Positions 1 through 44,452 of a DNA stretch of 44,452 bases are shown here, in pieces. The translations under genes were made by a program, and so were the position numbers. Positions within the stretch are counted from its first letter, which is position 1. Each line of letters opens with the position of its first letter. The stretch is from a virus. The stretch spans positions 1-44,452 of the IMG/VR virus record IMGVR_UViG_3300009151_000120; one strand, 5' to 3'. A model generated the notes under the pieces. The model was not told the origin of the DNA. It saw only the letters and a program-made list of their open reading frames with translations, and did not search any database.

Positions 1-168
1 AGTTGCTGTCGCATTTAAGGAAGCAAAAGACCGAATGACGTTCGAGGAATCTTTGAAATACAGTAATCCATCAGCATAATTTAATGCGACTTCGCCATAT
101 GCCAAGTCAGTTGTCTGAGGGACTCTTGCGCCAACTGATGATTTCTTGAGTAGAACTTGATTACTCAT
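1..168 (-). CDS. tail fibre-like structural protein, N-terminal part (3' end outside window)
   Basis: The reading frame opens with ATG at 168-166 and runs off the left edge; 56 codons are visible. The peptide begins MSNQVLLKKSSVGARVPQ and continues with a LAYGEVALNYADGLLYFKD-type segment. This N-terminal module is common in fibre and appendage proteins of marine T4-like phages, where it precedes a repetitive shaft. An AGGAAT Shine-Dalgarno-like stretch lies just upstream of the ATG. It follows the 1237-aa fibre gene and a candidate terminator. The distal, host-contacting part is not in the window, so receptor or enzymatic function cannot be assigned. Confidence 0.75.
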   Translation of the reverse strand, partial: MSNQVLLKKSSVGARVPQTTDLAYGEVALNYADGLLYFKDSSNVIRSFASLNATAT

Positions 169-178
169 TCATATTCCT

Positions 179-210
179 AAAAAGGTTAAAGCTGAGATAA
201 GAATCCCAGC
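179..210 (-). terminator. candidate Rho-independent terminator after the 1237-aa fibre gene
   Basis: On the minus strand GCTGGGA and TCTCAGC can pair as a 7-bp stem with one G-U pair and a six-base loop (191-210). They are followed by a T-rich tract with CTTTTT at its end. It lies about 20 bases after the stop codon of the fibre gene and before the next ATG. The T tract is interrupted by AACC, so efficiency is uncertain. Confidence 0.5.
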
Positions 211-231
211 GACTCATGTATTTAGTTCATT

Positions 232-3200
232 TTAGTAAGTACCACCATCAATCTGGAATCCATCCAAAGTTGAAGTTGCTGCACCAGCACCTGTGATATT
301 TAGTCCAACATAGATTGTTTTTGCAACAGCAAAACCACCAGACAAAATAACAGCAGCAGCAGAAGTGCTAGTTGCATCAGTCGTATTGGAGAATGTTGCA
401 ACACCAGACATAGTGTGAGCACCAGAGAATGTTCCTGATAGTGATGCACCATTAATAGTTGGTGTTGTTAAAGTCTTGTTAGTGAATGTTTCAGAACCAG
501 CTAAAGTAGCAAGAGTGCCAGTAGTTGGTAATGTTACGTTGGTTGAACCAGTAGAAGTTAATGTAATACTATTAGCACCAGAAGTTGCTAAAGTAGAACT
601 ATTTGCAAGAGTTAAAATGCCAGTTGTAGTTGTTACTGTTAAACCATTAATACTAGTGGCAGTTGCAACACCTAATACTGGTGTAACAAGAGTTGGGCTA
701 GTGGCAAGAACAGCAGAACCAGTACCAGTGATTGCATTGAAAGAGATATAATCCCAGTCCCAATCTGCAGCAGTAGTTAGTGTTGTTCCAATACAAATCA
801 CATGGGCACTAACACCTGCAGGAATTGTTCCTACTGCATTACCACCTGAAGAGTTAACTGTTAATAATCCTGTTGAATTATTCTCAATCTCATAAGCCAT
901 ACCAACAACTAAAGTGCTGGTTACTGGTAGCTGAATAGTTTGAGTAGTTGTACCAGTAAAGAATTGACGATAGTTACTTGAAGCAGTTAGAGTAGTAGTA
1001 CCAGCTGCAGTTACAGTTGTACTGTAACCCATCTTAATGTTATCGATAACTGGTAAAGAAATCGTTGGAGCAGTACCGAATACTAAAACACCAGTACCAG
1101 TTTCGTCAGAAATAGCAGTAGCCAGTTGAGCAGAAGTTGCAGTTAGCGTATTGTTCGCTAAGTTAATTGTTTTGTTAGTAAGAGTTTCTGTTCCAGCTAA
1201 AGTAGCAAGAGTGCCAGTAGTTGGTAATGTTACGTTAGTAGCACCAGTAGCAGTAAGAGTTGTACTGTAAGCACCAGCAGTTGCTAATGTAGATCCGTTT
1301 ACAAGAGTTAAAGTACCAGTTGTAGATGAAATTGTTAAACCATTAACTGTTTTATTTGTTAATGCTTCAGAACCAGCAAGTGTTGCTAGAGTACCAGTAG
1401 TTGGCAGAGTAACAGAAGTATTACCAGTAGCAGTAAATGTTTGAGTAAACGAACCAGCGTGAGTAACTGCGCCAGAAGTAGAAATATTACCACCAAGAGT
1501 GATAGTATTCGATCCGTTGTTTACACCAGTACCACCATAAGTAGCACCAATTAATGAACCATTCCAAGTACCAGTACCGATAGTACCAAGAGTAGTAATT
1601 GAAGACTGACCAACATAACTTGCAGAAATGTCGATAGAGTCAGCATTAACTAAAATTCTATTAGTGGTACCAACTACGTCAAGTGTATTACCAGTTTTAG
1701 TTAAACCAGCACCAGCAATAACTTGTCCAGCACCAGAGAACTGAACCCAGCTGATTGAAGTAGTGCCGATAGTAATCGGCATAATAGTTGTACACACAAA
1801 ACCATTGCTACCGTTAGCAGTACCTTCTTCAACAAAAGTAAATGCGCCAGTAGTAACTTCGGATGCTTGGTCAGCATCAACTGTACGAGTCAATACCCAG
1901 TTAGTAGAAACGCTACCAACAGTAGTTACAGAGTAAATACCATTCTGTAAAGCAGTGGCTTGATCTTTAACAAGGACACGATCTCCAGAAACAAGAGTAA
2001 TACCATCAAGAGTAATTGCAGCTTGTGCGCCAGCATTGGTAAGAGTGGCTCCAACACCAGAAGTGCCATTAGAATATGTAACAGTTAATGCAGCAGTAGT
2101 TGCAGCACGAACTGAATCTTTAGGATCTAAACCAGTTTTTACAGAGTCAACATATGCTTTAGTTGCAGCGTCTTGTGCTTGAGTAGGATCAGCAACAGAA
2201 GTAATTCTCTTACTATTAACATCAACAGTACCAGTGCCTGTTGGAGTAAGAGAAATACTATTATTACCAGCTGCAGCAGTGACAACAAAGTTACCAGTAG
2301 AACCAGTGATGCTGGTTATTGTTGCAGCACCAAGAGTAGGTGTTACAAGAGTTGGACTGTTCGAAAATACAATAGTACTAGAACCAGTTTCATCAGTCAA
2401 AGCAGCAGCAAAGTTTGCTGAGTTTGGAGTTGCCAAGAATGTAGCAATACCAGTGCCAAGACCAGAGATACCAGTTGCAACTGGAAGACCAGTGGCATTA
2501 GTAAGTGTTCCAGAAGAAGGAGTTCCTAATGCGCCATTGAATGTAACAAAAGCACCAGCAGAACCAATATTTACAGCAAGAGCAGTGGCAACACCAGTTC
2601 CAAGACCAGAGATACCAGTTGCAACTGGAAGACCAGTAGCGTTAGTTAAGGTAGCTGAAGATGGTGTTCCAAGAGCACCACCAGAATAAAGAACAGTACC
2701 ACCAGCACCGAATGCTACTGAAGAAGAATCAGTGCCAGTGAAGGTTAATGTATTAGAAGCAGTAAGTGTTTTACCATCAGCAATGGTTAAAGTAGAACCT
2801 GTTGCTGGAGCAGTAATTGCTACCTTGTTAATACTAGTGGCAGAAGCAACACCCAATGTTGGAGTTGTTAATACTGGGCTAGTAAGTGTTTTATTAGTAA
2901 GAGTATCAGTTGTATTTCTAGCAACTAAAGTATCATTACTACCATTTGGTAGTGTTAGTACACCACTGTTTGAGATAGAAGAAAAACTTGGACCAGCAAA
3001 CGATGGTTGGTTAAGTGTTGCACCAGTGGCTAGAATAACAGCACCAGTACCGCTGATTGCAGCGAAGCCAACATAATCTGCATCCCATGATGCAGCGGTA
3101 GTACCAGAAGCAAGAATACAAGTAAATTCTGCCGATGTTCCAGCGGCAATTGCCAGAACAGTATTTGCCCCAGATGATTGAACAGTTACGATACCAGTAC

Positions 3201-3945
3201 TGTTATTTTGAATATAGTATCGATCACCAAGAACCAGAGTGCTGGCAACAGGAAGAACAACAGTTTGAGTTGTTGTACCAGTGAAGAATTGATTCTGAGT
3301 GCTTGTTGCAGTTAGAGTAGTTGTACCAGCTGCAGTGGCAGTAGTTGTATAAGCAGTTCTAAGTGCGTTAACTGGAACAGTGGAGCCAGCAAAACCTTTG
3401 GTACCAATGTAACGATATCCGTAGATATAGATTACACTTGATGATGTCATACCACTCGGTAGAGTACCACCGATAAAGTTTAGAACACCAGACTGATAAT
3501 CAAAATACCATTCGCCAGTACCACCAGATCCGTCAGCAAAAATCTGAGTACCACCAGTAGAAGCAGGATTAGAAACACCTGTTAAACCATAGTAAACTTG
3601 AACACGATAAGTGTTAGATACGTTGGCTGTATCAAATTCGGGTGGAATCCAATCAGTTAAACCAGTGTTCCAAGTAGGATATGCAGTTCCACCAATTTTA
3701 GTTGTAGTGGCATCTCCAGTAGTTTCTATTTTAGAAGTAGTTGTATATGCTTGAACAACACCAGTAACAGCAGCTGCAGTAGTTGGAATTAAACTTGCCT
3801 GAGTCCAAGTTTTATCACCACGATTTAAGAATGGGCTTGCAGTAGCTTCGTTTGATGGACTTTTATTTGCTGCCGTGTCAGTCTTGGTAACACCAAACAG
3901 CTTCTTATAAAGTAAGTCTGTTTTGATTGAGTCTGAAATTGCCAT
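232..3945 (-). CDS. long repetitive tail fibre-like protein (1237 aa)
   Basis: A probable elongated trimeric virion fibre. The N-terminal region (about residues 1-190) contains a DKTWTQASLIP motif and a VYYGLTG...GEWYFDYQSGVLNFIGG segment seen in marine T4-like structural proteins. Most of the rest is a Thr/Ser/Ala/Gly shaft with recurring units such as LTNKT, LPTTGTLATLAG, ATGLPVATGISGLGTG and SPTLVTPTLG. The C-terminus carries a TSTSAAAVILSGGFAVAKTIYVG segment that is also present, diverged, in the neighbouring 929-aa fibre. No enzymatic motif or S74 chaperone is visible. No small partner gene follows, unlike the adhesin cassettes upstream. The start is supported by a GGAATAACAA leader directly before ATG. 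Receptor specificity is unknown. Confidence 0.85.
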   Translation of the reverse strand: MAISDSIKTDLLYKKLFGVTKTDTAANKSPSNEATASPFLNRGDKTWTQASLIPTTAAAVTGVVQAYTTTSKIETTGDATTTKIGGTAYPTWNTGLTDWIPPEFDTANVSNTYRVQVYYGLTGVSNPASTGGTQIFADGSGGTGEWYFDYQSGVLNFIGGTLPSGMTSSSVIYIYGYRYIGTKGFAGSTVPVNALRTAYTTTATAAGTTTLTATSTQNQFFTGTTTQTVVLPVASTLVLGDRYYIQNNSTGIVTVQSSGANTVLAIAAGTSAEFTCILASGTTAASWDADYVGFAAISGTGAVILATGATLNQPSFAGPSFSSISNSGVLTLPNGSNDTLVARNTTDTLTNKTLTSPVLTTPTLGVASATSINKVAITAPATGSTLTIADGKTLTASNTLTFTGTDSSSVAFGAGGTVLYSGGALGTPSSATLTNATGLPVATGISGLGTGVATALAVNIGSAGAFVTFNGALGTPSSGTLTNATGLPVATGISGLGTGIATFLATPNSANFAAALTDETGSSTIVFSNSPTLVTPTLGAATITSITGSTGNFVVTAAAGNNSISLTPTGTGTVDVNSKRITSVADPTQAQDAATKAYVDSVKTGLDPKDSVRAATTAALTVTYSNGTSGVGATLTNAGAQAAITLDGITLVSGDRVLVKDQATALQNGIYSVTTVGSVSTNWVLTRTVDADQASEVTTGAFTFVEEGTANGSNGFVCTTIMPITIGTTSISWVQFSGAGQVIAGAGLTKTGNTLDVVGTTNRILVNADSIDISASYVGQSSITTLGTIGTGTWNGSLIGATYGGTGVNNGSNTITLGGNISTSGAVTHAGSFTQTFTATGNTSVTLPTTGTLATLAGSEALTNKTVNGLTISSTTGTLTLVNGSTLATAGAYSTTLTATGATNVTLPTTGTLATLAGTETLTNKTINLANNTLTATSAQLATAISDETGTGVLVFGTAPTISLPVIDNIKMGYSTTVTAAGTTTLTASSNYRQFFTGTTTQTIQLPVTSTLVVGMAYEIENNSTGLLTVNSSGGNAVGTIPAGVSAHVICIGTTLTTAADWDWDYISFNAITGTGSAVLATSPTLVTPVLGVATATSINGLTVTTTTGILTLANSSTLATSGANSITLTSTGSTNVTLPTTGTLATLAGSETFTNKTLTTPTINGASLSGTFSGAHTMSGVATFSNTTDATSTSAAAVILSGGFAVAKTIYVGLNITGAGAATSTLDGFQIDGGTY
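497..540 (-). repeat. 44-nt exact direct repeat, copy 1
   Basis: This 44-base stretch is identical to 1193-1236 in the same fibre gene and encodes the LPTTGTLATLAG unit. Other copies of the unit (for example near 1375-1420) have diverged at the DNA level, so this pair suggests recent duplication or gene conversion. Confidence 0.85.
1193..1236 (-). repeat. 44-nt exact direct repeat, copy 2
   Basis: Identical to 497-540. The two copies lie about 700 bases apart within the shaft of the 1237-aa fibre and could recombine to shorten or lengthen it in frame. Confidence 0.85.
2456..2493 (-). repeat. 38-nt exact direct repeat, copy 1
   Basis: Identical to 2600-2637, exactly 144 bases away. It encodes part of the TGLPVATGISGLG shaft unit. 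The spacing is a multiple of three, so copy-number change would keep the frame. Confidence 0.85.
2600..2637 (-). repeat. 38-nt exact direct repeat, copy 2
   Basis: Second copy of the 2456-2493 sequence, inside the same fibre shaft. The flanks are also similar but carry point differences. Confidence 0.85.
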
Positions 3946-3969
3946 TTGTTATTCCTATTATTATTTTAA

Positions 3970-6759
3970 TTAGACTGTAGAGGCACCAAGATATAAGGCA
4001 CTGATTGATTGTGCACTTGTTAACTTGATTCTGACCCAAATTTCATTATTAGTTGAATTAGTAGAACTTAAAGTGCCGAAAGAAGCATTCTGAGAAACAG
4101 TGCCAGTAGTAGCAATGGCTAAGTTTCCACCGAGAGCAGCACCATCCGCCAACGAGTTATCGATAGCAAGGTTCAGCCACTTATTCAGTGTAGAAGTTGT
4201 TCCGCTTGTTCCGCCAGTTCCTGGCATCGCAACCCACATACCAGCAATTCCAGTCGAAGTGGTATATGTAATATTAAATTTGGATACGCCAGTTCTAATA
4301 AACACAAAAGTGAAATACTGACTAGCACCATGAGACGAGAAATTAGGACCAGCTGGTAAATATCCAGTGGAGTAATTTGTTACATCATATTTAAGTATGT
4401 TCGCTACGACTTTAGCATCGTAGGTTTGTAAAGTTCCAGACTGGCTATTAAATGCAGTCTGACCAGCAGTGAAAGCAGGAGTATCAGCAGATCCTGGATT
4501 TGGAACACGATAACCAGCAGTTGTTGAACCACCAACAGCACTGTTAAAGAAGATACTACCTTCGTCAAGAACAGTGGTAGAACCAGTTGTAGTTGACTTA
4601 TAAAGAACAGTGGCTGCGAGTAGTGTAGTAAACGCTGAAGATCCGTTGGCATAACTGTTTGCCACAGTTAGTGTTGGACCAGTTGCACTAGAACCGAAAC
4701 CAGTAATAATCTGTGAAGTAGTAGGAATAGTTGCGCTACCAGAAGCAACATATAAGTTAGCTGCCAGAGGAGTTGTTACACTTGCGCCAGAGTATGTTAC
4801 TGAAGCAGGAGCAGCAAATGCGCCACCAGCAGTACCAGTCGCGAAAGTGTCAGAAGTTGGATAGCAGTCACCACTCAAACGAGTAGCAGTTGCTGATAGT
4901 GTAAATGCGTTGGCAGCACTTCCATCATAGTGAGGAATAGTACTACTATATTTGTAAGTAGGAGATACTGGCGCAGTAATAGCAGTTGGAGTAACAACAG
5001 GAGTTCCTGGAGCACTTGAGTCATAGTACCAAGCAGTGGTACCAGTATTACTTGCGCCACTATGTTGAATTTGAACAGTGTTCCAACCAGCTGGAACAGA
5101 AGTTCCGCTTGCTGAAATATCAACTGTTTCCCAGAATCCTGGAGTGCCAGTTGGGTAAGCAATATTGTTGGCAATTACTAAAGAAGTATTGTTTGCAGTA
5201 TAAGTACCCGCATCACTAGAAGCAGTGAATGTTACAGTGCCAGTGGCAGTAGATGTTGCAGCAAAGTTTGCTCCAATAACACCAGTTGTGTTATCGTATA
5301 ATTTTAACACTGCTTGAGTTCCAGCAATTGACTGAACATAGTAGTAAGAACCAGAAGTTAAACCACCAAAACCAGTACCAGATGCCAAGAATTTATGACC
5401 AGCCTGAACAACACCAGTAACAGCAGAAATAGTAACTGTTGCGCTAGTATTAGTAGTAGCAGTAACAGTTGCAGTAACAACAGTGGCTGTCGTATTACCA
5501 ACAGTCATCACATGGCTAGTTGCCAGTGAAGTATTTCTATAAACACTAACTGTACCAGAGTCGCCTGGACCCATCGTTGAGAAAGTATTAGTTGAGAAAG
5601 TCGCTGCTCTTAGCGTTGAGACAGTAGAACCAGCGGCAACCTGAAGACCAGTGTTACTATTAAGTGTTTGAGATGCTTGAACAACAGCAATACGATAAGA
5701 AGCCGTACCACTTACTGTTAGAGAAACTGCATTAGGGAAACTGTTTGGTTGAGCAGGAACGAGTTTGCTTAGTACTTGGTTCAAGATTGCGATTCCGTCA
5801 GTTACGCTAGTTGATGTAGTAAATGTCGCAGCGCCAGTTAGCGTACCCAGAGCAGGAGTTCCAACAGAAATACTATTTGCGTTAGGAGCAACAATAGTAC
5901 CAGTGAATGTTGGAGAAGCACTTAATACCATATTACCTGTACCAGTGACAGCATTACTTAAAGTGACACCACCATAAGTTAATGCACCAGCAAGGTTAGT
6001 AGTACCACCGACCCATAAGTTTTCTGCGATACCTGCGCCACCACTAACAACTAAAGCACCAGTAGAAGTGCTTGTTGAAGTAGTTGTTGGAAGAACTGCT
6101 AAACGAGTTCTGTTTAAACCAAGGTACTTTGTGGAAGTTGTATTATCTGCTGCTGCAGCAAAGAATTCTAATTCGTCATTAGATGCACCAGAAGAAGATT
6201 CAGCACGAATATATGTTATACCATCAACAGAACGAACACCACCAAGAGATGTCCAAGCACTGCCATTATAACCCTCAAAGGCAGTGTTATCACTATTGAA
6301 ACGAATAGCACCAGTAACTGAAGGTGCTTGTTGAGCAGTTGTTCCCGATGGAATTACTAAAGCATTAGTTCCAATAATTGAAACATAACCAGTGCCATTT
6401 GGATCTAAAACAATATTACCATTGGTATCAGTAGATTGAATATAGTTCGTTACACCTGAACCACCAATTTGTAAATTCGTTGTTTTAAGAACATCAATTT
6501 TACTATTTGAATCTACAAGAATAGCAGAACTTGCTGTCAGTGTACCAGTGACATGATCCAACATGTCAGTGAAATATTTACCACCGATAATATAGTGGTT
6601 AGCTGCATCACCTGAGGTCTCCGTACCGAAACCAATATATAAACGATCACCACCATTCGATTGGGTGCCTGTCAGCGCAGAATACGCTAATTCACCAGCA
6701 CCCAGTGTTGTTGGATTACCAGCACTTGGTGAACGCTTTATTCTAATTATTGATGCCAT
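3970..6759 (-). CDS. tail fibre-like structural protein (929 aa)
   Basis: A large virion fibre. The N-terminus (MASIIRIKRSPSAGNPTTL, followed by GAGELAYSALTGTQ) is the attachment-type module found in fibres of marine T4-like phages. A GAIRFNSDNTAFEGYNGSAW motif (about residues 150-170) is shared with smaller proteins at 10147-10761 and 24317-24514. A segment near residues 225-265 (STGALVVSGGAGIAENLWVGG) resembles the C-terminus of the 1237-aa fibre. The distal half is Thr/Ser/Ala-rich beta-strand sequence without recognisable catalytic residues. A GGAG Shine-Dalgarno site lies about nine bases before the ATG and overlaps the end region of the preceding 83-aa gene. It sits in one transcript with 6778-7361 and 232-3945. 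Confidence 0.85.
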   Translation of the reverse strand: MASIIRIKRSPSAGNPTTLGAGELAYSALTGTQSNGGDRLYIGFGTETSGDAANHYIIGGKYFTDMLDHVTGTLTASSAILVDSNSKIDVLKTTNLQIGGSGVTNYIQSTDTNGNIVLDPNGTGYVSIIGTNALVIPSGTTAQQAPSVTGAIRFNSDNTAFEGYNGSAWTSLGGVRSVDGITYIRAESSSGASNDELEFFAAAADNTTSTKYLGLNRTRLAVLPTTTSTSTSTGALVVSGGAGIAENLWVGGTTNLAGALTYGGVTLSNAVTGTGNMVLSASPTFTGTIVAPNANSISVGTPALGTLTGAATFTTSTSVTDGIAILNQVLSKLVPAQPNSFPNAVSLTVSGTASYRIAVVQASQTLNSNTGLQVAAGSTVSTLRAATFSTNTFSTMGPGDSGTVSVYRNTSLATSHVMTVGNTTATVVTATVTATTNTSATVTISAVTGVVQAGHKFLASGTGFGGLTSGSYYYVQSIAGTQAVLKLYDNTTGVIGANFAATSTATGTVTFTASSDAGTYTANNTSLVIANNIAYPTGTPGFWETVDISASGTSVPAGWNTVQIQHSGASNTGTTAWYYDSSAPGTPVVTPTAITAPVSPTYKYSSTIPHYDGSAANAFTLSATATRLSGDCYPTSDTFATGTAGGAFAAPASVTYSGASVTTPLAANLYVASGSATIPTTSQIITGFGSSATGPTLTVANSYANGSSAFTTLLAATVLYKSTTTGSTTVLDEGSIFFNSAVGGSTTAGYRVPNPGSADTPAFTAGQTAFNSQSGTLQTYDAKVVANILKYDVTNYSTGYLPAGPNFSSHGASQYFTFVFIRTGVSKFNITYTTSTGIAGMWVAMPGTGGTSGTTSTLNKWLNLAIDNSLADGAALGGNLAIATTGTVSQNASFGTLSSTNSTNNEIWVRIKLTSAQSISALYLGASTV

Positions 6760-6777
6760 CTTTTATTTCTCCGAATA

Positions 6778-7029
6778 TTAATATTGTCCACCAGTTACAT
6801 CTTGAGAGTCTAGTACTGTGGTTGCTGTCCATTTATTTGTTGCTGCTTTATAAACCAAAACTGATCCATCGCTGGCACCAAGCGCATCAACATCAGCTAT
6901 TCCAGCAATGCCAATTTGTGTTGCGGATAGACCTTGGATACCAACCGCATATACAGTTGGTATCGATTGCACATCAATTGACGCATTGATATTTGAACCA
7001 GTAATTACAGTTGCTGTTATATCACTCAT
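6778..7029 (-). CDS. small phage structural protein, fibre-associated (83 aa)
   Basis: The start ATG overlaps the stop of the upstream 111-aa gene by four bases (ATGA), so translation is probably coupled. The protein ends with a GSVLVYKAATNKW...LDSQDVTGGQY segment, a motif recurring in phage fibre and appendage proteins. The N-terminal half is Ile/Val/Ser-rich and beta-strand-like. No enzymatic residues are evident. With its neighbour it forms a two-gene prelude to the long fibres and is likely a minor virion or baseplate-appendage component. The exact role is unknown. Confidence 0.75.
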   Translation of the reverse strand: MSDITATVITGSNINASIDVQSIPTVYAVGIQGLSATQIGIAGIADVDALGASDGSVLVYKAATNKWTATTVLDSQDVTGGQY

Positions 7030-7361
7030 GTCTTAGTAATTTCTGGAGTAAGTATAACTAACCCTTCCAACGCACGAGATTTCTCGCCTGTCGGTGAAGT
7101 TAACTCAATATCGTACAAGTATCTACCTGCTTGAAGACCAGAAGTATCTGTCGGACTAAGTTGTAATCTAATCTGTCCAGCTGTGGCATTAAAAACAGAT
7201 GCTGTAAAATTTGTTGCTGATGAAGATTGATACGACTTACGGAACTGCGACTTAACAGTGTAACTTGTCAAATTCATTGCTGTTCCATCTTGATTTGTGA
7301 GCGAAATGATGCTACTAAAGGTAGTACCTTGATCAACCACTAAATTACTTATTGTCGCCAT
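7026..7361 (-). CDS. small beta-sandwich structural protein, BppU N-terminal-like (111 aa)
   Basis: The chosen start (ATG 7361, MATISNLVVDQGTTF) has an AGGAT Shine-Dalgarno site about six bases upstream and lies 26 bases below a TATAAATA late promoter. A longer frame upstream to 7424 would run through the promoter and terminator and is rejected. Features such as DQGTTFSSIISL, a polar-strand middle, GRYLYDIELTSPTGE and a final LEGLVILTPEITKT match the layout of phage baseplate upper protein N-terminal domains and many small T4-like structural proteins. This is judged from pattern only. It is the first gene of the last complete transcription unit in the window. Confidence 0.75.
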   Translation of the reverse strand: MATISNLVVDQGTTFSSIISLTNQDGTAMNLTSYTVKSQFRKSYQSSSATNFTASVFNATAGQIRLQLSPTDTSGLQAGRYLYDIELTSPTGEKSRALEGLVILTPEITKT

Positions 7362-7386
7362 CAATATCCTCAGACTGTTATATCTA

Positions 7387-7394
7387 TATTTATA
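7387..7394 (-). promoter_or_regulatory. T4-type late promoter TATAAATA
   Basis: An exact TATAAATA on the minus strand, 26 bases above the start of the 111-aa gene and just after a strong terminator. T4-like late promoters consist essentially of this -10 element recognised with the phage late sigma factor. Terminator-then-promoter order makes this the best-supported promoter in the window. Confidence 0.75.
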
Positions 7395-7410
7395 AAACTG
7401 GAGAATGCAA

Positions 7411-7435
7411 AGATAAAACCCCACCGCAGTGGGGT
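7411..7435 (-). terminator. strong Rho-independent terminator closing the adhesin array
   Basis: On the minus strand ACCCCAC-TGCG-GTGGGGT forms a perfect 7-bp GC-rich stem with a four-base loop, followed immediately by TTTTATCTTT. It starts seven bases after the stop of the last adhesin-partner gene (7442-7627). No T tract follows on the plus strand, so it acts in the direction of the genes. Confidence 0.85.
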
Positions 7436-7441
7436 CTCTAA

Positions 7442-7627
7442 TTAATCATCAGCAGGAAGTGGTGTATTTCCAATGGCAAGCCACTTAAGATACTCTTGAT
7501 AGTCTCTGTTCTTTGGATCAAAGGGAACATAAGCAGGGTTCGGTGTTGGTTCATTCCACGAATTGAACATACGAATGATACCAGTATCATCAATTGTACT
7601 ATCCATCTTTTTGTAAAATTTGTACAT
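7442..7627 (-). CDS. adhesin partner protein, DPxNRDYxEYLxW family (61 aa)
   Basis: One of seven related small proteins, each directly downstream of one ING-type adhesin. It begins MYKFYKKMDSTIDDTG and ends with VPFDPKNRDYQEYLKWLA and GNTPLPADD. The ATG overlaps the adhesin stop (TAATG) and its Shine-Dalgarno GGAG lies inside the adhesin's last codons. Small proteins of this type are common beside phage fibre genes and are thought to help fibre assembly, as tail-fibre chaperones do; that role is inferred here. It is the last gene before the terminator. Confidence 0.8.
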   Translation of the reverse strand: MYKFYKKMDSTIDDTGIIRMFNSWNEPTPNPAYVPFDPKNRDYQEYLKWLAIGNTPLPADD

Positions 7628-7638
7628 TATAACTCCGC
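7627..7638 (-). repeat. conserved 3'-end element of all seven adhesin genes (first of seven)
   Basis: The plus-strand sequence TTATAACTCCG is identical at the 3' end of seven adhesin genes: 7627, 8816, 14093, 15443, 20121, 21343 and 22679. Read on the minus strand it encodes the final Glu-Leu-stop, preceded by Ala or Ser, and also carries GGAG placed as the Shine-Dalgarno site of the following small gene. The same Glu (GAG) and Leu (TTA) codons are used in all seven. Confidence 0.85.
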
Positions 7639-8607
7639 ACTTGCTTGGAAGAAACCAGATTTTTGTATATTAATCATATCACCATGGGTAGTTCCTGCTG
7701 TTCCAAGAGAACCAGTAAAAATTAAAGCAATGCGACAACCATATTGTGTAGGACTATCAATTTGCATGCTGGTCGGTGTAAAAGATCCTTGACCAAATTG
7801 ATCAACAGCACTAGCAAATGTTGTACCAGTTACACTTCTTGCATCTGATACTGTTGGTGTTGCTCTTTTTGGTTCTAAAAATCTCCAATATCCAGCAGCA
7901 TATAGTGAATATCCATAAGGAATATGTAGTGGATAATATTGATCATTCATAATCTCATAGTATCTTAGACATAATCTCAACTCTTGTCCATAGTGTCTGT
8001 ACTCATAGGAAGTTGGCGAAGCACCGAGTTCTACCTGAACACCAGTAACAAGGAAAGTCACTGCCGATCCACTTGTTGTTACTATTGTTACCTGAATACC
8101 ATTGGCAACAGAAGATGGAAGTGCTGTGAAAGTAGCACTATATTGTTGCCATGAAGAAGTTGTATTGAATTGTTGCTGAGTGCCGATTCTAGTTGAATAG
8201 GTAGCATCTGTAGTGCTTGCGTAGTAAAGGTTTAGTGCGATTGCGTTAGTACCTGCGCCTGAAGTTTGTTTCAACCAAAAAGAAACAGTGATTGTTTGCG
8301 CACCAAGATCGGCACAGTTAACAGACTCAATGTATTGTGTAAGTCCAGTGCTACCTGTTCCAGTCAAGGAAGAAGAATATTGAAATCCAGATGGTACATC
8401 AGTTGAACGAGCAAAAGTTCTTGATGAGTCAGCATAGAAATTCCAACGATCAGCAAGATAACCTGTCGAAGATGAACTTGTACCACGCTGCCAAAATGTC
8501 ATGGCGCCATTGATAAGACGATTCTTCATGCTAGAAGCAGAAGATGCACCGACCACTTGACCAGTGCTGGTTGTTATCGTATCAACTGCTAAATTACCGT
8601 ATGCCAT
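7627..8607 (-). CDS. tail adhesin, ING motif plus CBM-like domain (326 aa)
   Basis: Probable receptor-binding virion protein. The N-terminal module MAYGNLAVDTITTSTGQ is shared with the next gene upstream (8816-9883). The family motif appears as MKNRLINGAMTFWQRG...YLADRW, followed by a jelly-roll-like body with ITVSFWLKQTSG and VTGVQVELGASPTS, then YRHYGQELRLCLRYYE. These features resemble carbohydrate-binding modules. The C-terminal region is variable and ends in SAEL. A GGAATAATAA leader precedes ATG 8607. The ligand is unknown; surface glycan is the likely class. Confidence 0.82.
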   Translation of the reverse strand: MAYGNLAVDTITTSTGQVVGASSASSMKNRLINGAMTFWQRGTSSSSTGYLADRWNFYADSSRTFARSTDVPSGFQYSSSLTGTGSTGLTQYIESVNCADLGAQTITVSFWLKQTSGAGTNAIALNLYYASTTDATYSTRIGTQQQFNTTSSWQQYSATFTALPSSVANGIQVTIVTTSGSAVTFLVTGVQVELGASPTSYEYRHYGQELRLCLRYYEIMNDQYYPLHIPYGYSLYAAGYWRFLEPKRATPTVSDARSVTGTTFASAVDQFGQGSFTPTSMQIDSPTQYGCRIALIFTGSLGTAGTTHGDMINIQKSGFFQASAEL

Positions 8608-8616
8608 TTATTATTC

Positions 8617-8814
8617 CTATGTGTTTTCTTGAGGAAGGTCAGGTAACTGTGGCACATTTCCTGCGTCGATCCACTTTAAATACTCTGCATAATCTCTGTT
8701 TGCTGGATCCATTGGAATAAACGCATCATCTGTTAATCTAATAATACCACAGATATTTTTTTCAATTCTACCTAAAACTATTTTATACATTGGACCTGAA
8801 ACATAATTTGTCAT
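8617..8814 (-). CDS. adhesin partner protein, DPxNRDYxEYLxW family (65 aa)
   Basis: The chosen ATG 8814 (MTNYVSGPMYKIVLGRIEKN) lies one base after the stop of the upstream adhesin, with GGAG seven bases before it. The alternative MYKIV start at 8790 would match the MYK starts of its relatives. The core IPMDPANRDYAEYLKW and AGNVPQLPD places it in the seven-member family. It has a longer C-terminal tail (LPQENT) than most. Inferred role: cognate assembly factor or capping partner for the adhesin at 8816-9883. Confidence 0.78.
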   Translation of the reverse strand: MTNYVSGPMYKIVLGRIEKNICGIIRLTDDAFIPMDPANRDYAEYLKWIDAGNVPQLPDLPQENT

Positions 8815-8815
8815 T

Positions 8816-9883
8816 TTATAACTCCGCATTAAGAACAAATGCTGCTTGATATCCATATCCAGATGCCCCTGCCCAACTTGCTGGACTAAAAGCGTACATA
8901 GTTTGCATTCCAGTATTAGTAGCAATTACAGTAGGCGATGATAGTGTTGATACTACAGCATCGGCAAATCTATAAATTGCATTACTTGTGCCGTTATAAC
9001 TCCATGTAATTGTTGGTGTTGCTCTCATTGCAGTTGGAAAAACAAACCCAATTACTCCTGAAGCATTATAAGATGATAGACCAACATTTCCTAGAGACTG
9101 ATAGTAGCGTTGACACAACTGTAACTCTTGACCATAGTGACGATAGTCAAAAGTAGTTGCAGTTGAACCAACTTCTAACTGAACACCAGTTATTTGATAT
9201 GTAGCACCAGATGTACCGACAACTGATGTTCCTACCACAGAAGCACCAACTGCTGAAGTACCCCATGTAAATGCAGTTCCGCCAATAGCAGCAGTACCAA
9301 TACCTAAACAAAATTGTAAAGCAATTGCTGCAGTATTATCTTTAGCGTATGTTCCTGATGTATCGCCAGGAATTACAATAGTTTTATATTCCCAAGTATT
9401 TGCTTGATTTATTGTATAAACGAATGGGTAAGTTCTTAGACCATCATTTCTACCATATGCGCCACCGAATGTTCCAGTTAAAGACGATTTAGCCCAAAAT
9501 GATAATGTAACTGTTACAGCAGAGGCAGTTCCATAGGCGAAATCGGCGACATTATAACCCTCAATAAATTGTAATATTCTAAACAATTCACCAGTAGACA
9601 TTGAATATGCTGATTGTGATGTGACTTTCAACGAATTTATAAAACCAGTTGGCGCATCAGTAACTTGTTGTGCCACAAGTTTTCCAGTTGTAGTTTGCCA
9701 CACTTCCCATCTATCAACAGTATATGAATTAATACTGTTGGCAGTTGCAGAGCCAGCATATCTTTGATCAATACGCATATCACCATTGATGATACGATTC
9801 TTCATCGTGGCTGATGAAGAAGCACCAATGATTTGTCCCGTACTTGTTGTTATTGTGTCAACTGCTAGATTACCGTATGCCAT
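8816..9883 (-). CDS. tail adhesin, ING motif plus CBM-like domain (355 aa)
   Basis: Twin of the 326-aa adhesin, with almost the same first 25 residues (MAYGNLAVDTITTSTGQ then IIGASS). The motif reads MKNRIINGDMRIDQRYAG...SYTVDRW, followed by VTLSFWAKSSLTG, a jelly-roll-like body, TGVQLEVGSTATTFDYR, YGQELQLCQRYYQ and a variable tip ending in NAEL. Mid and distal parts are closer to the 372/373-aa members (RIDQR type) than to its twin, suggesting module exchange. The start has GGATAATAA just upstream. Likely a receptor-binding fibre protein; ligand unknown. Confidence 0.82.
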   Translation of the reverse strand: MAYGNLAVDTITTSTGQIIGASSSATMKNRIINGDMRIDQRYAGSATANSINSYTVDRWEVWQTTTGKLVAQQVTDAPTGFINSLKVTSQSAYSMSTGELFRILQFIEGYNVADFAYGTASAVTVTLSFWAKSSLTGTFGGAYGRNDGLRTYPFVYTINQANTWEYKTIVIPGDTSGTYAKDNTAAIALQFCLGIGTAAIGGTAFTWGTSAVGASVVGTSVVGTSGATYQITGVQLEVGSTATTFDYRHYGQELQLCQRYYQSLGNVGLSSYNASGVIGFVFPTAMRATPTITWSYNGTSNAIYRFADAVVSTLSSPTVIATNTGMQTMYAFSPASWAGASGYGYQAAFVLNAEL

Positions 9884-9886
9884 TTA

Positions 9887-10150
9887 TTATCCTTTTGGAT
9901 ATTTAGTTTTCACTGCTTGAATCTTTGCTTTCCACGCATCAATTCCGTCATGGAAAATTGTATCAAATTGATCTGCGTAGGATGGATATTCTGCTCGGCG
10001 AAGTTCTTTATATTCATTTGCGTCGATATGTGCTTGAACAACTGCCTCATCATATTCAACGATATTTTCGTTTTGGTCATACGCAACATCGCCACGGATA
10101 TTAACCACATTAGGATGTGTTGCATAAATCGCTTCATGTTTAAGAATCAT
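9887..10150 (-). CDS. small fibre-assembly-like protein (87 aa)
   Basis: It starts at ATG 10150, overlapping the TGA of the 204-aa fibre gene (ATGA), with GGAG embedded in that gene eight bases upstream. The C-terminal half (LRRAEYPSYADQFDTIFHDG, then IDAWKAKIQAVKTKYPKG) matches a widespread phage pattern, usually a small protein beside fibre genes. The family differs from the DPxNRDY partners, in step with the different fibre type it follows. Role inferred as cognate assembly factor. Confidence 0.8.
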   Translation of the reverse strand: MILKHEAIYATHPNVVNIRGDVAYDQNENIVEYDEAVVQAHIDANEYKELRRAEYPSYADQFDTIFHDGIDAWKAKIQAVKTKYPKG

Positions 10151-10761
10151 GCTGCAATCTCCATTAAAGTCATAAGCATAACAGGGCTGGACATGTTATA
10201 ATAAATTGTCGTACCACTACTATTAGTTTTAGCATATGGTTGGTAAGTTACTTGAGAAGTTGTATTTGGACTATCTAAATACAAAACACTATGAGAAACT
10301 GCAAATGGATTATTAGCAGGCGGTATTAGAATCTCGTGGATATCACCACTACCACCAGCAGCTCCACCAGTTTGACCTAGTGCTGAATATGCCCCACCAC
10401 CAATACTTCTCCACAATTGAGCCCATCCTTCTTGAAGGGCATTTGTAGTAATTCTCCATTGACCAGCACTAATACTAACTAGAATTTTACTAGTTGAAAA
10501 CTGTGGAGTAATTGATCCCGTCCATCCAGTAGCTGTAAAAGTTGTAGAGGTGACTGAATAACTTGAACCAGTAGAATATTGAACTACCTGTATTACATTC
10601 CCTGCTCTACCTGCCTGATACCAAGCACTGCCATTATATGTTTCAATGGCACCCAGTGTCGTATTGAAACCCATCTGCCCAGCTGATGGACTTGATGGGC
10701 GACCTGAAGTTGTCCAAGAAGCATTGGATTCTCCCAGTGATCCGTCTAGTATGATTGCCAT
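10147..10761 (-). CDS. short fibre/adhesin-like protein (204 aa)
   Basis: The N-terminal half is a fibre attachment module (MAIILDGSLGESNASW, then GRPSSPSAGQMGFNTTLGA and ETYNGSAWYQAG); its FNT...YNGSAW motif recurs in 3970-6759 and 24317-24514. The C-terminal half is a beta-rich domain of about 130 residues with GWTGSITPQFSTSKILVSI and a later SHSVLYLDSP segment, a layout common in short phage fibre tips. It lacks the ING motif and the AEL end. A small partner gene overlaps its stop codon. Specificity unknown. Confidence 0.78.
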   Translation of the reverse strand: MAIILDGSLGESNASWTTSGRPSSPSAGQMGFNTTLGAIETYNGSAWYQAGRAGNVIQVVQYSTGSSYSVTSTTFTATGWTGSITPQFSTSKILVSISAGQWRITTNALQEGWAQLWRSIGGGAYSALGQTGGAAGGSGDIHEILIPPANNPFAVSHSVLYLDSPNTTSQVTYQPYAKTNSSGTTIYYNMSSPVMLMTLMEIAA

Positions 10762-10780
10762 TTATTTTCTCTACTTTATA

Positions 10781-10990
10781 TTAAGGGTTTTCAGGAAACA
10801 CTACATCTTCAGGAGTATTAAACTTGCTTGGCAAATCTCTTAGATCCTGACGATATTGTTTTTCATCGTCAGACATAACTCTGTCAGATACTGCCCACCA
10901 ATCTGTTTCTGCCAACAAACGATTTCTTTGTCGACGAATATCCATCCACTTACTGAATAGGACTTGTTCTGGGGATAAATTATATTCCAT
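10781..10990 (-). CDS. small tail assembly chaperone-like protein (69 aa)
   Basis: The start is placed at ATG 10990 (MEYNLSPEQVLFSKW), seven bases after the stop of the 376-aa fibre, with TAAGGA as Shine-Dalgarno; a longer frame to 11116 lies within that fibre gene. The sequence WMDIRRQRNRLLAETDWW, then QYRQDLRDLP, matches the compact helical pattern of small phage tail-assembly chaperone-like proteins. It is unrelated in sequence to the DPxNRDY partners, consistent with a different client fibre. Confidence 0.8.
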   Translation of the reverse strand: MEYNLSPEQVLFSKWMDIRRQRNRLLAETDWWAVSDRVMSDDEKQYRQDLRDLPSKFNTPEDVVFPENP

Positions 10991-10997
10991 AATTTCC

Positions 10998-12128
10998 TTA
11001 AGCGATAGTGAATGTTGCGGTAGTACCAGCACCATGTGATAGTACAATTTCAAGAGCAACGCAGCCATCATATCGTTGTGCTGTAACAGGAGCCTGCACT
11101 TGAATCTGCCACACATTACCAGACATATTTACTCTAAATCCAGGAGTACCACCTCCAGTTGCCGTACCTGCAGAAACCTGCGCTGAAGTTGCACCAGAAC
11201 CGCCATTTAAATCTAGATACCAAATGGCATCAATTAAAGCTGCATTATAGTTACCAGAGTTGTGTCCAGAAATACTTGCCTTCACATACCCACGCATCCA
11301 AGTATTACCTGCAGTGGATGGAGTTATGGAAAGAACAGTTGCCCAAGTAAATACATTCACGAACTGAACAACTTGTCTTTGCCAGATATCACTATCAGCA
11401 ATACCACCAGTCATTCTAAAACCAGCGGAACTTGAGTTAAATAAGTGAACACTGGCAGTGGTGTTTGTTGTACCGATTCCTACTTTACCACTACCATCAA
11501 AAAGTGCTGTAATACTTCCACCATAACCACCACGCCAAAAATAATGTGCACCAGTACCTTTTGTAGATAAGGAAACATTAATGTTTGTATCAGAACCATT
11601 TCCTTCAAGTCTTGCAGTTCCACCACCACCGAGTACAGATATGAAACTGGTTTGATCAACACCCAATGATGTTGTTCCAGTAACTGATAATTTTCCATAA
11701 CTAGATGGAGAATTTGTGCCGATACCAACAAAACCTGAGGAGTCGATACGCATTGTTTCTGAGCCAGACGCTAAATTTCCATTTGTTCTAAATATTAAAT
11801 TTCCAGAGGATGACCAAATTCCAACGCTTGCTGAATCGTTATATAAACCAATACCTGCTGTGCTTGAATTACCTTGACTATAAAAACTAGCAATAGGTGC
11901 ATTTGCAGTGGGTGTTCCAGTTAGATAAAATTTGCTATTGAATGGATTACTGCTTCCAGACCCAACCAATACATTTTGATTGTTATCGATGCGTATTGCT
12001 TCTGAACCATTAGTGGCCAGTGCTACTTGATTGCTTGTTGGATAGTACAGACCAGTTGTTGTACCACCAGTACTACCAGATAGTGCTGGAACAGTTACAA
12101 CATTGTCATTACCGCTTAGTACTAGCAT
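10998..12128 (-). CDS. fibre protein with GIGT-type repeats (376 aa)
   Basis: A probable short fibre. The region up to about residue 225 has recurring units: EAIRIDNNQNVLVG, TMRIDSSGFVGIGTNSP and GSGKVGIGTTNTTA. Such GIGT repeats usually precede S74 chaperone tips in phage fibres, but here the C-terminal 150 residues form a different beta-rich domain (WQRQVVQFVN, GNTWMRGYVKASISGHN, DAIWYLDLNGG) and no S74 motif is present. A separate small chaperone-like gene follows. It starts with MLVLSGNDNVVTVPAL after a GGAATAATAA leader; receptor unknown. Confidence 0.8.
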   Translation of the reverse strand: MLVLSGNDNVVTVPALSGSTGGTTTGLYYPTSNQVALATNGSEAIRIDNNQNVLVGSGSSNPFNSKFYLTGTPTANAPIASFYSQGNSSTAGIGLYNDSASVGIWSSSGNLIFRTNGNLASGSETMRIDSSGFVGIGTNSPSSYGKLSVTGTTSLGVDQTSFISVLGGGGTARLEGNGSDTNINVSLSTKGTGAHYFWRGGYGGSITALFDGSGKVGIGTTNTTASVHLFNSSSAGFRMTGGIADSDIWQRQVVQFVNVFTWATVLSITPSTAGNTWMRGYVKASISGHNSGNYNAALIDAIWYLDLNGGSGATSAQVSAGTATGGGTPGFRVNMSGNVWQIQVQAPVTAQRYDGCVALEIVLSHGAGTTATFTIA

Positions 12129-12131
12129 TTA

Positions 12132-12314
12132 TTATTCCTTAACTGCATCTAATTGTTCTTGTGTTGGCTTGGCCAAGGTAGGGTGTTTCCACTCAGCGAT
12201 GTAGTCGCCTTTTCCGTCTGAATCGTTTTGAAGATGTATGGTTGCGTTTCGTCCCATAAAATCAGCATCTACTAATTCTGGATAAAGTGCTTTAATTTTT
12301 TCTGGCAATGTCAT
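12132..12314 (-). CDS. small fibre-partner protein, XkdW-like (60 aa)
   Basis: MTLPEKIKALYPELVDADF, ending KPTQEQLDAVKE. It is a paralogue of the 59-aa protein at 12867-13046; both share MTLxxKI..LYPEL, a DG(K/D)G core, AxWxHPTL and a QLxAVK end. Each of the two directly follows a C1q-like fibre gene. Small proteins of this pattern accompany phage fibre genes and resemble XkdW-type proteins. Its ATG lies one base after the upstream stop, with AAGGAG in the last codons of that gene. Role inferred as dedicated assembly factor. Confidence 0.78.
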   Translation of the reverse strand: MTLPEKIKALYPELVDADFMGRNATIHLQNDSDGKGDYIAEWKHPTLAKPTQEQLDAVKE

Positions 12315-12315
12315 G

Positions 12316-12867
12316 TTATGCGCTCCTTACCAATATACCTTGAAATACTGTTGCGTGTATTCCAGTACTAGAAGAAAAAAAGTATCTGTTTGTCCCAGTA
12401 CCTTCAACAAAACCATAAACTTCAAAATAATCAGTTGTTCCATTTGCATAAACTAGAGCAGCAAATGCTGGTGTGTAATATCCAGTACCAGTCAATCCTG
12501 TATTTTCAATTGAGGGGACATATTGACCAGAGCCGTTCTTTGCTATATAAAATCTAGAACTGGAAATACTAGTATCTGCAGCCGTTGCAATTGAAACATT
12601 CATTTGGTAATAACCCGCTACAGTTGGTGTAAATCTAGATAATGTGGTGTCGTAATTAGAGTTGGTGTCATATGACTCTGTACCAAAAATTACTTTTGTG
12701 GTTACCCCAGAAGAAACAATTTGAGTCGATGATGAATAAGCACTAAACGCAGGAGCAGCAGTGAGTGTTGCGATGTTTGCGCCATTAGACTGAAACTGAA
12801 ATGTTCCGCTGTTATCTGGAGTAACAATCATTCCCTGAGTTGTTGTAGCATTAAAAGTTACAGCCAT
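12316..12867 (-). CDS. C1q/TNF-like short fibre protein (183 aa)
   Basis: The first 30 residues (MAVTFNATTTQGMIVTPDNS, then GTFQFQSNG) form an N-terminal module shared with the next gene upstream. Residues about 40-183 follow the C1q jelly-roll layout: AFSAY, VIFGTESYDTNSNYD, FTPTVAGYYQMNVSI and FYIAKNG with a final VFQGILVRSA strand. C1q-like folds form trimers and serve as binding heads in several phage fibres. Its partner gene begins one base after the stop. The ATG overlaps the preceding small gene's stop (TAATG). Ligand unknown. Confidence 0.8.
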   Translation of the reverse strand: MAVTFNATTTQGMIVTPDNSGTFQFQSNGANIATLTAAPAFSAYSSSTQIVSSGVTTKVIFGTESYDTNSNYDTTLSRFTPTVAGYYQMNVSIATAADTSISSSRFYIAKNGSGQYVPSIENTGLTGTGYYTPAFAALVYANGTTDYFEVYGFVEGTGTNRYFFSSSTGIHATVFQGILVRSA

Positions 12868-13046
12868 TACTTATCCTTAACCGCATTTAATTGCGCACGA
12901 GTTGGTTGTTTTAAAGTTGGGTGTTCCCACTTGGCAATGAACTCACCATCACCATCAGAGTTGTTTTCTAAACGAATAGCACCAAAAGCAAAATCATATG
13001 TCTCAAGTTCTGGGTATAGTCTAATAATTTTTTGGTATAATGTCAT
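12867..13046 (-). CDS. small fibre-partner protein, XkdW-like (59 aa)
   Basis: A 59-codon frame read from the sequence: MTLYQKIIRLYPELETYDF at the start and RAQLNAVKDK at the end. It is a paralogue of the 60-aa protein at 12132-12314 and follows the second C1q-like fibre in the same way. Start and stop overlap their neighbours at TAATG junctions on both sides, giving no gap at all. AGAGG within the last codons of the upstream gene serves as Shine-Dalgarno. Confidence 0.82.
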   Translation of the reverse strand: MTLYQKIIRLYPELETYDFAFGAIRLENNSDGDGEFIAKWEHPTLKQPTRAQLNAVKDK

Positions 13047-13576
13047 TATACACCTCTCACAAAATAACCATAGAATGTAGAAGATGCTTGGATAGTTGGC
13101 GATGCAGTTGATGCATAAATTGCAGTATCAAAATAATCAGTACTTCCATTTGCAAATAGTAAAACAGTCGTTGATACCATTGTACCGCCACCGACTGCTG
13201 TACCACCAATCACCAAATTTCCAACTGGGGATTGATTGCCACCATTCTTTCTAACTGCTGTAACAAACTGTCCCGCTCCACCTGGATTATTGAAAAACCC
13301 ACAGTGAAATATATAATATCCAGCTACAGTTGGAGTATATCTATAATTTGTAGATGCATCAAAATTATTATTTGTGTCAAAGTTTTTTACATCCCAGTTT
13401 ATTCTTGTGTATGCATTTTGAGTAACACTTTGATCAGCGGATCTAGTAACACTGAAACATGGCATAACAGTTGGTTGTGGTAGATTAACACCATTCAATT
13501 GAAATTGAAGTAGTCCACTGTTATCTGGTGTTACCAGTAAACCTTGCGTTGTGGTGGCATTGATAGTCACAGCCAT
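13046..13576 (-). CDS. C1q/TNF-like short fibre protein (176 aa)
   Basis: Twin of the 183-aa protein: MAVTINATTTQGLLVTPDNS gives almost the same N-terminal module, followed by a diverged C1q-like head with CFSVTRSADQ, INWDVKNFDTNNNFD, YRYTPTVAGYYIFHCGFF and a final FYGYFVRGV. The conserved N-terminus with a divergent head suggests tandem duplication followed by change of binding specificity. A TATAAATA late promoter lies 24 bases above the ATG and AAGGA serves as ribosome-binding site. Confidence 0.8.
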   Translation of the reverse strand: MAVTINATTTQGLLVTPDNSGLLQFQLNGVNLPQPTVMPCFSVTRSADQSVTQNAYTRINWDVKNFDTNNNFDASTNYRYTPTVAGYYIFHCGFFNNPGGAGQFVTAVRKNGGNQSPVGNLVIGGTAVGGGTMVSTTVLLFANGSTDYFDTAIYASTASPTIQASSTFYGYFVRGV

Positions 13577-13599
13577 TATAGTTTATCCTTATCTTTTTC

Positions 13600-13607
13600 T
13601 ATTTATA
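13600..13607 (-). promoter_or_regulatory. T4-type late promoter TATAAATA
   Basis: Exact TATAAATA on the minus strand, 24 bases above the start of the 176-aa C1q-like fibre and overlapping the stop codon region of the upstream 59-aa gene. The distance to the ATG matches the promoter at 7387-7394. It would restart transcription in the middle of the adhesin array. Confidence 0.6.
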
Positions 13608-13782
13608 GAATAATCCAACGACTGCCCGATGGAATAGTAACAGTAATGCCTGAGGCAATTGTCACTGGACCAGCGGAAACTGCGTTGCTATTAGCACTAA
13701 TTGTGTAGCTGGTGCTAATAGTTTGAATATTCTCAAAGAATGGACCAGCGTTCATTGCTGGTTGAACTTTTAAAATTGCCAT
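13603..13782 (-). CDS. stand-alone fibre C-terminal-type module (59 aa)
   Basis: A 59-codon frame read from the sequence: MAILKVQPAMNAGPFFENIQ, ending NAVSAGPVTIASGITVTIPS and GSRWIIL. The last 25 residues match a segment that often forms the C-terminal end of long fibres in T4-like marine phages (SAGPVTIASGVTVTIPSGS pattern), but here it is a separate small gene with its own AAAGGA ribosome-binding site. It may be a small virion protein, or a relic of a longer fibre. It has no visible partner gene of its own. Confidence 0.72.
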   Translation of the reverse strand: MAILKVQPAMNAGPFFENIQTISTSYTISANSNAVSAGPVTIASGITVTIPSGSRWIIL

Positions 13783-13794
13783 ATCTTTTTTCCT

Positions 13795-14091
13795 TTAAAA
13801 TTGTTGAGCATTGACCCACTCACGTGGACCTAAGAAATATTTTTGTTCTAACTGCTTCAGTATATCTATATCAACTTCTGTGTCATCATCGGCATTGAAA
13901 AGTTTAAATCCATTGTCTGCTTTACCAGTTGCTTTATTTACTCTTGACTCATGAAGCAGTCTGATGAATTCTTGAAAGTCTCTATTAGATGGATCGAAAG
14001 GAATAAATGCTAAATCAGATATTCTTTGAACAGAATCAGTAACTTTATATTTTGATCCGTCTTCTTTTGTTATTTCTATTAATTTATACAT
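13795..14091 (-). CDS. adhesin partner protein, DPxNRDY family, extended (98 aa)
   Basis: The start is set at ATG 14091 (MYKLIEITKEDGSKYKVTD), one base after the adhesin stop; a longer frame to 14226 lies inside the adhesin gene. The core IPFDPSNRDFQEFIRLLHES identifies the family, but the usual W...GNTPLPAD end is replaced by a 50-residue extension with an acidic stretch (NADDDTEVDIDIL) and KYFLGPREWVNAQQF. It is the longest of the seven partners. Role inferred from position as assembly partner of the 372-aa adhesin. Confidence 0.8.
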   Translation of the reverse strand: MYKLIEITKEDGSKYKVTDSVQRISDLAFIPFDPSNRDFQEFIRLLHESRVNKATGKADNGFKLFNADDDTEVDIDILKQLEQKYFLGPREWVNAQQF

Positions 14092-14092
14092 G

Positions 14093-15211
14093 TTATAACT
14101 CCGACACTGCAGTATAGTGGAAATTAAAAAATTGCCCAGCAGTAATACCGCCAGTTTCAACTCCAGCAAACCCTCTTGTTCCTGTAGAGTAAATTGTTGT
14201 TGCTGCAGCAGAACCAGTACCATCATTCAATTGTGGTTGAGATCCAATGCTATAATTTCCAGAAGTCCCAGGGAGAGAATATATTGTTACAGTGGGCGTT
14301 GCTCTCATTTGTACTGGAAAATAAACAGGAGAAGAAAATGTTGATCTAGTACTACTATAATCTTGGTTTCTATATGATGTGTTACCTATACCAGCACCAC
14401 TTTGATTTGTTCCTGGAGCAGTTTCTATGTTATATGATTTTATGTAATATCGTTGACACAGCGATAATTCTAAACCAAAAGGACGACGCTCAAACGCAGT
14501 TGCCGATGATCCAGTTTCTAACTGAACACCAGTAACATACCATGTTGCGCCATTGGTTGTTATAATATTGGTTGCGCCAGTTGCACCCCAAAGATTACTG
14601 GTAGACCAAGAACCAGCAGTTCCAGAATATGTTGAACCTATTCCTAGTTGAAATGCAAGTTGAATACCAACTGCATTATTTACTAACCATGTTCCATCAG
14701 TACAACCAGGAATACTTAAAGAAATATAAGTCCAAGTATTAGCAGAAGAAATAGTATAAGTGAATGGATAACAACGATTTCTTGCACTATTTTGTAAAGA
14801 CCCACCAAACACACCTGTTATTGATGAGTAAACCCAGAAAGATAGTGTAACTGTTTTAGCAGAAGCTGTTCCCCATGCCAAATCATGAATATTATATCCT
14901 TCAATTTGTTGACATAAACTTGTATACGATAAAGAACCAACAGTTGCTGCAGCAAGTGAAGTTATTTTTACCGAATTAGTATATCCAGAAAGTGTTGGGG
15001 TGGAAACTTGCTGCGCAGAAATAGCACTTGTGTTTTGAGGATAGCCATACATCTGCCATCTATCAATACAGTAAATTGCATCACTTGTGTTAGTTACAGA
15101 TGCGCCAGCATTCCTTTGGTCGATACGCATATCGCCATTGATTATTTTATTTCTGAAGGTGCCAGAGTAATCTGATGCACCTTGCTGGGCTATAACAGCT
15201 GATTGTGTCAT
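14093..15211 (-). CDS. tail adhesin, ING motif plus CBM-like domain (372 aa)
   Basis: The N-terminal module MTQSAVIAQQGASDYSGTF is shared with the neighbouring 373-aa protein. The motif reads FRNKIINGDMRIDQRNAGAS...CIDRW, followed by CQQIEGYNIHDLAWG, TVTLSFWVYSS, the jelly-roll-like body, VTGVQLETGSSATAFERR, FGLELSLCQRYY and a variable tip ending VSEL. One Ser replaces the Ala of the usual AEL end. The 98-aa partner starts one base after its stop. Likely a carbohydrate-binding receptor protein on the tail; ligand unknown. Confidence 0.82.
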   Translation of the reverse strand: MTQSAVIAQQGASDYSGTFRNKIINGDMRIDQRNAGASVTNTSDAIYCIDRWQMYGYPQNTSAISAQQVSTPTLSGYTNSVKITSLAAATVGSLSYTSLCQQIEGYNIHDLAWGTASAKTVTLSFWVYSSITGVFGGSLQNSARNRCYPFTYTISSANTWTYISLSIPGCTDGTWLVNNAVGIQLAFQLGIGSTYSGTAGSWSTSNLWGATGATNIITTNGATWYVTGVQLETGSSATAFERRPFGLELSLCQRYYIKSYNIETAPGTNQSGAGIGNTSYRNQDYSSTRSTFSSPVYFPVQMRATPTVTIYSLPGTSGNYSIGSQPQLNDGTGSAAATTIYSTGTRGFAGVETGGITAGQFFNFHYTAVSEL

Positions 15212-15441
15212 TGATTATTCCTAATCTTTAATATTGCTTTGATAGTTCCTTGATCAGCTTGCTTACCATCAGCATCCTGAAGTATTGTAAAGTCAACTGT
15301 TAATTCTTTTACAAAAGTTTGAAAGTCAGTATTGTCTGGATGTAGTGGAATACTCCAACCATCGGAACGCAAAACAGCACATGGTTGTCTAACACCACCA
15401 TCAGCTCTATCTGGTTCTAATTGAATTTTATATGTATTCAC
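15208..15441 (-). CDS. adhesin partner protein, DPxNRDY family, diverged (77 aa)
   Basis: A GTG start at 15441 (VNTYKIQLEPDRADGG) is chosen because it sits one base after the adhesin stop and seven bases after GGAG, exactly as the ATG does in related cassettes. An ATG at 15456 would place the start inside the adhesin's last codons and make an 82-aa protein. The core WSIPLHPDNTDFQTFVKEL is a diverged family motif; the C-terminus (KQADQGTIKAILKIRNNQ) is extended and basic. The stop overlaps the start of the downstream adhesin by four bases. Confidence 0.72.
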   Translation of the reverse strand: MNTYKIQLEPDRADGGVRQPCAVLRSDGWSIPLHPDNTDFQTFVKELTVDFTILQDADGKQADQGTIKAILKIRNNQ

Positions 15442-15442
15442 T

Positions 15443-16564
15443 TTATAACTCCGCATTTAATTCTATGTAGTTGGCAGCGACACCAGTAGGTGTATATGGT
15501 TGAACAGATGTACCTACATATGTACCAGACCATGTTGCTGTACCAACATAAAAACAAAACTTATTTAACTCTGGAGACAACTGAGTAGGAGCACTTGTCC
15601 AAGCTGCATTGGAGACTCCTGCTAAATTAGTTTGCCACCCCGATCCAGTATTATATGCTGGAGTTAATGATATTGCAGGATATGTCCTCATACTAACAGG
15701 TAAATTTGAAGTGAAAACACTTTGATTTAATCCTGTTATACGACCCATTATGTTGTAGTGTTGAGCACCATCTCCTTGCGCTGGTGTTCTATAGTAATAT
15801 CTTTGGCACTGTGCCAACTCCATACCGTAAGGACGACGCTCAAAGGGTGTTGCTTGAGTTCCGACTTCTAACTGAACACCAGTAAAGTAGAAAGTAGCAT
15901 TGGCTGTTCCTAAAACGCTAACTGTTCCTGTTACACCAGAAGCAGAAGCAGATTGCCAAGAACCAGCTGTCACATTAGAACTAGAACCACAACCAAGATT
16001 AATTCTTAATGTCATTCCTATACCATTGGTACCACCGACCCATGTTCCGCTTGTATCTCCAGGAACTGGAACAGAAATATATGTCCAAGTATTGGCAGCA
16101 GAAATAGTATAAGTAAATCCATATGCTCTATTGTATGCACTGTTTGTTAATAGCGCACCAAATGTTCCAGTTAATGAACTATTTACCCAAAAGGATACTG
16201 TAACTGTTTTAGCATTTGCAGTTCCATAATTTAATTCAGAAGTGTTATATCCTTCAATGTTTTGATAGAAAAAGAACAGGTCGCTACTTGTTACACTATA
16301 TGCACTGCCACCAGTTTGAAATCCAAGATAATTTGAAAAACCAGTTGGTGGTGTAACTGCGTTGAGGTTTTGACCTGCTGTTCCTTTGCTTGCTACCGAA
16401 GCATACACTGGCCATCTATCAACAGTGAAAGTGCTTAAACCAGCTGAAATACTTGCACCAGCATTGCGCTGATCAATACGCATGTCACCATTGATTATTT
16501 TGTTACGAAAGGTGCCAGAGTAATCTGCTCCACCATTTTGCGCTGTAACAACTGCTTGTGTCAT
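15443..16564 (-). CDS. tail adhesin, ING motif plus CBM-like domain (373 aa)
   Basis: Twin of the 372-aa adhesin: MTQAVVTAQNGGADYSGTF and FRNKIINGDMRIDQRNAGAS are nearly the same, and identity falls towards the tip. Body motifs are QNIEGYNTSELNYG, TVTVSFWVNSSLTGTFG, FTGVQLEVGTQATPFERR and YGMELAQCQRYY, with C-terminus IELNAEL. The ATG overlaps the stop of the S74-bearing fibre upstream (TAATG). The shared first half and divergent tip fit duplication followed by receptor switching. Ligand unknown. Confidence 0.82.
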   Translation of the reverse strand: MTQAVVTAQNGGADYSGTFRNKIINGDMRIDQRNAGASISAGLSTFTVDRWPVYASVASKGTAGQNLNAVTPPTGFSNYLGFQTGGSAYSVTSSDLFFFYQNIEGYNTSELNYGTANAKTVTVSFWVNSSLTGTFGALLTNSAYNRAYGFTYTISAANTWTYISVPVPGDTSGTWVGGTNGIGMTLRINLGCGSSSNVTAGSWQSASASGVTGTVSVLGTANATFYFTGVQLEVGTQATPFERRPYGMELAQCQRYYYRTPAQGDGAQHYNIMGRITGLNQSVFTSNLPVSMRTYPAISLTPAYNTGSGWQTNLAGVSNAAWTSAPTQLSPELNKFCFYVGTATWSGTYVGTSVQPYTPTGVAANYIELNAEL

Positions 16565-18252
16565 TAGTTACCTACCTTAGTTTTAAGAGCAGCTAATTCT
16601 GCTTTGGTTGCGTCAAGGTCTGTTTTGAGTTCCTTGATTGCGCCAATTAATACTGGAATAATATCAGTGTATCTTAAAGCAAGATACTTAGTTTTATCAA
16701 CGCTATCATCTGGTAAAGTATTCTCGTCAACAATCTCAGGAATAACTTCTAAAACATTTTGCGCCAAAAGACCTATGTGAACTTTTTTATTTTCATCAGA
16801 TTTAAAAGTATACTTAACAGGATTAAGTTGTAAAATATGATCCAGTGGATTTTCGTAATCACCAACAATATCTTTTAATCTTGCGTCTGAATATGAAGAC
16901 CATGATGTTGGTGATGCATATGGTAAGTAAACACCAGAAGAAGCATTTCCAAACTGAACTGCATTATCAGTACCGATTCCAAATACCTTTAGAGTGTTTC
17001 CTGTACCTGGACTTGCGGCACCCATGCCAATTTGACCAGTAGCGAGAATTGATACAAGAGCACCACCGCCAGCAGAAGATATCTGAACTCCAGGTGTGGA
17101 GGTTGCATCTGTCGCACCAAAATATACTGTTCCACCACTTTCAGAATATCTAGCACCAACAGCATAAACTTCACTGGAAGCGGCAAAGAATGAACGACCA
17201 CCAACCACAGTGAATTTACCAGATAATGTAGTTGTACCAATTAATACACCACCACCTTCTGGTTGAAGCATTAAATTCTTGGCAGATGTTCCTGCTGCGT
17301 TACAACCTTGAATACTACCAACAGCGAAATCACTACCAATTAATACACCACCATCATTTCCTACGTCAGCAAATAATCCACCTTGCGCAGTGGATAATTT
17401 CATTGCAGAAGGTGAATTAGTTACAAATCTTCTGCCAGGTGCAGCGGAATTAATTCCAACATTACCAGCAGCAGTGATACGCATACGTTCTGTGGCATTA
17501 GTTGTAAGTACCATTGGTGTATTTGATTCATTATGTAAAATATATGAATCTACATTACTACCAACAAACCACGATGATCCAGAAGATGCTGTATTTCTAA
17601 TAGTAGAACCAGCACCACCAGCAACATGCAATTTTGACGATGGTGAAGCAGTGCCGATACCAATATTGGCACTGGCATCTTGATACAGTCCAAGAATATT
17701 ATTACTTTGAACTTGTAGTGGTGTCGCACCAGATGGCGAGTTAATGATACCACCAGTTTGCGGAATCGCATTGCTCACAGAACTAACTGATAGCGACTCA
17801 ACAGTTACTAGATCGCTTAGTGAGCAAGAGTTGTTTAGTATAACAGAAGTTCCGCTTGATGCTGTGTAGTCTCCGCTGGCCAAACGAATACCATTGCGGT
17901 ATACATTAATGTAACCAACAGTATAGGATGGAGTTGAGAAAGTTGTTTGGTTTTGTGTAGCAGTGAACTCAGTCACTGTACGATAAGCAGTGGTTGTTAC
18001 ACCAGAAGCAGGTATGCCAAGGTAACGAATGGAAATATTACCAGTGCCCAGCGGAGGTGCCGATGAAAAGGTAAGTGTTGTTCCATTAACTGCGTATGTT
18101 GTTGGATCCTGAAGAACACCAGAGATAGCAACAAGTGCCGATGAAGTGTTTGCTGGAGCAACCGACATTGTAAATGCTGTGGTTGAAGCATTTCCGCTGA
18201 AAGAATCAGTTACGAATGCAGCGGTAGTCGGACTTGATCCAATATATGACAT
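16564..18252 (-). CDS. tail fibre with S74 intramolecular chaperone (562 aa)
   Basis: N-terminal module of about 200 residues (MSYIGSSPTTAAFVTDSF, SSALVAISGVLQDPTTYAV, VGYINVYRNGIRLASGDYT) is shared with the 453-aa protein upstream. Then GIGTASPSSKLHVAGGAG-type repeats, and residues 455-562 form an S74 chaperone: SDARLKDIVGDYENPLDHIL, HIGLLAQNVLEVIPEIV, LALRYTDIIPVLIGAIKEL and a coiled-coil end. In this family the chaperone trimerises the fibre and cuts itself off before the SD of SDxRLK, with that Ser and the Lys as catalytic residues; both are present (S455, K460). No small partner gene follows. Confidence 0.88.
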   Translation of the reverse strand: MSYIGSSPTTAAFVTDSFSGNASTTAFTMSVAPANTSSALVAISGVLQDPTTYAVNGTTLTFSSAPPLGTGNISIRYLGIPASGVTTTAYRTVTEFTATQNQTTFSTPSYTVGYINVYRNGIRLASGDYTASSGTSVILNNSCSLSDLVTVESLSVSSVSNAIPQTGGIINSPSGATPLQVQSNNILGLYQDASANIGIGTASPSSKLHVAGGAGSTIRNTASSGSSWFVGSNVDSYILHNESNTPMVLTTNATERMRITAAGNVGINSAAPGRRFVTNSPSAMKLSTAQGGLFADVGNDGGVLIGSDFAVGSIQGCNAAGTSAKNLMLQPEGGGVLIGTTTLSGKFTVVGGRSFFAASSEVYAVGARYSESGGTVYFGATDATSTPGVQISSAGGGALVSILATGQIGMGAASPGTGNTLKVFGIGTDNAVQFGNASSGVYLPYASPTSWSSYSDARLKDIVGDYENPLDHILQLNPVKYTFKSDENKKVHIGLLAQNVLEVIPEIVDENTLPDDSVDKTKYLALRYTDIIPVLIGAIKELKTDLDATKAELAALKTKVGN

Positions 18253-18276
18253 TTATGGTCTCTTTATTATTCTCTA

Positions 18277-18528
18277 TTATTTAGGTGCTTGTTCAGCAAC
18301 CTGTGCTTCATAGGCAGCGATGACTTCTGTAGTCCATGCAGCTGCAGCAATCGCTTGAACATTTGCTGGCATTGATGAAACATCGCTACCTGGAGCGAAT
18401 GACCAGCGATGATAGGAAGAAGATAATTGCTTACCATCTTCCATGATGCGTGTTATTTCACGAACTTGTAGAATACCATTTTCCACAATTTCGATTTTAT
18501 CAATTGCTTGTTCTTTTGTTAAACTCAT
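18277..18528 (-). CDS. small fibre-partner protein (83 aa)
   Basis: The start is set at ATG 18528 (MSLTKEQAIDKIEIVENG), preceded by AAGGA; an upstream ATG at 18558 lacks a good site. The body SSSYHRWSFAPGSDVSSMPA, then AAAWTTEVIAAYEAQVAEQ, is a pattern found in small proteins beside phage fibre genes. It lies between the 453-aa fibre, which has no S74 domain and is its likely client, and the 562-aa fibre, which has one. Predicted helical C-terminus. Function inferred only. Confidence 0.76.
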   Translation of the reverse strand: MSLTKEQAIDKIEIVENGILQVREITRIMEDGKQLSSSYHRWSFAPGSDVSSMPANVQAIAAAAWTTEVIAAYEAQVAEQAPK

Positions 18529-18549
18529 TTCATTTTCCTTTTGTGTCCG

Positions 18550-18569
18550 ACTAATCAATCCAGATTAGT
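18550..18569 (-). other. short intergenic stem-loop
   Basis: ACTAATC and GATTAGT form a perfect 7-bp stem with a six-base loop on either strand, in the gap between the 453-aa fibre and its partner gene. It is AT-rich and has no T tract, so a terminator is unlikely. It may modulate translation of the small gene or be chance. Confidence 0.35.
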
Positions 18570-18573
18570 TAAT

Positions 18574-19935
18574 TTAAGTTGATGTTTGATAGCAAAAACA
18601 TGCTCTCACGAAACAATTAGTTGCCATATCAGTTACATTTAAATTACCATTATCAAGAGTACCATTTGCAGCAGTACGATATTTAGCATTAGCTGATGTA
18701 CCACCAAGGTCTAAACTGTTAATTGTATTAGTTCCCCATGACCCTGCCAAATGAACAGTAACTCCTTGATTTTGATTTGACACACCATCTGTATTGAATG
18801 GAAATCCTTGCAGTCTTAAAAACCCGCTTCCACCAGAATAAGCAGATACTTGAATAAAAAACTGAACATATACCATTCTTCCTATTTTTGTGTATCTTCC
18901 ACCAGTGTCTGCTGCATATGTTATAGAACCAAAATTAGTTGTCGCAGGACTCCAAAATGGTGTCCATGTACCTTCTTCATAATCATCTAGCGTATTCGCA
19001 TCAGCAGATGCAGATTGAGTAGCTGGGAATGTAACACCTTGGGAAACTTGAAAGTTTGAACCACTAGCATTTGCTGAATTCAATCCAACAAGCATTCGAC
19101 CACTGTTATCAATAACCATGCGCCATGCGCCAGCAGTTTCATCATAGATAACAAAGTATCCACCAGTAAATCCTTGAACACCACCAAGAGCACCGACCCT
19201 AAACATACGATCTGAGTTCTTATATAGAGTGGCAGCATTATATCCATTGGTGGTTGCACTACTATCAATTAATTGATAAACATTACCTGCACTTGCAGCA
19301 CTTGCAACATGAAGTTTCTGTAAAGGTGAAGCAGTACCAATACCCACATTGGCACTTGAGTCTTGATATATACCAACAGCACTATTGCTTTGAACTTGTA
19401 GCGCAACAGCACCTGAAGGTGCATTAATTACACCACCAGTTTGTGGTAACGCATTAGTAACTGAAGTTATATAGAAAGATTCAATGGCAACTAAATCGCT
19501 GACACCTGCTGCGTTGTTCAGCACAACAGAAGTTCCATTGGTTGCTGTAAAGTCAGCAGTGCCAAGTCGTGACCCATTGCGATACACATTAATGTATCCA
19601 ACAGTGTAAGATGGTGGTGAGAAAGTTGTTTGACCAGCAGTGGCAGTGAACTCAGTAAGAGTTCGGTACGCTGTTGTTGTTATACCAGAAGCAGGTATGC
19701 CTAGATAACGAACAGAAATATTACCAGTACCAAGTGGTGGTGCTGAAGAGAATGTCAGTGATGTTCCGCTAACAGCATAGGTTGTTGGATCCTGAAGAAC
19801 ACCTGAGATAGCAACAAGCGCAGAGGAAGGATTGGCAGGTGCCACAGACATTGTGAATACTGTGGTTGACGCATTACCATTAAAGGAATCCGTAACGAAT
19901 GCTGTAGAGGTTGGACTTGAGCCAATATATGCCAT
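18574..19935 (-). CDS. tail fibre, twin of the S74 fibre but with a different tip (453 aa)
   Basis: Residues 1-200 (MAYIGSSPTSTAFVTDSF, SALVAISGVLQDPTTYAV, VGYINVYRNGSRLGTADFT, GIGTASPLQKLHVASAAS) match the 562-aa fibre closely, while the distal half is unrelated. The tip carries DDYEEGTWTPFW, YTKIGRMVYVQFFIQ and FLRLQGFPFNTDG, a pattern common in phage fibre heads. No S74 chaperone is present; a separate small gene follows instead. This is a clear N-terminal anchor with an exchanged tip. A promoter-like AATAAATA lies 26 bases above the ATG. Confidence 0.84.
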   Translation of the reverse strand: MAYIGSSPTSTAFVTDSFNGNASTTVFTMSVAPANPSSALVAISGVLQDPTTYAVSGTSLTFSSAPPLGTGNISVRYLGIPASGITTTAYRTLTEFTATAGQTTFSPPSYTVGYINVYRNGSRLGTADFTATNGTSVVLNNAAGVSDLVAIESFYITSVTNALPQTGGVINAPSGAVALQVQSNSAVGIYQDSSANVGIGTASPLQKLHVASAASAGNVYQLIDSSATTNGYNAATLYKNSDRMFRVGALGGVQGFTGGYFVIYDETAGAWRMVIDNSGRMLVGLNSANASGSNFQVSQGVTFPATQSASADANTLDDYEEGTWTPFWSPATTNFGSITYAADTGGRYTKIGRMVYVQFFIQVSAYSGGSGFLRLQGFPFNTDGVSNQNQGVTVHLAGSWGTNTINSLDLGGTSANAKYRTAANGTLDNGNLNVTDMATNCFVRACFCYQTST

Positions 19936-19960
19936 TGATAGTCTCTTTAGGTTTCTTTAG

Positions 19961-19968
19961 TATTTATT
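19961..19968 (-). promoter_or_regulatory. late promoter-like AATAAATA
   Basis: One mismatch from TATAAATA on the minus strand, 26 bases above the 453-aa fibre start, the same spacing as at 7387-7394. It overlaps the last codons of the 51-aa gene. Base composition alone would give several such matches in the window, so support comes mainly from position. Confidence 0.4.
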
Positions 19969-20119
19969 CGTCGGCAGGAAGTGGTTCATTACCTTCTGCA
20001 ACCCATGCTAGGTATGCTTGGTAATCAGTGTTAGCTGGGTCAAATGGAATGGACATTTTTCCATCTAATACAACACAACATTCATTTCCCAAAAAATCTT
20101 TATATAATTTATATGTCAT
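19964..20119 (-). CDS. adhesin partner protein, DPxNRDY family (51 aa)
   Basis: A 51-codon frame read from the sequence: MTYKLYKDFLGNECCVVLDG at the start and GKMSIPFDPANTDYQAYLAW with VAEGNEPLPADE at the end. It is the most compact of the seven family members and keeps the full core. Its ATG lies one base after the stop of the 341-aa adhesin, with GGAG seven bases upstream. It carries an unusual adjacent Cys pair. Role inferred as partner of that adhesin. Confidence 0.85.
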   Translation of the reverse strand: MTYKLYKDFLGNECCVVLDGKMSIPFDPANTDYQAYLAWVAEGNEPLPADE

Positions 20120-20120
20120 T

Positions 20121-21146
20121 TTATAACTCCGCAGAACCAGCAAAATAATAACTACCTGAATTATCTACACAAAGGAGAGTTGCATATCCAGCATTAAAAT
20201 AACCAGTGCCGCTAACATTAACATCAATCATTGATGATAATAATCCAGCATAAGTTGTAGCTAAAGCATTCAATAATATTCCGTTCGCATTACTTTGCAA
20301 TATGTATAAATTTCCTGAAAAACTATAAGAAGGAGAAGCTCTCATTTGAACAGGATTTTGTATGTGAATTCTTGCTGTATAAGAATTATATGCCATTCCA
20401 GCTCCTACTGAAGGAATTCCATAACCACCAGTTGTTTTCCAATAATACCTCTGACACAAAGCCAACTCAGTACCGTAAGGACGATACTCAAAGGGTGTTG
20501 CGGTACTGCCTTTTTCTAGTTGTATTCCTGTAATTAAGAATGTTGCTGTTACCGAAGCAGACGGTATGAATAAAACAATTGACATTCCATTTGTAACATT
20601 AGAAGGTAATGTGTATGTAAATGTGTAACGAGTCCATGATGCAGGCATGGTGGCGACAACATTTGTTTCAACAATAGTTGTGCTAGATGTATAATTGTCC
20701 ACTGCAGTTGGATAAGCCAAATTAATATTAAGCGCACTAGAAGTACCAGAAGTTTGTTTTACATAAAATGAAACAGTTATTGCCTGACTAGCGCAGTCTG
20801 CAATATTGACAGACTCAATGCGTTGAGTAATTCCAGGATATGCGGTAGACGAAGCAGCATTGCTAAATGAATATGTAAATCCCGCTGGAACATCAGTAGA
20901 ACGTGTTATTGTTCCTGAAGATGCATTACCATAAAATCTATCGGCTGTATATGTTGAAACACCGCTACTTGTAAAAGAAGTGCCTCTCTGCCAAATTCCA
21001 ATCGCACCATTGATAAGGCGATTGCGCATTCCAAACTCTGCACCACTATTTGCCATCTTTGCTGGAGTGATACTTGTGTCTTGAATATCAGCAGTGCCAA
21101 CTGTACCATCGGCAAGAGCATTAGTACCTATTGTTGAGATTGCCAT
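20121..21146 (-). CDS. tail adhesin, ING motif plus CBM-like domain (341 aa)
   Basis: N-terminal module MAISTIGTNALADGTVGT, then DTSITPAKMANSGAEFG, is shared in part with the 390-aa twin upstream. The motif reads MRNRLINGAIGIWQRGTSFT...YTADRF; the body has QRIESVNIADC, ITVSFYVKQTSGT, LITGIQLEKGSTATPFEYR and YGTELALCQRYY, and the end is GSAEL. The preceding small gene supplies a GAGGAA ribosome-binding site through its last codons. Probable receptor-binding protein, ligand unknown. Confidence 0.82.
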   Translation of the reverse strand: MAISTIGTNALADGTVGTADIQDTSITPAKMANSGAEFGMRNRLINGAIGIWQRGTSFTSSGVSTYTADRFYGNASSGTITRSTDVPAGFTYSFSNAASSTAYPGITQRIESVNIADCASQAITVSFYVKQTSGTSSALNINLAYPTAVDNYTSSTTIVETNVVATMPASWTRYTFTYTLPSNVTNGMSIVLFIPSASVTATFLITGIQLEKGSTATPFEYRPYGTELALCQRYYWKTTGGYGIPSVGAGMAYNSYTARIHIQNPVQMRASPSYSFSGNLYILQSNANGILLNALATTYAGLLSSMIDVNVSGTGYFNAGYATLLCVDNSGSYYFAGSAEL

Positions 21147-21147
21147 A

Positions 21148-21342
21148 TTATTCCTCGTCCGCTGGTTCAGGATCGTTGCCTGCTTCGACCCATGTTAGGT
21201 ATGCTTGATAATCTTTACTATCTTCATTGAAGTACACATATGCGGTGTCTCTTAATCTGAGAACAGCATTTTTTTCCACTTTAAGTTCACCAACTTTATT
21301 TAAGTGGTTATCGTAATCATAATATCCTATTAATTTATACAT
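21148..21342 (-). CDS. adhesin partner protein, DPxNRDY family (64 aa)
   Basis: MYKLIGYYDYDNHLNKVGEL opens the protein and VYFNEDSKDYQAYLTW with VEAGNDPEPADEE closes it. The Pro-Asn pair of the usual core is replaced (NEDSKDY), the most diverged version of the motif among those keeping the W..xGN end. The ATG follows directly on the stop of the 390-aa adhesin. Its last codons contain the ribosome-binding site for the next adhesin gene. Confidence 0.82.
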   Translation of the reverse strand: MYKLIGYYDYDNHLNKVGELKVEKNAVLRLRDTAYVYFNEDSKDYQAYLTWVEAGNDPEPADEE

Positions 21343-22515
21343 TTATAACTCCGCATCAGCCGTATAGTGAACATAATTCCAAGCACTTGCTTGGCTGCCT
21401 GTTGGCCGCATAAAAAAACCACTATGACTTGTATTAAATGGTGTACCAGAACCCCACCAACTACCTCCATTAGAAATTCCTTGCGCTGAACCAGCACCAC
21501 CATATGTGTATGAATGTGTATTTGCTGTTCCTGCGCCATCCCAAATATTAATTGTTCCTGGAGTTGTTCTCATTTTAACAGGAAATTTAACATTTCCATA
21601 AGCACCACCAAGTCCAGAAGCACCTTGAAATCCAGCAACTTCCATTCCAACTTGTGTTGCTGTGCCTGGAACAACATTGTCGTTATAAGATTTTGAATAA
21701 TACCTCTGACATAGTACCAACTCAGCACCATATGAACGATACTCAAAAGGAGTTGCTGTTGGACCAGCTTCTAGTTGCATCTGAGAAACTTCGTAGTAGC
21801 TGCCAGTAGTTGATAGTCCACCAAAAGAAAAGAAAACCTGAGCACCATTGGCAACACCAGTTCTCGATGCCCAGCTGGTATCAGTCAAAGTAAAGTAGTA
21901 CCATGTATCTGCTGTTGTAAGTGTTAAAGTGCTGGCAGATGCAGTACCATTACCACTGATAGTATTATTTGCAGTGAAAATAGCACCGAGCGAATTATAG
22001 GATGCGTAGTTATCAAGAGCAGTTGGTGTAATTAAATTTAAAGAAACTGAAGAAGCAGCATTTCCTGTTCGTTTAATCCAACCACTTACAGTTATGGAAC
22101 CAGCGGCAAGTGCTGCTCTACCATTAACAGCCTCAACTCTTTGATCTAGATACGCAGAAGATCCACTTGTTTGTCCAGCAACACGCATTGAGTATGTAGA
22201 ATTACTATTCGGCACATTGGTACTTCTTGACCAAGATCCAGCAATGCTAGCATCAAAGTGACCACCCCAACGATCAGCATGACCATAAAGCCAAATACCA
22301 CCTGGATATGTGTAGGATGTTCCACGTTGCCAAATATCAAAGTTGCCATTGATAAACATATTGCGCATACCCAACTCTCTACCAGAGTTTGCCATCTTGG
22401 CTGGAGTAATACTGGCATCAGCATGTGAAGCAGTTGCCACTGCACTTGACGCAATCTTTGTAGTTGTTATTGCGCTATCGGCAAGTCCATTGGAACCAAG
22501 TTGTGTAACTGCCAT
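21343..22515 (-). CDS. tail adhesin, ING motif plus CBM-like domain (390 aa)
   Basis: N-terminal module MAVTQLGSNGLADSAITTTK, with DASITPAKMANSGRELG shared with the 341-aa twin. The motif reads MRNMFINGNFDIWQRGTSYT...HADRW, diverged at the ING.M position. The body has DQRVEAVNGRAALAAG, ITVSGWIKRTGNAAS, VSQMQLEAGPTATPFEYR and YGAELVLCQRYY; the Gly-rich tip ends TADAEL. The ATG overlaps the upstream partner's stop (TAATG), with GGAG in the preceding codons. Confidence 0.82.
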   Translation of the reverse strand: MAVTQLGSNGLADSAITTTKIASSAVATASHADASITPAKMANSGRELGMRNMFINGNFDIWQRGTSYTYPGGIWLYGHADRWGGHFDASIAGSWSRSTNVPNSNSTYSMRVAGQTSGSSAYLDQRVEAVNGRAALAAGSITVSGWIKRTGNAASSVSLNLITPTALDNYASYNSLGAIFTANNTISGNGTASASTLTLTTADTWYYFTLTDTSWASRTGVANGAQVFFSFGGLSTTGSYYEVSQMQLEAGPTATPFEYRSYGAELVLCQRYYSKSYNDNVVPGTATQVGMEVAGFQGASGLGGAYGNVKFPVKMRTTPGTINIWDGAGTANTHSYTYGGAGSAQGISNGGSWWGSGTPFNTSHSGFFMRPTGSQASAWNYVHYTADAEL

Positions 22516-22676
22516 TATTTCTCCGTATCTGCTGGGAGTGGTGTATTACCTTCAGCAAGCCATTTAAGGTATTCCCTATAATCTCTGTTATTATTGTCAA
22601 TAGGAATACAAGCATTGTCACTAAGTCTAATAATAACTAGAGACTTACCATTCCAAGGTGTTGATAATTTATACAT
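22515..22676 (-). CDS. adhesin partner protein, DPxNRDY family (53 aa)
   Basis: The start is set at ATG 22676 (MYKLSTPWNGKSLVIIRLSD), two bases after the adhesin stop; the longer frame to 22712 lies in the adhesin gene. The core IPIDNNNRDYREYLKWLAEG ends in NTPLPADTEK. Proteins of this family share the order MYKL, a short strand pair, I.R..D.A.IP, then the NRDY helix. It pairs with the 429-aa adhesin. Confidence 0.82.
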   Translation of the reverse strand: MYKLSTPWNGKSLVIIRLSDNACIPIDNNNRDYREYLKWLAEGNTPLPADTEK

Positions 22677-22678
22677 TT

Positions 22679-23968
22679 TTATAACTCCGCATCTGCAGCC
22701 GCAAAGCCCCAATAAAAAGCACCAGCAGTAAGACCCGTACTATCGAGTCTAGCAAATCCAGTATAACCAGCACCCCACGGTGTTGAAACTGTAACATCAG
22801 TATTACTTAAATTTGCCCACTTACCAGCACCAGTTCCATTCCAAGAATAATATTGTACTGTTGCTGATGTTCTCTTAGGTACTGAAAATTTCCAATGACA
22901 AGCAATGTTAGTAGTACTTGTTGCAACACCAGTTAATGCATTAGCTGTATTTGGATTAACTCTATTAGGTGCTTCATCATCTTGATATGTTTTTTCATAA
23001 TATCTCATACACAAAAGTTTTTCAGCACCATAAGGTCTGTAATCAAAGTTAGTTGCTGTTGCGCCTTTTTCTAACTGAAGACCAGTGATATAAAGAGAAT
23101 CATCTGCTCCAGCAGTACCTGTTGGGTTATAGAAAAATAATGTTGATAATTCTAAAGCAATTGAACTTAAATTAGCAGTTACAGTATATTTTGTCCAAGT
23201 TGTTGTTGGCGTAAAAGTATATGTAGCAGCAGAAGTGTATCCAGTCCAACTACCAAGAGAAGCTGCGGTTCCTTGATCAGCAACAGTTCCTGTATTAATG
23301 TATACACCAGTGCTTCCTGATGAAAAATTGGCACCTGCTTTTGCCCAGAATGTTAATGTTATTGTTTGACCTGCTAGATCAAGCATATTATTTGATTCAA
23401 TTATTTGTTGGAAAAATACAGCACTTGTTCCTGTGTTTGAAGCAGTGCGCTGTACTTGTGCGCTATATGGAAATCCAGTACCAGTTGGAATGCTTGAATT
23501 TCTTGATACCGTAGTTGAACTATTTGCAGAATATACAACCCAGCGATCTGCAGTATATGCAAAAGTAGAACCAGCGACAGTAAAACTAGTACCTCTTTGC
23601 CAAATACCCATACCACCATTCATAATACGATTCTTGAACCCATAGATATTACTTTGCATATCTGAGGTCAAAGAAGAATAGGAAACGCTGTTTGCGGCAG
23701 GAGCAACAACCTGAGTAGTTGTTGCCATATAACGAACATAGATATTGTTAGTTCCGCTCAGTGGAGCAGAAGTAAAGGTGATAACACTTCCGCTCAGTGT
23801 ATAAGCATCAGTTGGTCGTTGAACCACGTTATCAACAACAACCAAAATATCATTGATCGTGGCCACTGAACGTGACAGTGTAAACGCTGTAGCTGAACCT
23901 GTTCCACTGTAGTAATCTATATTGGAAGTAAAACTTTGCGAAGTTGGTGTATTACCAAGGTAAGCCAT
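22679..23968 (-). CDS. tail adhesin with YLGNTP N-terminal module and ING motif (429 aa)
   Basis: The first 120 residues (MAYLGNTPTSQSFTSNIDYY, AFTLSRSVATINDILVVVDN, VQRPTDAYTLSG) form a longer anchor related in plan to the YIGSSPT module of the 453- and 562-aa fibres, joined to the ING-type adhesin: FKNRIMNGGMGIWQRGTSFT...YTADRW, ITLTFWAKAGANF, ITGLQLEKGATATNFDYR, YGAEKLLCMRYY and a tip ending AADAEL. It is a natural chimera of the two fibre classes in this window. Partner gene follows after two bases. Confidence 0.84.
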   Translation of the reverse strand: MAYLGNTPTSQSFTSNIDYYSGTGSATAFTLSRSVATINDILVVVDNVVQRPTDAYTLSGSVITFTSAPLSGTNNIYVRYMATTTQVVAPAANSVSYSSLTSDMQSNIYGFKNRIMNGGMGIWQRGTSFTVAGSTFAYTADRWVVYSANSSTTVSRNSSIPTGTGFPYSAQVQRTASNTGTSAVFFQQIIESNNMLDLAGQTITLTFWAKAGANFSSGSTGVYINTGTVADQGTAASLGSWTGYTSAATYTFTPTTTWTKYTVTANLSSIALELSTLFFYNPTGTAGADDSLYITGLQLEKGATATNFDYRPYGAEKLLCMRYYEKTYQDDEAPNRVNPNTANALTGVATSTTNIACHWKFSVPKRTSATVQYYSWNGTGAGKWANLSNTDVTVSTPWGAGYTGFARLDSTGLTAGAFYWGFAAADAEL

Positions 23969-23978
23969 GGTCTACTCC

Positions 23979-24305
23979 TTATGTAATTTGCAGCACTGAT
24001 ACAATGGCATCTGCCGAAGAAGCTACACTGGAAAGAACTTTAAATGCATCACTGGTGTTTAACACAAGTTTACCGTCTCCTCCAAATAATGCCAAGGATC
24101 CGCCGACAGGAACAGTTGCCTGACTAACAATATAGTAGTCAACGGCAGAAGCAGTAACAAGTACGCTAACGCTGATCGGTGAGGATGTAGTGTTTGCCAC
24201 TGTTAAACCAATAACAGTAGTTTGAGTAGATGCGCCAGCTGTTAGCAGAGTAGAAGCAGAAGTTCCTACACCTTTAGCGACATATCGAGTGAATGTATTT
24301 GCCAT
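23979..24305 (-). CDS. small structural protein (108 aa)
   Basis: MANTFTRYVAKGVGTSASTL, then VIGLTVANTTSSPISVSVLV, YYIVSQATVPVGGSLALFGG and KVLSSVASSADAIVSVLQIT. The beta-strand-rich sequence and the NTT/VPVGGSL layout match small virion proteins found beside fibres in many tailed phages, possibly a decoration or baseplate-appendage subunit. No catalytic or membrane features are seen. It sits between short fibre genes in a tightly spaced run and has an AAGGA ribosome-binding site. Confidence 0.76.
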   Translation of the reverse strand: MANTFTRYVAKGVGTSASTLLTAGASTQTTVIGLTVANTTSSPISVSVLVTASAVDYYIVSQATVPVGGSLALFGGDGKLVLNTSDAFKVLSSVASSADAIVSVLQIT

Positions 24306-24316
24306 TTAGTTTTCCT

Positions 24317-24514
24317 TTAACCCAGCGCAACTGATAACGCAACAGCTGTACCACCAGCATCAAGCTGAGTCCAGGCTGTACCATCATAGTACTCTAGTTG
24401 ATTTAGTGATGTATTAAATCTAAACATACCTTGAACAGCAGTTGGTCTGTTCGCAGTGGTGTCAGAGGGTAGCGTTACCGCTTTCTGCCCTAGTAGGGAG
24501 CCATCTGTTGCCAT
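24317..24514 (-). CDS. short fibre-type protein with YDGTAW motif (65 aa)
   Basis: MATDGSLLGQKAVTLPSDTT, then GMFRFNTSLNQLEYYDGTAW and a short Gly/Ala tail. The FRFNTS...YYDGTAW motif also occurs within the 929-aa fibre and the 204-aa fibre, where it precedes the distal domain. Here the module stands alone without shaft or head. It may be a minor virion protein, or the remnant N-terminus of a fibre whose tip was lost. The ATG overlaps the stop of the 208-aa S74 protein (TAATG). Confidence 0.72.
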   Translation of the reverse strand: MATDGSLLGQKAVTLPSDTTANRPTAVQGMFRFNTSLNQLEYYDGTAWTQLDAGGTAVALSVALG

Positions 24515-25140
24515 TATTTAATCTCCTTTAATTTCTTTACTTCTATATTTAGTTCTTTTATTGCCTCTATAAGAAGAGGAACCAGCTTCTCGTATTGAAC
24601 AGTTTTAAAATTTTGACCAGATTTTGACATCTCAGTGTGTTCAAAAAGCATAATATCAAAGGGTGCCGACTTCACTGCTTCAGGCAGTACTGCCTCAATT
24701 TCGTGAGAAAGAACACCGACTTGTTTTTGGTTTGGATCAAACCCAAAAGATTCTGCCAGTTTGTTACCTGTGTAGGTAACACCTGTAATTTGCATTACTT
24801 TTTCTAAAGCATTGGGGATTGTTTTGATGTTTGTTTTTAAACGAGCATCAGAGTAGTAAGAAGTAATTTGATTGGTTGCTCTAATCTCACCAGTTGTTGC
24901 AGAACCTGTAGTACCAACACCAAGCGATCCAAACTGCGCCTGAGAAGAAGTTCCAACACTAAGGTTAGTAGCTGCTGTTGGTGGATCCTGTAAATCAGCA
25001 AGGTTATTGGCAATTTCTAGTTTGTTTGTGGCCAAACTGATAAAGTTGTTATCAATTTCTGCGCTTGAAATCGGCGATCCCTTTACTGTGGGAGCAAATG
25101 TTGCGTTGGTGGAAACTCTGGTAGTGAGTGCTGTGGTCAT
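24514..25140 (-). CDS. short fibre with S74 intramolecular chaperone (208 aa)
   Basis: N-terminal attachment module with VKGSPISSAEIDNNFISL, the same motif as VKGSPLTNQEMDDNLNNI in the 432-aa fibre across the modification island. Residues 97-208 are an S74 chaperone: SDARLKTNIKTIPNALEKVM, QVGVLSHEIEAVLPEAV, YEKLVPLLIEAIKELN and a coiled-coil end. The self-cleavage Ser (S97) and Lys (K102) are present. The mature fibre would be only about 96 residues, unusually short for an S74 client. No partner gene follows. A late promoter-like element lies 22 bases upstream. Confidence 0.85.
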   Translation of the reverse strand: MTTALTTRVSTNATFAPTVKGSPISSAEIDNNFISLATNKLEIANNLADLQDPPTAATNLSVGTSSQAQFGSLGVGTTGSATTGEIRATNQITSYYSDARLKTNIKTIPNALEKVMQITGVTYTGNKLAESFGFDPNQKQVGVLSHEIEAVLPEAVKSAPFDIMLFEHTEMSKSGQNFKTVQYEKLVPLLIEAIKELNIEVKKLKEIK

Positions 25141-25161
25141 TTACGTTCCTATTATCAGCTA

Positions 25162-25169
25162 TATTTATT
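25162..25169 (-). promoter_or_regulatory. late promoter-like AATAAATA
   Basis: One mismatch from TATAAATA on the minus strand, in the gap between the modification island and the S74 short fibre, 22 bases above that fibre's ATG. It would start the adhesin array independently of the island. Confidence 0.45.
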
Positions 25170-25171
25170 AT

Positions 25172-25870
25172 TTAGGTAACTGCAGTGGAGATTATATACT
25201 CTTCATAAGACTGAATGTACTCTCCAGTGTAGTTATCCATGGCTTTTTGTAATATTTCTTTAACTTTTTCGTCTCTTGTATCAACATAGAATCGAATCAT
25301 AATCATTGACATATCACCATAATTAAAGGCATTATGATAGTGATAACTGTTTAAACAGTACATCTTTCCAGGTTCATACCACTGCTCATATATTTTAATC
25401 GGTTTGTTGTAATCTGAACCTCTGTAATCCATGTAGGAAAGCACACTAAACTTAGATTCCTTGGGCATAATAAGTGGAAGATTCCAAACAGAGATCCACT
25501 CTGGTTGTCCCGCTTCCATAACATGACTGTGCCAGCCAGCAGATCCATTCTTGTTAAATATCTCAATTCTTCCAAGTAATTTACCACCACCGACAGAGTG
25601 TAAAACACTGTCCAAGTAAGGACACATATAAAGTGCTTCAGTTTTAATAAAGTCCCCTGTCCATGGTTCTGCAGGATTAGATTCAGATTTTCCGTCAATG
25701 CTATAAAGTGCCAACGAATCCCATCTTTCCTCATCATGAATTTCCATGGTTTTACCATTTGATAGTGCACTACGATATTTGCGTAGCGAATGAGGTAAAT
25801 TCTCTATCTCTGTTAGAATTTTTTTATGATCAAAATCTATACCAAGAGGAAGATGTGCAATATTATTCAA
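25172..25870 (-). CDS. putative AspH-type 2-oxoglutarate oxygenase, second copy (232 aa)
   Basis: Probable non-haem iron hydroxylase acting on protein residues, by resemblance to aspartyl/asparaginyl beta-hydroxylases. The core GGGKLLGRIEIF precedes GWHSHV (H114, H116), then WISVWNLPLIMP and YHYHNAFNYGDMSMIMIRF with H177/H179 and R193. AspH enzymes bind iron with two His and often lack the usual carboxylate, which fits. It starts with TTG at 25870 with AGGGAG six bases upstream; no ATG lies near. It overlaps the stop of its paralogue at 25863-26576. Assigned from motif pattern only. Confidence 0.62.
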   Translation of the reverse strand: MNNIAHLPLGIDFDHKKILTEIENLPHSLRKYRSALSNGKTMEIHDEERWDSLALYSIDGKSESNPAEPWTGDFIKTEALYMCPYLDSVLHSVGGGKLLGRIEIFNKNGSAGWHSHVMEAGQPEWISVWNLPLIMPKESKFSVLSYMDYRGSDYNKPIKIYEQWYEPGKMYCLNSYHYHNAFNYGDMSMIMIRFYVDTRDEKVKEILQKAMDNYTGEYIQSYEEYIISTAVT

Positions 25871-26576
25871 TGTAATCTCCCTTATAATTATTCACTGCAT
25901 CCTGTACTAAATCATATACTCTATCATCTCGTAGATCAGCAAAGAAACGAATCGTTAAACGAACACCTGTTTTGTCAAAGTTAAACACATTATGATAGTG
26001 ATGCGCATTAAAAATAACTGGTGTTCCTGGATTGTAAGTAGACTCATATACCTTTGGTGTATAAAGTCCAAAGTCCATTCCTCTGTAATCTTTGTTTGCC
26101 ATCACAGAGTATTTAAATTTTTGAGGTATAGTTATGGGCAACTGAACAATCATCATTGTTTCTGGATGAAACAATTCAAACACATGATTATGCCAACCCA
26201 TCACAGTTCCAGGAAGTATTTCTTCAATCCTTGCCAGTGCTTTACCACCACCAAGGTGTTCAAGAACCTCATAGGTATAGGGCATATACTCAGACAATCC
26301 AGTCTGTTGAACTTTGCCCCAAATTCTTTCTAGTTCTCCTGGACCAGCACCTTCTAAACGATCGCAAAAGATTTCACCATTGTAGCTGAACAGTGACAAG
26401 TTGTTCCACTTACTCTTTTCATGTCCATGATTTTCTTGCATGGTTGCTTCATAGGGCATAAGCGGAAAGGGACACTCACGAACTTCACGTTCAATTCTTT
26501 CTGCGTCATAGTTAAAATTTAATGGCAGATGGGGAATTCTATTTACGTGTTCAAGTAACTGTTGTATATTTCTCAT
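25863..26576 (-). CDS. putative AspH-type 2-oxoglutarate oxygenase, first copy (237 aa)
   Basis: Paralogue of the next gene, with the same order: HLPLNFNYDAERIEREV near the N-terminus, GGGKALARIEEI, GWHNHVFE (H129, H131), MMIVQLPITIP and HHYHNVFNFDKTGVRLTIRF (H192-H195, R206, R210). These match the two-His iron site and the arginine for 2-oxoglutarate in AspH-like enzymes; a third carboxylate ligand is not obvious. Oxygenases of this kind are frequent in T4-like marine phages. It overlaps the radical SAM gene upstream by 26 bases. The likely substrate is a phage or host protein, not shown. Confidence 0.62.
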   Translation of the reverse strand: MRNIQQLLEHVNRIPHLPLNFNYDAERIEREVRECPFPLMPYEATMQENHGHEKSKWNNLSLFSYNGEIFCDRLEGAGPGELERIWGKVQQTGLSEYMPYTYEVLEHLGGGKALARIEEILPGTVMGWHNHVFELFHPETMMIVQLPITIPQKFKYSVMANKDYRGMDFGLYTPKVYESTYNPGTPVIFNAHHYHNVFNFDKTGVRLTIRFFADLRDDRVYDLVQDAVNNYKGDYIE

Positions 26577-28443
26577 TAATAAAATTTTCGTAGTAGGTTC
26601 TTATCTGATAGGTCTTATCATACTTTGGAGAAATAGATTCTCTGTACTTATTTAGAACAGTTGTAAATTGTTCAACGATATCGTTTGGAATCTCAAGTCC
26701 CAACTCCTCACCGACTGAACAAAGAAAATCAATATATTCCTGTTCAAAAACATATATACAAGACTTGTAAATATATTTAAAATCCACTGATACTGTTGTA
26801 TTAGGTAGATTAAATTCTTTGTAGTCTGCAACTTCTTTTCTGTTTCCAGCAATTAAATCATACATCTGAGCATTTAAGTCTTGCATTGCCAACACATATT
26901 TATTTTCTGTTGGCTCACTTATCTTTTCGTAGATTTTCTTAAACACCAAAGATGGAGTTTTAAGTTTACCAGTATTTACATTATGCTTTATAATATCATC
27001 GGTAAAGGTAACTTCAACAATATTGTTCACGATCCAGTAATTCATAAAAAAGAACTCAGTAAAGTCTTTTCTTGTAAACCCATTGGCTTCAACAACAAAC
27101 TCAACATCTGAGGTAAAAGCTGGATCAGAGGAAATATGATAATCACCGAAAAGATTTACGTCATCAAAAGCATAACTATTCATTCTTGACTTACCGATAC
27201 ATATCTTTTCAGTTTTAATATTATGTTCTTTGATATAGTCAGGTGAGTAGGCAGGTGAGTCTGGTAGGAATAACCAAAGATATCTCTCAAGGTTATAACC
27301 ATACTCGTACTGTATATCTACTTCATCATAGAAGTCTTGTCTGGTATATCCAGGCAGTCCCATCATAAATTCAAAGTCAGAACGAATACCATAGGTATCA
27401 AACAGATACTGAGCAAACTCAAAGTCTTTTTCGCGAGGAATATCTGTTCGTTTAATATTCTTTAACACTTCATTGTTCAGTGTTTGTAAACTTAACTTGT
27501 ATCGCTCAACTACCTTTGCTCGTGCCAGTGGTTCAATGGTTGCCCAGCGTCTTTCTTGCTTGGACTTTGTCATTCCATATATCTCTACATGGTTTGGTAA
27601 ACCTGAATAATCTTTGATCGTTTCTATATATTTGGAAACATCCTCATCTTCCAGATATATTCCGTAATTTGCATCAAGAATTTGAACTTGCTCAATACCG
27701 ATCTGCGGTATCCAGTCTAGATCTTCCTTGATCATATCTAGTGGTTTACGAATAACCTTACCACCAATACCACCACCCCACTCGCAAAAGACACACTCAT
27801 AGGGACAACCACGAGTTAACTCAATTGGTAAAACCAAAGGTACATTTCTGTCAAGTGCTATGTTCTTGCACTCAAACAGTATATCTTCATTGCCAGCAAT
27901 TAAACTTGCAGGAAAGTCAAACCCAATCTTATTAGGACTTGTGCCACGTCCACTTTTATAGATCGCAAAGGAAACTTCTTTGTAGTTTATATCACCCTCT
28001 ACAAACTGATTCAAAATATCAGTAATGAACCACTCACCATAACTTGTAGGTTCGCAAATCGCATCGATAAACTTATTCTTAATGAACCATCCTAGATTAT
28101 TATGAGTAATATTAAGATGTGGACCACCAAGTAAAATAATTCTGTTTGGATTACGCTTTTTTAATTCTTGAGCAACTGCCATAATAGCCATGTGACTCCA
28201 GAGATAACTAGAGAAAGCATAGATGTCAGAATCCTGCTCGTCATAGTAAGTCACAATCTGTTCAAATGTCCAACCTTCTAGATTGAGAATTGGTTTCTGC
28301 CAAACTACTCGGTCTGAATATTTACCATGTTTCGTGTAGTAATTCTTAAAGTTCAACCAATTAATTGGTAACCTTTGAATCGGTACACGAAGATCAATAT
28401 TCAGGAACGAGAATTTGATGGATTCTTTGAGTTGCTTCGACAT
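26551..28443 (-). CDS. B12-type radical SAM enzyme (630 aa)
   Basis: The N-terminal domain (about residues 65-145) has the layout of cobalamin-binding class B radical SAM enzymes: DIYAFSSYLWSHMAIMAVAQ, RIILLGGPHLNITHN and ICEPTSYGEWFITD. The radical SAM core follows with GCPYECVFC (C213, C217, C220 as CX3CX2C) in the form LTRGCPYECVFCEWGGGIGG. Further core segments are EIYGMTKSK, KRTDIPREKDFEFAQYLF and GLPGYTRQDFYDE. The C-terminal 170 residues are without clear assignment. Enzymes of this class methylate or rearrange unreactive carbons. The typical DxHxxG cobalamin motif is not obvious, so B12 use is inferred. Confidence 0.82.
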   Translation of the reverse strand: MSKQLKESIKFSFLNIDLRVPIQRLPINWLNFKNYYTKHGKYSDRVVWQKPILNLEGWTFEQIVTYYDEQDSDIYAFSSYLWSHMAIMAVAQELKKRNPNRIILLGGPHLNITHNNLGWFIKNKFIDAICEPTSYGEWFITDILNQFVEGDINYKEVSFAIYKSGRGTSPNKIGFDFPASLIAGNEDILFECKNIALDRNVPLVLPIELTRGCPYECVFCEWGGGIGGKVIRKPLDMIKEDLDWIPQIGIEQVQILDANYGIYLEDEDVSKYIETIKDYSGLPNHVEIYGMTKSKQERRWATIEPLARAKVVERYKLSLQTLNNEVLKNIKRTDIPREKDFEFAQYLFDTYGIRSDFEFMMGLPGYTRQDFYDEVDIQYEYGYNLERYLWLFLPDSPAYSPDYIKEHNIKTEKICIGKSRMNSYAFDDVNLFGDYHISSDPAFTSDVEFVVEANGFTRKDFTEFFFMNYWIVNNIVEVTFTDDIIKHNVNTGKLKTPSLVFKKIYEKISEPTENKYVLAMQDLNAQMYDLIAGNRKEVADYKEFNLPNTTVSVDFKYIYKSCIYVFEQEYIDFLCSVGEELGLEIPNDIVEQFTTVLNKYRESISPKYDKTYQIRTYYENFINEKYTTVT

Positions 28444-29446
28444 AATCTATTTCACTGTTTATCTTAATAATTCTTGGAGCCAACTGCTTCATATGTGAGC
28501 AGTGCTCTTCAACCATATCATGTTTCTTTAAATCTTTAATTGTTTTCTTACACCCATTACAAATCGCAAACATTGGGCAACCAATACACTCATCTTTCAG
28601 CGAATATAATTCTGGAGCATCTTGAAGTGGAGTAGAGAAACCACCTTCTTTAACTTCCTTTACAAAGTTAATTGGATATTCTCTGTCATCACCCATAGAA
28701 CCACAGGAGTAGTAATCTCCCTCTGGGTTCAATGCTCTTATATGATCATCGCAGTTTCTTGCTTGAGGACAAACATTGGCAATGTTATTCAAACGACTCA
28801 TCATTTGTTTTGTATTAAATTCCCAGTGCCAAAGGTCTCTCTCATACACTTCTAGGTATGCTTCATATATCTTACTTAGGCGATATGGTTTATCCTGTTC
28901 GCCAGAAGCCATGGCATAGTTTAACTTACACTGAACATCCATTTTCTTGGCAAGTTCAACATGTTTAATTGCATGATGTTCATTCTCTTCAGAGATAACA
29001 GCAATAAACCCTGGACGATAACCAACTTCTTTGAGAAACAAATCACTGACTTTCCAAAAGTCGGCTTCAGTATAAACTCTGTTTTCATTAATCTTGCGAC
29101 CGAACCCATACTGAAAACTTGTAGTAACACCAACTCTTGGGTGTCTAAACAGCGGAGTCCACATCTCTGGTTTCTTGTAGAATGCCCAAAGGTTAGTTGT
29201 GAATCCAAGAGTTGTTGGGAGTTTGTGTTCTTCAATGTACGCAAGAATATTAAAGTAATACTCTGGTTTCATCATTAGTGGATCTCCACCATTGACAATT
29301 ATTGTATTTGTATTTGGAAATCTCTTTAGAAAATCAAAAACATGCTGTAAGTCAAGAGTGCTGGCACTATCTTCTACAAGTTTAGTTGATGAGCAAAAGG
29401 TACATTTAAAATTACAAAGTTCAGTTGGTTTAATTATTAATTCCAT
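28394..29446 (-). CDS. radical SAM/SPASM protein (350 aa)
   Basis: The 4Fe-4S motif is at the extreme N-terminus: TELCNFKCTFC (C11, C15, C18), followed by IIVNGGDPLMM. The C-terminal region is SPASM-like: CPQARNCDD, YYSCGSMGDD, then CIGCPMFAICNGCKK and a final EEHC. SPASM enzymes commonly modify peptides and proteins, as in PQQ and RiPP maturation, or sulfatases. Start and stop overlap neighbours (TAATG upstream, 50 bases downstream). It differs clearly from the SPASM enzyme at 32506-33582, so the island holds two separate maturases. Substrate unknown. Confidence 0.82.
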   Translation of the reverse strand: MELIIKPTELCNFKCTFCSSTKLVEDSASTLDLQHVFDFLKRFPNTNTIIVNGGDPLMMKPEYYFNILAYIEEHKLPTTLGFTTNLWAFYKKPEMWTPLFRHPRVGVTTSFQYGFGRKINENRVYTEADFWKVSDLFLKEVGYRPGFIAVISEENEHHAIKHVELAKKMDVQCKLNYAMASGEQDKPYRLSKIYEAYLEVYERDLWHWEFNTKQMMSRLNNIANVCPQARNCDDHIRALNPEGDYYSCGSMGDDREYPINFVKEVKEGGFSTPLQDAPELYSLKDECIGCPMFAICNGCKKTIKDLKKHDMVEEHCSHMKQLAPRIIKINSEIDYVEATQRIHQILVPEY

Positions 29447-30399
29447 TACACTTTATACTTTTTGAGCCATTCTATATTGTCTTGGTTCTTTAATATCGCA
29501 TTCCAGAAAATTGGATTCACAGAATCAAAGTTGGAAATGTTTGGAAAGATGAAGTTGTAATTTACCGCAATCTTTGGATCTAGGATTCGTTTCTCGATAA
29601 ACTGTTTCTTGCTCATCTTTAGTATAGGTTTTAAGAATTCCTCATAGTTTTCATCATTATTTAAAACAGTGAAGAAATGCTTATGATAATCATATCCAAA
29701 CTTATCATTGATGATTGGAACAATCTTGTTTGGAAGGAACTCGTTTACCTTAAATTGATCAAGGTATGTTTCCATATACTCGGTGTCCAATAAATGCTCG
29801 ATAGTATATTCTTCATCGGACATAATTCCAGGGAGAGTTTGCTCTGCAAACTTAGACCAGAATCCTGGACTGCCATCATACATTTGATCAATTCTGTCAA
29901 CACAAAATGCCAAAGACTTTTTGTTACCTTGAATCGCATTGGCAAATGCTATCTCAACTCTTTGAGTATCAAGATCAGCAGAGAACTTTGAAGAACCACT
30001 GGTCCAATTTAATTCTTCTGGCAAAGTAACACGATTAATATCTCTGAGCCCAGTTACAACCAGACCATATGTATCGGCAAGACCATAGTTTTCCTTGAGA
30101 GCATCGTATTGATACAACTCAAGAACAGTTGCCTTACTGAAAATACCATTGAAGAAAATAGAATATACATACTGGAAATAATCAACATCACAGTATATAA
30201 TAGTTTTCTTATCTGAGAAATTCTTATGAATATCTGCAAACAAGTCGTCTAATTTCTTTGGAGTAATATCGGTATATGTCTTGTAAATGTCAAGAGACTT
30301 CTCATCAAAATTCTCAAAAGAACCGATCCATACTTGTTTGGCAGTTTCAACTATTATGTTTTTTGTTGACAGATAACAGTTATCGAAAAGATATATCAT
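29446..30399 (-). CDS. unknown protein of the modification island, paralogue of 30396-31262 (317 aa)
   Basis: Not assigned to any family from sequence. It opens MIYLFDNCYLSTKNIIVE, matching the LF(N/D)xCY start of the upstream gene, and has TIIYCDVDYFQYVY (C70, D71, D73) where that protein has FLIYTDDDNFIKFF. Acidic, aromatic-rich, no membrane segments or signal peptide. The start overlaps the upstream stop as ATGA. Position between the CHSN protein and two radical SAM genes suggests a role in substrate handling or a scaffold, which is inference. A DxD-containing transferase is an alternative. Confidence 0.75.
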   Translation of the reverse strand: MIYLFDNCYLSTKNIIVETAKQVWIGSFENFDEKSLDIYKTYTDITPKKLDDLFADIHKNFSDKKTIIYCDVDYFQYVYSIFFNGIFSKATVLELYQYDALKENYGLADTYGLVVTGLRDINRVTLPEELNWTSGSSKFSADLDTQRVEIAFANAIQGNKKSLAFCVDRIDQMYDGSPGFWSKFAEQTLPGIMSDEEYTIEHLLDTEYMETYLDQFKVNEFLPNKIVPIINDKFGYDYHKHFFTVLNNDENYEEFLKPILKMSKKQFIEKRILDPKIAVNYNFIFPNISNFDSVNPIFWNAILKNQDNIEWLKKYKV

Positions 30400-31262
30400 G
30401 CTACTATGTCCAATTCTTTAATTTGTTCTTGAGACATTTTCATAAACCATCTAATCAACCAAAGGTCAATCTTATCACCCATGTCTTTATTGGATGCAAG
30501 TAGTAGTAAGAACTTTGGATCCTTAAACATTTCTCTATCGTAGTAGTACTGTAAAATTAGAGAATCCGTGAATATCATAATCTCTTTACGCATCTGCGAA
30601 TAAAGATCTTCAATAGATGCACAAGTTTTATATTTCTGATTGGTTTCTTCAAGAGCCCAGCCACCTTGTTTTCTGGAAAGATAAAGTGCCTTTGCTTCAT
30701 CAAAGTACGAGTACACATTACGATTAACAATGTCATGAATATTATCAAGAATACCATTGGCAAATTTCCACTCAATACCAGCATTGGCAGTGACCCATGC
30801 ACGTGTGAGTGAGAAAGCATCAACTTCTGGTATTGAAGTTAGTGCCAAGAATTTATCGGCAAGATTATTTAATTCTAGTTTTGCGTCATCAGTTGCAAGT
30901 AACTTTGCCCTTGTTTTTAATTTAACTGCAAACAACTTTGCCGTTGTAAGAAAGAAGTCTTCGCTCAAGTTTGCCACTTGAGTTTTCATTTTTGCCGTGA
31001 AGAATTTAATGAAATTATCATCATCGGTATAAATCAAAAATCTATCTTTGTTGTTGACAGTTGCATCTAGCAAGTTACATCCAGCAAAGGTTTCAAAAGA
31101 ATCTAATCTGGCAAAAGGTTCTCTTGGTGTAGAATTATTGTAGAAAAAACTATTTGAAATTATCTGATGATTCAGATGGTCTTCACCTACCACCAAATAA
31201 TTATTTGTTGGATCAAACAATATGTACGGATATACATAGCAAGAATTAAATAAGTGTAGCAT
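30396..31262 (-). CDS. unknown protein of the modification island, paralogue of 29446-30399 (288 aa)
   Basis: It starts MLHLFNSCYVYPYILFDP and contains IYTDDDNFIKFF at residues 78-88, both aligned in plan with the 317-aa neighbour. The middle is Lys/Ala/Leu-rich and helical (KLFAVKLKTRAKLL, KLELNNLADKFLAL); the C-terminus is KIDLWLIRWFMKMSQEQIKEL. No cofactor motif is recognisable. The gene overlaps the preceding one by 17 bases and the next by four. The conserved Cys8 and the DxD pair are the best candidates for functional residues. Confidence 0.75.
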   Translation of the reverse strand: MLHLFNSCYVYPYILFDPTNNYLVVGEDHLNHQIISNSFFYNNSTPREPFARLDSFETFAGCNLLDATVNNKDRFLIYTDDDNFIKFFTAKMKTQVANLSEDFFLTTAKLFAVKLKTRAKLLATDDAKLELNNLADKFLALTSIPEVDAFSLTRAWVTANAGIEWKFANGILDNIHDIVNRNVYSYFDEAKALYLSRKQGGWALEETNQKYKTCASIEDLYSQMRKEIMIFTDSLILQYYYDREMFKDPKFLLLLASNKDMGDKIDLWLIRWFMKMSQEQIKELDIVA

Positions 31263-32007
31263 CGGCTTCTTTGAATATTGAGTTTAATTGTTCAGGTGTA
31301 AATTTTACATCTATAATCATTTTCAATAGTGGAAATATAACACACTGTGGTACTGTTATGTAACTAATCAATGTTCTACCAGAGTAAATTGGTCTGTCAA
31401 AGTAATGGTCAAAATACTTGATGTCATCAAATTTAGGGATCGCTCCATAGTAGTGACAATTAAATGTTGGATTATCAAAGAAGTTTACAAAAGTTTTTCC
31501 AACTTCTTGTTTCTCTACAATAACATTGGTCGTTACAAAATCGCCAAGTTCTTCTTTGTAATCGTTTAGATTTTTAATTGCATACAAAAGAACACCATCA
31601 AGTAAATCTGCAAGTTGTTTAATTAATTTGATATCAATCTTAACGAACTCTTGTATTTCATCATTCGATAATATAGACTTGTGTAAAAATGGTTTGTCAT
31701 CTTCTGATTGGTCAACCAGAGATAACTCATATCCTCTGTAGTGAAACAGTGCTTTAATAACTGTTGCTTCCAACTGCTCAATGTGACAAGTTGAATTGTG
31801 TCTAATATACTCAGAAACTAATTCTATTCTTTCATCAAGCGATACATCTGAGAAATCGATATTAAGATTCTCATACTTGAGATTGCTGAGATATGTTATG
31901 AAGTTTTTACCCTTGATCTTTGATTGAACATAATCAATATCAGGAGAAGTTATTTCTCCAACTATAATTTTCTTCAAAGTATCAGAATCAAATGGTACAG
32001 TATACAT
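31246..32007 (-). CDS. unknown protein following the CHSN-tail gene (253 aa)
   Basis: The start is ATG 32007 (MYTVPFDSDTLKKIIVGEIT), sharing a base with the TGA of the CHSN-tail gene; a TTG three bases earlier is less likely. It has no recognisable domain. Visible segments are an acidic, helical N-terminal part (SLDERIELVSEYIRH), one CHIEQLEATVIKALFHYRGYE stretch split by a Cys-His, and a C-terminal part with FNCHYYGAIPKFDDI and YFDRPIYSGRTLISYI. Its strict coupling to the candidate substrate suggests a partner such as a recognition or carrier protein. This is inferred from position only. Confidence 0.72.
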   Translation of the reverse strand: MYTVPFDSDTLKKIIVGEITSPDIDYVQSKIKGKNFITYLSNLKYENLNIDFSDVSLDERIELVSEYIRHNSTCHIEQLEATVIKALFHYRGYELSLVDQSEDDKPFLHKSILSNDEIQEFVKIDIKLIKQLADLLDGVLLYAIKNLNDYKEELGDFVTTNVIVEKQEVGKTFVNFFDNPTFNCHYYGAIPKFDDIKYFDHYFDRPIYSGRTLISYITVPQCVIFPLLKMIIDVKFTPEQLNSIFKEADATLI

Positions 32008-32525
32008 CAAATACTTCCGTGGCAGTTACTATGGCAATTACTGTGGCAGTAGAATTCTTCAACTGTCACTGTTGTTTGTCTGTATGAACTAATGTTAGCT
32101 GACAGATAGTTTACAAAGGCATCAAGATTTCCAGCATTAACAGTTTCTCCAGAGTTAACGCTGTTATCAGCATTCCACTGGTAATTTGAATTTAAGTTTG
32201 TAAGATTTGTGGCATCGTAATCTAATCTATTTCTTACATCGCCTTGAATCTGATACCACTTCAATAAACGAACATTACGAATCCTCGATAGCAGGGTAGC
32301 ATAGGATCTAAAGTTATTTGTTATTGTAGATGCAGTTATGTTTGTGTCGGAAATATCACCAGCAAAAGATTGAGTAGAATATCCAGAAGTGGATCCACCA
32401 GTAATATCTGATTGAAATGGTTGAGCATTGCTACCCCAAACAATACCTGAGTTGTAGGTATTTCTAACTGCTTCCATTGAGGCAACGATGTTTGCCTTTG
32501 TTATATTAGTTCCAGCTGTTGTCAT
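32007..32525 (-). CDS. candidate radical SAM substrate: protein with C-terminal CHSN repeats (172 aa)
   Basis: The first 155 residues are Asn/Thr/Ser-rich and look like a phage structural protein (NITKANIVASMEAVRNTYNS, GIVWGSNAQPF, RLLKWYQIQGDVRNRL). The last 13 residues are CHSNCHSNCHGSI, with Cys at 160, 164 and 168. Such an appended Cys/His/Ser repeat beside a SPASM radical SAM gene recalls RiPP precursors and the His-Xaa-Ser (Hxs) system. The gene overlaps the enzyme's stop by 20 bases and has its own AAAGG ribosome-binding site eight bases before ATG. Alternative: the repeat binds a metal without modification. Confidence 0.82.
   Translation of the reverse strand: MTTAGTNITKANIVASMEAVRNTYNSGIVWGSNAQPFQSDITGGSTSGYSTQSFAGDISDTNITASTITNNFRSYATLLSRIRNVRLLKWYQIQGDVRNRLDYDATNLTNLNSNYQWNADNSVNSGETVNAGNLDAFVNYLSANISSYRQTTVTVEEFYCHSNCHSNCHGSI
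32010..32048 (-). repeat. C-terminal CHSN/CHSN/CHGS codon repeat
   Basis: Three 12-base units encode CHSN, CHSN and CHGS, followed by Ile-stop. His alternates CAC, CAT, CAC and Asn alternates AAT, AAC, while the amino acids hold. The DNA is therefore not a fresh exact duplication, and the protein pattern seems to be under selection. Confidence 0.85.
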
Positions 32526-33582
32526 GTTTTAACCTTTGCATTAGTGTTCTTGGTGCTGCACAAACATCGCCTTGCCAACTCAATTGGTGACAGTCGCTAT
32601 TACAGATGTCAAAAACATTACAGGTGTAACAACGAGGATCGCGAGCTACCTCACATGTAATATTATTTATTCTTCCTGGAGCACTTAATAAACTATTTAT
32701 AGACTGCCCAATATCCCCAAAACTGTTACCAACAGCGGAATTTGGGCAACCTGATATTGTTCCATCGCCATTGATTGTAAAGATCTTTTGCTCACAGTCT
32801 CTGCAACGAACACCACCATGAACACCTTTTAGGACAGAGGAATATACACCTTCCAACAAAACATCATGGTACTCTGGCTTTACTGATTGATAAGTTTCAT
32901 GCATTCTAAGAAACCAATCATCTATCTCTTTATTCTCGGGAAAGATGTCAGTGTTTATATTTGCGCTTCCATCATGGGTAAGTCGCTCAAACTGAACATA
33001 GTTTACACCAAGAGTGTTTAACCAAGTAACCAACTCAAGAGTATCCATTTTCATCAAGTCTTTGTTTAGACTAATGTTCAAAGTTATATTGTGACCAAGA
33101 TCAACAAGAGTTCTAAGGTTCTTTCTCCAAAGTGCTTCTTGTTTATCATTTTCAAAACGAATGTTCTTGTCCCAGCTGGTGCAGAAACCATTCTTTAATA
33201 CAGTTGAGAAGAATTTTAAATGTTCCTCTGTCAGTGCGAAACAGAGATTCGTTGAACATGACCAACCAAGATTTGGCCAAAGGGGTGATACTTCTTCCCA
33301 AACTTTATACATATCTTCAAGTGGTGCAAGAAAAGGTTCTCCACCATGAAATATAATTGCGCCTGATCCAAATGTTTCACATTCCGCATGGAGTTTGTGA
33401 AACCAGTCTATTGTTGCTTGGGGATTGAAGTAAACTTTTCTGCCGTTGACACCATTAGTGAAACAGTGTTTGCAGTTGAGTTGGCAAGTTTCAGTTGTCT
33501 TTAGATAGACTACTAAATCTTTTGGTTTGAGTATACTAGAGACAGCTGCTGTCTTATAGAATGTTATCGGCTGTACATGCAT
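32506..33582 (-). CDS. radical SAM/SPASM peptide-maturase-like enzyme (358 aa)
   Basis: The radical SAM motif is TCQLNCKHC (C33, C37, C40 as CX3CX2C), followed by IIFHGGEPFLAP. The C-terminal SPASM region holds CRDC (C260, C263), ISGCPNS (C279), C310 and CYTCNVFDICNSDC (C318-C331), the CX2CX5CX3C signature for auxiliary clusters. This is the architecture of anaerobic sulfatase-maturase and RiPP-maturase enzymes. The start is ATG 33582; TTG 33585 is the alternative. No Shine-Dalgarno is visible, so reinitiation after the fibre gene is likely. The next gene encodes the CHSN-tail protein, its probable substrate. Confidence 0.88.
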   Translation of the reverse strand: MHVQPITFYKTAAVSSILKPKDLVVYLKTTETCQLNCKHCFTNGVNGRKVYFNPQATIDWFHKLHAECETFGSGAIIFHGGEPFLAPLEDMYKVWEEVSPLWPNLGWSCSTNLCFALTEEHLKFFSTVLKNGFCTSWDKNIRFENDKQEALWRKNLRTLVDLGHNITLNISLNKDLMKMDTLELVTWLNTLGVNYVQFERLTHDGSANINTDIFPENKEIDDWFLRMHETYQSVKPEYHDVLLEGVYSSVLKGVHGGVRCRDCEQKIFTINGDGTISGCPNSAVGNSFGDIGQSINSLLSAPGRINNITCEVARDPRCYTCNVFDICNSDCHQLSWQGDVCAAPRTLMQRLKHDNSWN

Positions 33583-33591
33583 CAAAAAACA

Positions 33592-34890
33592 TTATAAAAT
33601 CACACATTCAATTAATTTAACAGTTTCAGTATCGCTGGATTCAAGAGCCACGCCAAACGCTCCATAGAAGTGATGTTCACATTGAACAGCAGTTCCATTA
33701 TCACCAGCAGTAATACTTTTGCCTTTGGTAATTGCTCCAACAACTTTAACTGGGACACGACCTTTTAGTGCTATCTTTGTTCCGTCTTTCAACTCATCAT
33801 TCATACAGTAAGCAGGAGCAGCAGAAACAACACCGATTGCTTTGTCTCCAAAGAAAGATTGAGTAACTTCTTTTTCGCCACCAACTACAATAACAGTTCC
33901 TGTTTCATAGGTATCGTCGGCAAGATATTTTTCTGCCAAGTCGGCATACTTAGCAGTAGAAGCTGTTCCAAAAATTGTTCCGAAACGATTTCCGTCTTGG
34001 CCAATATCACCTGAACCATTACCACCAGATTTTGAAATAGATGGAAGTGTAACAGCGCCAGAGAAAGTTCCTGTTGTTCCAACAGTTAAACCAGCATTAA
34101 GTTGTAGAGATGAAAGTGTTACTGAACCAGAACTAGGTAAGTCAACTGAAATATTACCACCGACTCCGCTGCCATTTGTAACAACTATACCATTTCCATT
34201 AGTAACTACTGATCTTTGTGTAACTGAAGCAGCACCAATACGAACATAGATACCAGTGTTAGTTGCTGCTGCGATACCTGTTAATTCGTTTGAGAAAGGC
34301 TGAACATCAGTACCAATGGCAAGACCAAGGTTTGTTCTTACTGCAGTTGCTGATGTTGCGCCTGTACCGCCAGATGCAATTGGTAATGCAGTTGTTAAAC
34401 CAGTAATAGTTCCACCGACAATAGTAACACCAGAATTATTCTGAGTTGCCATTGATCCAAGTCCAAGGTTTGAGCGAGCAGAAGTTGCATCACTACCACC
34501 AGTGCCACCATTATTAATAGCAACAGTGCCAGAAACATTGGTTGCATTTCCAGTAAGAGTTCCTGTTACATTACCTGTGACATTACCTGTTACATTGGCA
34601 ATTACTGTTGTGGCACGAACCACTCCTGCGGCAATATCTGTATTGGCATCTCTAAGAACAATTGTGTTTGCCGTTGCAGTTGTTGCTGAATTATAACCAT
34701 CCAACAAATCTGCATCTAAACCAGAACCAACTCCGTCAACTGTTTTAAGTTTCGTTAGCACATCGGCTGCGGTATATGACGCTGCAGGTAAAGTAAGATT
34801 TAATTGAGCATTGATATTATTAAGGTTGTCGTCCATCTCTTGATTGGTAAGAGGACTTCCTTTAACAGTGCGTAGCGTGATAGATGCCAT
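33592..34890 (-). CDS. tail fibre-like protein with conserved C-terminal module (432 aa)
   Basis: N-terminal motif TVKGSPLTNQEMDDNLNNI is shared with the S74 short fibre at 24514-25140. Then LTKLKTVDGVGSGLDADLLD, a TGNVTGNVTGTLTGNATNVS shaft and repeats such as GGTGATSATAVRTNLGLA. The C-terminal 120 residues (313-432, opening AKYADLAEKYLADDTYETG) form a module recurrent in marine T4-like fibres; its AKYADLAE start resembles G2-type intramolecular chaperones, though this is not certain. The ATG overlaps the upstream stop (TAATG). The modification island begins nine bases after its stop. Confidence 0.84.
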   Translation of the reverse strand: MASITLRTVKGSPLTNQEMDDNLNNINAQLNLTLPAASYTAADVLTKLKTVDGVGSGLDADLLDGYNSATTATANTIVLRDANTDIAAGVVRATTVIANVTGNVTGNVTGTLTGNATNVSGTVAINNGGTGGSDATSARSNLGLGSMATQNNSGVTIVGGTITGLTTALPIASGGTGATSATAVRTNLGLAIGTDVQPFSNELTGIAAATNTGIYVRIGAASVTQRSVVTNGNGIVVTNGSGVGGNISVDLPSSGSVTLSSLQLNAGLTVGTTGTFSGAVTLPSISKSGGNGSGDIGQDGNRFGTIFGTASTAKYADLAEKYLADDTYETGTVIVVGGEKEVTQSFFGDKAIGVVSAAPAYCMNDELKDGTKIALKGRVPVKVVGAITKGKSITAGDNGTAVQCEHHFYGAFGVALESSDTETVKLIECVIL

Positions 34891-35120
34891 TAATTTTCCT
34901 TATTGATCAACAGTTGTAACATAGTTTTTATGTCGTTGATATCATTTTCAAGTCTATTTATCTTTTCGTTCTGAGTCTGTAATTGATTAACTCTAGCAGA
35001 CATAATATCTCTATTTCTAAGATAGGTTTCAAACTCTGATATATTCGTATTAATAATTGCGTTAGATGCCAAGTCTCGTACTAGAGATGGATTTCCTTCA
35101 ACCTGTAATATATTTTCCAT
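34890..35120 (-). CDS. small coiled-coil structural protein (76 aa)
   Basis: MENILQVEGNPSLVRDLASN, then INTNISEFETYLRNRDIM and a heptad-like C-terminal half (VNQLQTQNEKINRLENDIND, IKTMLQLLINKEN). Small VEGNPSLVRD proteins occur beside fibre genes in T4-like marine phages. The coiled coil suggests trimer assembly or linkage of the fibre to the baseplate, which is inferred. Start and stop each overlap the neighbour by one or two bases, so its amount is tied to the two flanking structural proteins. Confidence 0.82.
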   Translation of the reverse strand: MENILQVEGNPSLVRDLASNAIINTNISEFETYLRNRDIMSARVNQLQTQNEKINRLENDINDIKTMLQLLINKEN

Positions 35121-38100
35121 TATGTTGTTGCTATAACTCTAAGGTCTTTAACTCTAGTAACTTCCGATGTGTTGGTTGAAGTAAATACCAACTTAACATT
35201 AAAGGAATCAAAAGCAGTCAAACCAGTTATTGTATAGTCAACATCTTTGAAGGAATTATCACCATATTGAACTTTAGGGAACACACCATCTTGAGTTGCA
35301 AGAATATAATTAATTGTTCCATAAGAGTTCTTAGATCCAACTGGAGAAGTTCTATAATAAACTGCAACATTAGATGCTGTTGGTGAATTTATTGAAAGAC
35401 GAATCTTCATTGAAGTAGCTGGTGTTGCCAAACTAATCTGTTTAGTAACGTACTTACTGTGAGTAGAGCTACCCGACGGAGAAATCTCATCAATGTAAGA
35501 GTTTCTAAACACTATGGTAATTGCAGTTCCTGCAGAAACAATTGTCGAACCATTTGTGTTAGCGATTGTCACTGTTGCGCCATCAGAAGCAACACCAGTA
35601 ATTAAATATGTTCCGTTGTTTGTGGCAGTACCAGAACCAGAAATGGTAATATATTTACCAACCTGTAGAGTTGCCAATAGTGCTTTAGTTGGACCATCAG
35701 CTGATGCTATACCAGTGCTTGTAAAAGCAATATTAGTATTTGCTGAAGTCAAAGTAATTTGATCCAAACTACCGTAATTAATAACTGTTTCGCTTGGTGC
35801 GTTCAATGTATTACTAATAGCAACAAGTCCCATTCTTTTAGAATCAAGAACTGGAGAAACCGCATCATTCGTAGTTGTCATTTGACATTGAATGGTAACT
35901 GATTTATTTCCACTCATTAAAGTGTTTTCATTCTGTTGAGATGCAACAACTCTTGGTGCTGAGAAATAATTGGTATCATTTGCAACTGCACCAGAAAAAC
36001 TAGAGTCTAGTGTATACGGAGTTTCTGAACCATTTATTGATTTACCAGTTGTTGTCTTAAGAGAGAACAAAGCATTTGTATCAGCAAAAGTTTGAACTTG
36101 CGCGATTGGTTGTAAAGCATTATACTGATAATTTCCAATGGCAGTTGCAGTTTGACCACCTGCGTAACCAAATTTCTTACCAGTTGTAGTTGTTGTCAAT
36201 ACATAAGAATCGTTATCAGTCACTGTTGTTACAGTTGATAACTTATAAATCTCTGTAACTGGTATACCATTAATCGAAGGTGCGATTGTAAAAGTAGTTG
36301 CTGAACTCAAAGTGATCGCAGCATTTGCAACTAAAGTTAAAGAAGTATTACTTGCTACTGATGCAACTACACCAATATATCTTGGAGTTGCTTCATTAGT
36401 ATAAAGAACAGCACCTTGGCCAACTGTCGTTGTTCCAATATCTGTATTAAACACAGTTGACGAACCAGTAACAGTTACACTACCTGTTGAACATGTTATA
36501 GTTCCAGATGTTGGAGTAGATCCATAAATCTTTGTAGTATCAGAGTTAGAAATTGTTACATATGAGTTTGTTGAAAGTCCATGGTTTCTATGGAAGACAC
36601 GAACAAAAGCTGATCCAATATTTGTCTCAAAGGGATCCTTATCAAGAGTTACCTTTGGAATAATAGTATTAACAAATTGAACAGTTCCCACTGCATTTAC
36701 ATCAAACTGAGCACGATAAATTGTAAACTTCAAGTCTTGATCTTGATCAGCAGTCCAAGTAGATCCGTTCTGCGATTTAAATAACACACCAGCATATGGT
36801 TGGTCAGAAATAGTTCTGTTTGATCCTGGAATAGCATCTCCCATGTTAGAGATCCATGTTTTATATCCATTAGAATCAGAAGCAACAACTAAAGCATACT
36901 CAGTGGCATCCTGAACATAAACAGGAGATGGGAAAGTAAAGGTAGTTGCTGTGTCATAACTTGGAACGATAGTTCCATCAGGAAGTGTAACAGTACTTGT
37001 TGAAATATTTACCTGCTCAGGATTCAATGCAACCTGAGAGAAGGGTAGAATTGTTTTTCCTGGATTACCATTAACAACTTCTCTAATCTCAATATGAACA
37101 GGAATACTTCTATCCTTGGTAGCAAAGAATAAATCAACTGCTGTCAAGAATGCACCACCTCTTGAATTTACCATAAAGGTTTGAGCAAGTGGATCATACC
37201 AACCAGTATCAGAAACTACACGAGATGATGTTTGTGTGATTGTTTTAAACTGTGGGTCAACTTGATTCTGAACAAGGATACCATTTCTGGTAGACATATA
37301 TGTCGCTTGTTTAGTTTCAAGAACACCTTGAGCAAAATACTGTCCATTACCTCTAGAAGTAAAAGTTGCATCATTAGTTGTAGAGTCTGTAAGAGTGAAT
37401 TGACGCTGACCAATACGGAATCTTGCGGTGTCGCTATTTGGAACAGCAAACAATAATTGAACTTTACCGTTGACATCAGTTCCAAGAGAACCGCCAGCAG
37501 TCTGAGTAGTTTCAATTGCAGAAATTACTGCAGTTACTCCACTGATTGAACCAGAAATTGATTCACCATTTGTAAAAGTTCCCTTGATGTTAACAACATA
37601 AAGGTTTCTTGTTGATACAACACCGCTTGTATTTAATACCTGTTCAGATCCAACACAAATAGCAGTTGCTCCAGAAGAAGCACCAGTTATTACATCTCCG
37701 CTACTTAAACAACTCTGAGAATCACCATTAATTAAACGAGCAGTTTGAGTTGTATTGGCTCCAACATTTGATGTAGAATCAAAATTTACAGCACCAGTAA
37801 AGGTAATCTTAGTTGCAGGAGTACAGTAGGCAGCAACATTAACATTATCAAAGAATGGGTAGAATGTTGTGTTTGGTTTTAATCCTGTTGCTTGAATAAG
37901 AATATTTCTTGAACGAATATAAGGAATAACAGCAGTTGAAAGAACACGATCTTCAACCAACTGTGTGTCAATTTTAGCAACGACCTGAGTATTAATACCA
38001 GTTCTTGATAGACCAGAAGTAACAGCTGAAGTTTGTGCCGTAACAACACGATGTGCCCAACCTTGTCCTTGAACATCTCCGAACATTGCATTCAATTGAT

Positions 38101-41100
38101 CAGCAGGAGTATTGGCAGCGAGACCATCTCTCCAACCTACAGTTCCAAGTCCACGTTGGTCACCGACATATGTTTGAGTAGATGTTACTGGTTCGCCTGT
38201 CCATTGAGTTTGCCATGCGTTCCAAACAGTTCCAAGAACACCTGCTTTTTCAGCCAGTGTTGCGATAGTATTGAAATCGCCTTCTTGGTTTTGAACAATA
38301 TCTGGACGACGATCAGTTTCAAACCAAGTATCATTTGGTGGGTTTAAATTAACTTGACCAAGGAAAGTAAAAATAGCGAATGGATTAATATTTTCCAAAC
38401 GAGATGCATATGGTTGTGTAATAAGAGCAGGTGTTGCAATTATTGGAAGAGTAATCAACTCACCAGTTAGTTTATAATTTGAAGAAGAACGAGCAGCATC
38501 AGTTGAAACTTTTTCAATCAATCCGATATGTTTCATTGAATAAAACGCACGCAACTCATTTGCACCCATATCAATAGAACAGTAATAATCTACGCTGGTA
38601 ACATCACCAACATTATGTCCACTGAAATTGTCTACAACAAAACCATTCTTGAAACGATTTAAACCAGTTGTTGAGTCAGTAATTGTCAATGCTTCAGTTT
38701 GTTGTTCTAATAAAGACAACGAAGTGTAGTATTCAAGATTAGTAATTCTTCTCTCAAGAGTTCCAATGTCGCGCATTGTATAACGCTTGTTTTCGACTTT
38801 AGTAACTGCAACACTGTTAGAAGTTGTACTGAATGTATATGGTTCAAGATTTAATGTGTAAAGAACCATACCTTGTTTTGGCTCAGGTGGATCTCCTGGA
38901 TTTAATGATGGATTTCCTGCAATCTGGAAAAACTTACCATTAACATCAATGGCAATCTTATCTGTTCTTGCCAAATAGTAAATAAAGTCTGTTTGAATTT
39001 CTTGACCACGCTTAGGAATCAAAGAAGTAGAACCACCTGATCCAGAGAATGTTACACCAGTATCATCAACTCTTGGACGGAAGTCAATAGAATCTCTTAA
39101 AGATATAGAGTTAAAGAAAGGAATCTTTTTATAGTCAACATCAGCATAAGAATTAACAGAGAAGTAATCTCCAATACCATGAGTAAAATACTCAAAGGTA
39201 ACCTGAACTGGACCACTTGGTACAGTGTAGGAAGGTTTTAATTCTAACTTAGCAAGACCATAGAATGATGAAGTTTGGCCATCATTGAAGTTATATCGAT
39301 CACTGATATCAAGAGTATATGTTCCAGCTGCTGATGCAAAAGAACCAGCATCCATTAATACGCTGGTAACTCTATATCCATCGGCTTTTCCAAGACTTAA
39401 TGCCAGTGCTTGAGCAGCTGCTTGAGTTGTAAAAGTCACAGTGGCAGTTGTCAGAGTTTTAGTTTTTTCGGTACTTGAAGAAAGAGTTTTTACAACAGTA
39501 CCAATTACCGTAAATGCTCTTGAAGCGTAAGTATTTGATAAAGTAAAAGTAGCAGAAGAACCAGAGATTGAAGCAGAAACATAGGAAATCGTACTACCAG
39601 TTGTACTATCAACTAATTGATAATTATTTGTTTGAGCAGATGGAGCCATTGTTCCAGAAGCAGCAGAAACTGTTAGTGTACAATATCCAGTACCACCACT
39701 TCCTGTTGCACCAGCTGTTGCTGTAAATTTCTGATATGCGTAGTATGTAGTTCTGTTTGTAGAATCAGAAGATCTTAGTGATTTGATTGCATAGTAAGGC
39801 AATCTAAAGATTAATGATTCATTTTCTGGTTCAAGAATTTGTGTAGAAACTCTATCAATAGTAACACCAGTTACTGATGTTGATTGGTCAACAGTTATAG
39901 AGTTCTGTGATGCGATAGCAGTTACACGACGATATGTTCCACCGAGAGAAATATAATCACCAACAAGCAAATCAGTTTGAAAAGAAGTACCAGTACCAGT
40001 GATCGTTGTAGAAGCAGATGCTGTAGCAGCACCGACTAAACGAGTTGCCACTGGAGCAATATCAGCAGAGAAGTCAACAACAGCACCACCAGCTGGATTG
40101 TTATAGTAAAAAGATTTTACATTGCGTTTGAAGTCGTATCCAGAAAACATCTGAATATCAAACAATCCAATTTTATACTGAGTCCCACTGTCTAACTCAA
40201 TAAAACGAACACGAGCAGTACCAACTTGAGTGCCAACACCAGTTCCAGGAACAGGAGAAGCAACGCCAGTTGTTGTAAATTGATTGTATAGTGCAACCTG
40301 AACAAAAGTATCTACAAAAGGTGCAGCATTTACTGAGTTAACAAGAACATAGTTACCAACTGTCGCTGGTAAGAAAGCATTTATAACTTGAACTTGATGA
40401 GAAGAATCTCTACACTTATTGACATAAACATATTCAGTTGAAACTTTTTCAATCTCATGTCCCTGAACATATGCTTTACCTGGATCAAGAGCAATGGCAA
40501 GCTGATCATCGGAACCAGTTAAACTGATACCACGATTATATACTGGATATGGTGTGTATTCCCACTTAACACCAGTATTTCCTGATCCATCAAAAACAGT
40601 TCCAGTAGTATGAGTCGGTGGAACAGAGGAAGCAGAAGTTGCAGTATTTTTTGCGGTGTAAGTTTTTCCGCTATATAAAATAACATCACCAATCAAATAA
40701 GAGGTAGGTGTTGTTGTCCAAGTTCCACGACTATTATTTCTTGCCTCACGAACATCAACATTGAATGGGCGAACTGTATAGTTTCCAGATTCGTCATAAG
40801 TACGACGAGCCAGTTCTTTTTCTAATTCTGAATATTCTGTTTTGTTAACGATACGAATAATAGTACCACTGCTAACTTTTAACAGTTCAATAAAATTTTG
40901 ATCATCAACACTGGTAAGTGGAAGTTTAGTAAGAACTAAATCTATATGATAACGATGAGCACCTGGAGCAGCATAGTTATATGAAGTCTGCGCATTATCC
41001 AGTAATGTTGTATCATCTTCTGGTGTAATTGTTGTTTCTAGAATACTTAAACCAACACGATACGATGGTGTATTTGTATATTTGTCTAGAACAATTGTTT

Positions 41101-41680
41101 GATCAGCTGCACTATGAGCATCTGCACAAAGAACAAAGAAACCATTTACGTAGTAAACACCACGCTGTACAGTTGCCAAAGAACCAGTTCCAGTTGCAGA
41201 AGAAGCAGCTGCTTGAGTTGTTCCGCTACCATCGTCAAAAGTTATTACTTCACCATCGGCAAATACTTTTTGCGTCCCAGCAGTAGTGTCTGAAGAACGA
41301 TAACGAACATAGATTGTTGTTGGATCTGATGTAGTTGCGGAAACAACTTTAATAATTTGAGCCTGGACACCACTAGATCCAGTAATAAATTTACCAGTTG
41401 ACGCTGTAGAGGTAATATAAGATTCAGTAGATGCGCCACTGTATACAGCAACTAATTTGACATATTTGGCGTTTGTATCTATTGATACTTGACCAGGAAT
41501 AACCATTGAACCTTGTTTATAAAGTGCTCCACCTTGACGACTAATCTGATTTTGTAGAATAGTCTGTAGTTGGGTTAATTCTCTGGCTTGGACCGCAAAT
41601 GATGGGCGAAACAAAATGCGATAGAATTTACTATCTTCGCTGTAGTCATCATTGTATGGTTCGGTATTGAAATCTAGCAT
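35120..41680 (-). CDS. giant virion structural protein, DUF4815-type (2186 aa)
   Basis: The N-terminus (MLDFNTEPYNDDYSEDSKFY, then RILFRPSFAVQARELTQLQT) is characteristic of DUF4815 virion proteins of T4-like marine phages. Further family segments are KRGQEIQTDFIYYLARTDKI, LERRITNLEYYTSLSLLEQQ, a VIPYIRSRNILIQATGLKPN stretch, and SDTGWYDPLAQTFMVNSRGG with DLFFATKDRSIPVHIEIREV. The C-terminal part is beta-rich fibre-like sequence. It is probably a baseplate periphery or appendage protein, downstream of gp8 where T4 encodes gp9-gp12. No separate enzymatic domain is evident. A weak promoter-like ACTAAATA lies 26 bases before the ATG. Confidence 0.9.
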   Translation of the reverse strand: MLDFNTEPYNDDYSEDSKFYRILFRPSFAVQARELTQLQTILQNQISRQGGALYKQGSMVIPGQVSIDTNAKYVKLVAVYSGASTESYITSTASTGKFITGSSGVQAQIIKVVSATTSDPTTIYVRYRSSDTTAGTQKVFADGEVITFDDGSGTTQAAASSATGTGSLATVQRGVYYVNGFFVLCADAHSAADQTIVLDKYTNTPSYRVGLSILETTITPEDDTTLLDNAQTSYNYAAPGAHRYHIDLVLTKLPLTSVDDQNFIELLKVSSGTIIRIVNKTEYSELEKELARRTYDESGNYTVRPFNVDVREARNNSRGTWTTTPTSYLIGDVILYSGKTYTAKNTATSASSVPPTHTTGTVFDGSGNTGVKWEYTPYPVYNRGISLTGSDDQLAIALDPGKAYVQGHEIEKVSTEYVYVNKCRDSSHQVQVINAFLPATVGNYVLVNSVNAAPFVDTFVQVALYNQFTTTGVASPVPGTGVGTQVGTARVRFIELDSGTQYKIGLFDIQMFSGYDFKRNVKSFYYNNPAGGAVVDFSADIAPVATRLVGAATASASTTITGTGTSFQTDLLVGDYISLGGTYRRVTAIASQNSITVDQSTSVTGVTIDRVSTQILEPENESLIFRLPYYAIKSLRSSDSTNRTTYYAYQKFTATAGATGSGGTGYCTLTVSAASGTMAPSAQTNNYQLVDSTTGSTISYVSASISGSSATFTLSNTYASRAFTVIGTVVKTLSSSTEKTKTLTTATVTFTTQAAAQALALSLGKADGYRVTSVLMDAGSFASAAGTYTLDISDRYNFNDGQTSSFYGLAKLELKPSYTVPSGPVQVTFEYFTHGIGDYFSVNSYADVDYKKIPFFNSISLRDSIDFRPRVDDTGVTFSGSGGSTSLIPKRGQEIQTDFIYYLARTDKIAIDVNGKFFQIAGNPSLNPGDPPEPKQGMVLYTLNLEPYTFSTTSNSVAVTKVENKRYTMRDIGTLERRITNLEYYTSLSLLEQQTEALTITDSTTGLNRFKNGFVVDNFSGHNVGDVTSVDYYCSIDMGANELRAFYSMKHIGLIEKVSTDAARSSSNYKLTGELITLPIIATPALITQPYASRLENINPFAIFTFLGQVNLNPPNDTWFETDRRPDIVQNQEGDFNTIATLAEKAGVLGTVWNAWQTQWTGEPVTSTQTYVGDQRGLGTVGWRDGLAANTPADQLNAMFGDVQGQGWAHRVVTAQTSAVTSGLSRTGINTQVVAKIDTQLVEDRVLSTAVIPYIRSRNILIQATGLKPNTTFYPFFDNVNVAAYCTPATKITFTGAVNFDSTSNVGANTTQTARLINGDSQSCLSSGDVITGASSGATAICVGSEQVLNTSGVVSTRNLYVVNIKGTFTNGESISGSISGVTAVISAIETTQTAGGSLGTDVNGKVQLLFAVPNSDTARFRIGQRQFTLTDSTTNDATFTSRGNGQYFAQGVLETKQATYMSTRNGILVQNQVDPQFKTITQTSSRVVSDTGWYDPLAQTFMVNSRGGAFLTAVDLFFATKDRSIPVHIEIREVVNGNPGKTILPFSQVALNPEQVNISTSTVTLPDGTIVPSYDTATTFTFPSPVYVQDATEYALVVASDSNGYKTWISNMGDAIPGSNRTISDQPYAGVLFKSQNGSTWTADQDQDLKFTIYRAQFDVNAVGTVQFVNTIIPKVTLDKDPFETNIGSAFVRVFHRNHGLSTNSYVTISNSDTTKIYGSTPTSGTITCSTGSVTVTGSSTVFNTDIGTTTVGQGAVLYTNEATPRYIGVVASVASNTSLTLVANAAITLSSATTFTIAPSINGIPVTEIYKLSTVTTVTDNDSYVLTTTTTGKKFGYAGGQTATAIGNYQYNALQPIAQVQTFADTNALFSLKTTTGKSINGSETPYTLDSSFSGAVANDTNYFSAPRVVASQQNENTLMSGNKSVTIQCQMTTTNDAVSPVLDSKRMGLVAISNTLNAPSETVINYGSLDQITLTSANTNIAFTSTGIASADGPTKALLATLQVGKYITISGSGTATNNGTYLITGVASDGATVTIANTNGSTIVSAGTAITIVFRNSYIDEISPSGSSTHSKYVTKQISLATPATSMKIRLSINSPTASNVAVYYRTSPVGSKNSYGTINYILATQDGVFPKVQYGDNSFKDVDYTITGLTAFDSFNVKLVFTSTNTSEVTRVKDLRVIATT

Positions 41681-41712
41681 TTTTACTCTTCTCTATAATC
41701 TTAACTATTTAG

Positions 41713-44452
41713 TTAGAATGTTATAATAGTTCTTAGTGTAACTGTTTCTTGAGCAGATGGTGTAAAACCAGCTTTATTGTCTATAAACAATATATCTCCA
41801 GAATATTTATCAACAGTTGGATTACCCACTGCAGCTACACTAAAAAACTGACTATTAATATTTGTCATTTGATCACCAACGAGTGGAGTATCACCATCAA
41901 TTGATTGTACCAACATAGATGTTCCAGTGCTGTTTACTGAAACAACATAGTATCTTTTTAATTCGGCATTATTATCAACTGTTCTTGGAATGGTAAGAAT
42001 CATATCTTTCACAAAATTAACTGTACTGAAAGTAGCAGAAATTGTAAAACAACCTGATCCCAGTGGTTCAGAATATCTTGTAGTTGCGTTATAGTATCTT
42101 GGATTCTTTAAAATACCAACCTGACGATAGTCATTATTTACATCAAATCCTTGATTCTTATCCCTTGACACATTACTGTAAAACATTAAAGTGTTTGCAT
42201 ATAACTCATCAAAGGAATCTTTTCCGTGACCATTATGGGGAGAAATGATTGCTCTTGCCGAAGCAGCAGTTCCATTACCAGTAATAGTAATATCTGCGTA
42301 AGTATAACCTTGCCCTTGATTTGTTATTGTAATCTTTTGTAAAGCACCATTTGATACAGTTGCAGTTGCAGTTGCGCCAGTTCCGTCACCAGCTATACTA
42401 ATGGTTGCGACACCATAACCATAACCACCACTAACTACTTGAATGTTATTGATTGTTCCTGCGACTGTGAGTAGTTCATTATTTGCTTGTAAACTATTAA
42501 TATTACCAAGAGAAATATCAGGAGCAACGCTGCAACCAGTTCCATCACCAGTCACACTGATTGAAGCAGAACTATAACCAATTCCTGGATCATCAATTTG
42601 AACACCGACCAGCTGACCATTCTCTAACTGTGGAATTAGTTTAGCATTAGTTTTAGTTGATTGAAATGATGCAGAGAAACCAGTTCCAGTTGTAGTAGTA
42701 ATAGAAATCGTTGGATTTCCTGAGTAACCATAACCATACCTTAACACTGCTGATCCAGTAGCTGCTGAACCTACCCATTGAAGAGCAGCAGTTCCACTGG
42801 TAACTATATCACCAAGAGCTGTTGTAGTTGGATTAGAAGCAGCAGTTGTTCCTGCAGTTGTCACTGTATATAGTTTCGAAGAAACAAAATATTGTTGACC
42901 AAGTGTTACTGCAGTTGACAGTGGTAGAGCTGTTCCGATAGTTACTGTCGGTGCTGTTGGAAAGTTTGCTCCAGAATCAGTAATTTTAATTCTTTGAACA
43001 ACACCAGTTGATGAGAGAACAGCACTTGCTGTAGGTAAATCTAAAGCATTCGCAAGAGTATGGGCAGTACCAACACCAGCTGCAGTTAAATTAATTGCAG
43101 TACCAGCAGTCGCATTGGCGTAAGAAGAAGCCAACTTAACTGCAGTAGAAGAAGATTTAATAATATAGTAGTTAGTGTTATTAACCAACCCAGTAATTGC
43201 AGTTCCACCACCTGTTGAATAAACCACCTTATCTCCTGTTGCGAACCAGTGAGATCCTATGGTTATAACTTCTGTTGTAGTATTAACATAAGTTGCTGTT
43301 GCGGTAAAGGTAATAGTAGGAGCAGTAAAATTAATTGTTGGATTTGATGTGTAACCAGAACCAAAAGAGTTTAGAGTAATTTCTCTAATACCACCAACAG
43401 TATTCACTGCAGTTATTGCTCCAGAGGAAAAAGTTAATCCTGTCAATGTTCCAGCAACTGTGCTTAGTGCAGCTCCTGTTGTAGTTGTAAGTGTAAAGGC
43501 AGTTACGTTTGGCGAAGTACCAGTAACAGCAGAAACCTTATAGATATTTCCTGTTAGATAACCAGTAAAGGTAGAAGTCCCACCTTTTGTTCCAGTTACT
43601 TTTATAGTATCTCCGACTACTAAGGAAGAAGCATCGCAGGAAAATTGACCTGCAGTTCCAGTAATTGCAATTGTTCCAGCAACAGTGAAGGAATTAAAAG
43701 AAGGATATGCCTTAGCAGTTTCTCCGATAAATTCTAAAGCACAAGTACCATCAGAAACTGTTCCGCTTCTAAAAGAAGGTTCAGAAACACCTGTTGTTCC
43801 AGCCTGAACGACATTATATAATTTACCTGTTGATGTTGAAACGATGCTTCCAAGGAAGACAGCACTTGATGCTGTCCAATATGCATCGGCAGTATATGGA
43901 GGAACGATGGATATTGTATCTCCATCTGTATAACCATAACCACGAGTAAACAAATTAACAGATCCCAGATAAACAGGATCGCTTGCTAAGTAACCATCAC
44001 CATCAACATTTAATGTCATCGCAGAGTAACCTGTTCCGCGAGAGTTTATTTTAACTGCTTCAATTCCACCATTTGAATAGAATTGTTGGCTCAAGGCAGT
44101 TACGATTGGAAAATACTCATCATTTAAAAACTTTGTTCTTAAAGCCAAAGGCACGTTAAACATATACTTCCAAACATAACCATCGGACATTGATATTGGA
44201 AGAACTTGAGAACCGATTGGTTTTGCTGTAGAAAGTGCTTCATTATTATTGTCTAGACATTTGTATACATTATACTCATCTGTCATAACATAAAACTGAG
44301 ACTGTTCGATTGATGCTGCTCCAGTTGCAGACATACCAATAACACCAACTGCTGCAGCACCAGAACCTTGTGCAGCAGTAAAGGTAACATTCGGATGATT
44401 TGTATAACCAGAGCCATTGTTTACCATAGTTATTGAACCAATGGAAGTATTA
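41713..44452 (-). CDS. 8: baseplate wedge protein gp8-like, enlarged (5' end outside window)
   Basis: The frame is open to the right edge; 912 codons are visible. Signatures of T4 gp8 are NVYKCLDNNNEALS, MSDGYVWKYMFNVPL (T4: GDGYVWEYLFEIP), YRQVGILKNPRYYN and the end GDILFIDNKAGFTPSAQE, then a final IITF. T4 gp8 has 334 residues and forms part of each baseplate wedge. Here about 600 residues with recurring GxGYxxxxxI and DGTG units are inserted between the DGYVW and YRQVGIL regions. No stop interrupts the frame. The enlargement is the oddity; the gp8 assignment is firm from motifs. Confidence 0.88.
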   Translation of the reverse strand, partial: NTSIGSITMVNNGSGYTNHPNVTFTAAQGSGAAAVGVIGMSATGAASIEQSQFYVMTDEYNVYKCLDNNNEALSTAKPIGSQVLPISMSDGYVWKYMFNVPLALRTKFLNDEYFPIVTALSQQFYSNGGIEAVKINSRGTGYSAMTLNVDGDGYLASDPVYLGSVNLFTRGYGYTDGDTISIVPPYTADAYWTASSAVFLGSIVSTSTGKLYNVVQAGTTGVSEPSFRSGTVSDGTCALEFIGETAKAYPSFNSFTVAGTIAITGTAGQFSCDASSLVVGDTIKVTGTKGGTSTFTGYLTGNIYKVSAVTGTSPNVTAFTLTTTTGAALSTVAGTLTGLTFSSGAITAVNTVGGIREITLNSFGSGYTSNPTINFTAPTITFTATATYVNTTTEVITIGSHWFATGDKVVYSTGGGTAITGLVNNTNYYIIKSSSTAVKLASSYANATAGTAINLTAAGVGTAHTLANALDLPTASAVLSSTGVVQRIKITDSGANFPTAPTVTIGTALPLSTAVTLGQQYFVSSKLYTVTTAGTTAASNPTTTALGDIVTSGTAALQWVGSAATGSAVLRYGYGYSGNPTISITTTTGTGFSASFQSTKTNAKLIPQLENGQLVGVQIDDPGIGYSSASISVTGDGTGCSVAPDISLGNINSLQANNELLTVAGTINNIQVVSGGYGYGVATISIAGDGTGATATATVSNGALQKITITNQGQGYTYADITITGNGTAASARAIISPHNGHGKDSFDELYANTLMFYSNVSRDKNQGFDVNNDYRQVGILKNPRYYNATTRYSEPLGSGCFTISATFSTVNFVKDMILTIPRTVDNNAELKRYYVVSVNSTGTSMLVQSIDGDTPLVGDQMTNINSQFFSVAAVGNPTVDKYSGDILFIDNKAGFTPSAQETVTLRTIITF

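Follow-up and report, generated by a model that had tools for sequence, protein, structure and literature searches.

Radical SAM enzymes paired with a fibre-linked phage protein ending in a Cys-His repeat, its probable site of modification

To date, several systems have been described in which radical SAM enzymes are encoded next to a peptide or protein with a repeated or short target motif. In the bacterial His-Xaa-Ser (Hxs) system, HxsA holds repeated His-x-Ser units, contiguous and with a period of three residues, and lies beside two radical SAM enzymes, HxsB and HxsC. In the three-residue cyclophane RiPPs (FxsB, YhhB and kin), a SPASM enzyme joins the aromatic ring of the first residue to the beta-carbon of the third, whereas dynobactin, matured by DynA, contains a His to beta-carbon bond over a three-residue His-x-x unit; DarE is the corresponding darobactin maturase. 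In phages, clusters of several radical SAM genes, in some cases near structural or host-recognition genes, have been noted in CP220/CPt10, 332-Vera, RP12/RP31, FLC6, S13 and the pelagimyophages (PMC2853527, PMC12390700, PMC5468394, PMC8066314, PMC11898562, PMC7029224). Such large sets were called "highly unusual" in 2010 and again in 2025 (PMC2853527, PMC12390700), but the parts of these works that were consulted propose either metabolism (CP220) or no role, and none names a substrate. The main text of an overview of jumbo phages does not contain the term "radical SAM" (PMC7824862).

The locus studied here lies in a viral stretch of 44,452 nucleotides (IMG/VR record IMGVR_UViG_3300009151_000120), hereafter the window. 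The initial annotation reported a complete SPASM-type maturase overlapping by 20 bases a 172-aa protein that ends in a Cys/His repeat, within a tail-fibre operon. These observations have been confirmed, including the genomic context, as the gene before the enzyme matches tail-fibre PHROGs. The enzyme (rSAM-A) and the 172-aa protein (S), which ends FYCHSNCHSNCHGSI, overlap at 32506-32525. The features of the region are collected in the table.

Table. Features of the rSAM-A/S region, in window coordinates
Coordinates	Strand	Feature	Basis
32506..33582	-	rSAM-A: radical SAM/SPASM enzyme, 358 aa from ATG (ORF 32506-33585 opens with TTG at 33585, one codon earlier, giving 359 aa)	phrog_1802, E 2.1e-55; invariant Cys
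32007..32525	-	S: 172-aa protein with predicted folded body and Cys-His repeat tail, probable substrate	end matches phrog_35144, function unknown, E 0.0013
32010..32048	-	C-terminal tail of S, residues 160-172, CHSNCHSNCHGSI: probable modification site	median pairwise identity 0.77 against 0.23 for the body; pLDDT 47-56 for residues 161-172
31246..32007	-	protein C: conserved partner of unknown function, helical	phrog_20767; in all 44 long-flank loci
30396..31262	-	D-protein copy 1, unknown function	profile
29446..30399	-	D-protein copy 2, unknown function	profile
28394..29446	-	rSAM-B: second radical SAM enzyme (CNFKCTFCSST core)	in 43 of 44 long-flank loci
26551..28443	-	B12-binding-type radical SAM protein, KedN5-like (possible C-methyltransferase)	E 5.6e-35, 120.6 bits, below the 700-bit cut-off; such a gene in 23 of 44 loci
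25863..26576	-	possible Asp/Asn hydroxylase-like 2OG oxygenase (weak)	PF05118, E 4.6e-4, 20.5 bits, below the 22.6 cut-off
25172..25870	-	paralogue of the previous gene	same cluster
33592..34890	-	tail-fibre protein with an end domain shared by the fibre genes of other cassettes	phrog_22593, 19602, 6427; the same three in loci L001 and L087

The cysteines of rSAM-A expected for a radical SAM/SPASM enzyme are intact, which rules out a decayed gene. The core motif C34-x3-C38-x2-C41, together with C261, C264, C280, C319-x2-C322-x5-C328-x3-C332 and C342, is invariant in the six enzymes aligned (the window plus five phage isolates), and C264-x10-G275-x4-C280, followed by the CX2CX5CX3C set and C342, agrees with the SPASM signature (C-x9-15-G-x4-C, CX2CX5CX3C, then C). 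The Pfam profile PF04055 scored 18.9 bits, below its cut-off of 29.5, and the SPASM profile TIGR04085 scored 21.6 bits against a cut-off of 27. The best NCBIfam matches of rSAM-A are DynA (32.9 bits) and DarE (32.1 bits), far below the cut-offs of 450 and 650 bits, and DynA is also the best match of rSAM-B (53.9 bits); unlike in those pathways, no short precursor is present. With respect to the cyclophane maturases, rSAM-A scores 18.7 bits for FxsB and 21.7 for YhhB, against cut-offs of 370 and 445, although an aromatic-x-x3 unit, with x3 having a plain beta-carbon, is shared.

The initial annotation proposed a maturase and precursor pair recalling the Hxs system, with a body instead of a short leader. 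This interpretation has been partly supported. Membership of the Hxs family has been rejected: the profiles of HxsB (TIGR03978) and HxsA (TIGR03979) give no match at E 1 in the window, rSAM-B scores 30.7 bits for HxsC (TIGR03977) against a cut-off of 267.9, and the repeat has a period of four residues and contains Cys. Two contiguous His-x-Ser units were only found in three of the rSAM-A loci collected (L038, L042 and L043). Moreover, the locus compared here is fibre-linked and occurs in phages. On the contrary, the reading as a maturase-substrate pair is supported, and the predicted structure agrees with the idea of a body in place of a leader. S proteins are 124-364 aa long, which differs from a short RiPP precursor of leader plus core, and in the predicted structure the body is confident while the exposed tail is disordered.

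Two conditions named beforehand as able to disprove the pairing, an intact enzyme next to a homologue without the repeat and a repeat without any radical SAM gene, were examined by computation, and both outcomes favoured it. Of the nearest 80 of 361 rSAM-A loci, the other 281 being outside this count, 67 have a tail-bearing S gene and the remaining 13 are cut by contig ends. A search for the tail at the DNA level gave 120 stretches, of which 112 have rSAM-A on the same contig, while the other eight contigs are short (5.6-38.7 kb). When window-type bodies were searched without the tail, 27 were found, and all 27 were on contigs already known for rSAM-A. The five isolate loci read all have S, and a sixth isolate, FLC8, shows a 23-aa match (E 4) to the tail end just after its rSAM-A. 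FLC6 and S13 carry S, as does the Sinorhizobium phage Phosso, which has a symbiont host. The link does not depend on operon adjacency, since in one group S and rSAM-A lie about 10-12 kb apart on opposite strands and are convergent. However, in a second rSAM-A scan only 9 of 80 loci show S in the flanks retrieved, and of 13 long records of that group not previously known to hold S, five lack it, their contigs ending 1.2-10.9 kb past rSAM-A. In addition, no S could be detected in one bacterial bin with rSAM-A (L212).

A chance motif has been excluded, as the reversed pattern, used as a control, gave no matches in 22 records and none in four genomes. The Cys and His codons of the tail vary freely between synonyms (TGT 280/TGC 245, CAT 285/CAC 240), and 155 distinct DNA versions of the first 30 bases encode 45 peptides, so selection acts on the peptide. 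S bodies diverge while tails do not, as shown by their median pairwise identities, and the body is nearly free of Cys (134 of 185 proteins with none, five of the 185 being chance pattern matches, which were dropped before the 180-protein count). The tail consists of Cys-His-x2-x3 units. Among 539 units, x3 is Ser in 455, Asn in 62, Ala in 16, Gln in 3, Arg in 2 and Lys in 1, never Gly and never a beta-branched residue, whereas x2 is Gly 117 times and Thr 81 times, which is what a bond to an unbranched beta-carbon would demand. Nevertheless, the proteins are related, so the units are not independent, and a preference for small residues could also serve a tight metal site. In three loci (two of them identical here) the third Cys is lost but its His-x-Ser is kept. 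The window's clade lacks the RGRR end found elsewhere.

An alternative, considered unlikely, is that the tail is an unmodified metal site, in which Cys and His of several S copies at a fibre tip bind Zn or Fe, as in the HxH iron sites of the T4 gp37 fibre tip, while the radical SAM enzymes modify something else in the tail. The invariance of Cys and His and the proximity to fibre genes agree with this view. However, the tail co-occurs with rSAM-A, even at a distance and on the opposite strand, and a pure metal site does not explain why x3 avoids Gly, Thr and Val while x2 accepts Gly and Thr.

It is even less likely that rSAM-A is an oxidase similar to the anaerobic sulfatase maturases (AnSME), turning Ser or Cys of the tail into formylglycine and giving a reactive aldehyde at the fibre end. 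AnSME is among the nearest solved relatives by sequence (4k37, E 2.5e-7; the best is 8vpo_A, E 2.9e-8), and most tails end C-H-x-S-R, which recalls the sulfatase motif C/S-x-P/A-x-R. Contrary to this, Pro never occurs at the third position of the motif (x2) and Ala does so in 58 of 539 units, the window clade has Ile or Leu instead of Arg, and the score for TIGR03942 is 19.3 bits against a cut-off of 349.45. Neither does this reaction explain three or more repeats.

The pair is not isolated, a feature missed in the initial annotation, but is part of a larger cassette comprising S, rSAM-A, rSAM-B and protein C, often with more radical SAM enzymes, a cupin and a B12-radical SAM protein, near tail-fibre genes. 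The cassette counts cover 44 long-flank loci, after removal from 45 of one row (L221) that corresponded to a weak, unrelated radical SAM protein. Among 50,697 phage records, rSAM-A and rSAM-B occur in exactly the same seven. No Campylobacter phage is among these, in a collection in which the presence of CP220 was not established. The cassette has been found in several jumbo phages and in bacterial bins of predator families, with relatives in Bacteriovoracaceae-type bins beside proteins with a phage-fibre chaperone domain. A scan of viral contigs with a Bacteriovoracaceae rSAM-A found no relative. Many phages, and probably some predatory bacteria, carry a fibre-linked protein ending in a Cys-His repeat together with a set of radical enzymes that probably remodel that end chemically.

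Linked inheritance alone, with S and the radical SAM genes travelling as one host-recognition module without acting on each other, appears the least likely of the alternatives. Host-recognition clusters do differ between phages by added gene cassettes, radical SAM ones among them (PMC7029224). However, S bodies diverge while the tail stays fixed, the linkage survives different gene orders, and the co-occurrence extends to bacterial bins.

According to these data, it is proposed with reasonable confidence that S is a fibre-associated phage protein, probably at or near the distal end of the fibre encoded next to it, with a folded body and an exposed C-terminal tail. Before or during assembly in the infected cell, rSAM-A, together with the other enzymes of the cassette, would modify the Cys-His-x2-x3 units. 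The most likely reaction would be the formation of a bond from the His ring or the Cys sulphur to the beta-carbon of x3 (Ser, Asn or Ala), giving a rigid cross-linked tip that would then serve host (or prey) attachment. In this view, the body takes the place of a RiPP leader and the product stays on the protein. The gene pairing, the pattern of conservation, the cassette and the fibre neighbourhood rest directly on the sequence analysis, and the gene link is strongly supported. In contrast, that rSAM-A acts on this tail is a likely inference, the modification itself and its bond type are inferred without direct evidence, the latter remaining open, and the presence of S in virions and its role in attachment are plausible inferences, also without direct evidence. 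Since several radical SAM enzymes share the cassette, and rSAM-B is almost as constant as rSAM-A, which of them acts on S is not proved. A more speculative possibility, held only tentatively, is that a phage-borne assembly line of several radical SAM enzymes, the B12-radical SAM protein, the cupin and 2OG oxygenases builds a covalently remodelled Cys/His tip on a receptor-binding fibre, a RiPP-like chemical group carried on the virion. This tip may bind metal and thus dock on metal-uptake receptors of the host, while predatory bacteria would use the same line for adhesive surface fibres.

For the phages studied here, a likely, conserved substrate is now named that is testable on isolated phages. 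If the proposal is right, radical chemistry on the host-recognition part of a virion would be an unusual kind of maturation and a new use of RiPP-type enzymes, a new way for fibres to gain binding chemistry beyond the 20 amino acids, and a link between phage fibres and the surface fibres of predatory bacteria.

The assignment of S to the fibre is inferred from its genomic context. The T-even fibre-tip adhesin gp38 is also a small protein encoded directly next to the distal fibre gene, although maturation enzymes are not known there. A large gene lies directly upstream of S in L087, L160 and L192, and the one in L087, the only one of the three scanned, matches the same three tail-fibre profiles as the fibres of the window and L001. 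Virion proteomics exist for Atu_ph07 (PMC6102473), with 131 virion proteins, and for RP31 (PMC5468394); the S protein of Atu_ph07 is gp170.

Regarding folds and families, no PDB match was found for protein C by sequence or fold, nor for S by fold (Foldseek best E 0.55; best Z 2.7 in a second comparison). NCBIfam gave nothing for S, and Pfam only a match below cut-off, while phrog_35144 matches the window S and, at E 0.01, 8 of 10 other S proteins. The six BFVD matches of S with E 0.0024 or better are an uncultured phage protein (60% identical), a 178-aa entry, a 296-aa protein of Atu_ph07 and three proteins of 504-660 aa from "Myoviridae sp. ctijX18". Finally, a 257-aa S variant weakly matches a baseplate-wedge profile (phrog_708, E 8e-4).

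The enzyme encoded in the window, designated rSAM-A, exhibits the CX3CX2C core and the full SPASM set of Cys residues, which are invariant in the six enzymes aligned. It is encoded together with S, a protein of 172 aa that ends in FYCHSNCHSNCHGSI, and the gene preceding the enzyme matches tail-fibre profiles. After S come genes for protein C, two related D-proteins, a second SPASM-like enzyme (rSAM-B), a B12-type rSAM, and two 2OG-oxygenase-like proteins with only weak matches. The initial annotation, which described a complete SPASM-type maturase followed by a protein ending in a Cys/His repeat, was confirmed in its observation. The coordinates of these genes, and of other features of the window and of related loci (numbered L001 onwards), are collected in the table.

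Coordinates of the features in the window and in related loci
Sequence	Position	Strand	Feature
Window	32506-33582	minus	rSAM-A
Window	32007-32525	minus	S
Window	33592-34890		Gene before rSAM-A, matching tail-fibre profiles
Window	7627-23968		Seven paralogous fibre-like proteins
L213	965-2056		Protein with type-IV-pilin-like start and Peptidase_S74 domain
L217	3708-4742		Protein with type-IV-pilin-like start and Peptidase_S74 domain
L003	14394-15571		Annotated dihydrofolate reductase
L004	14310-15523		Annotated dihydrofolate reductase
L046	11135-11689		S with five Cys-His units
L136	8045-8815		257-aa S variant

A tblastn search with rSAM-A in 50,697 phage records returned 7 records from six phages, namely Phosso, Atu_ph07 (twice), SURPRISE13, FLC6, FLC8, and DT01. 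In the five loci that were read, the next gene ends in CHxSCHxSCHxSR(G/S)RR, with one x3 Ala in DT01, while for FLC8 the evidence is limited to a 23-aa tblastn match (E 4) located just after its rSAM-A. In IMG/VR, 361 stretches encode a relative, and among the nearest 80 of them, which were the only ones inspected, 67 have an S gene on the same strand, whereas the other 13 are contigs that end inside rSAM-A or before the end of S. In addition, a search with window-type S bodies deprived of the tail yielded 27 relatives, all of them on contigs already known for rSAM-A.

The reverse test was carried out with a DNA pattern for CHxxCHxxCHxxRGRR-stop, which is blind to the enzyme and, as it demands RGRR, leaves out the window's own clade. 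At least 120 stretches were recovered, and in all 120 the pattern sits in frame at the end of an open frame, 10 of which run into the edge of the stretch. rSAM-A lies in the retrieved stretch in 81 of them (150 bits or more) and elsewhere on the contig in 31 more, which makes 112 of 120. The 8 without rSAM-A are contigs of 5.6 to 38.7 kb, one of which (L107) begins inside what looks like the end of rSAM-A. As some contigs occur in both scans, the two counts are not fully independent.

Some results looked contrary to this pairing. A second rSAM-A scan, led by a relative with tandem S genes, was restricted to 80 of 167 relatives, and only 9 of these 80 have S within flanks of at most 10 kb. However, some members of this group have S about 5 kb upstream (L264, L265, L266, and L279), and others about 10-12 kb downstream on the opposite strand. 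Of 22 whole records checked, 17 hold S, with 0 control matches; nine of the 22 were known beforehand to hold S, and 8 of the 13 others do. In the 5 that do not, the contig ends 1.2 to about 10.9 kb downstream of rSAM-A, before or about where relatives have S. So the link does not depend on one operon, which argues against mere hitch-hiking. L087, L111, L120, L141, L160, L192, and others hold two tandem S genes of about 124-140 aa, similar to each other, and a 151-kb record (that of L152/L328) carries two rSAM-A genes and three S genes in one contig, that is, two cassettes of different type in one virus. In L039, L071, L083, and L170, a second, diverged rSAM-A-like enzyme lies a few kb downstream of the first, with S between them.

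Relatives have also been found in bacterial bins. The scan of GTDB gave 23 loci, 14 of them strong (L207-L220, from 12 bins), and in 10 of the 14 S is in the locus, 7 with the usual tail and 3 with CHGNFPPPCHGSRGRR. The genome of L220 has the FPPP form, and the genomes of L214 and L219 have S outside the retrieved stretch, while no S could be detected in that of L212. At genome level, S is thus present for 13 of 14 loci, or 11 of 12 bins, although several of these bins (a rickettsial, an archaeal, a Bacteroidetes, and a Rhodobacteraceae one) may simply hold phage contigs. In L213 (Bacteriovoracaceae) and L217 (Halobacteriovoraceae), bins of predator families, a gene beside the rSAM/S cassette encodes a protein with a Peptidase_S74 fibre chaperone domain. 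The L213 copy also has a pilin-type start, with N_methyl below its cut-off, whereas that of L217 only looks like one. These proteins are possible surface fibres for prey recognition. Other neighbours in L217 are clostripain and transglutaminase-elicitor proteins, which points to a bacterial chromosome but does not prove it. The chimeric fibres of B. bacteriovorus called MAT proteins (PMC10769870) are a functional parallel only.

The composition of the cassette was examined in 44 loci with at least 7 kb and 8 kb of flank, after one spurious row had been dropped; this set holds near-duplicates, such as the window and L007, or L042 and L043. rSAM-A, protein C, and S are found in all 44, rSAM-B in 43, a third rSAM in 35, a cupin in 30, a fourth rSAM in 29, a D-protein in 26, a B12-rSAM in 23, a small protein in 23, a fifth rSAM type in 11, and a 2OG gene in 8. 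Moreover, rSAM-A and rSAM-B occur in exactly the same 7 phage records. In the Burkholderia phages (L003 and L004), two genes annotated as dihydrofolate reductase lie inside the rSAM cassette, directly before rSAM-B.

In an alignment of 89 S proteins, median pairwise identity is 0.23 in the body and 0.77 in the tail, where C1 and H1 are conserved in 89/89, C2 and H2 in 86/89, C3 in 88/89, and H3 in 89/89. The repeat number varies, with five Cys-His units in the S of L046 (CHCSCHSSCHSSCHSSCHSSRARR). In 180 proteins, which contain 539 H-x2-x3 units, x3 is S in 455, N in 62, A in 16, Q in 3, R in 2, and K in 1, while x2 is S in 225, G in 117, T in 81, A in 58, and others. Hence, x3 is never Gly or beta-branched, though x2 often is. 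This is what a bond to an unbranched beta-carbon of x3 would require, whether from His, as in three-residue cyclophanes or the His bond of dynobactin, or from Cys, as in thioether ranthipeptides. Small x3 residues could also suit a metal site, and the proteins are related, so that the counts are not independent trials. Three loci, two of them alike, lose the third Cys but keep its His-x-Ser, which leans to His.

The AlphaFold2 model of S, built with 89 sequences, reached a pLDDT of 84 and a pTM of 0.78, with a well-predicted body and residues 161-172 at 47-56. The predicted body consists of helices and a long hairpin, with a strand leading into the tail, and no fold match was found in the PDB. 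Protein C (pLDDT 90.9) is predicted to be mostly helical, and no match was found for it either.

Among open-access articles, subscription papers and preprints outside that library not being covered, no title, abstract opening or consulted passage was found to name a substrate for phage rSAM clusters. What has been noted is the presence of 11 and 12 rSAM proteins in CP220 and CPt10, thought to be metabolic (PMC2853527), of eight inside a structural cluster of 332-Vera (PMC12390700), and of rSAM cassettes in the host-recognition cluster of pelagimyophages (PMC7029224), while for RP12/RP31, FLC6, and S13 the genes are only listed (PMC5468394, PMC8066314, PMC11898562).

According to these data, the interpretation of the initial annotation, a RiPP-like maturase and its substrate recalling the His-Xaa-Ser (Hxs) system, is partly supported. 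The enzyme-substrate link is strongly supported by comparison, and the system would work like a RiPP maturase system, but it is not a member of the Hxs family or of any named maturase family tested. The chemistry and the role, in contrast, are inferred. In the probable mechanism, S would replace the short leader of a RiPP by a folded body and keep its modified tail; rSAM-A, perhaps with rSAM-B and protein C, would make the bond, and accessory oxygenases and the B12 enzyme may add further groups in some phages.

A role of S at the fibre end, in attachment, is the best guess, though unproved. A large gene directly precedes S (the tandem pair) in L087, L160, and L192 (2820 aa in L192), and a fibre gene lies one or two genes earlier in the window and L001. 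Among the genes scanned, the same three end-domain profiles appear in those of the window, L001, and L087. The body (59-196) of the S variant of L136 weakly matches phrog_708, a baseplate wedge subunit (E 8e-4). The seven paralogous fibre-like proteins of the window show 'NGDMRIDQR/NGAMTFWQRG'-type stretches and ends in AEL or SEL, and look like a repertoire of receptor-binding tips.
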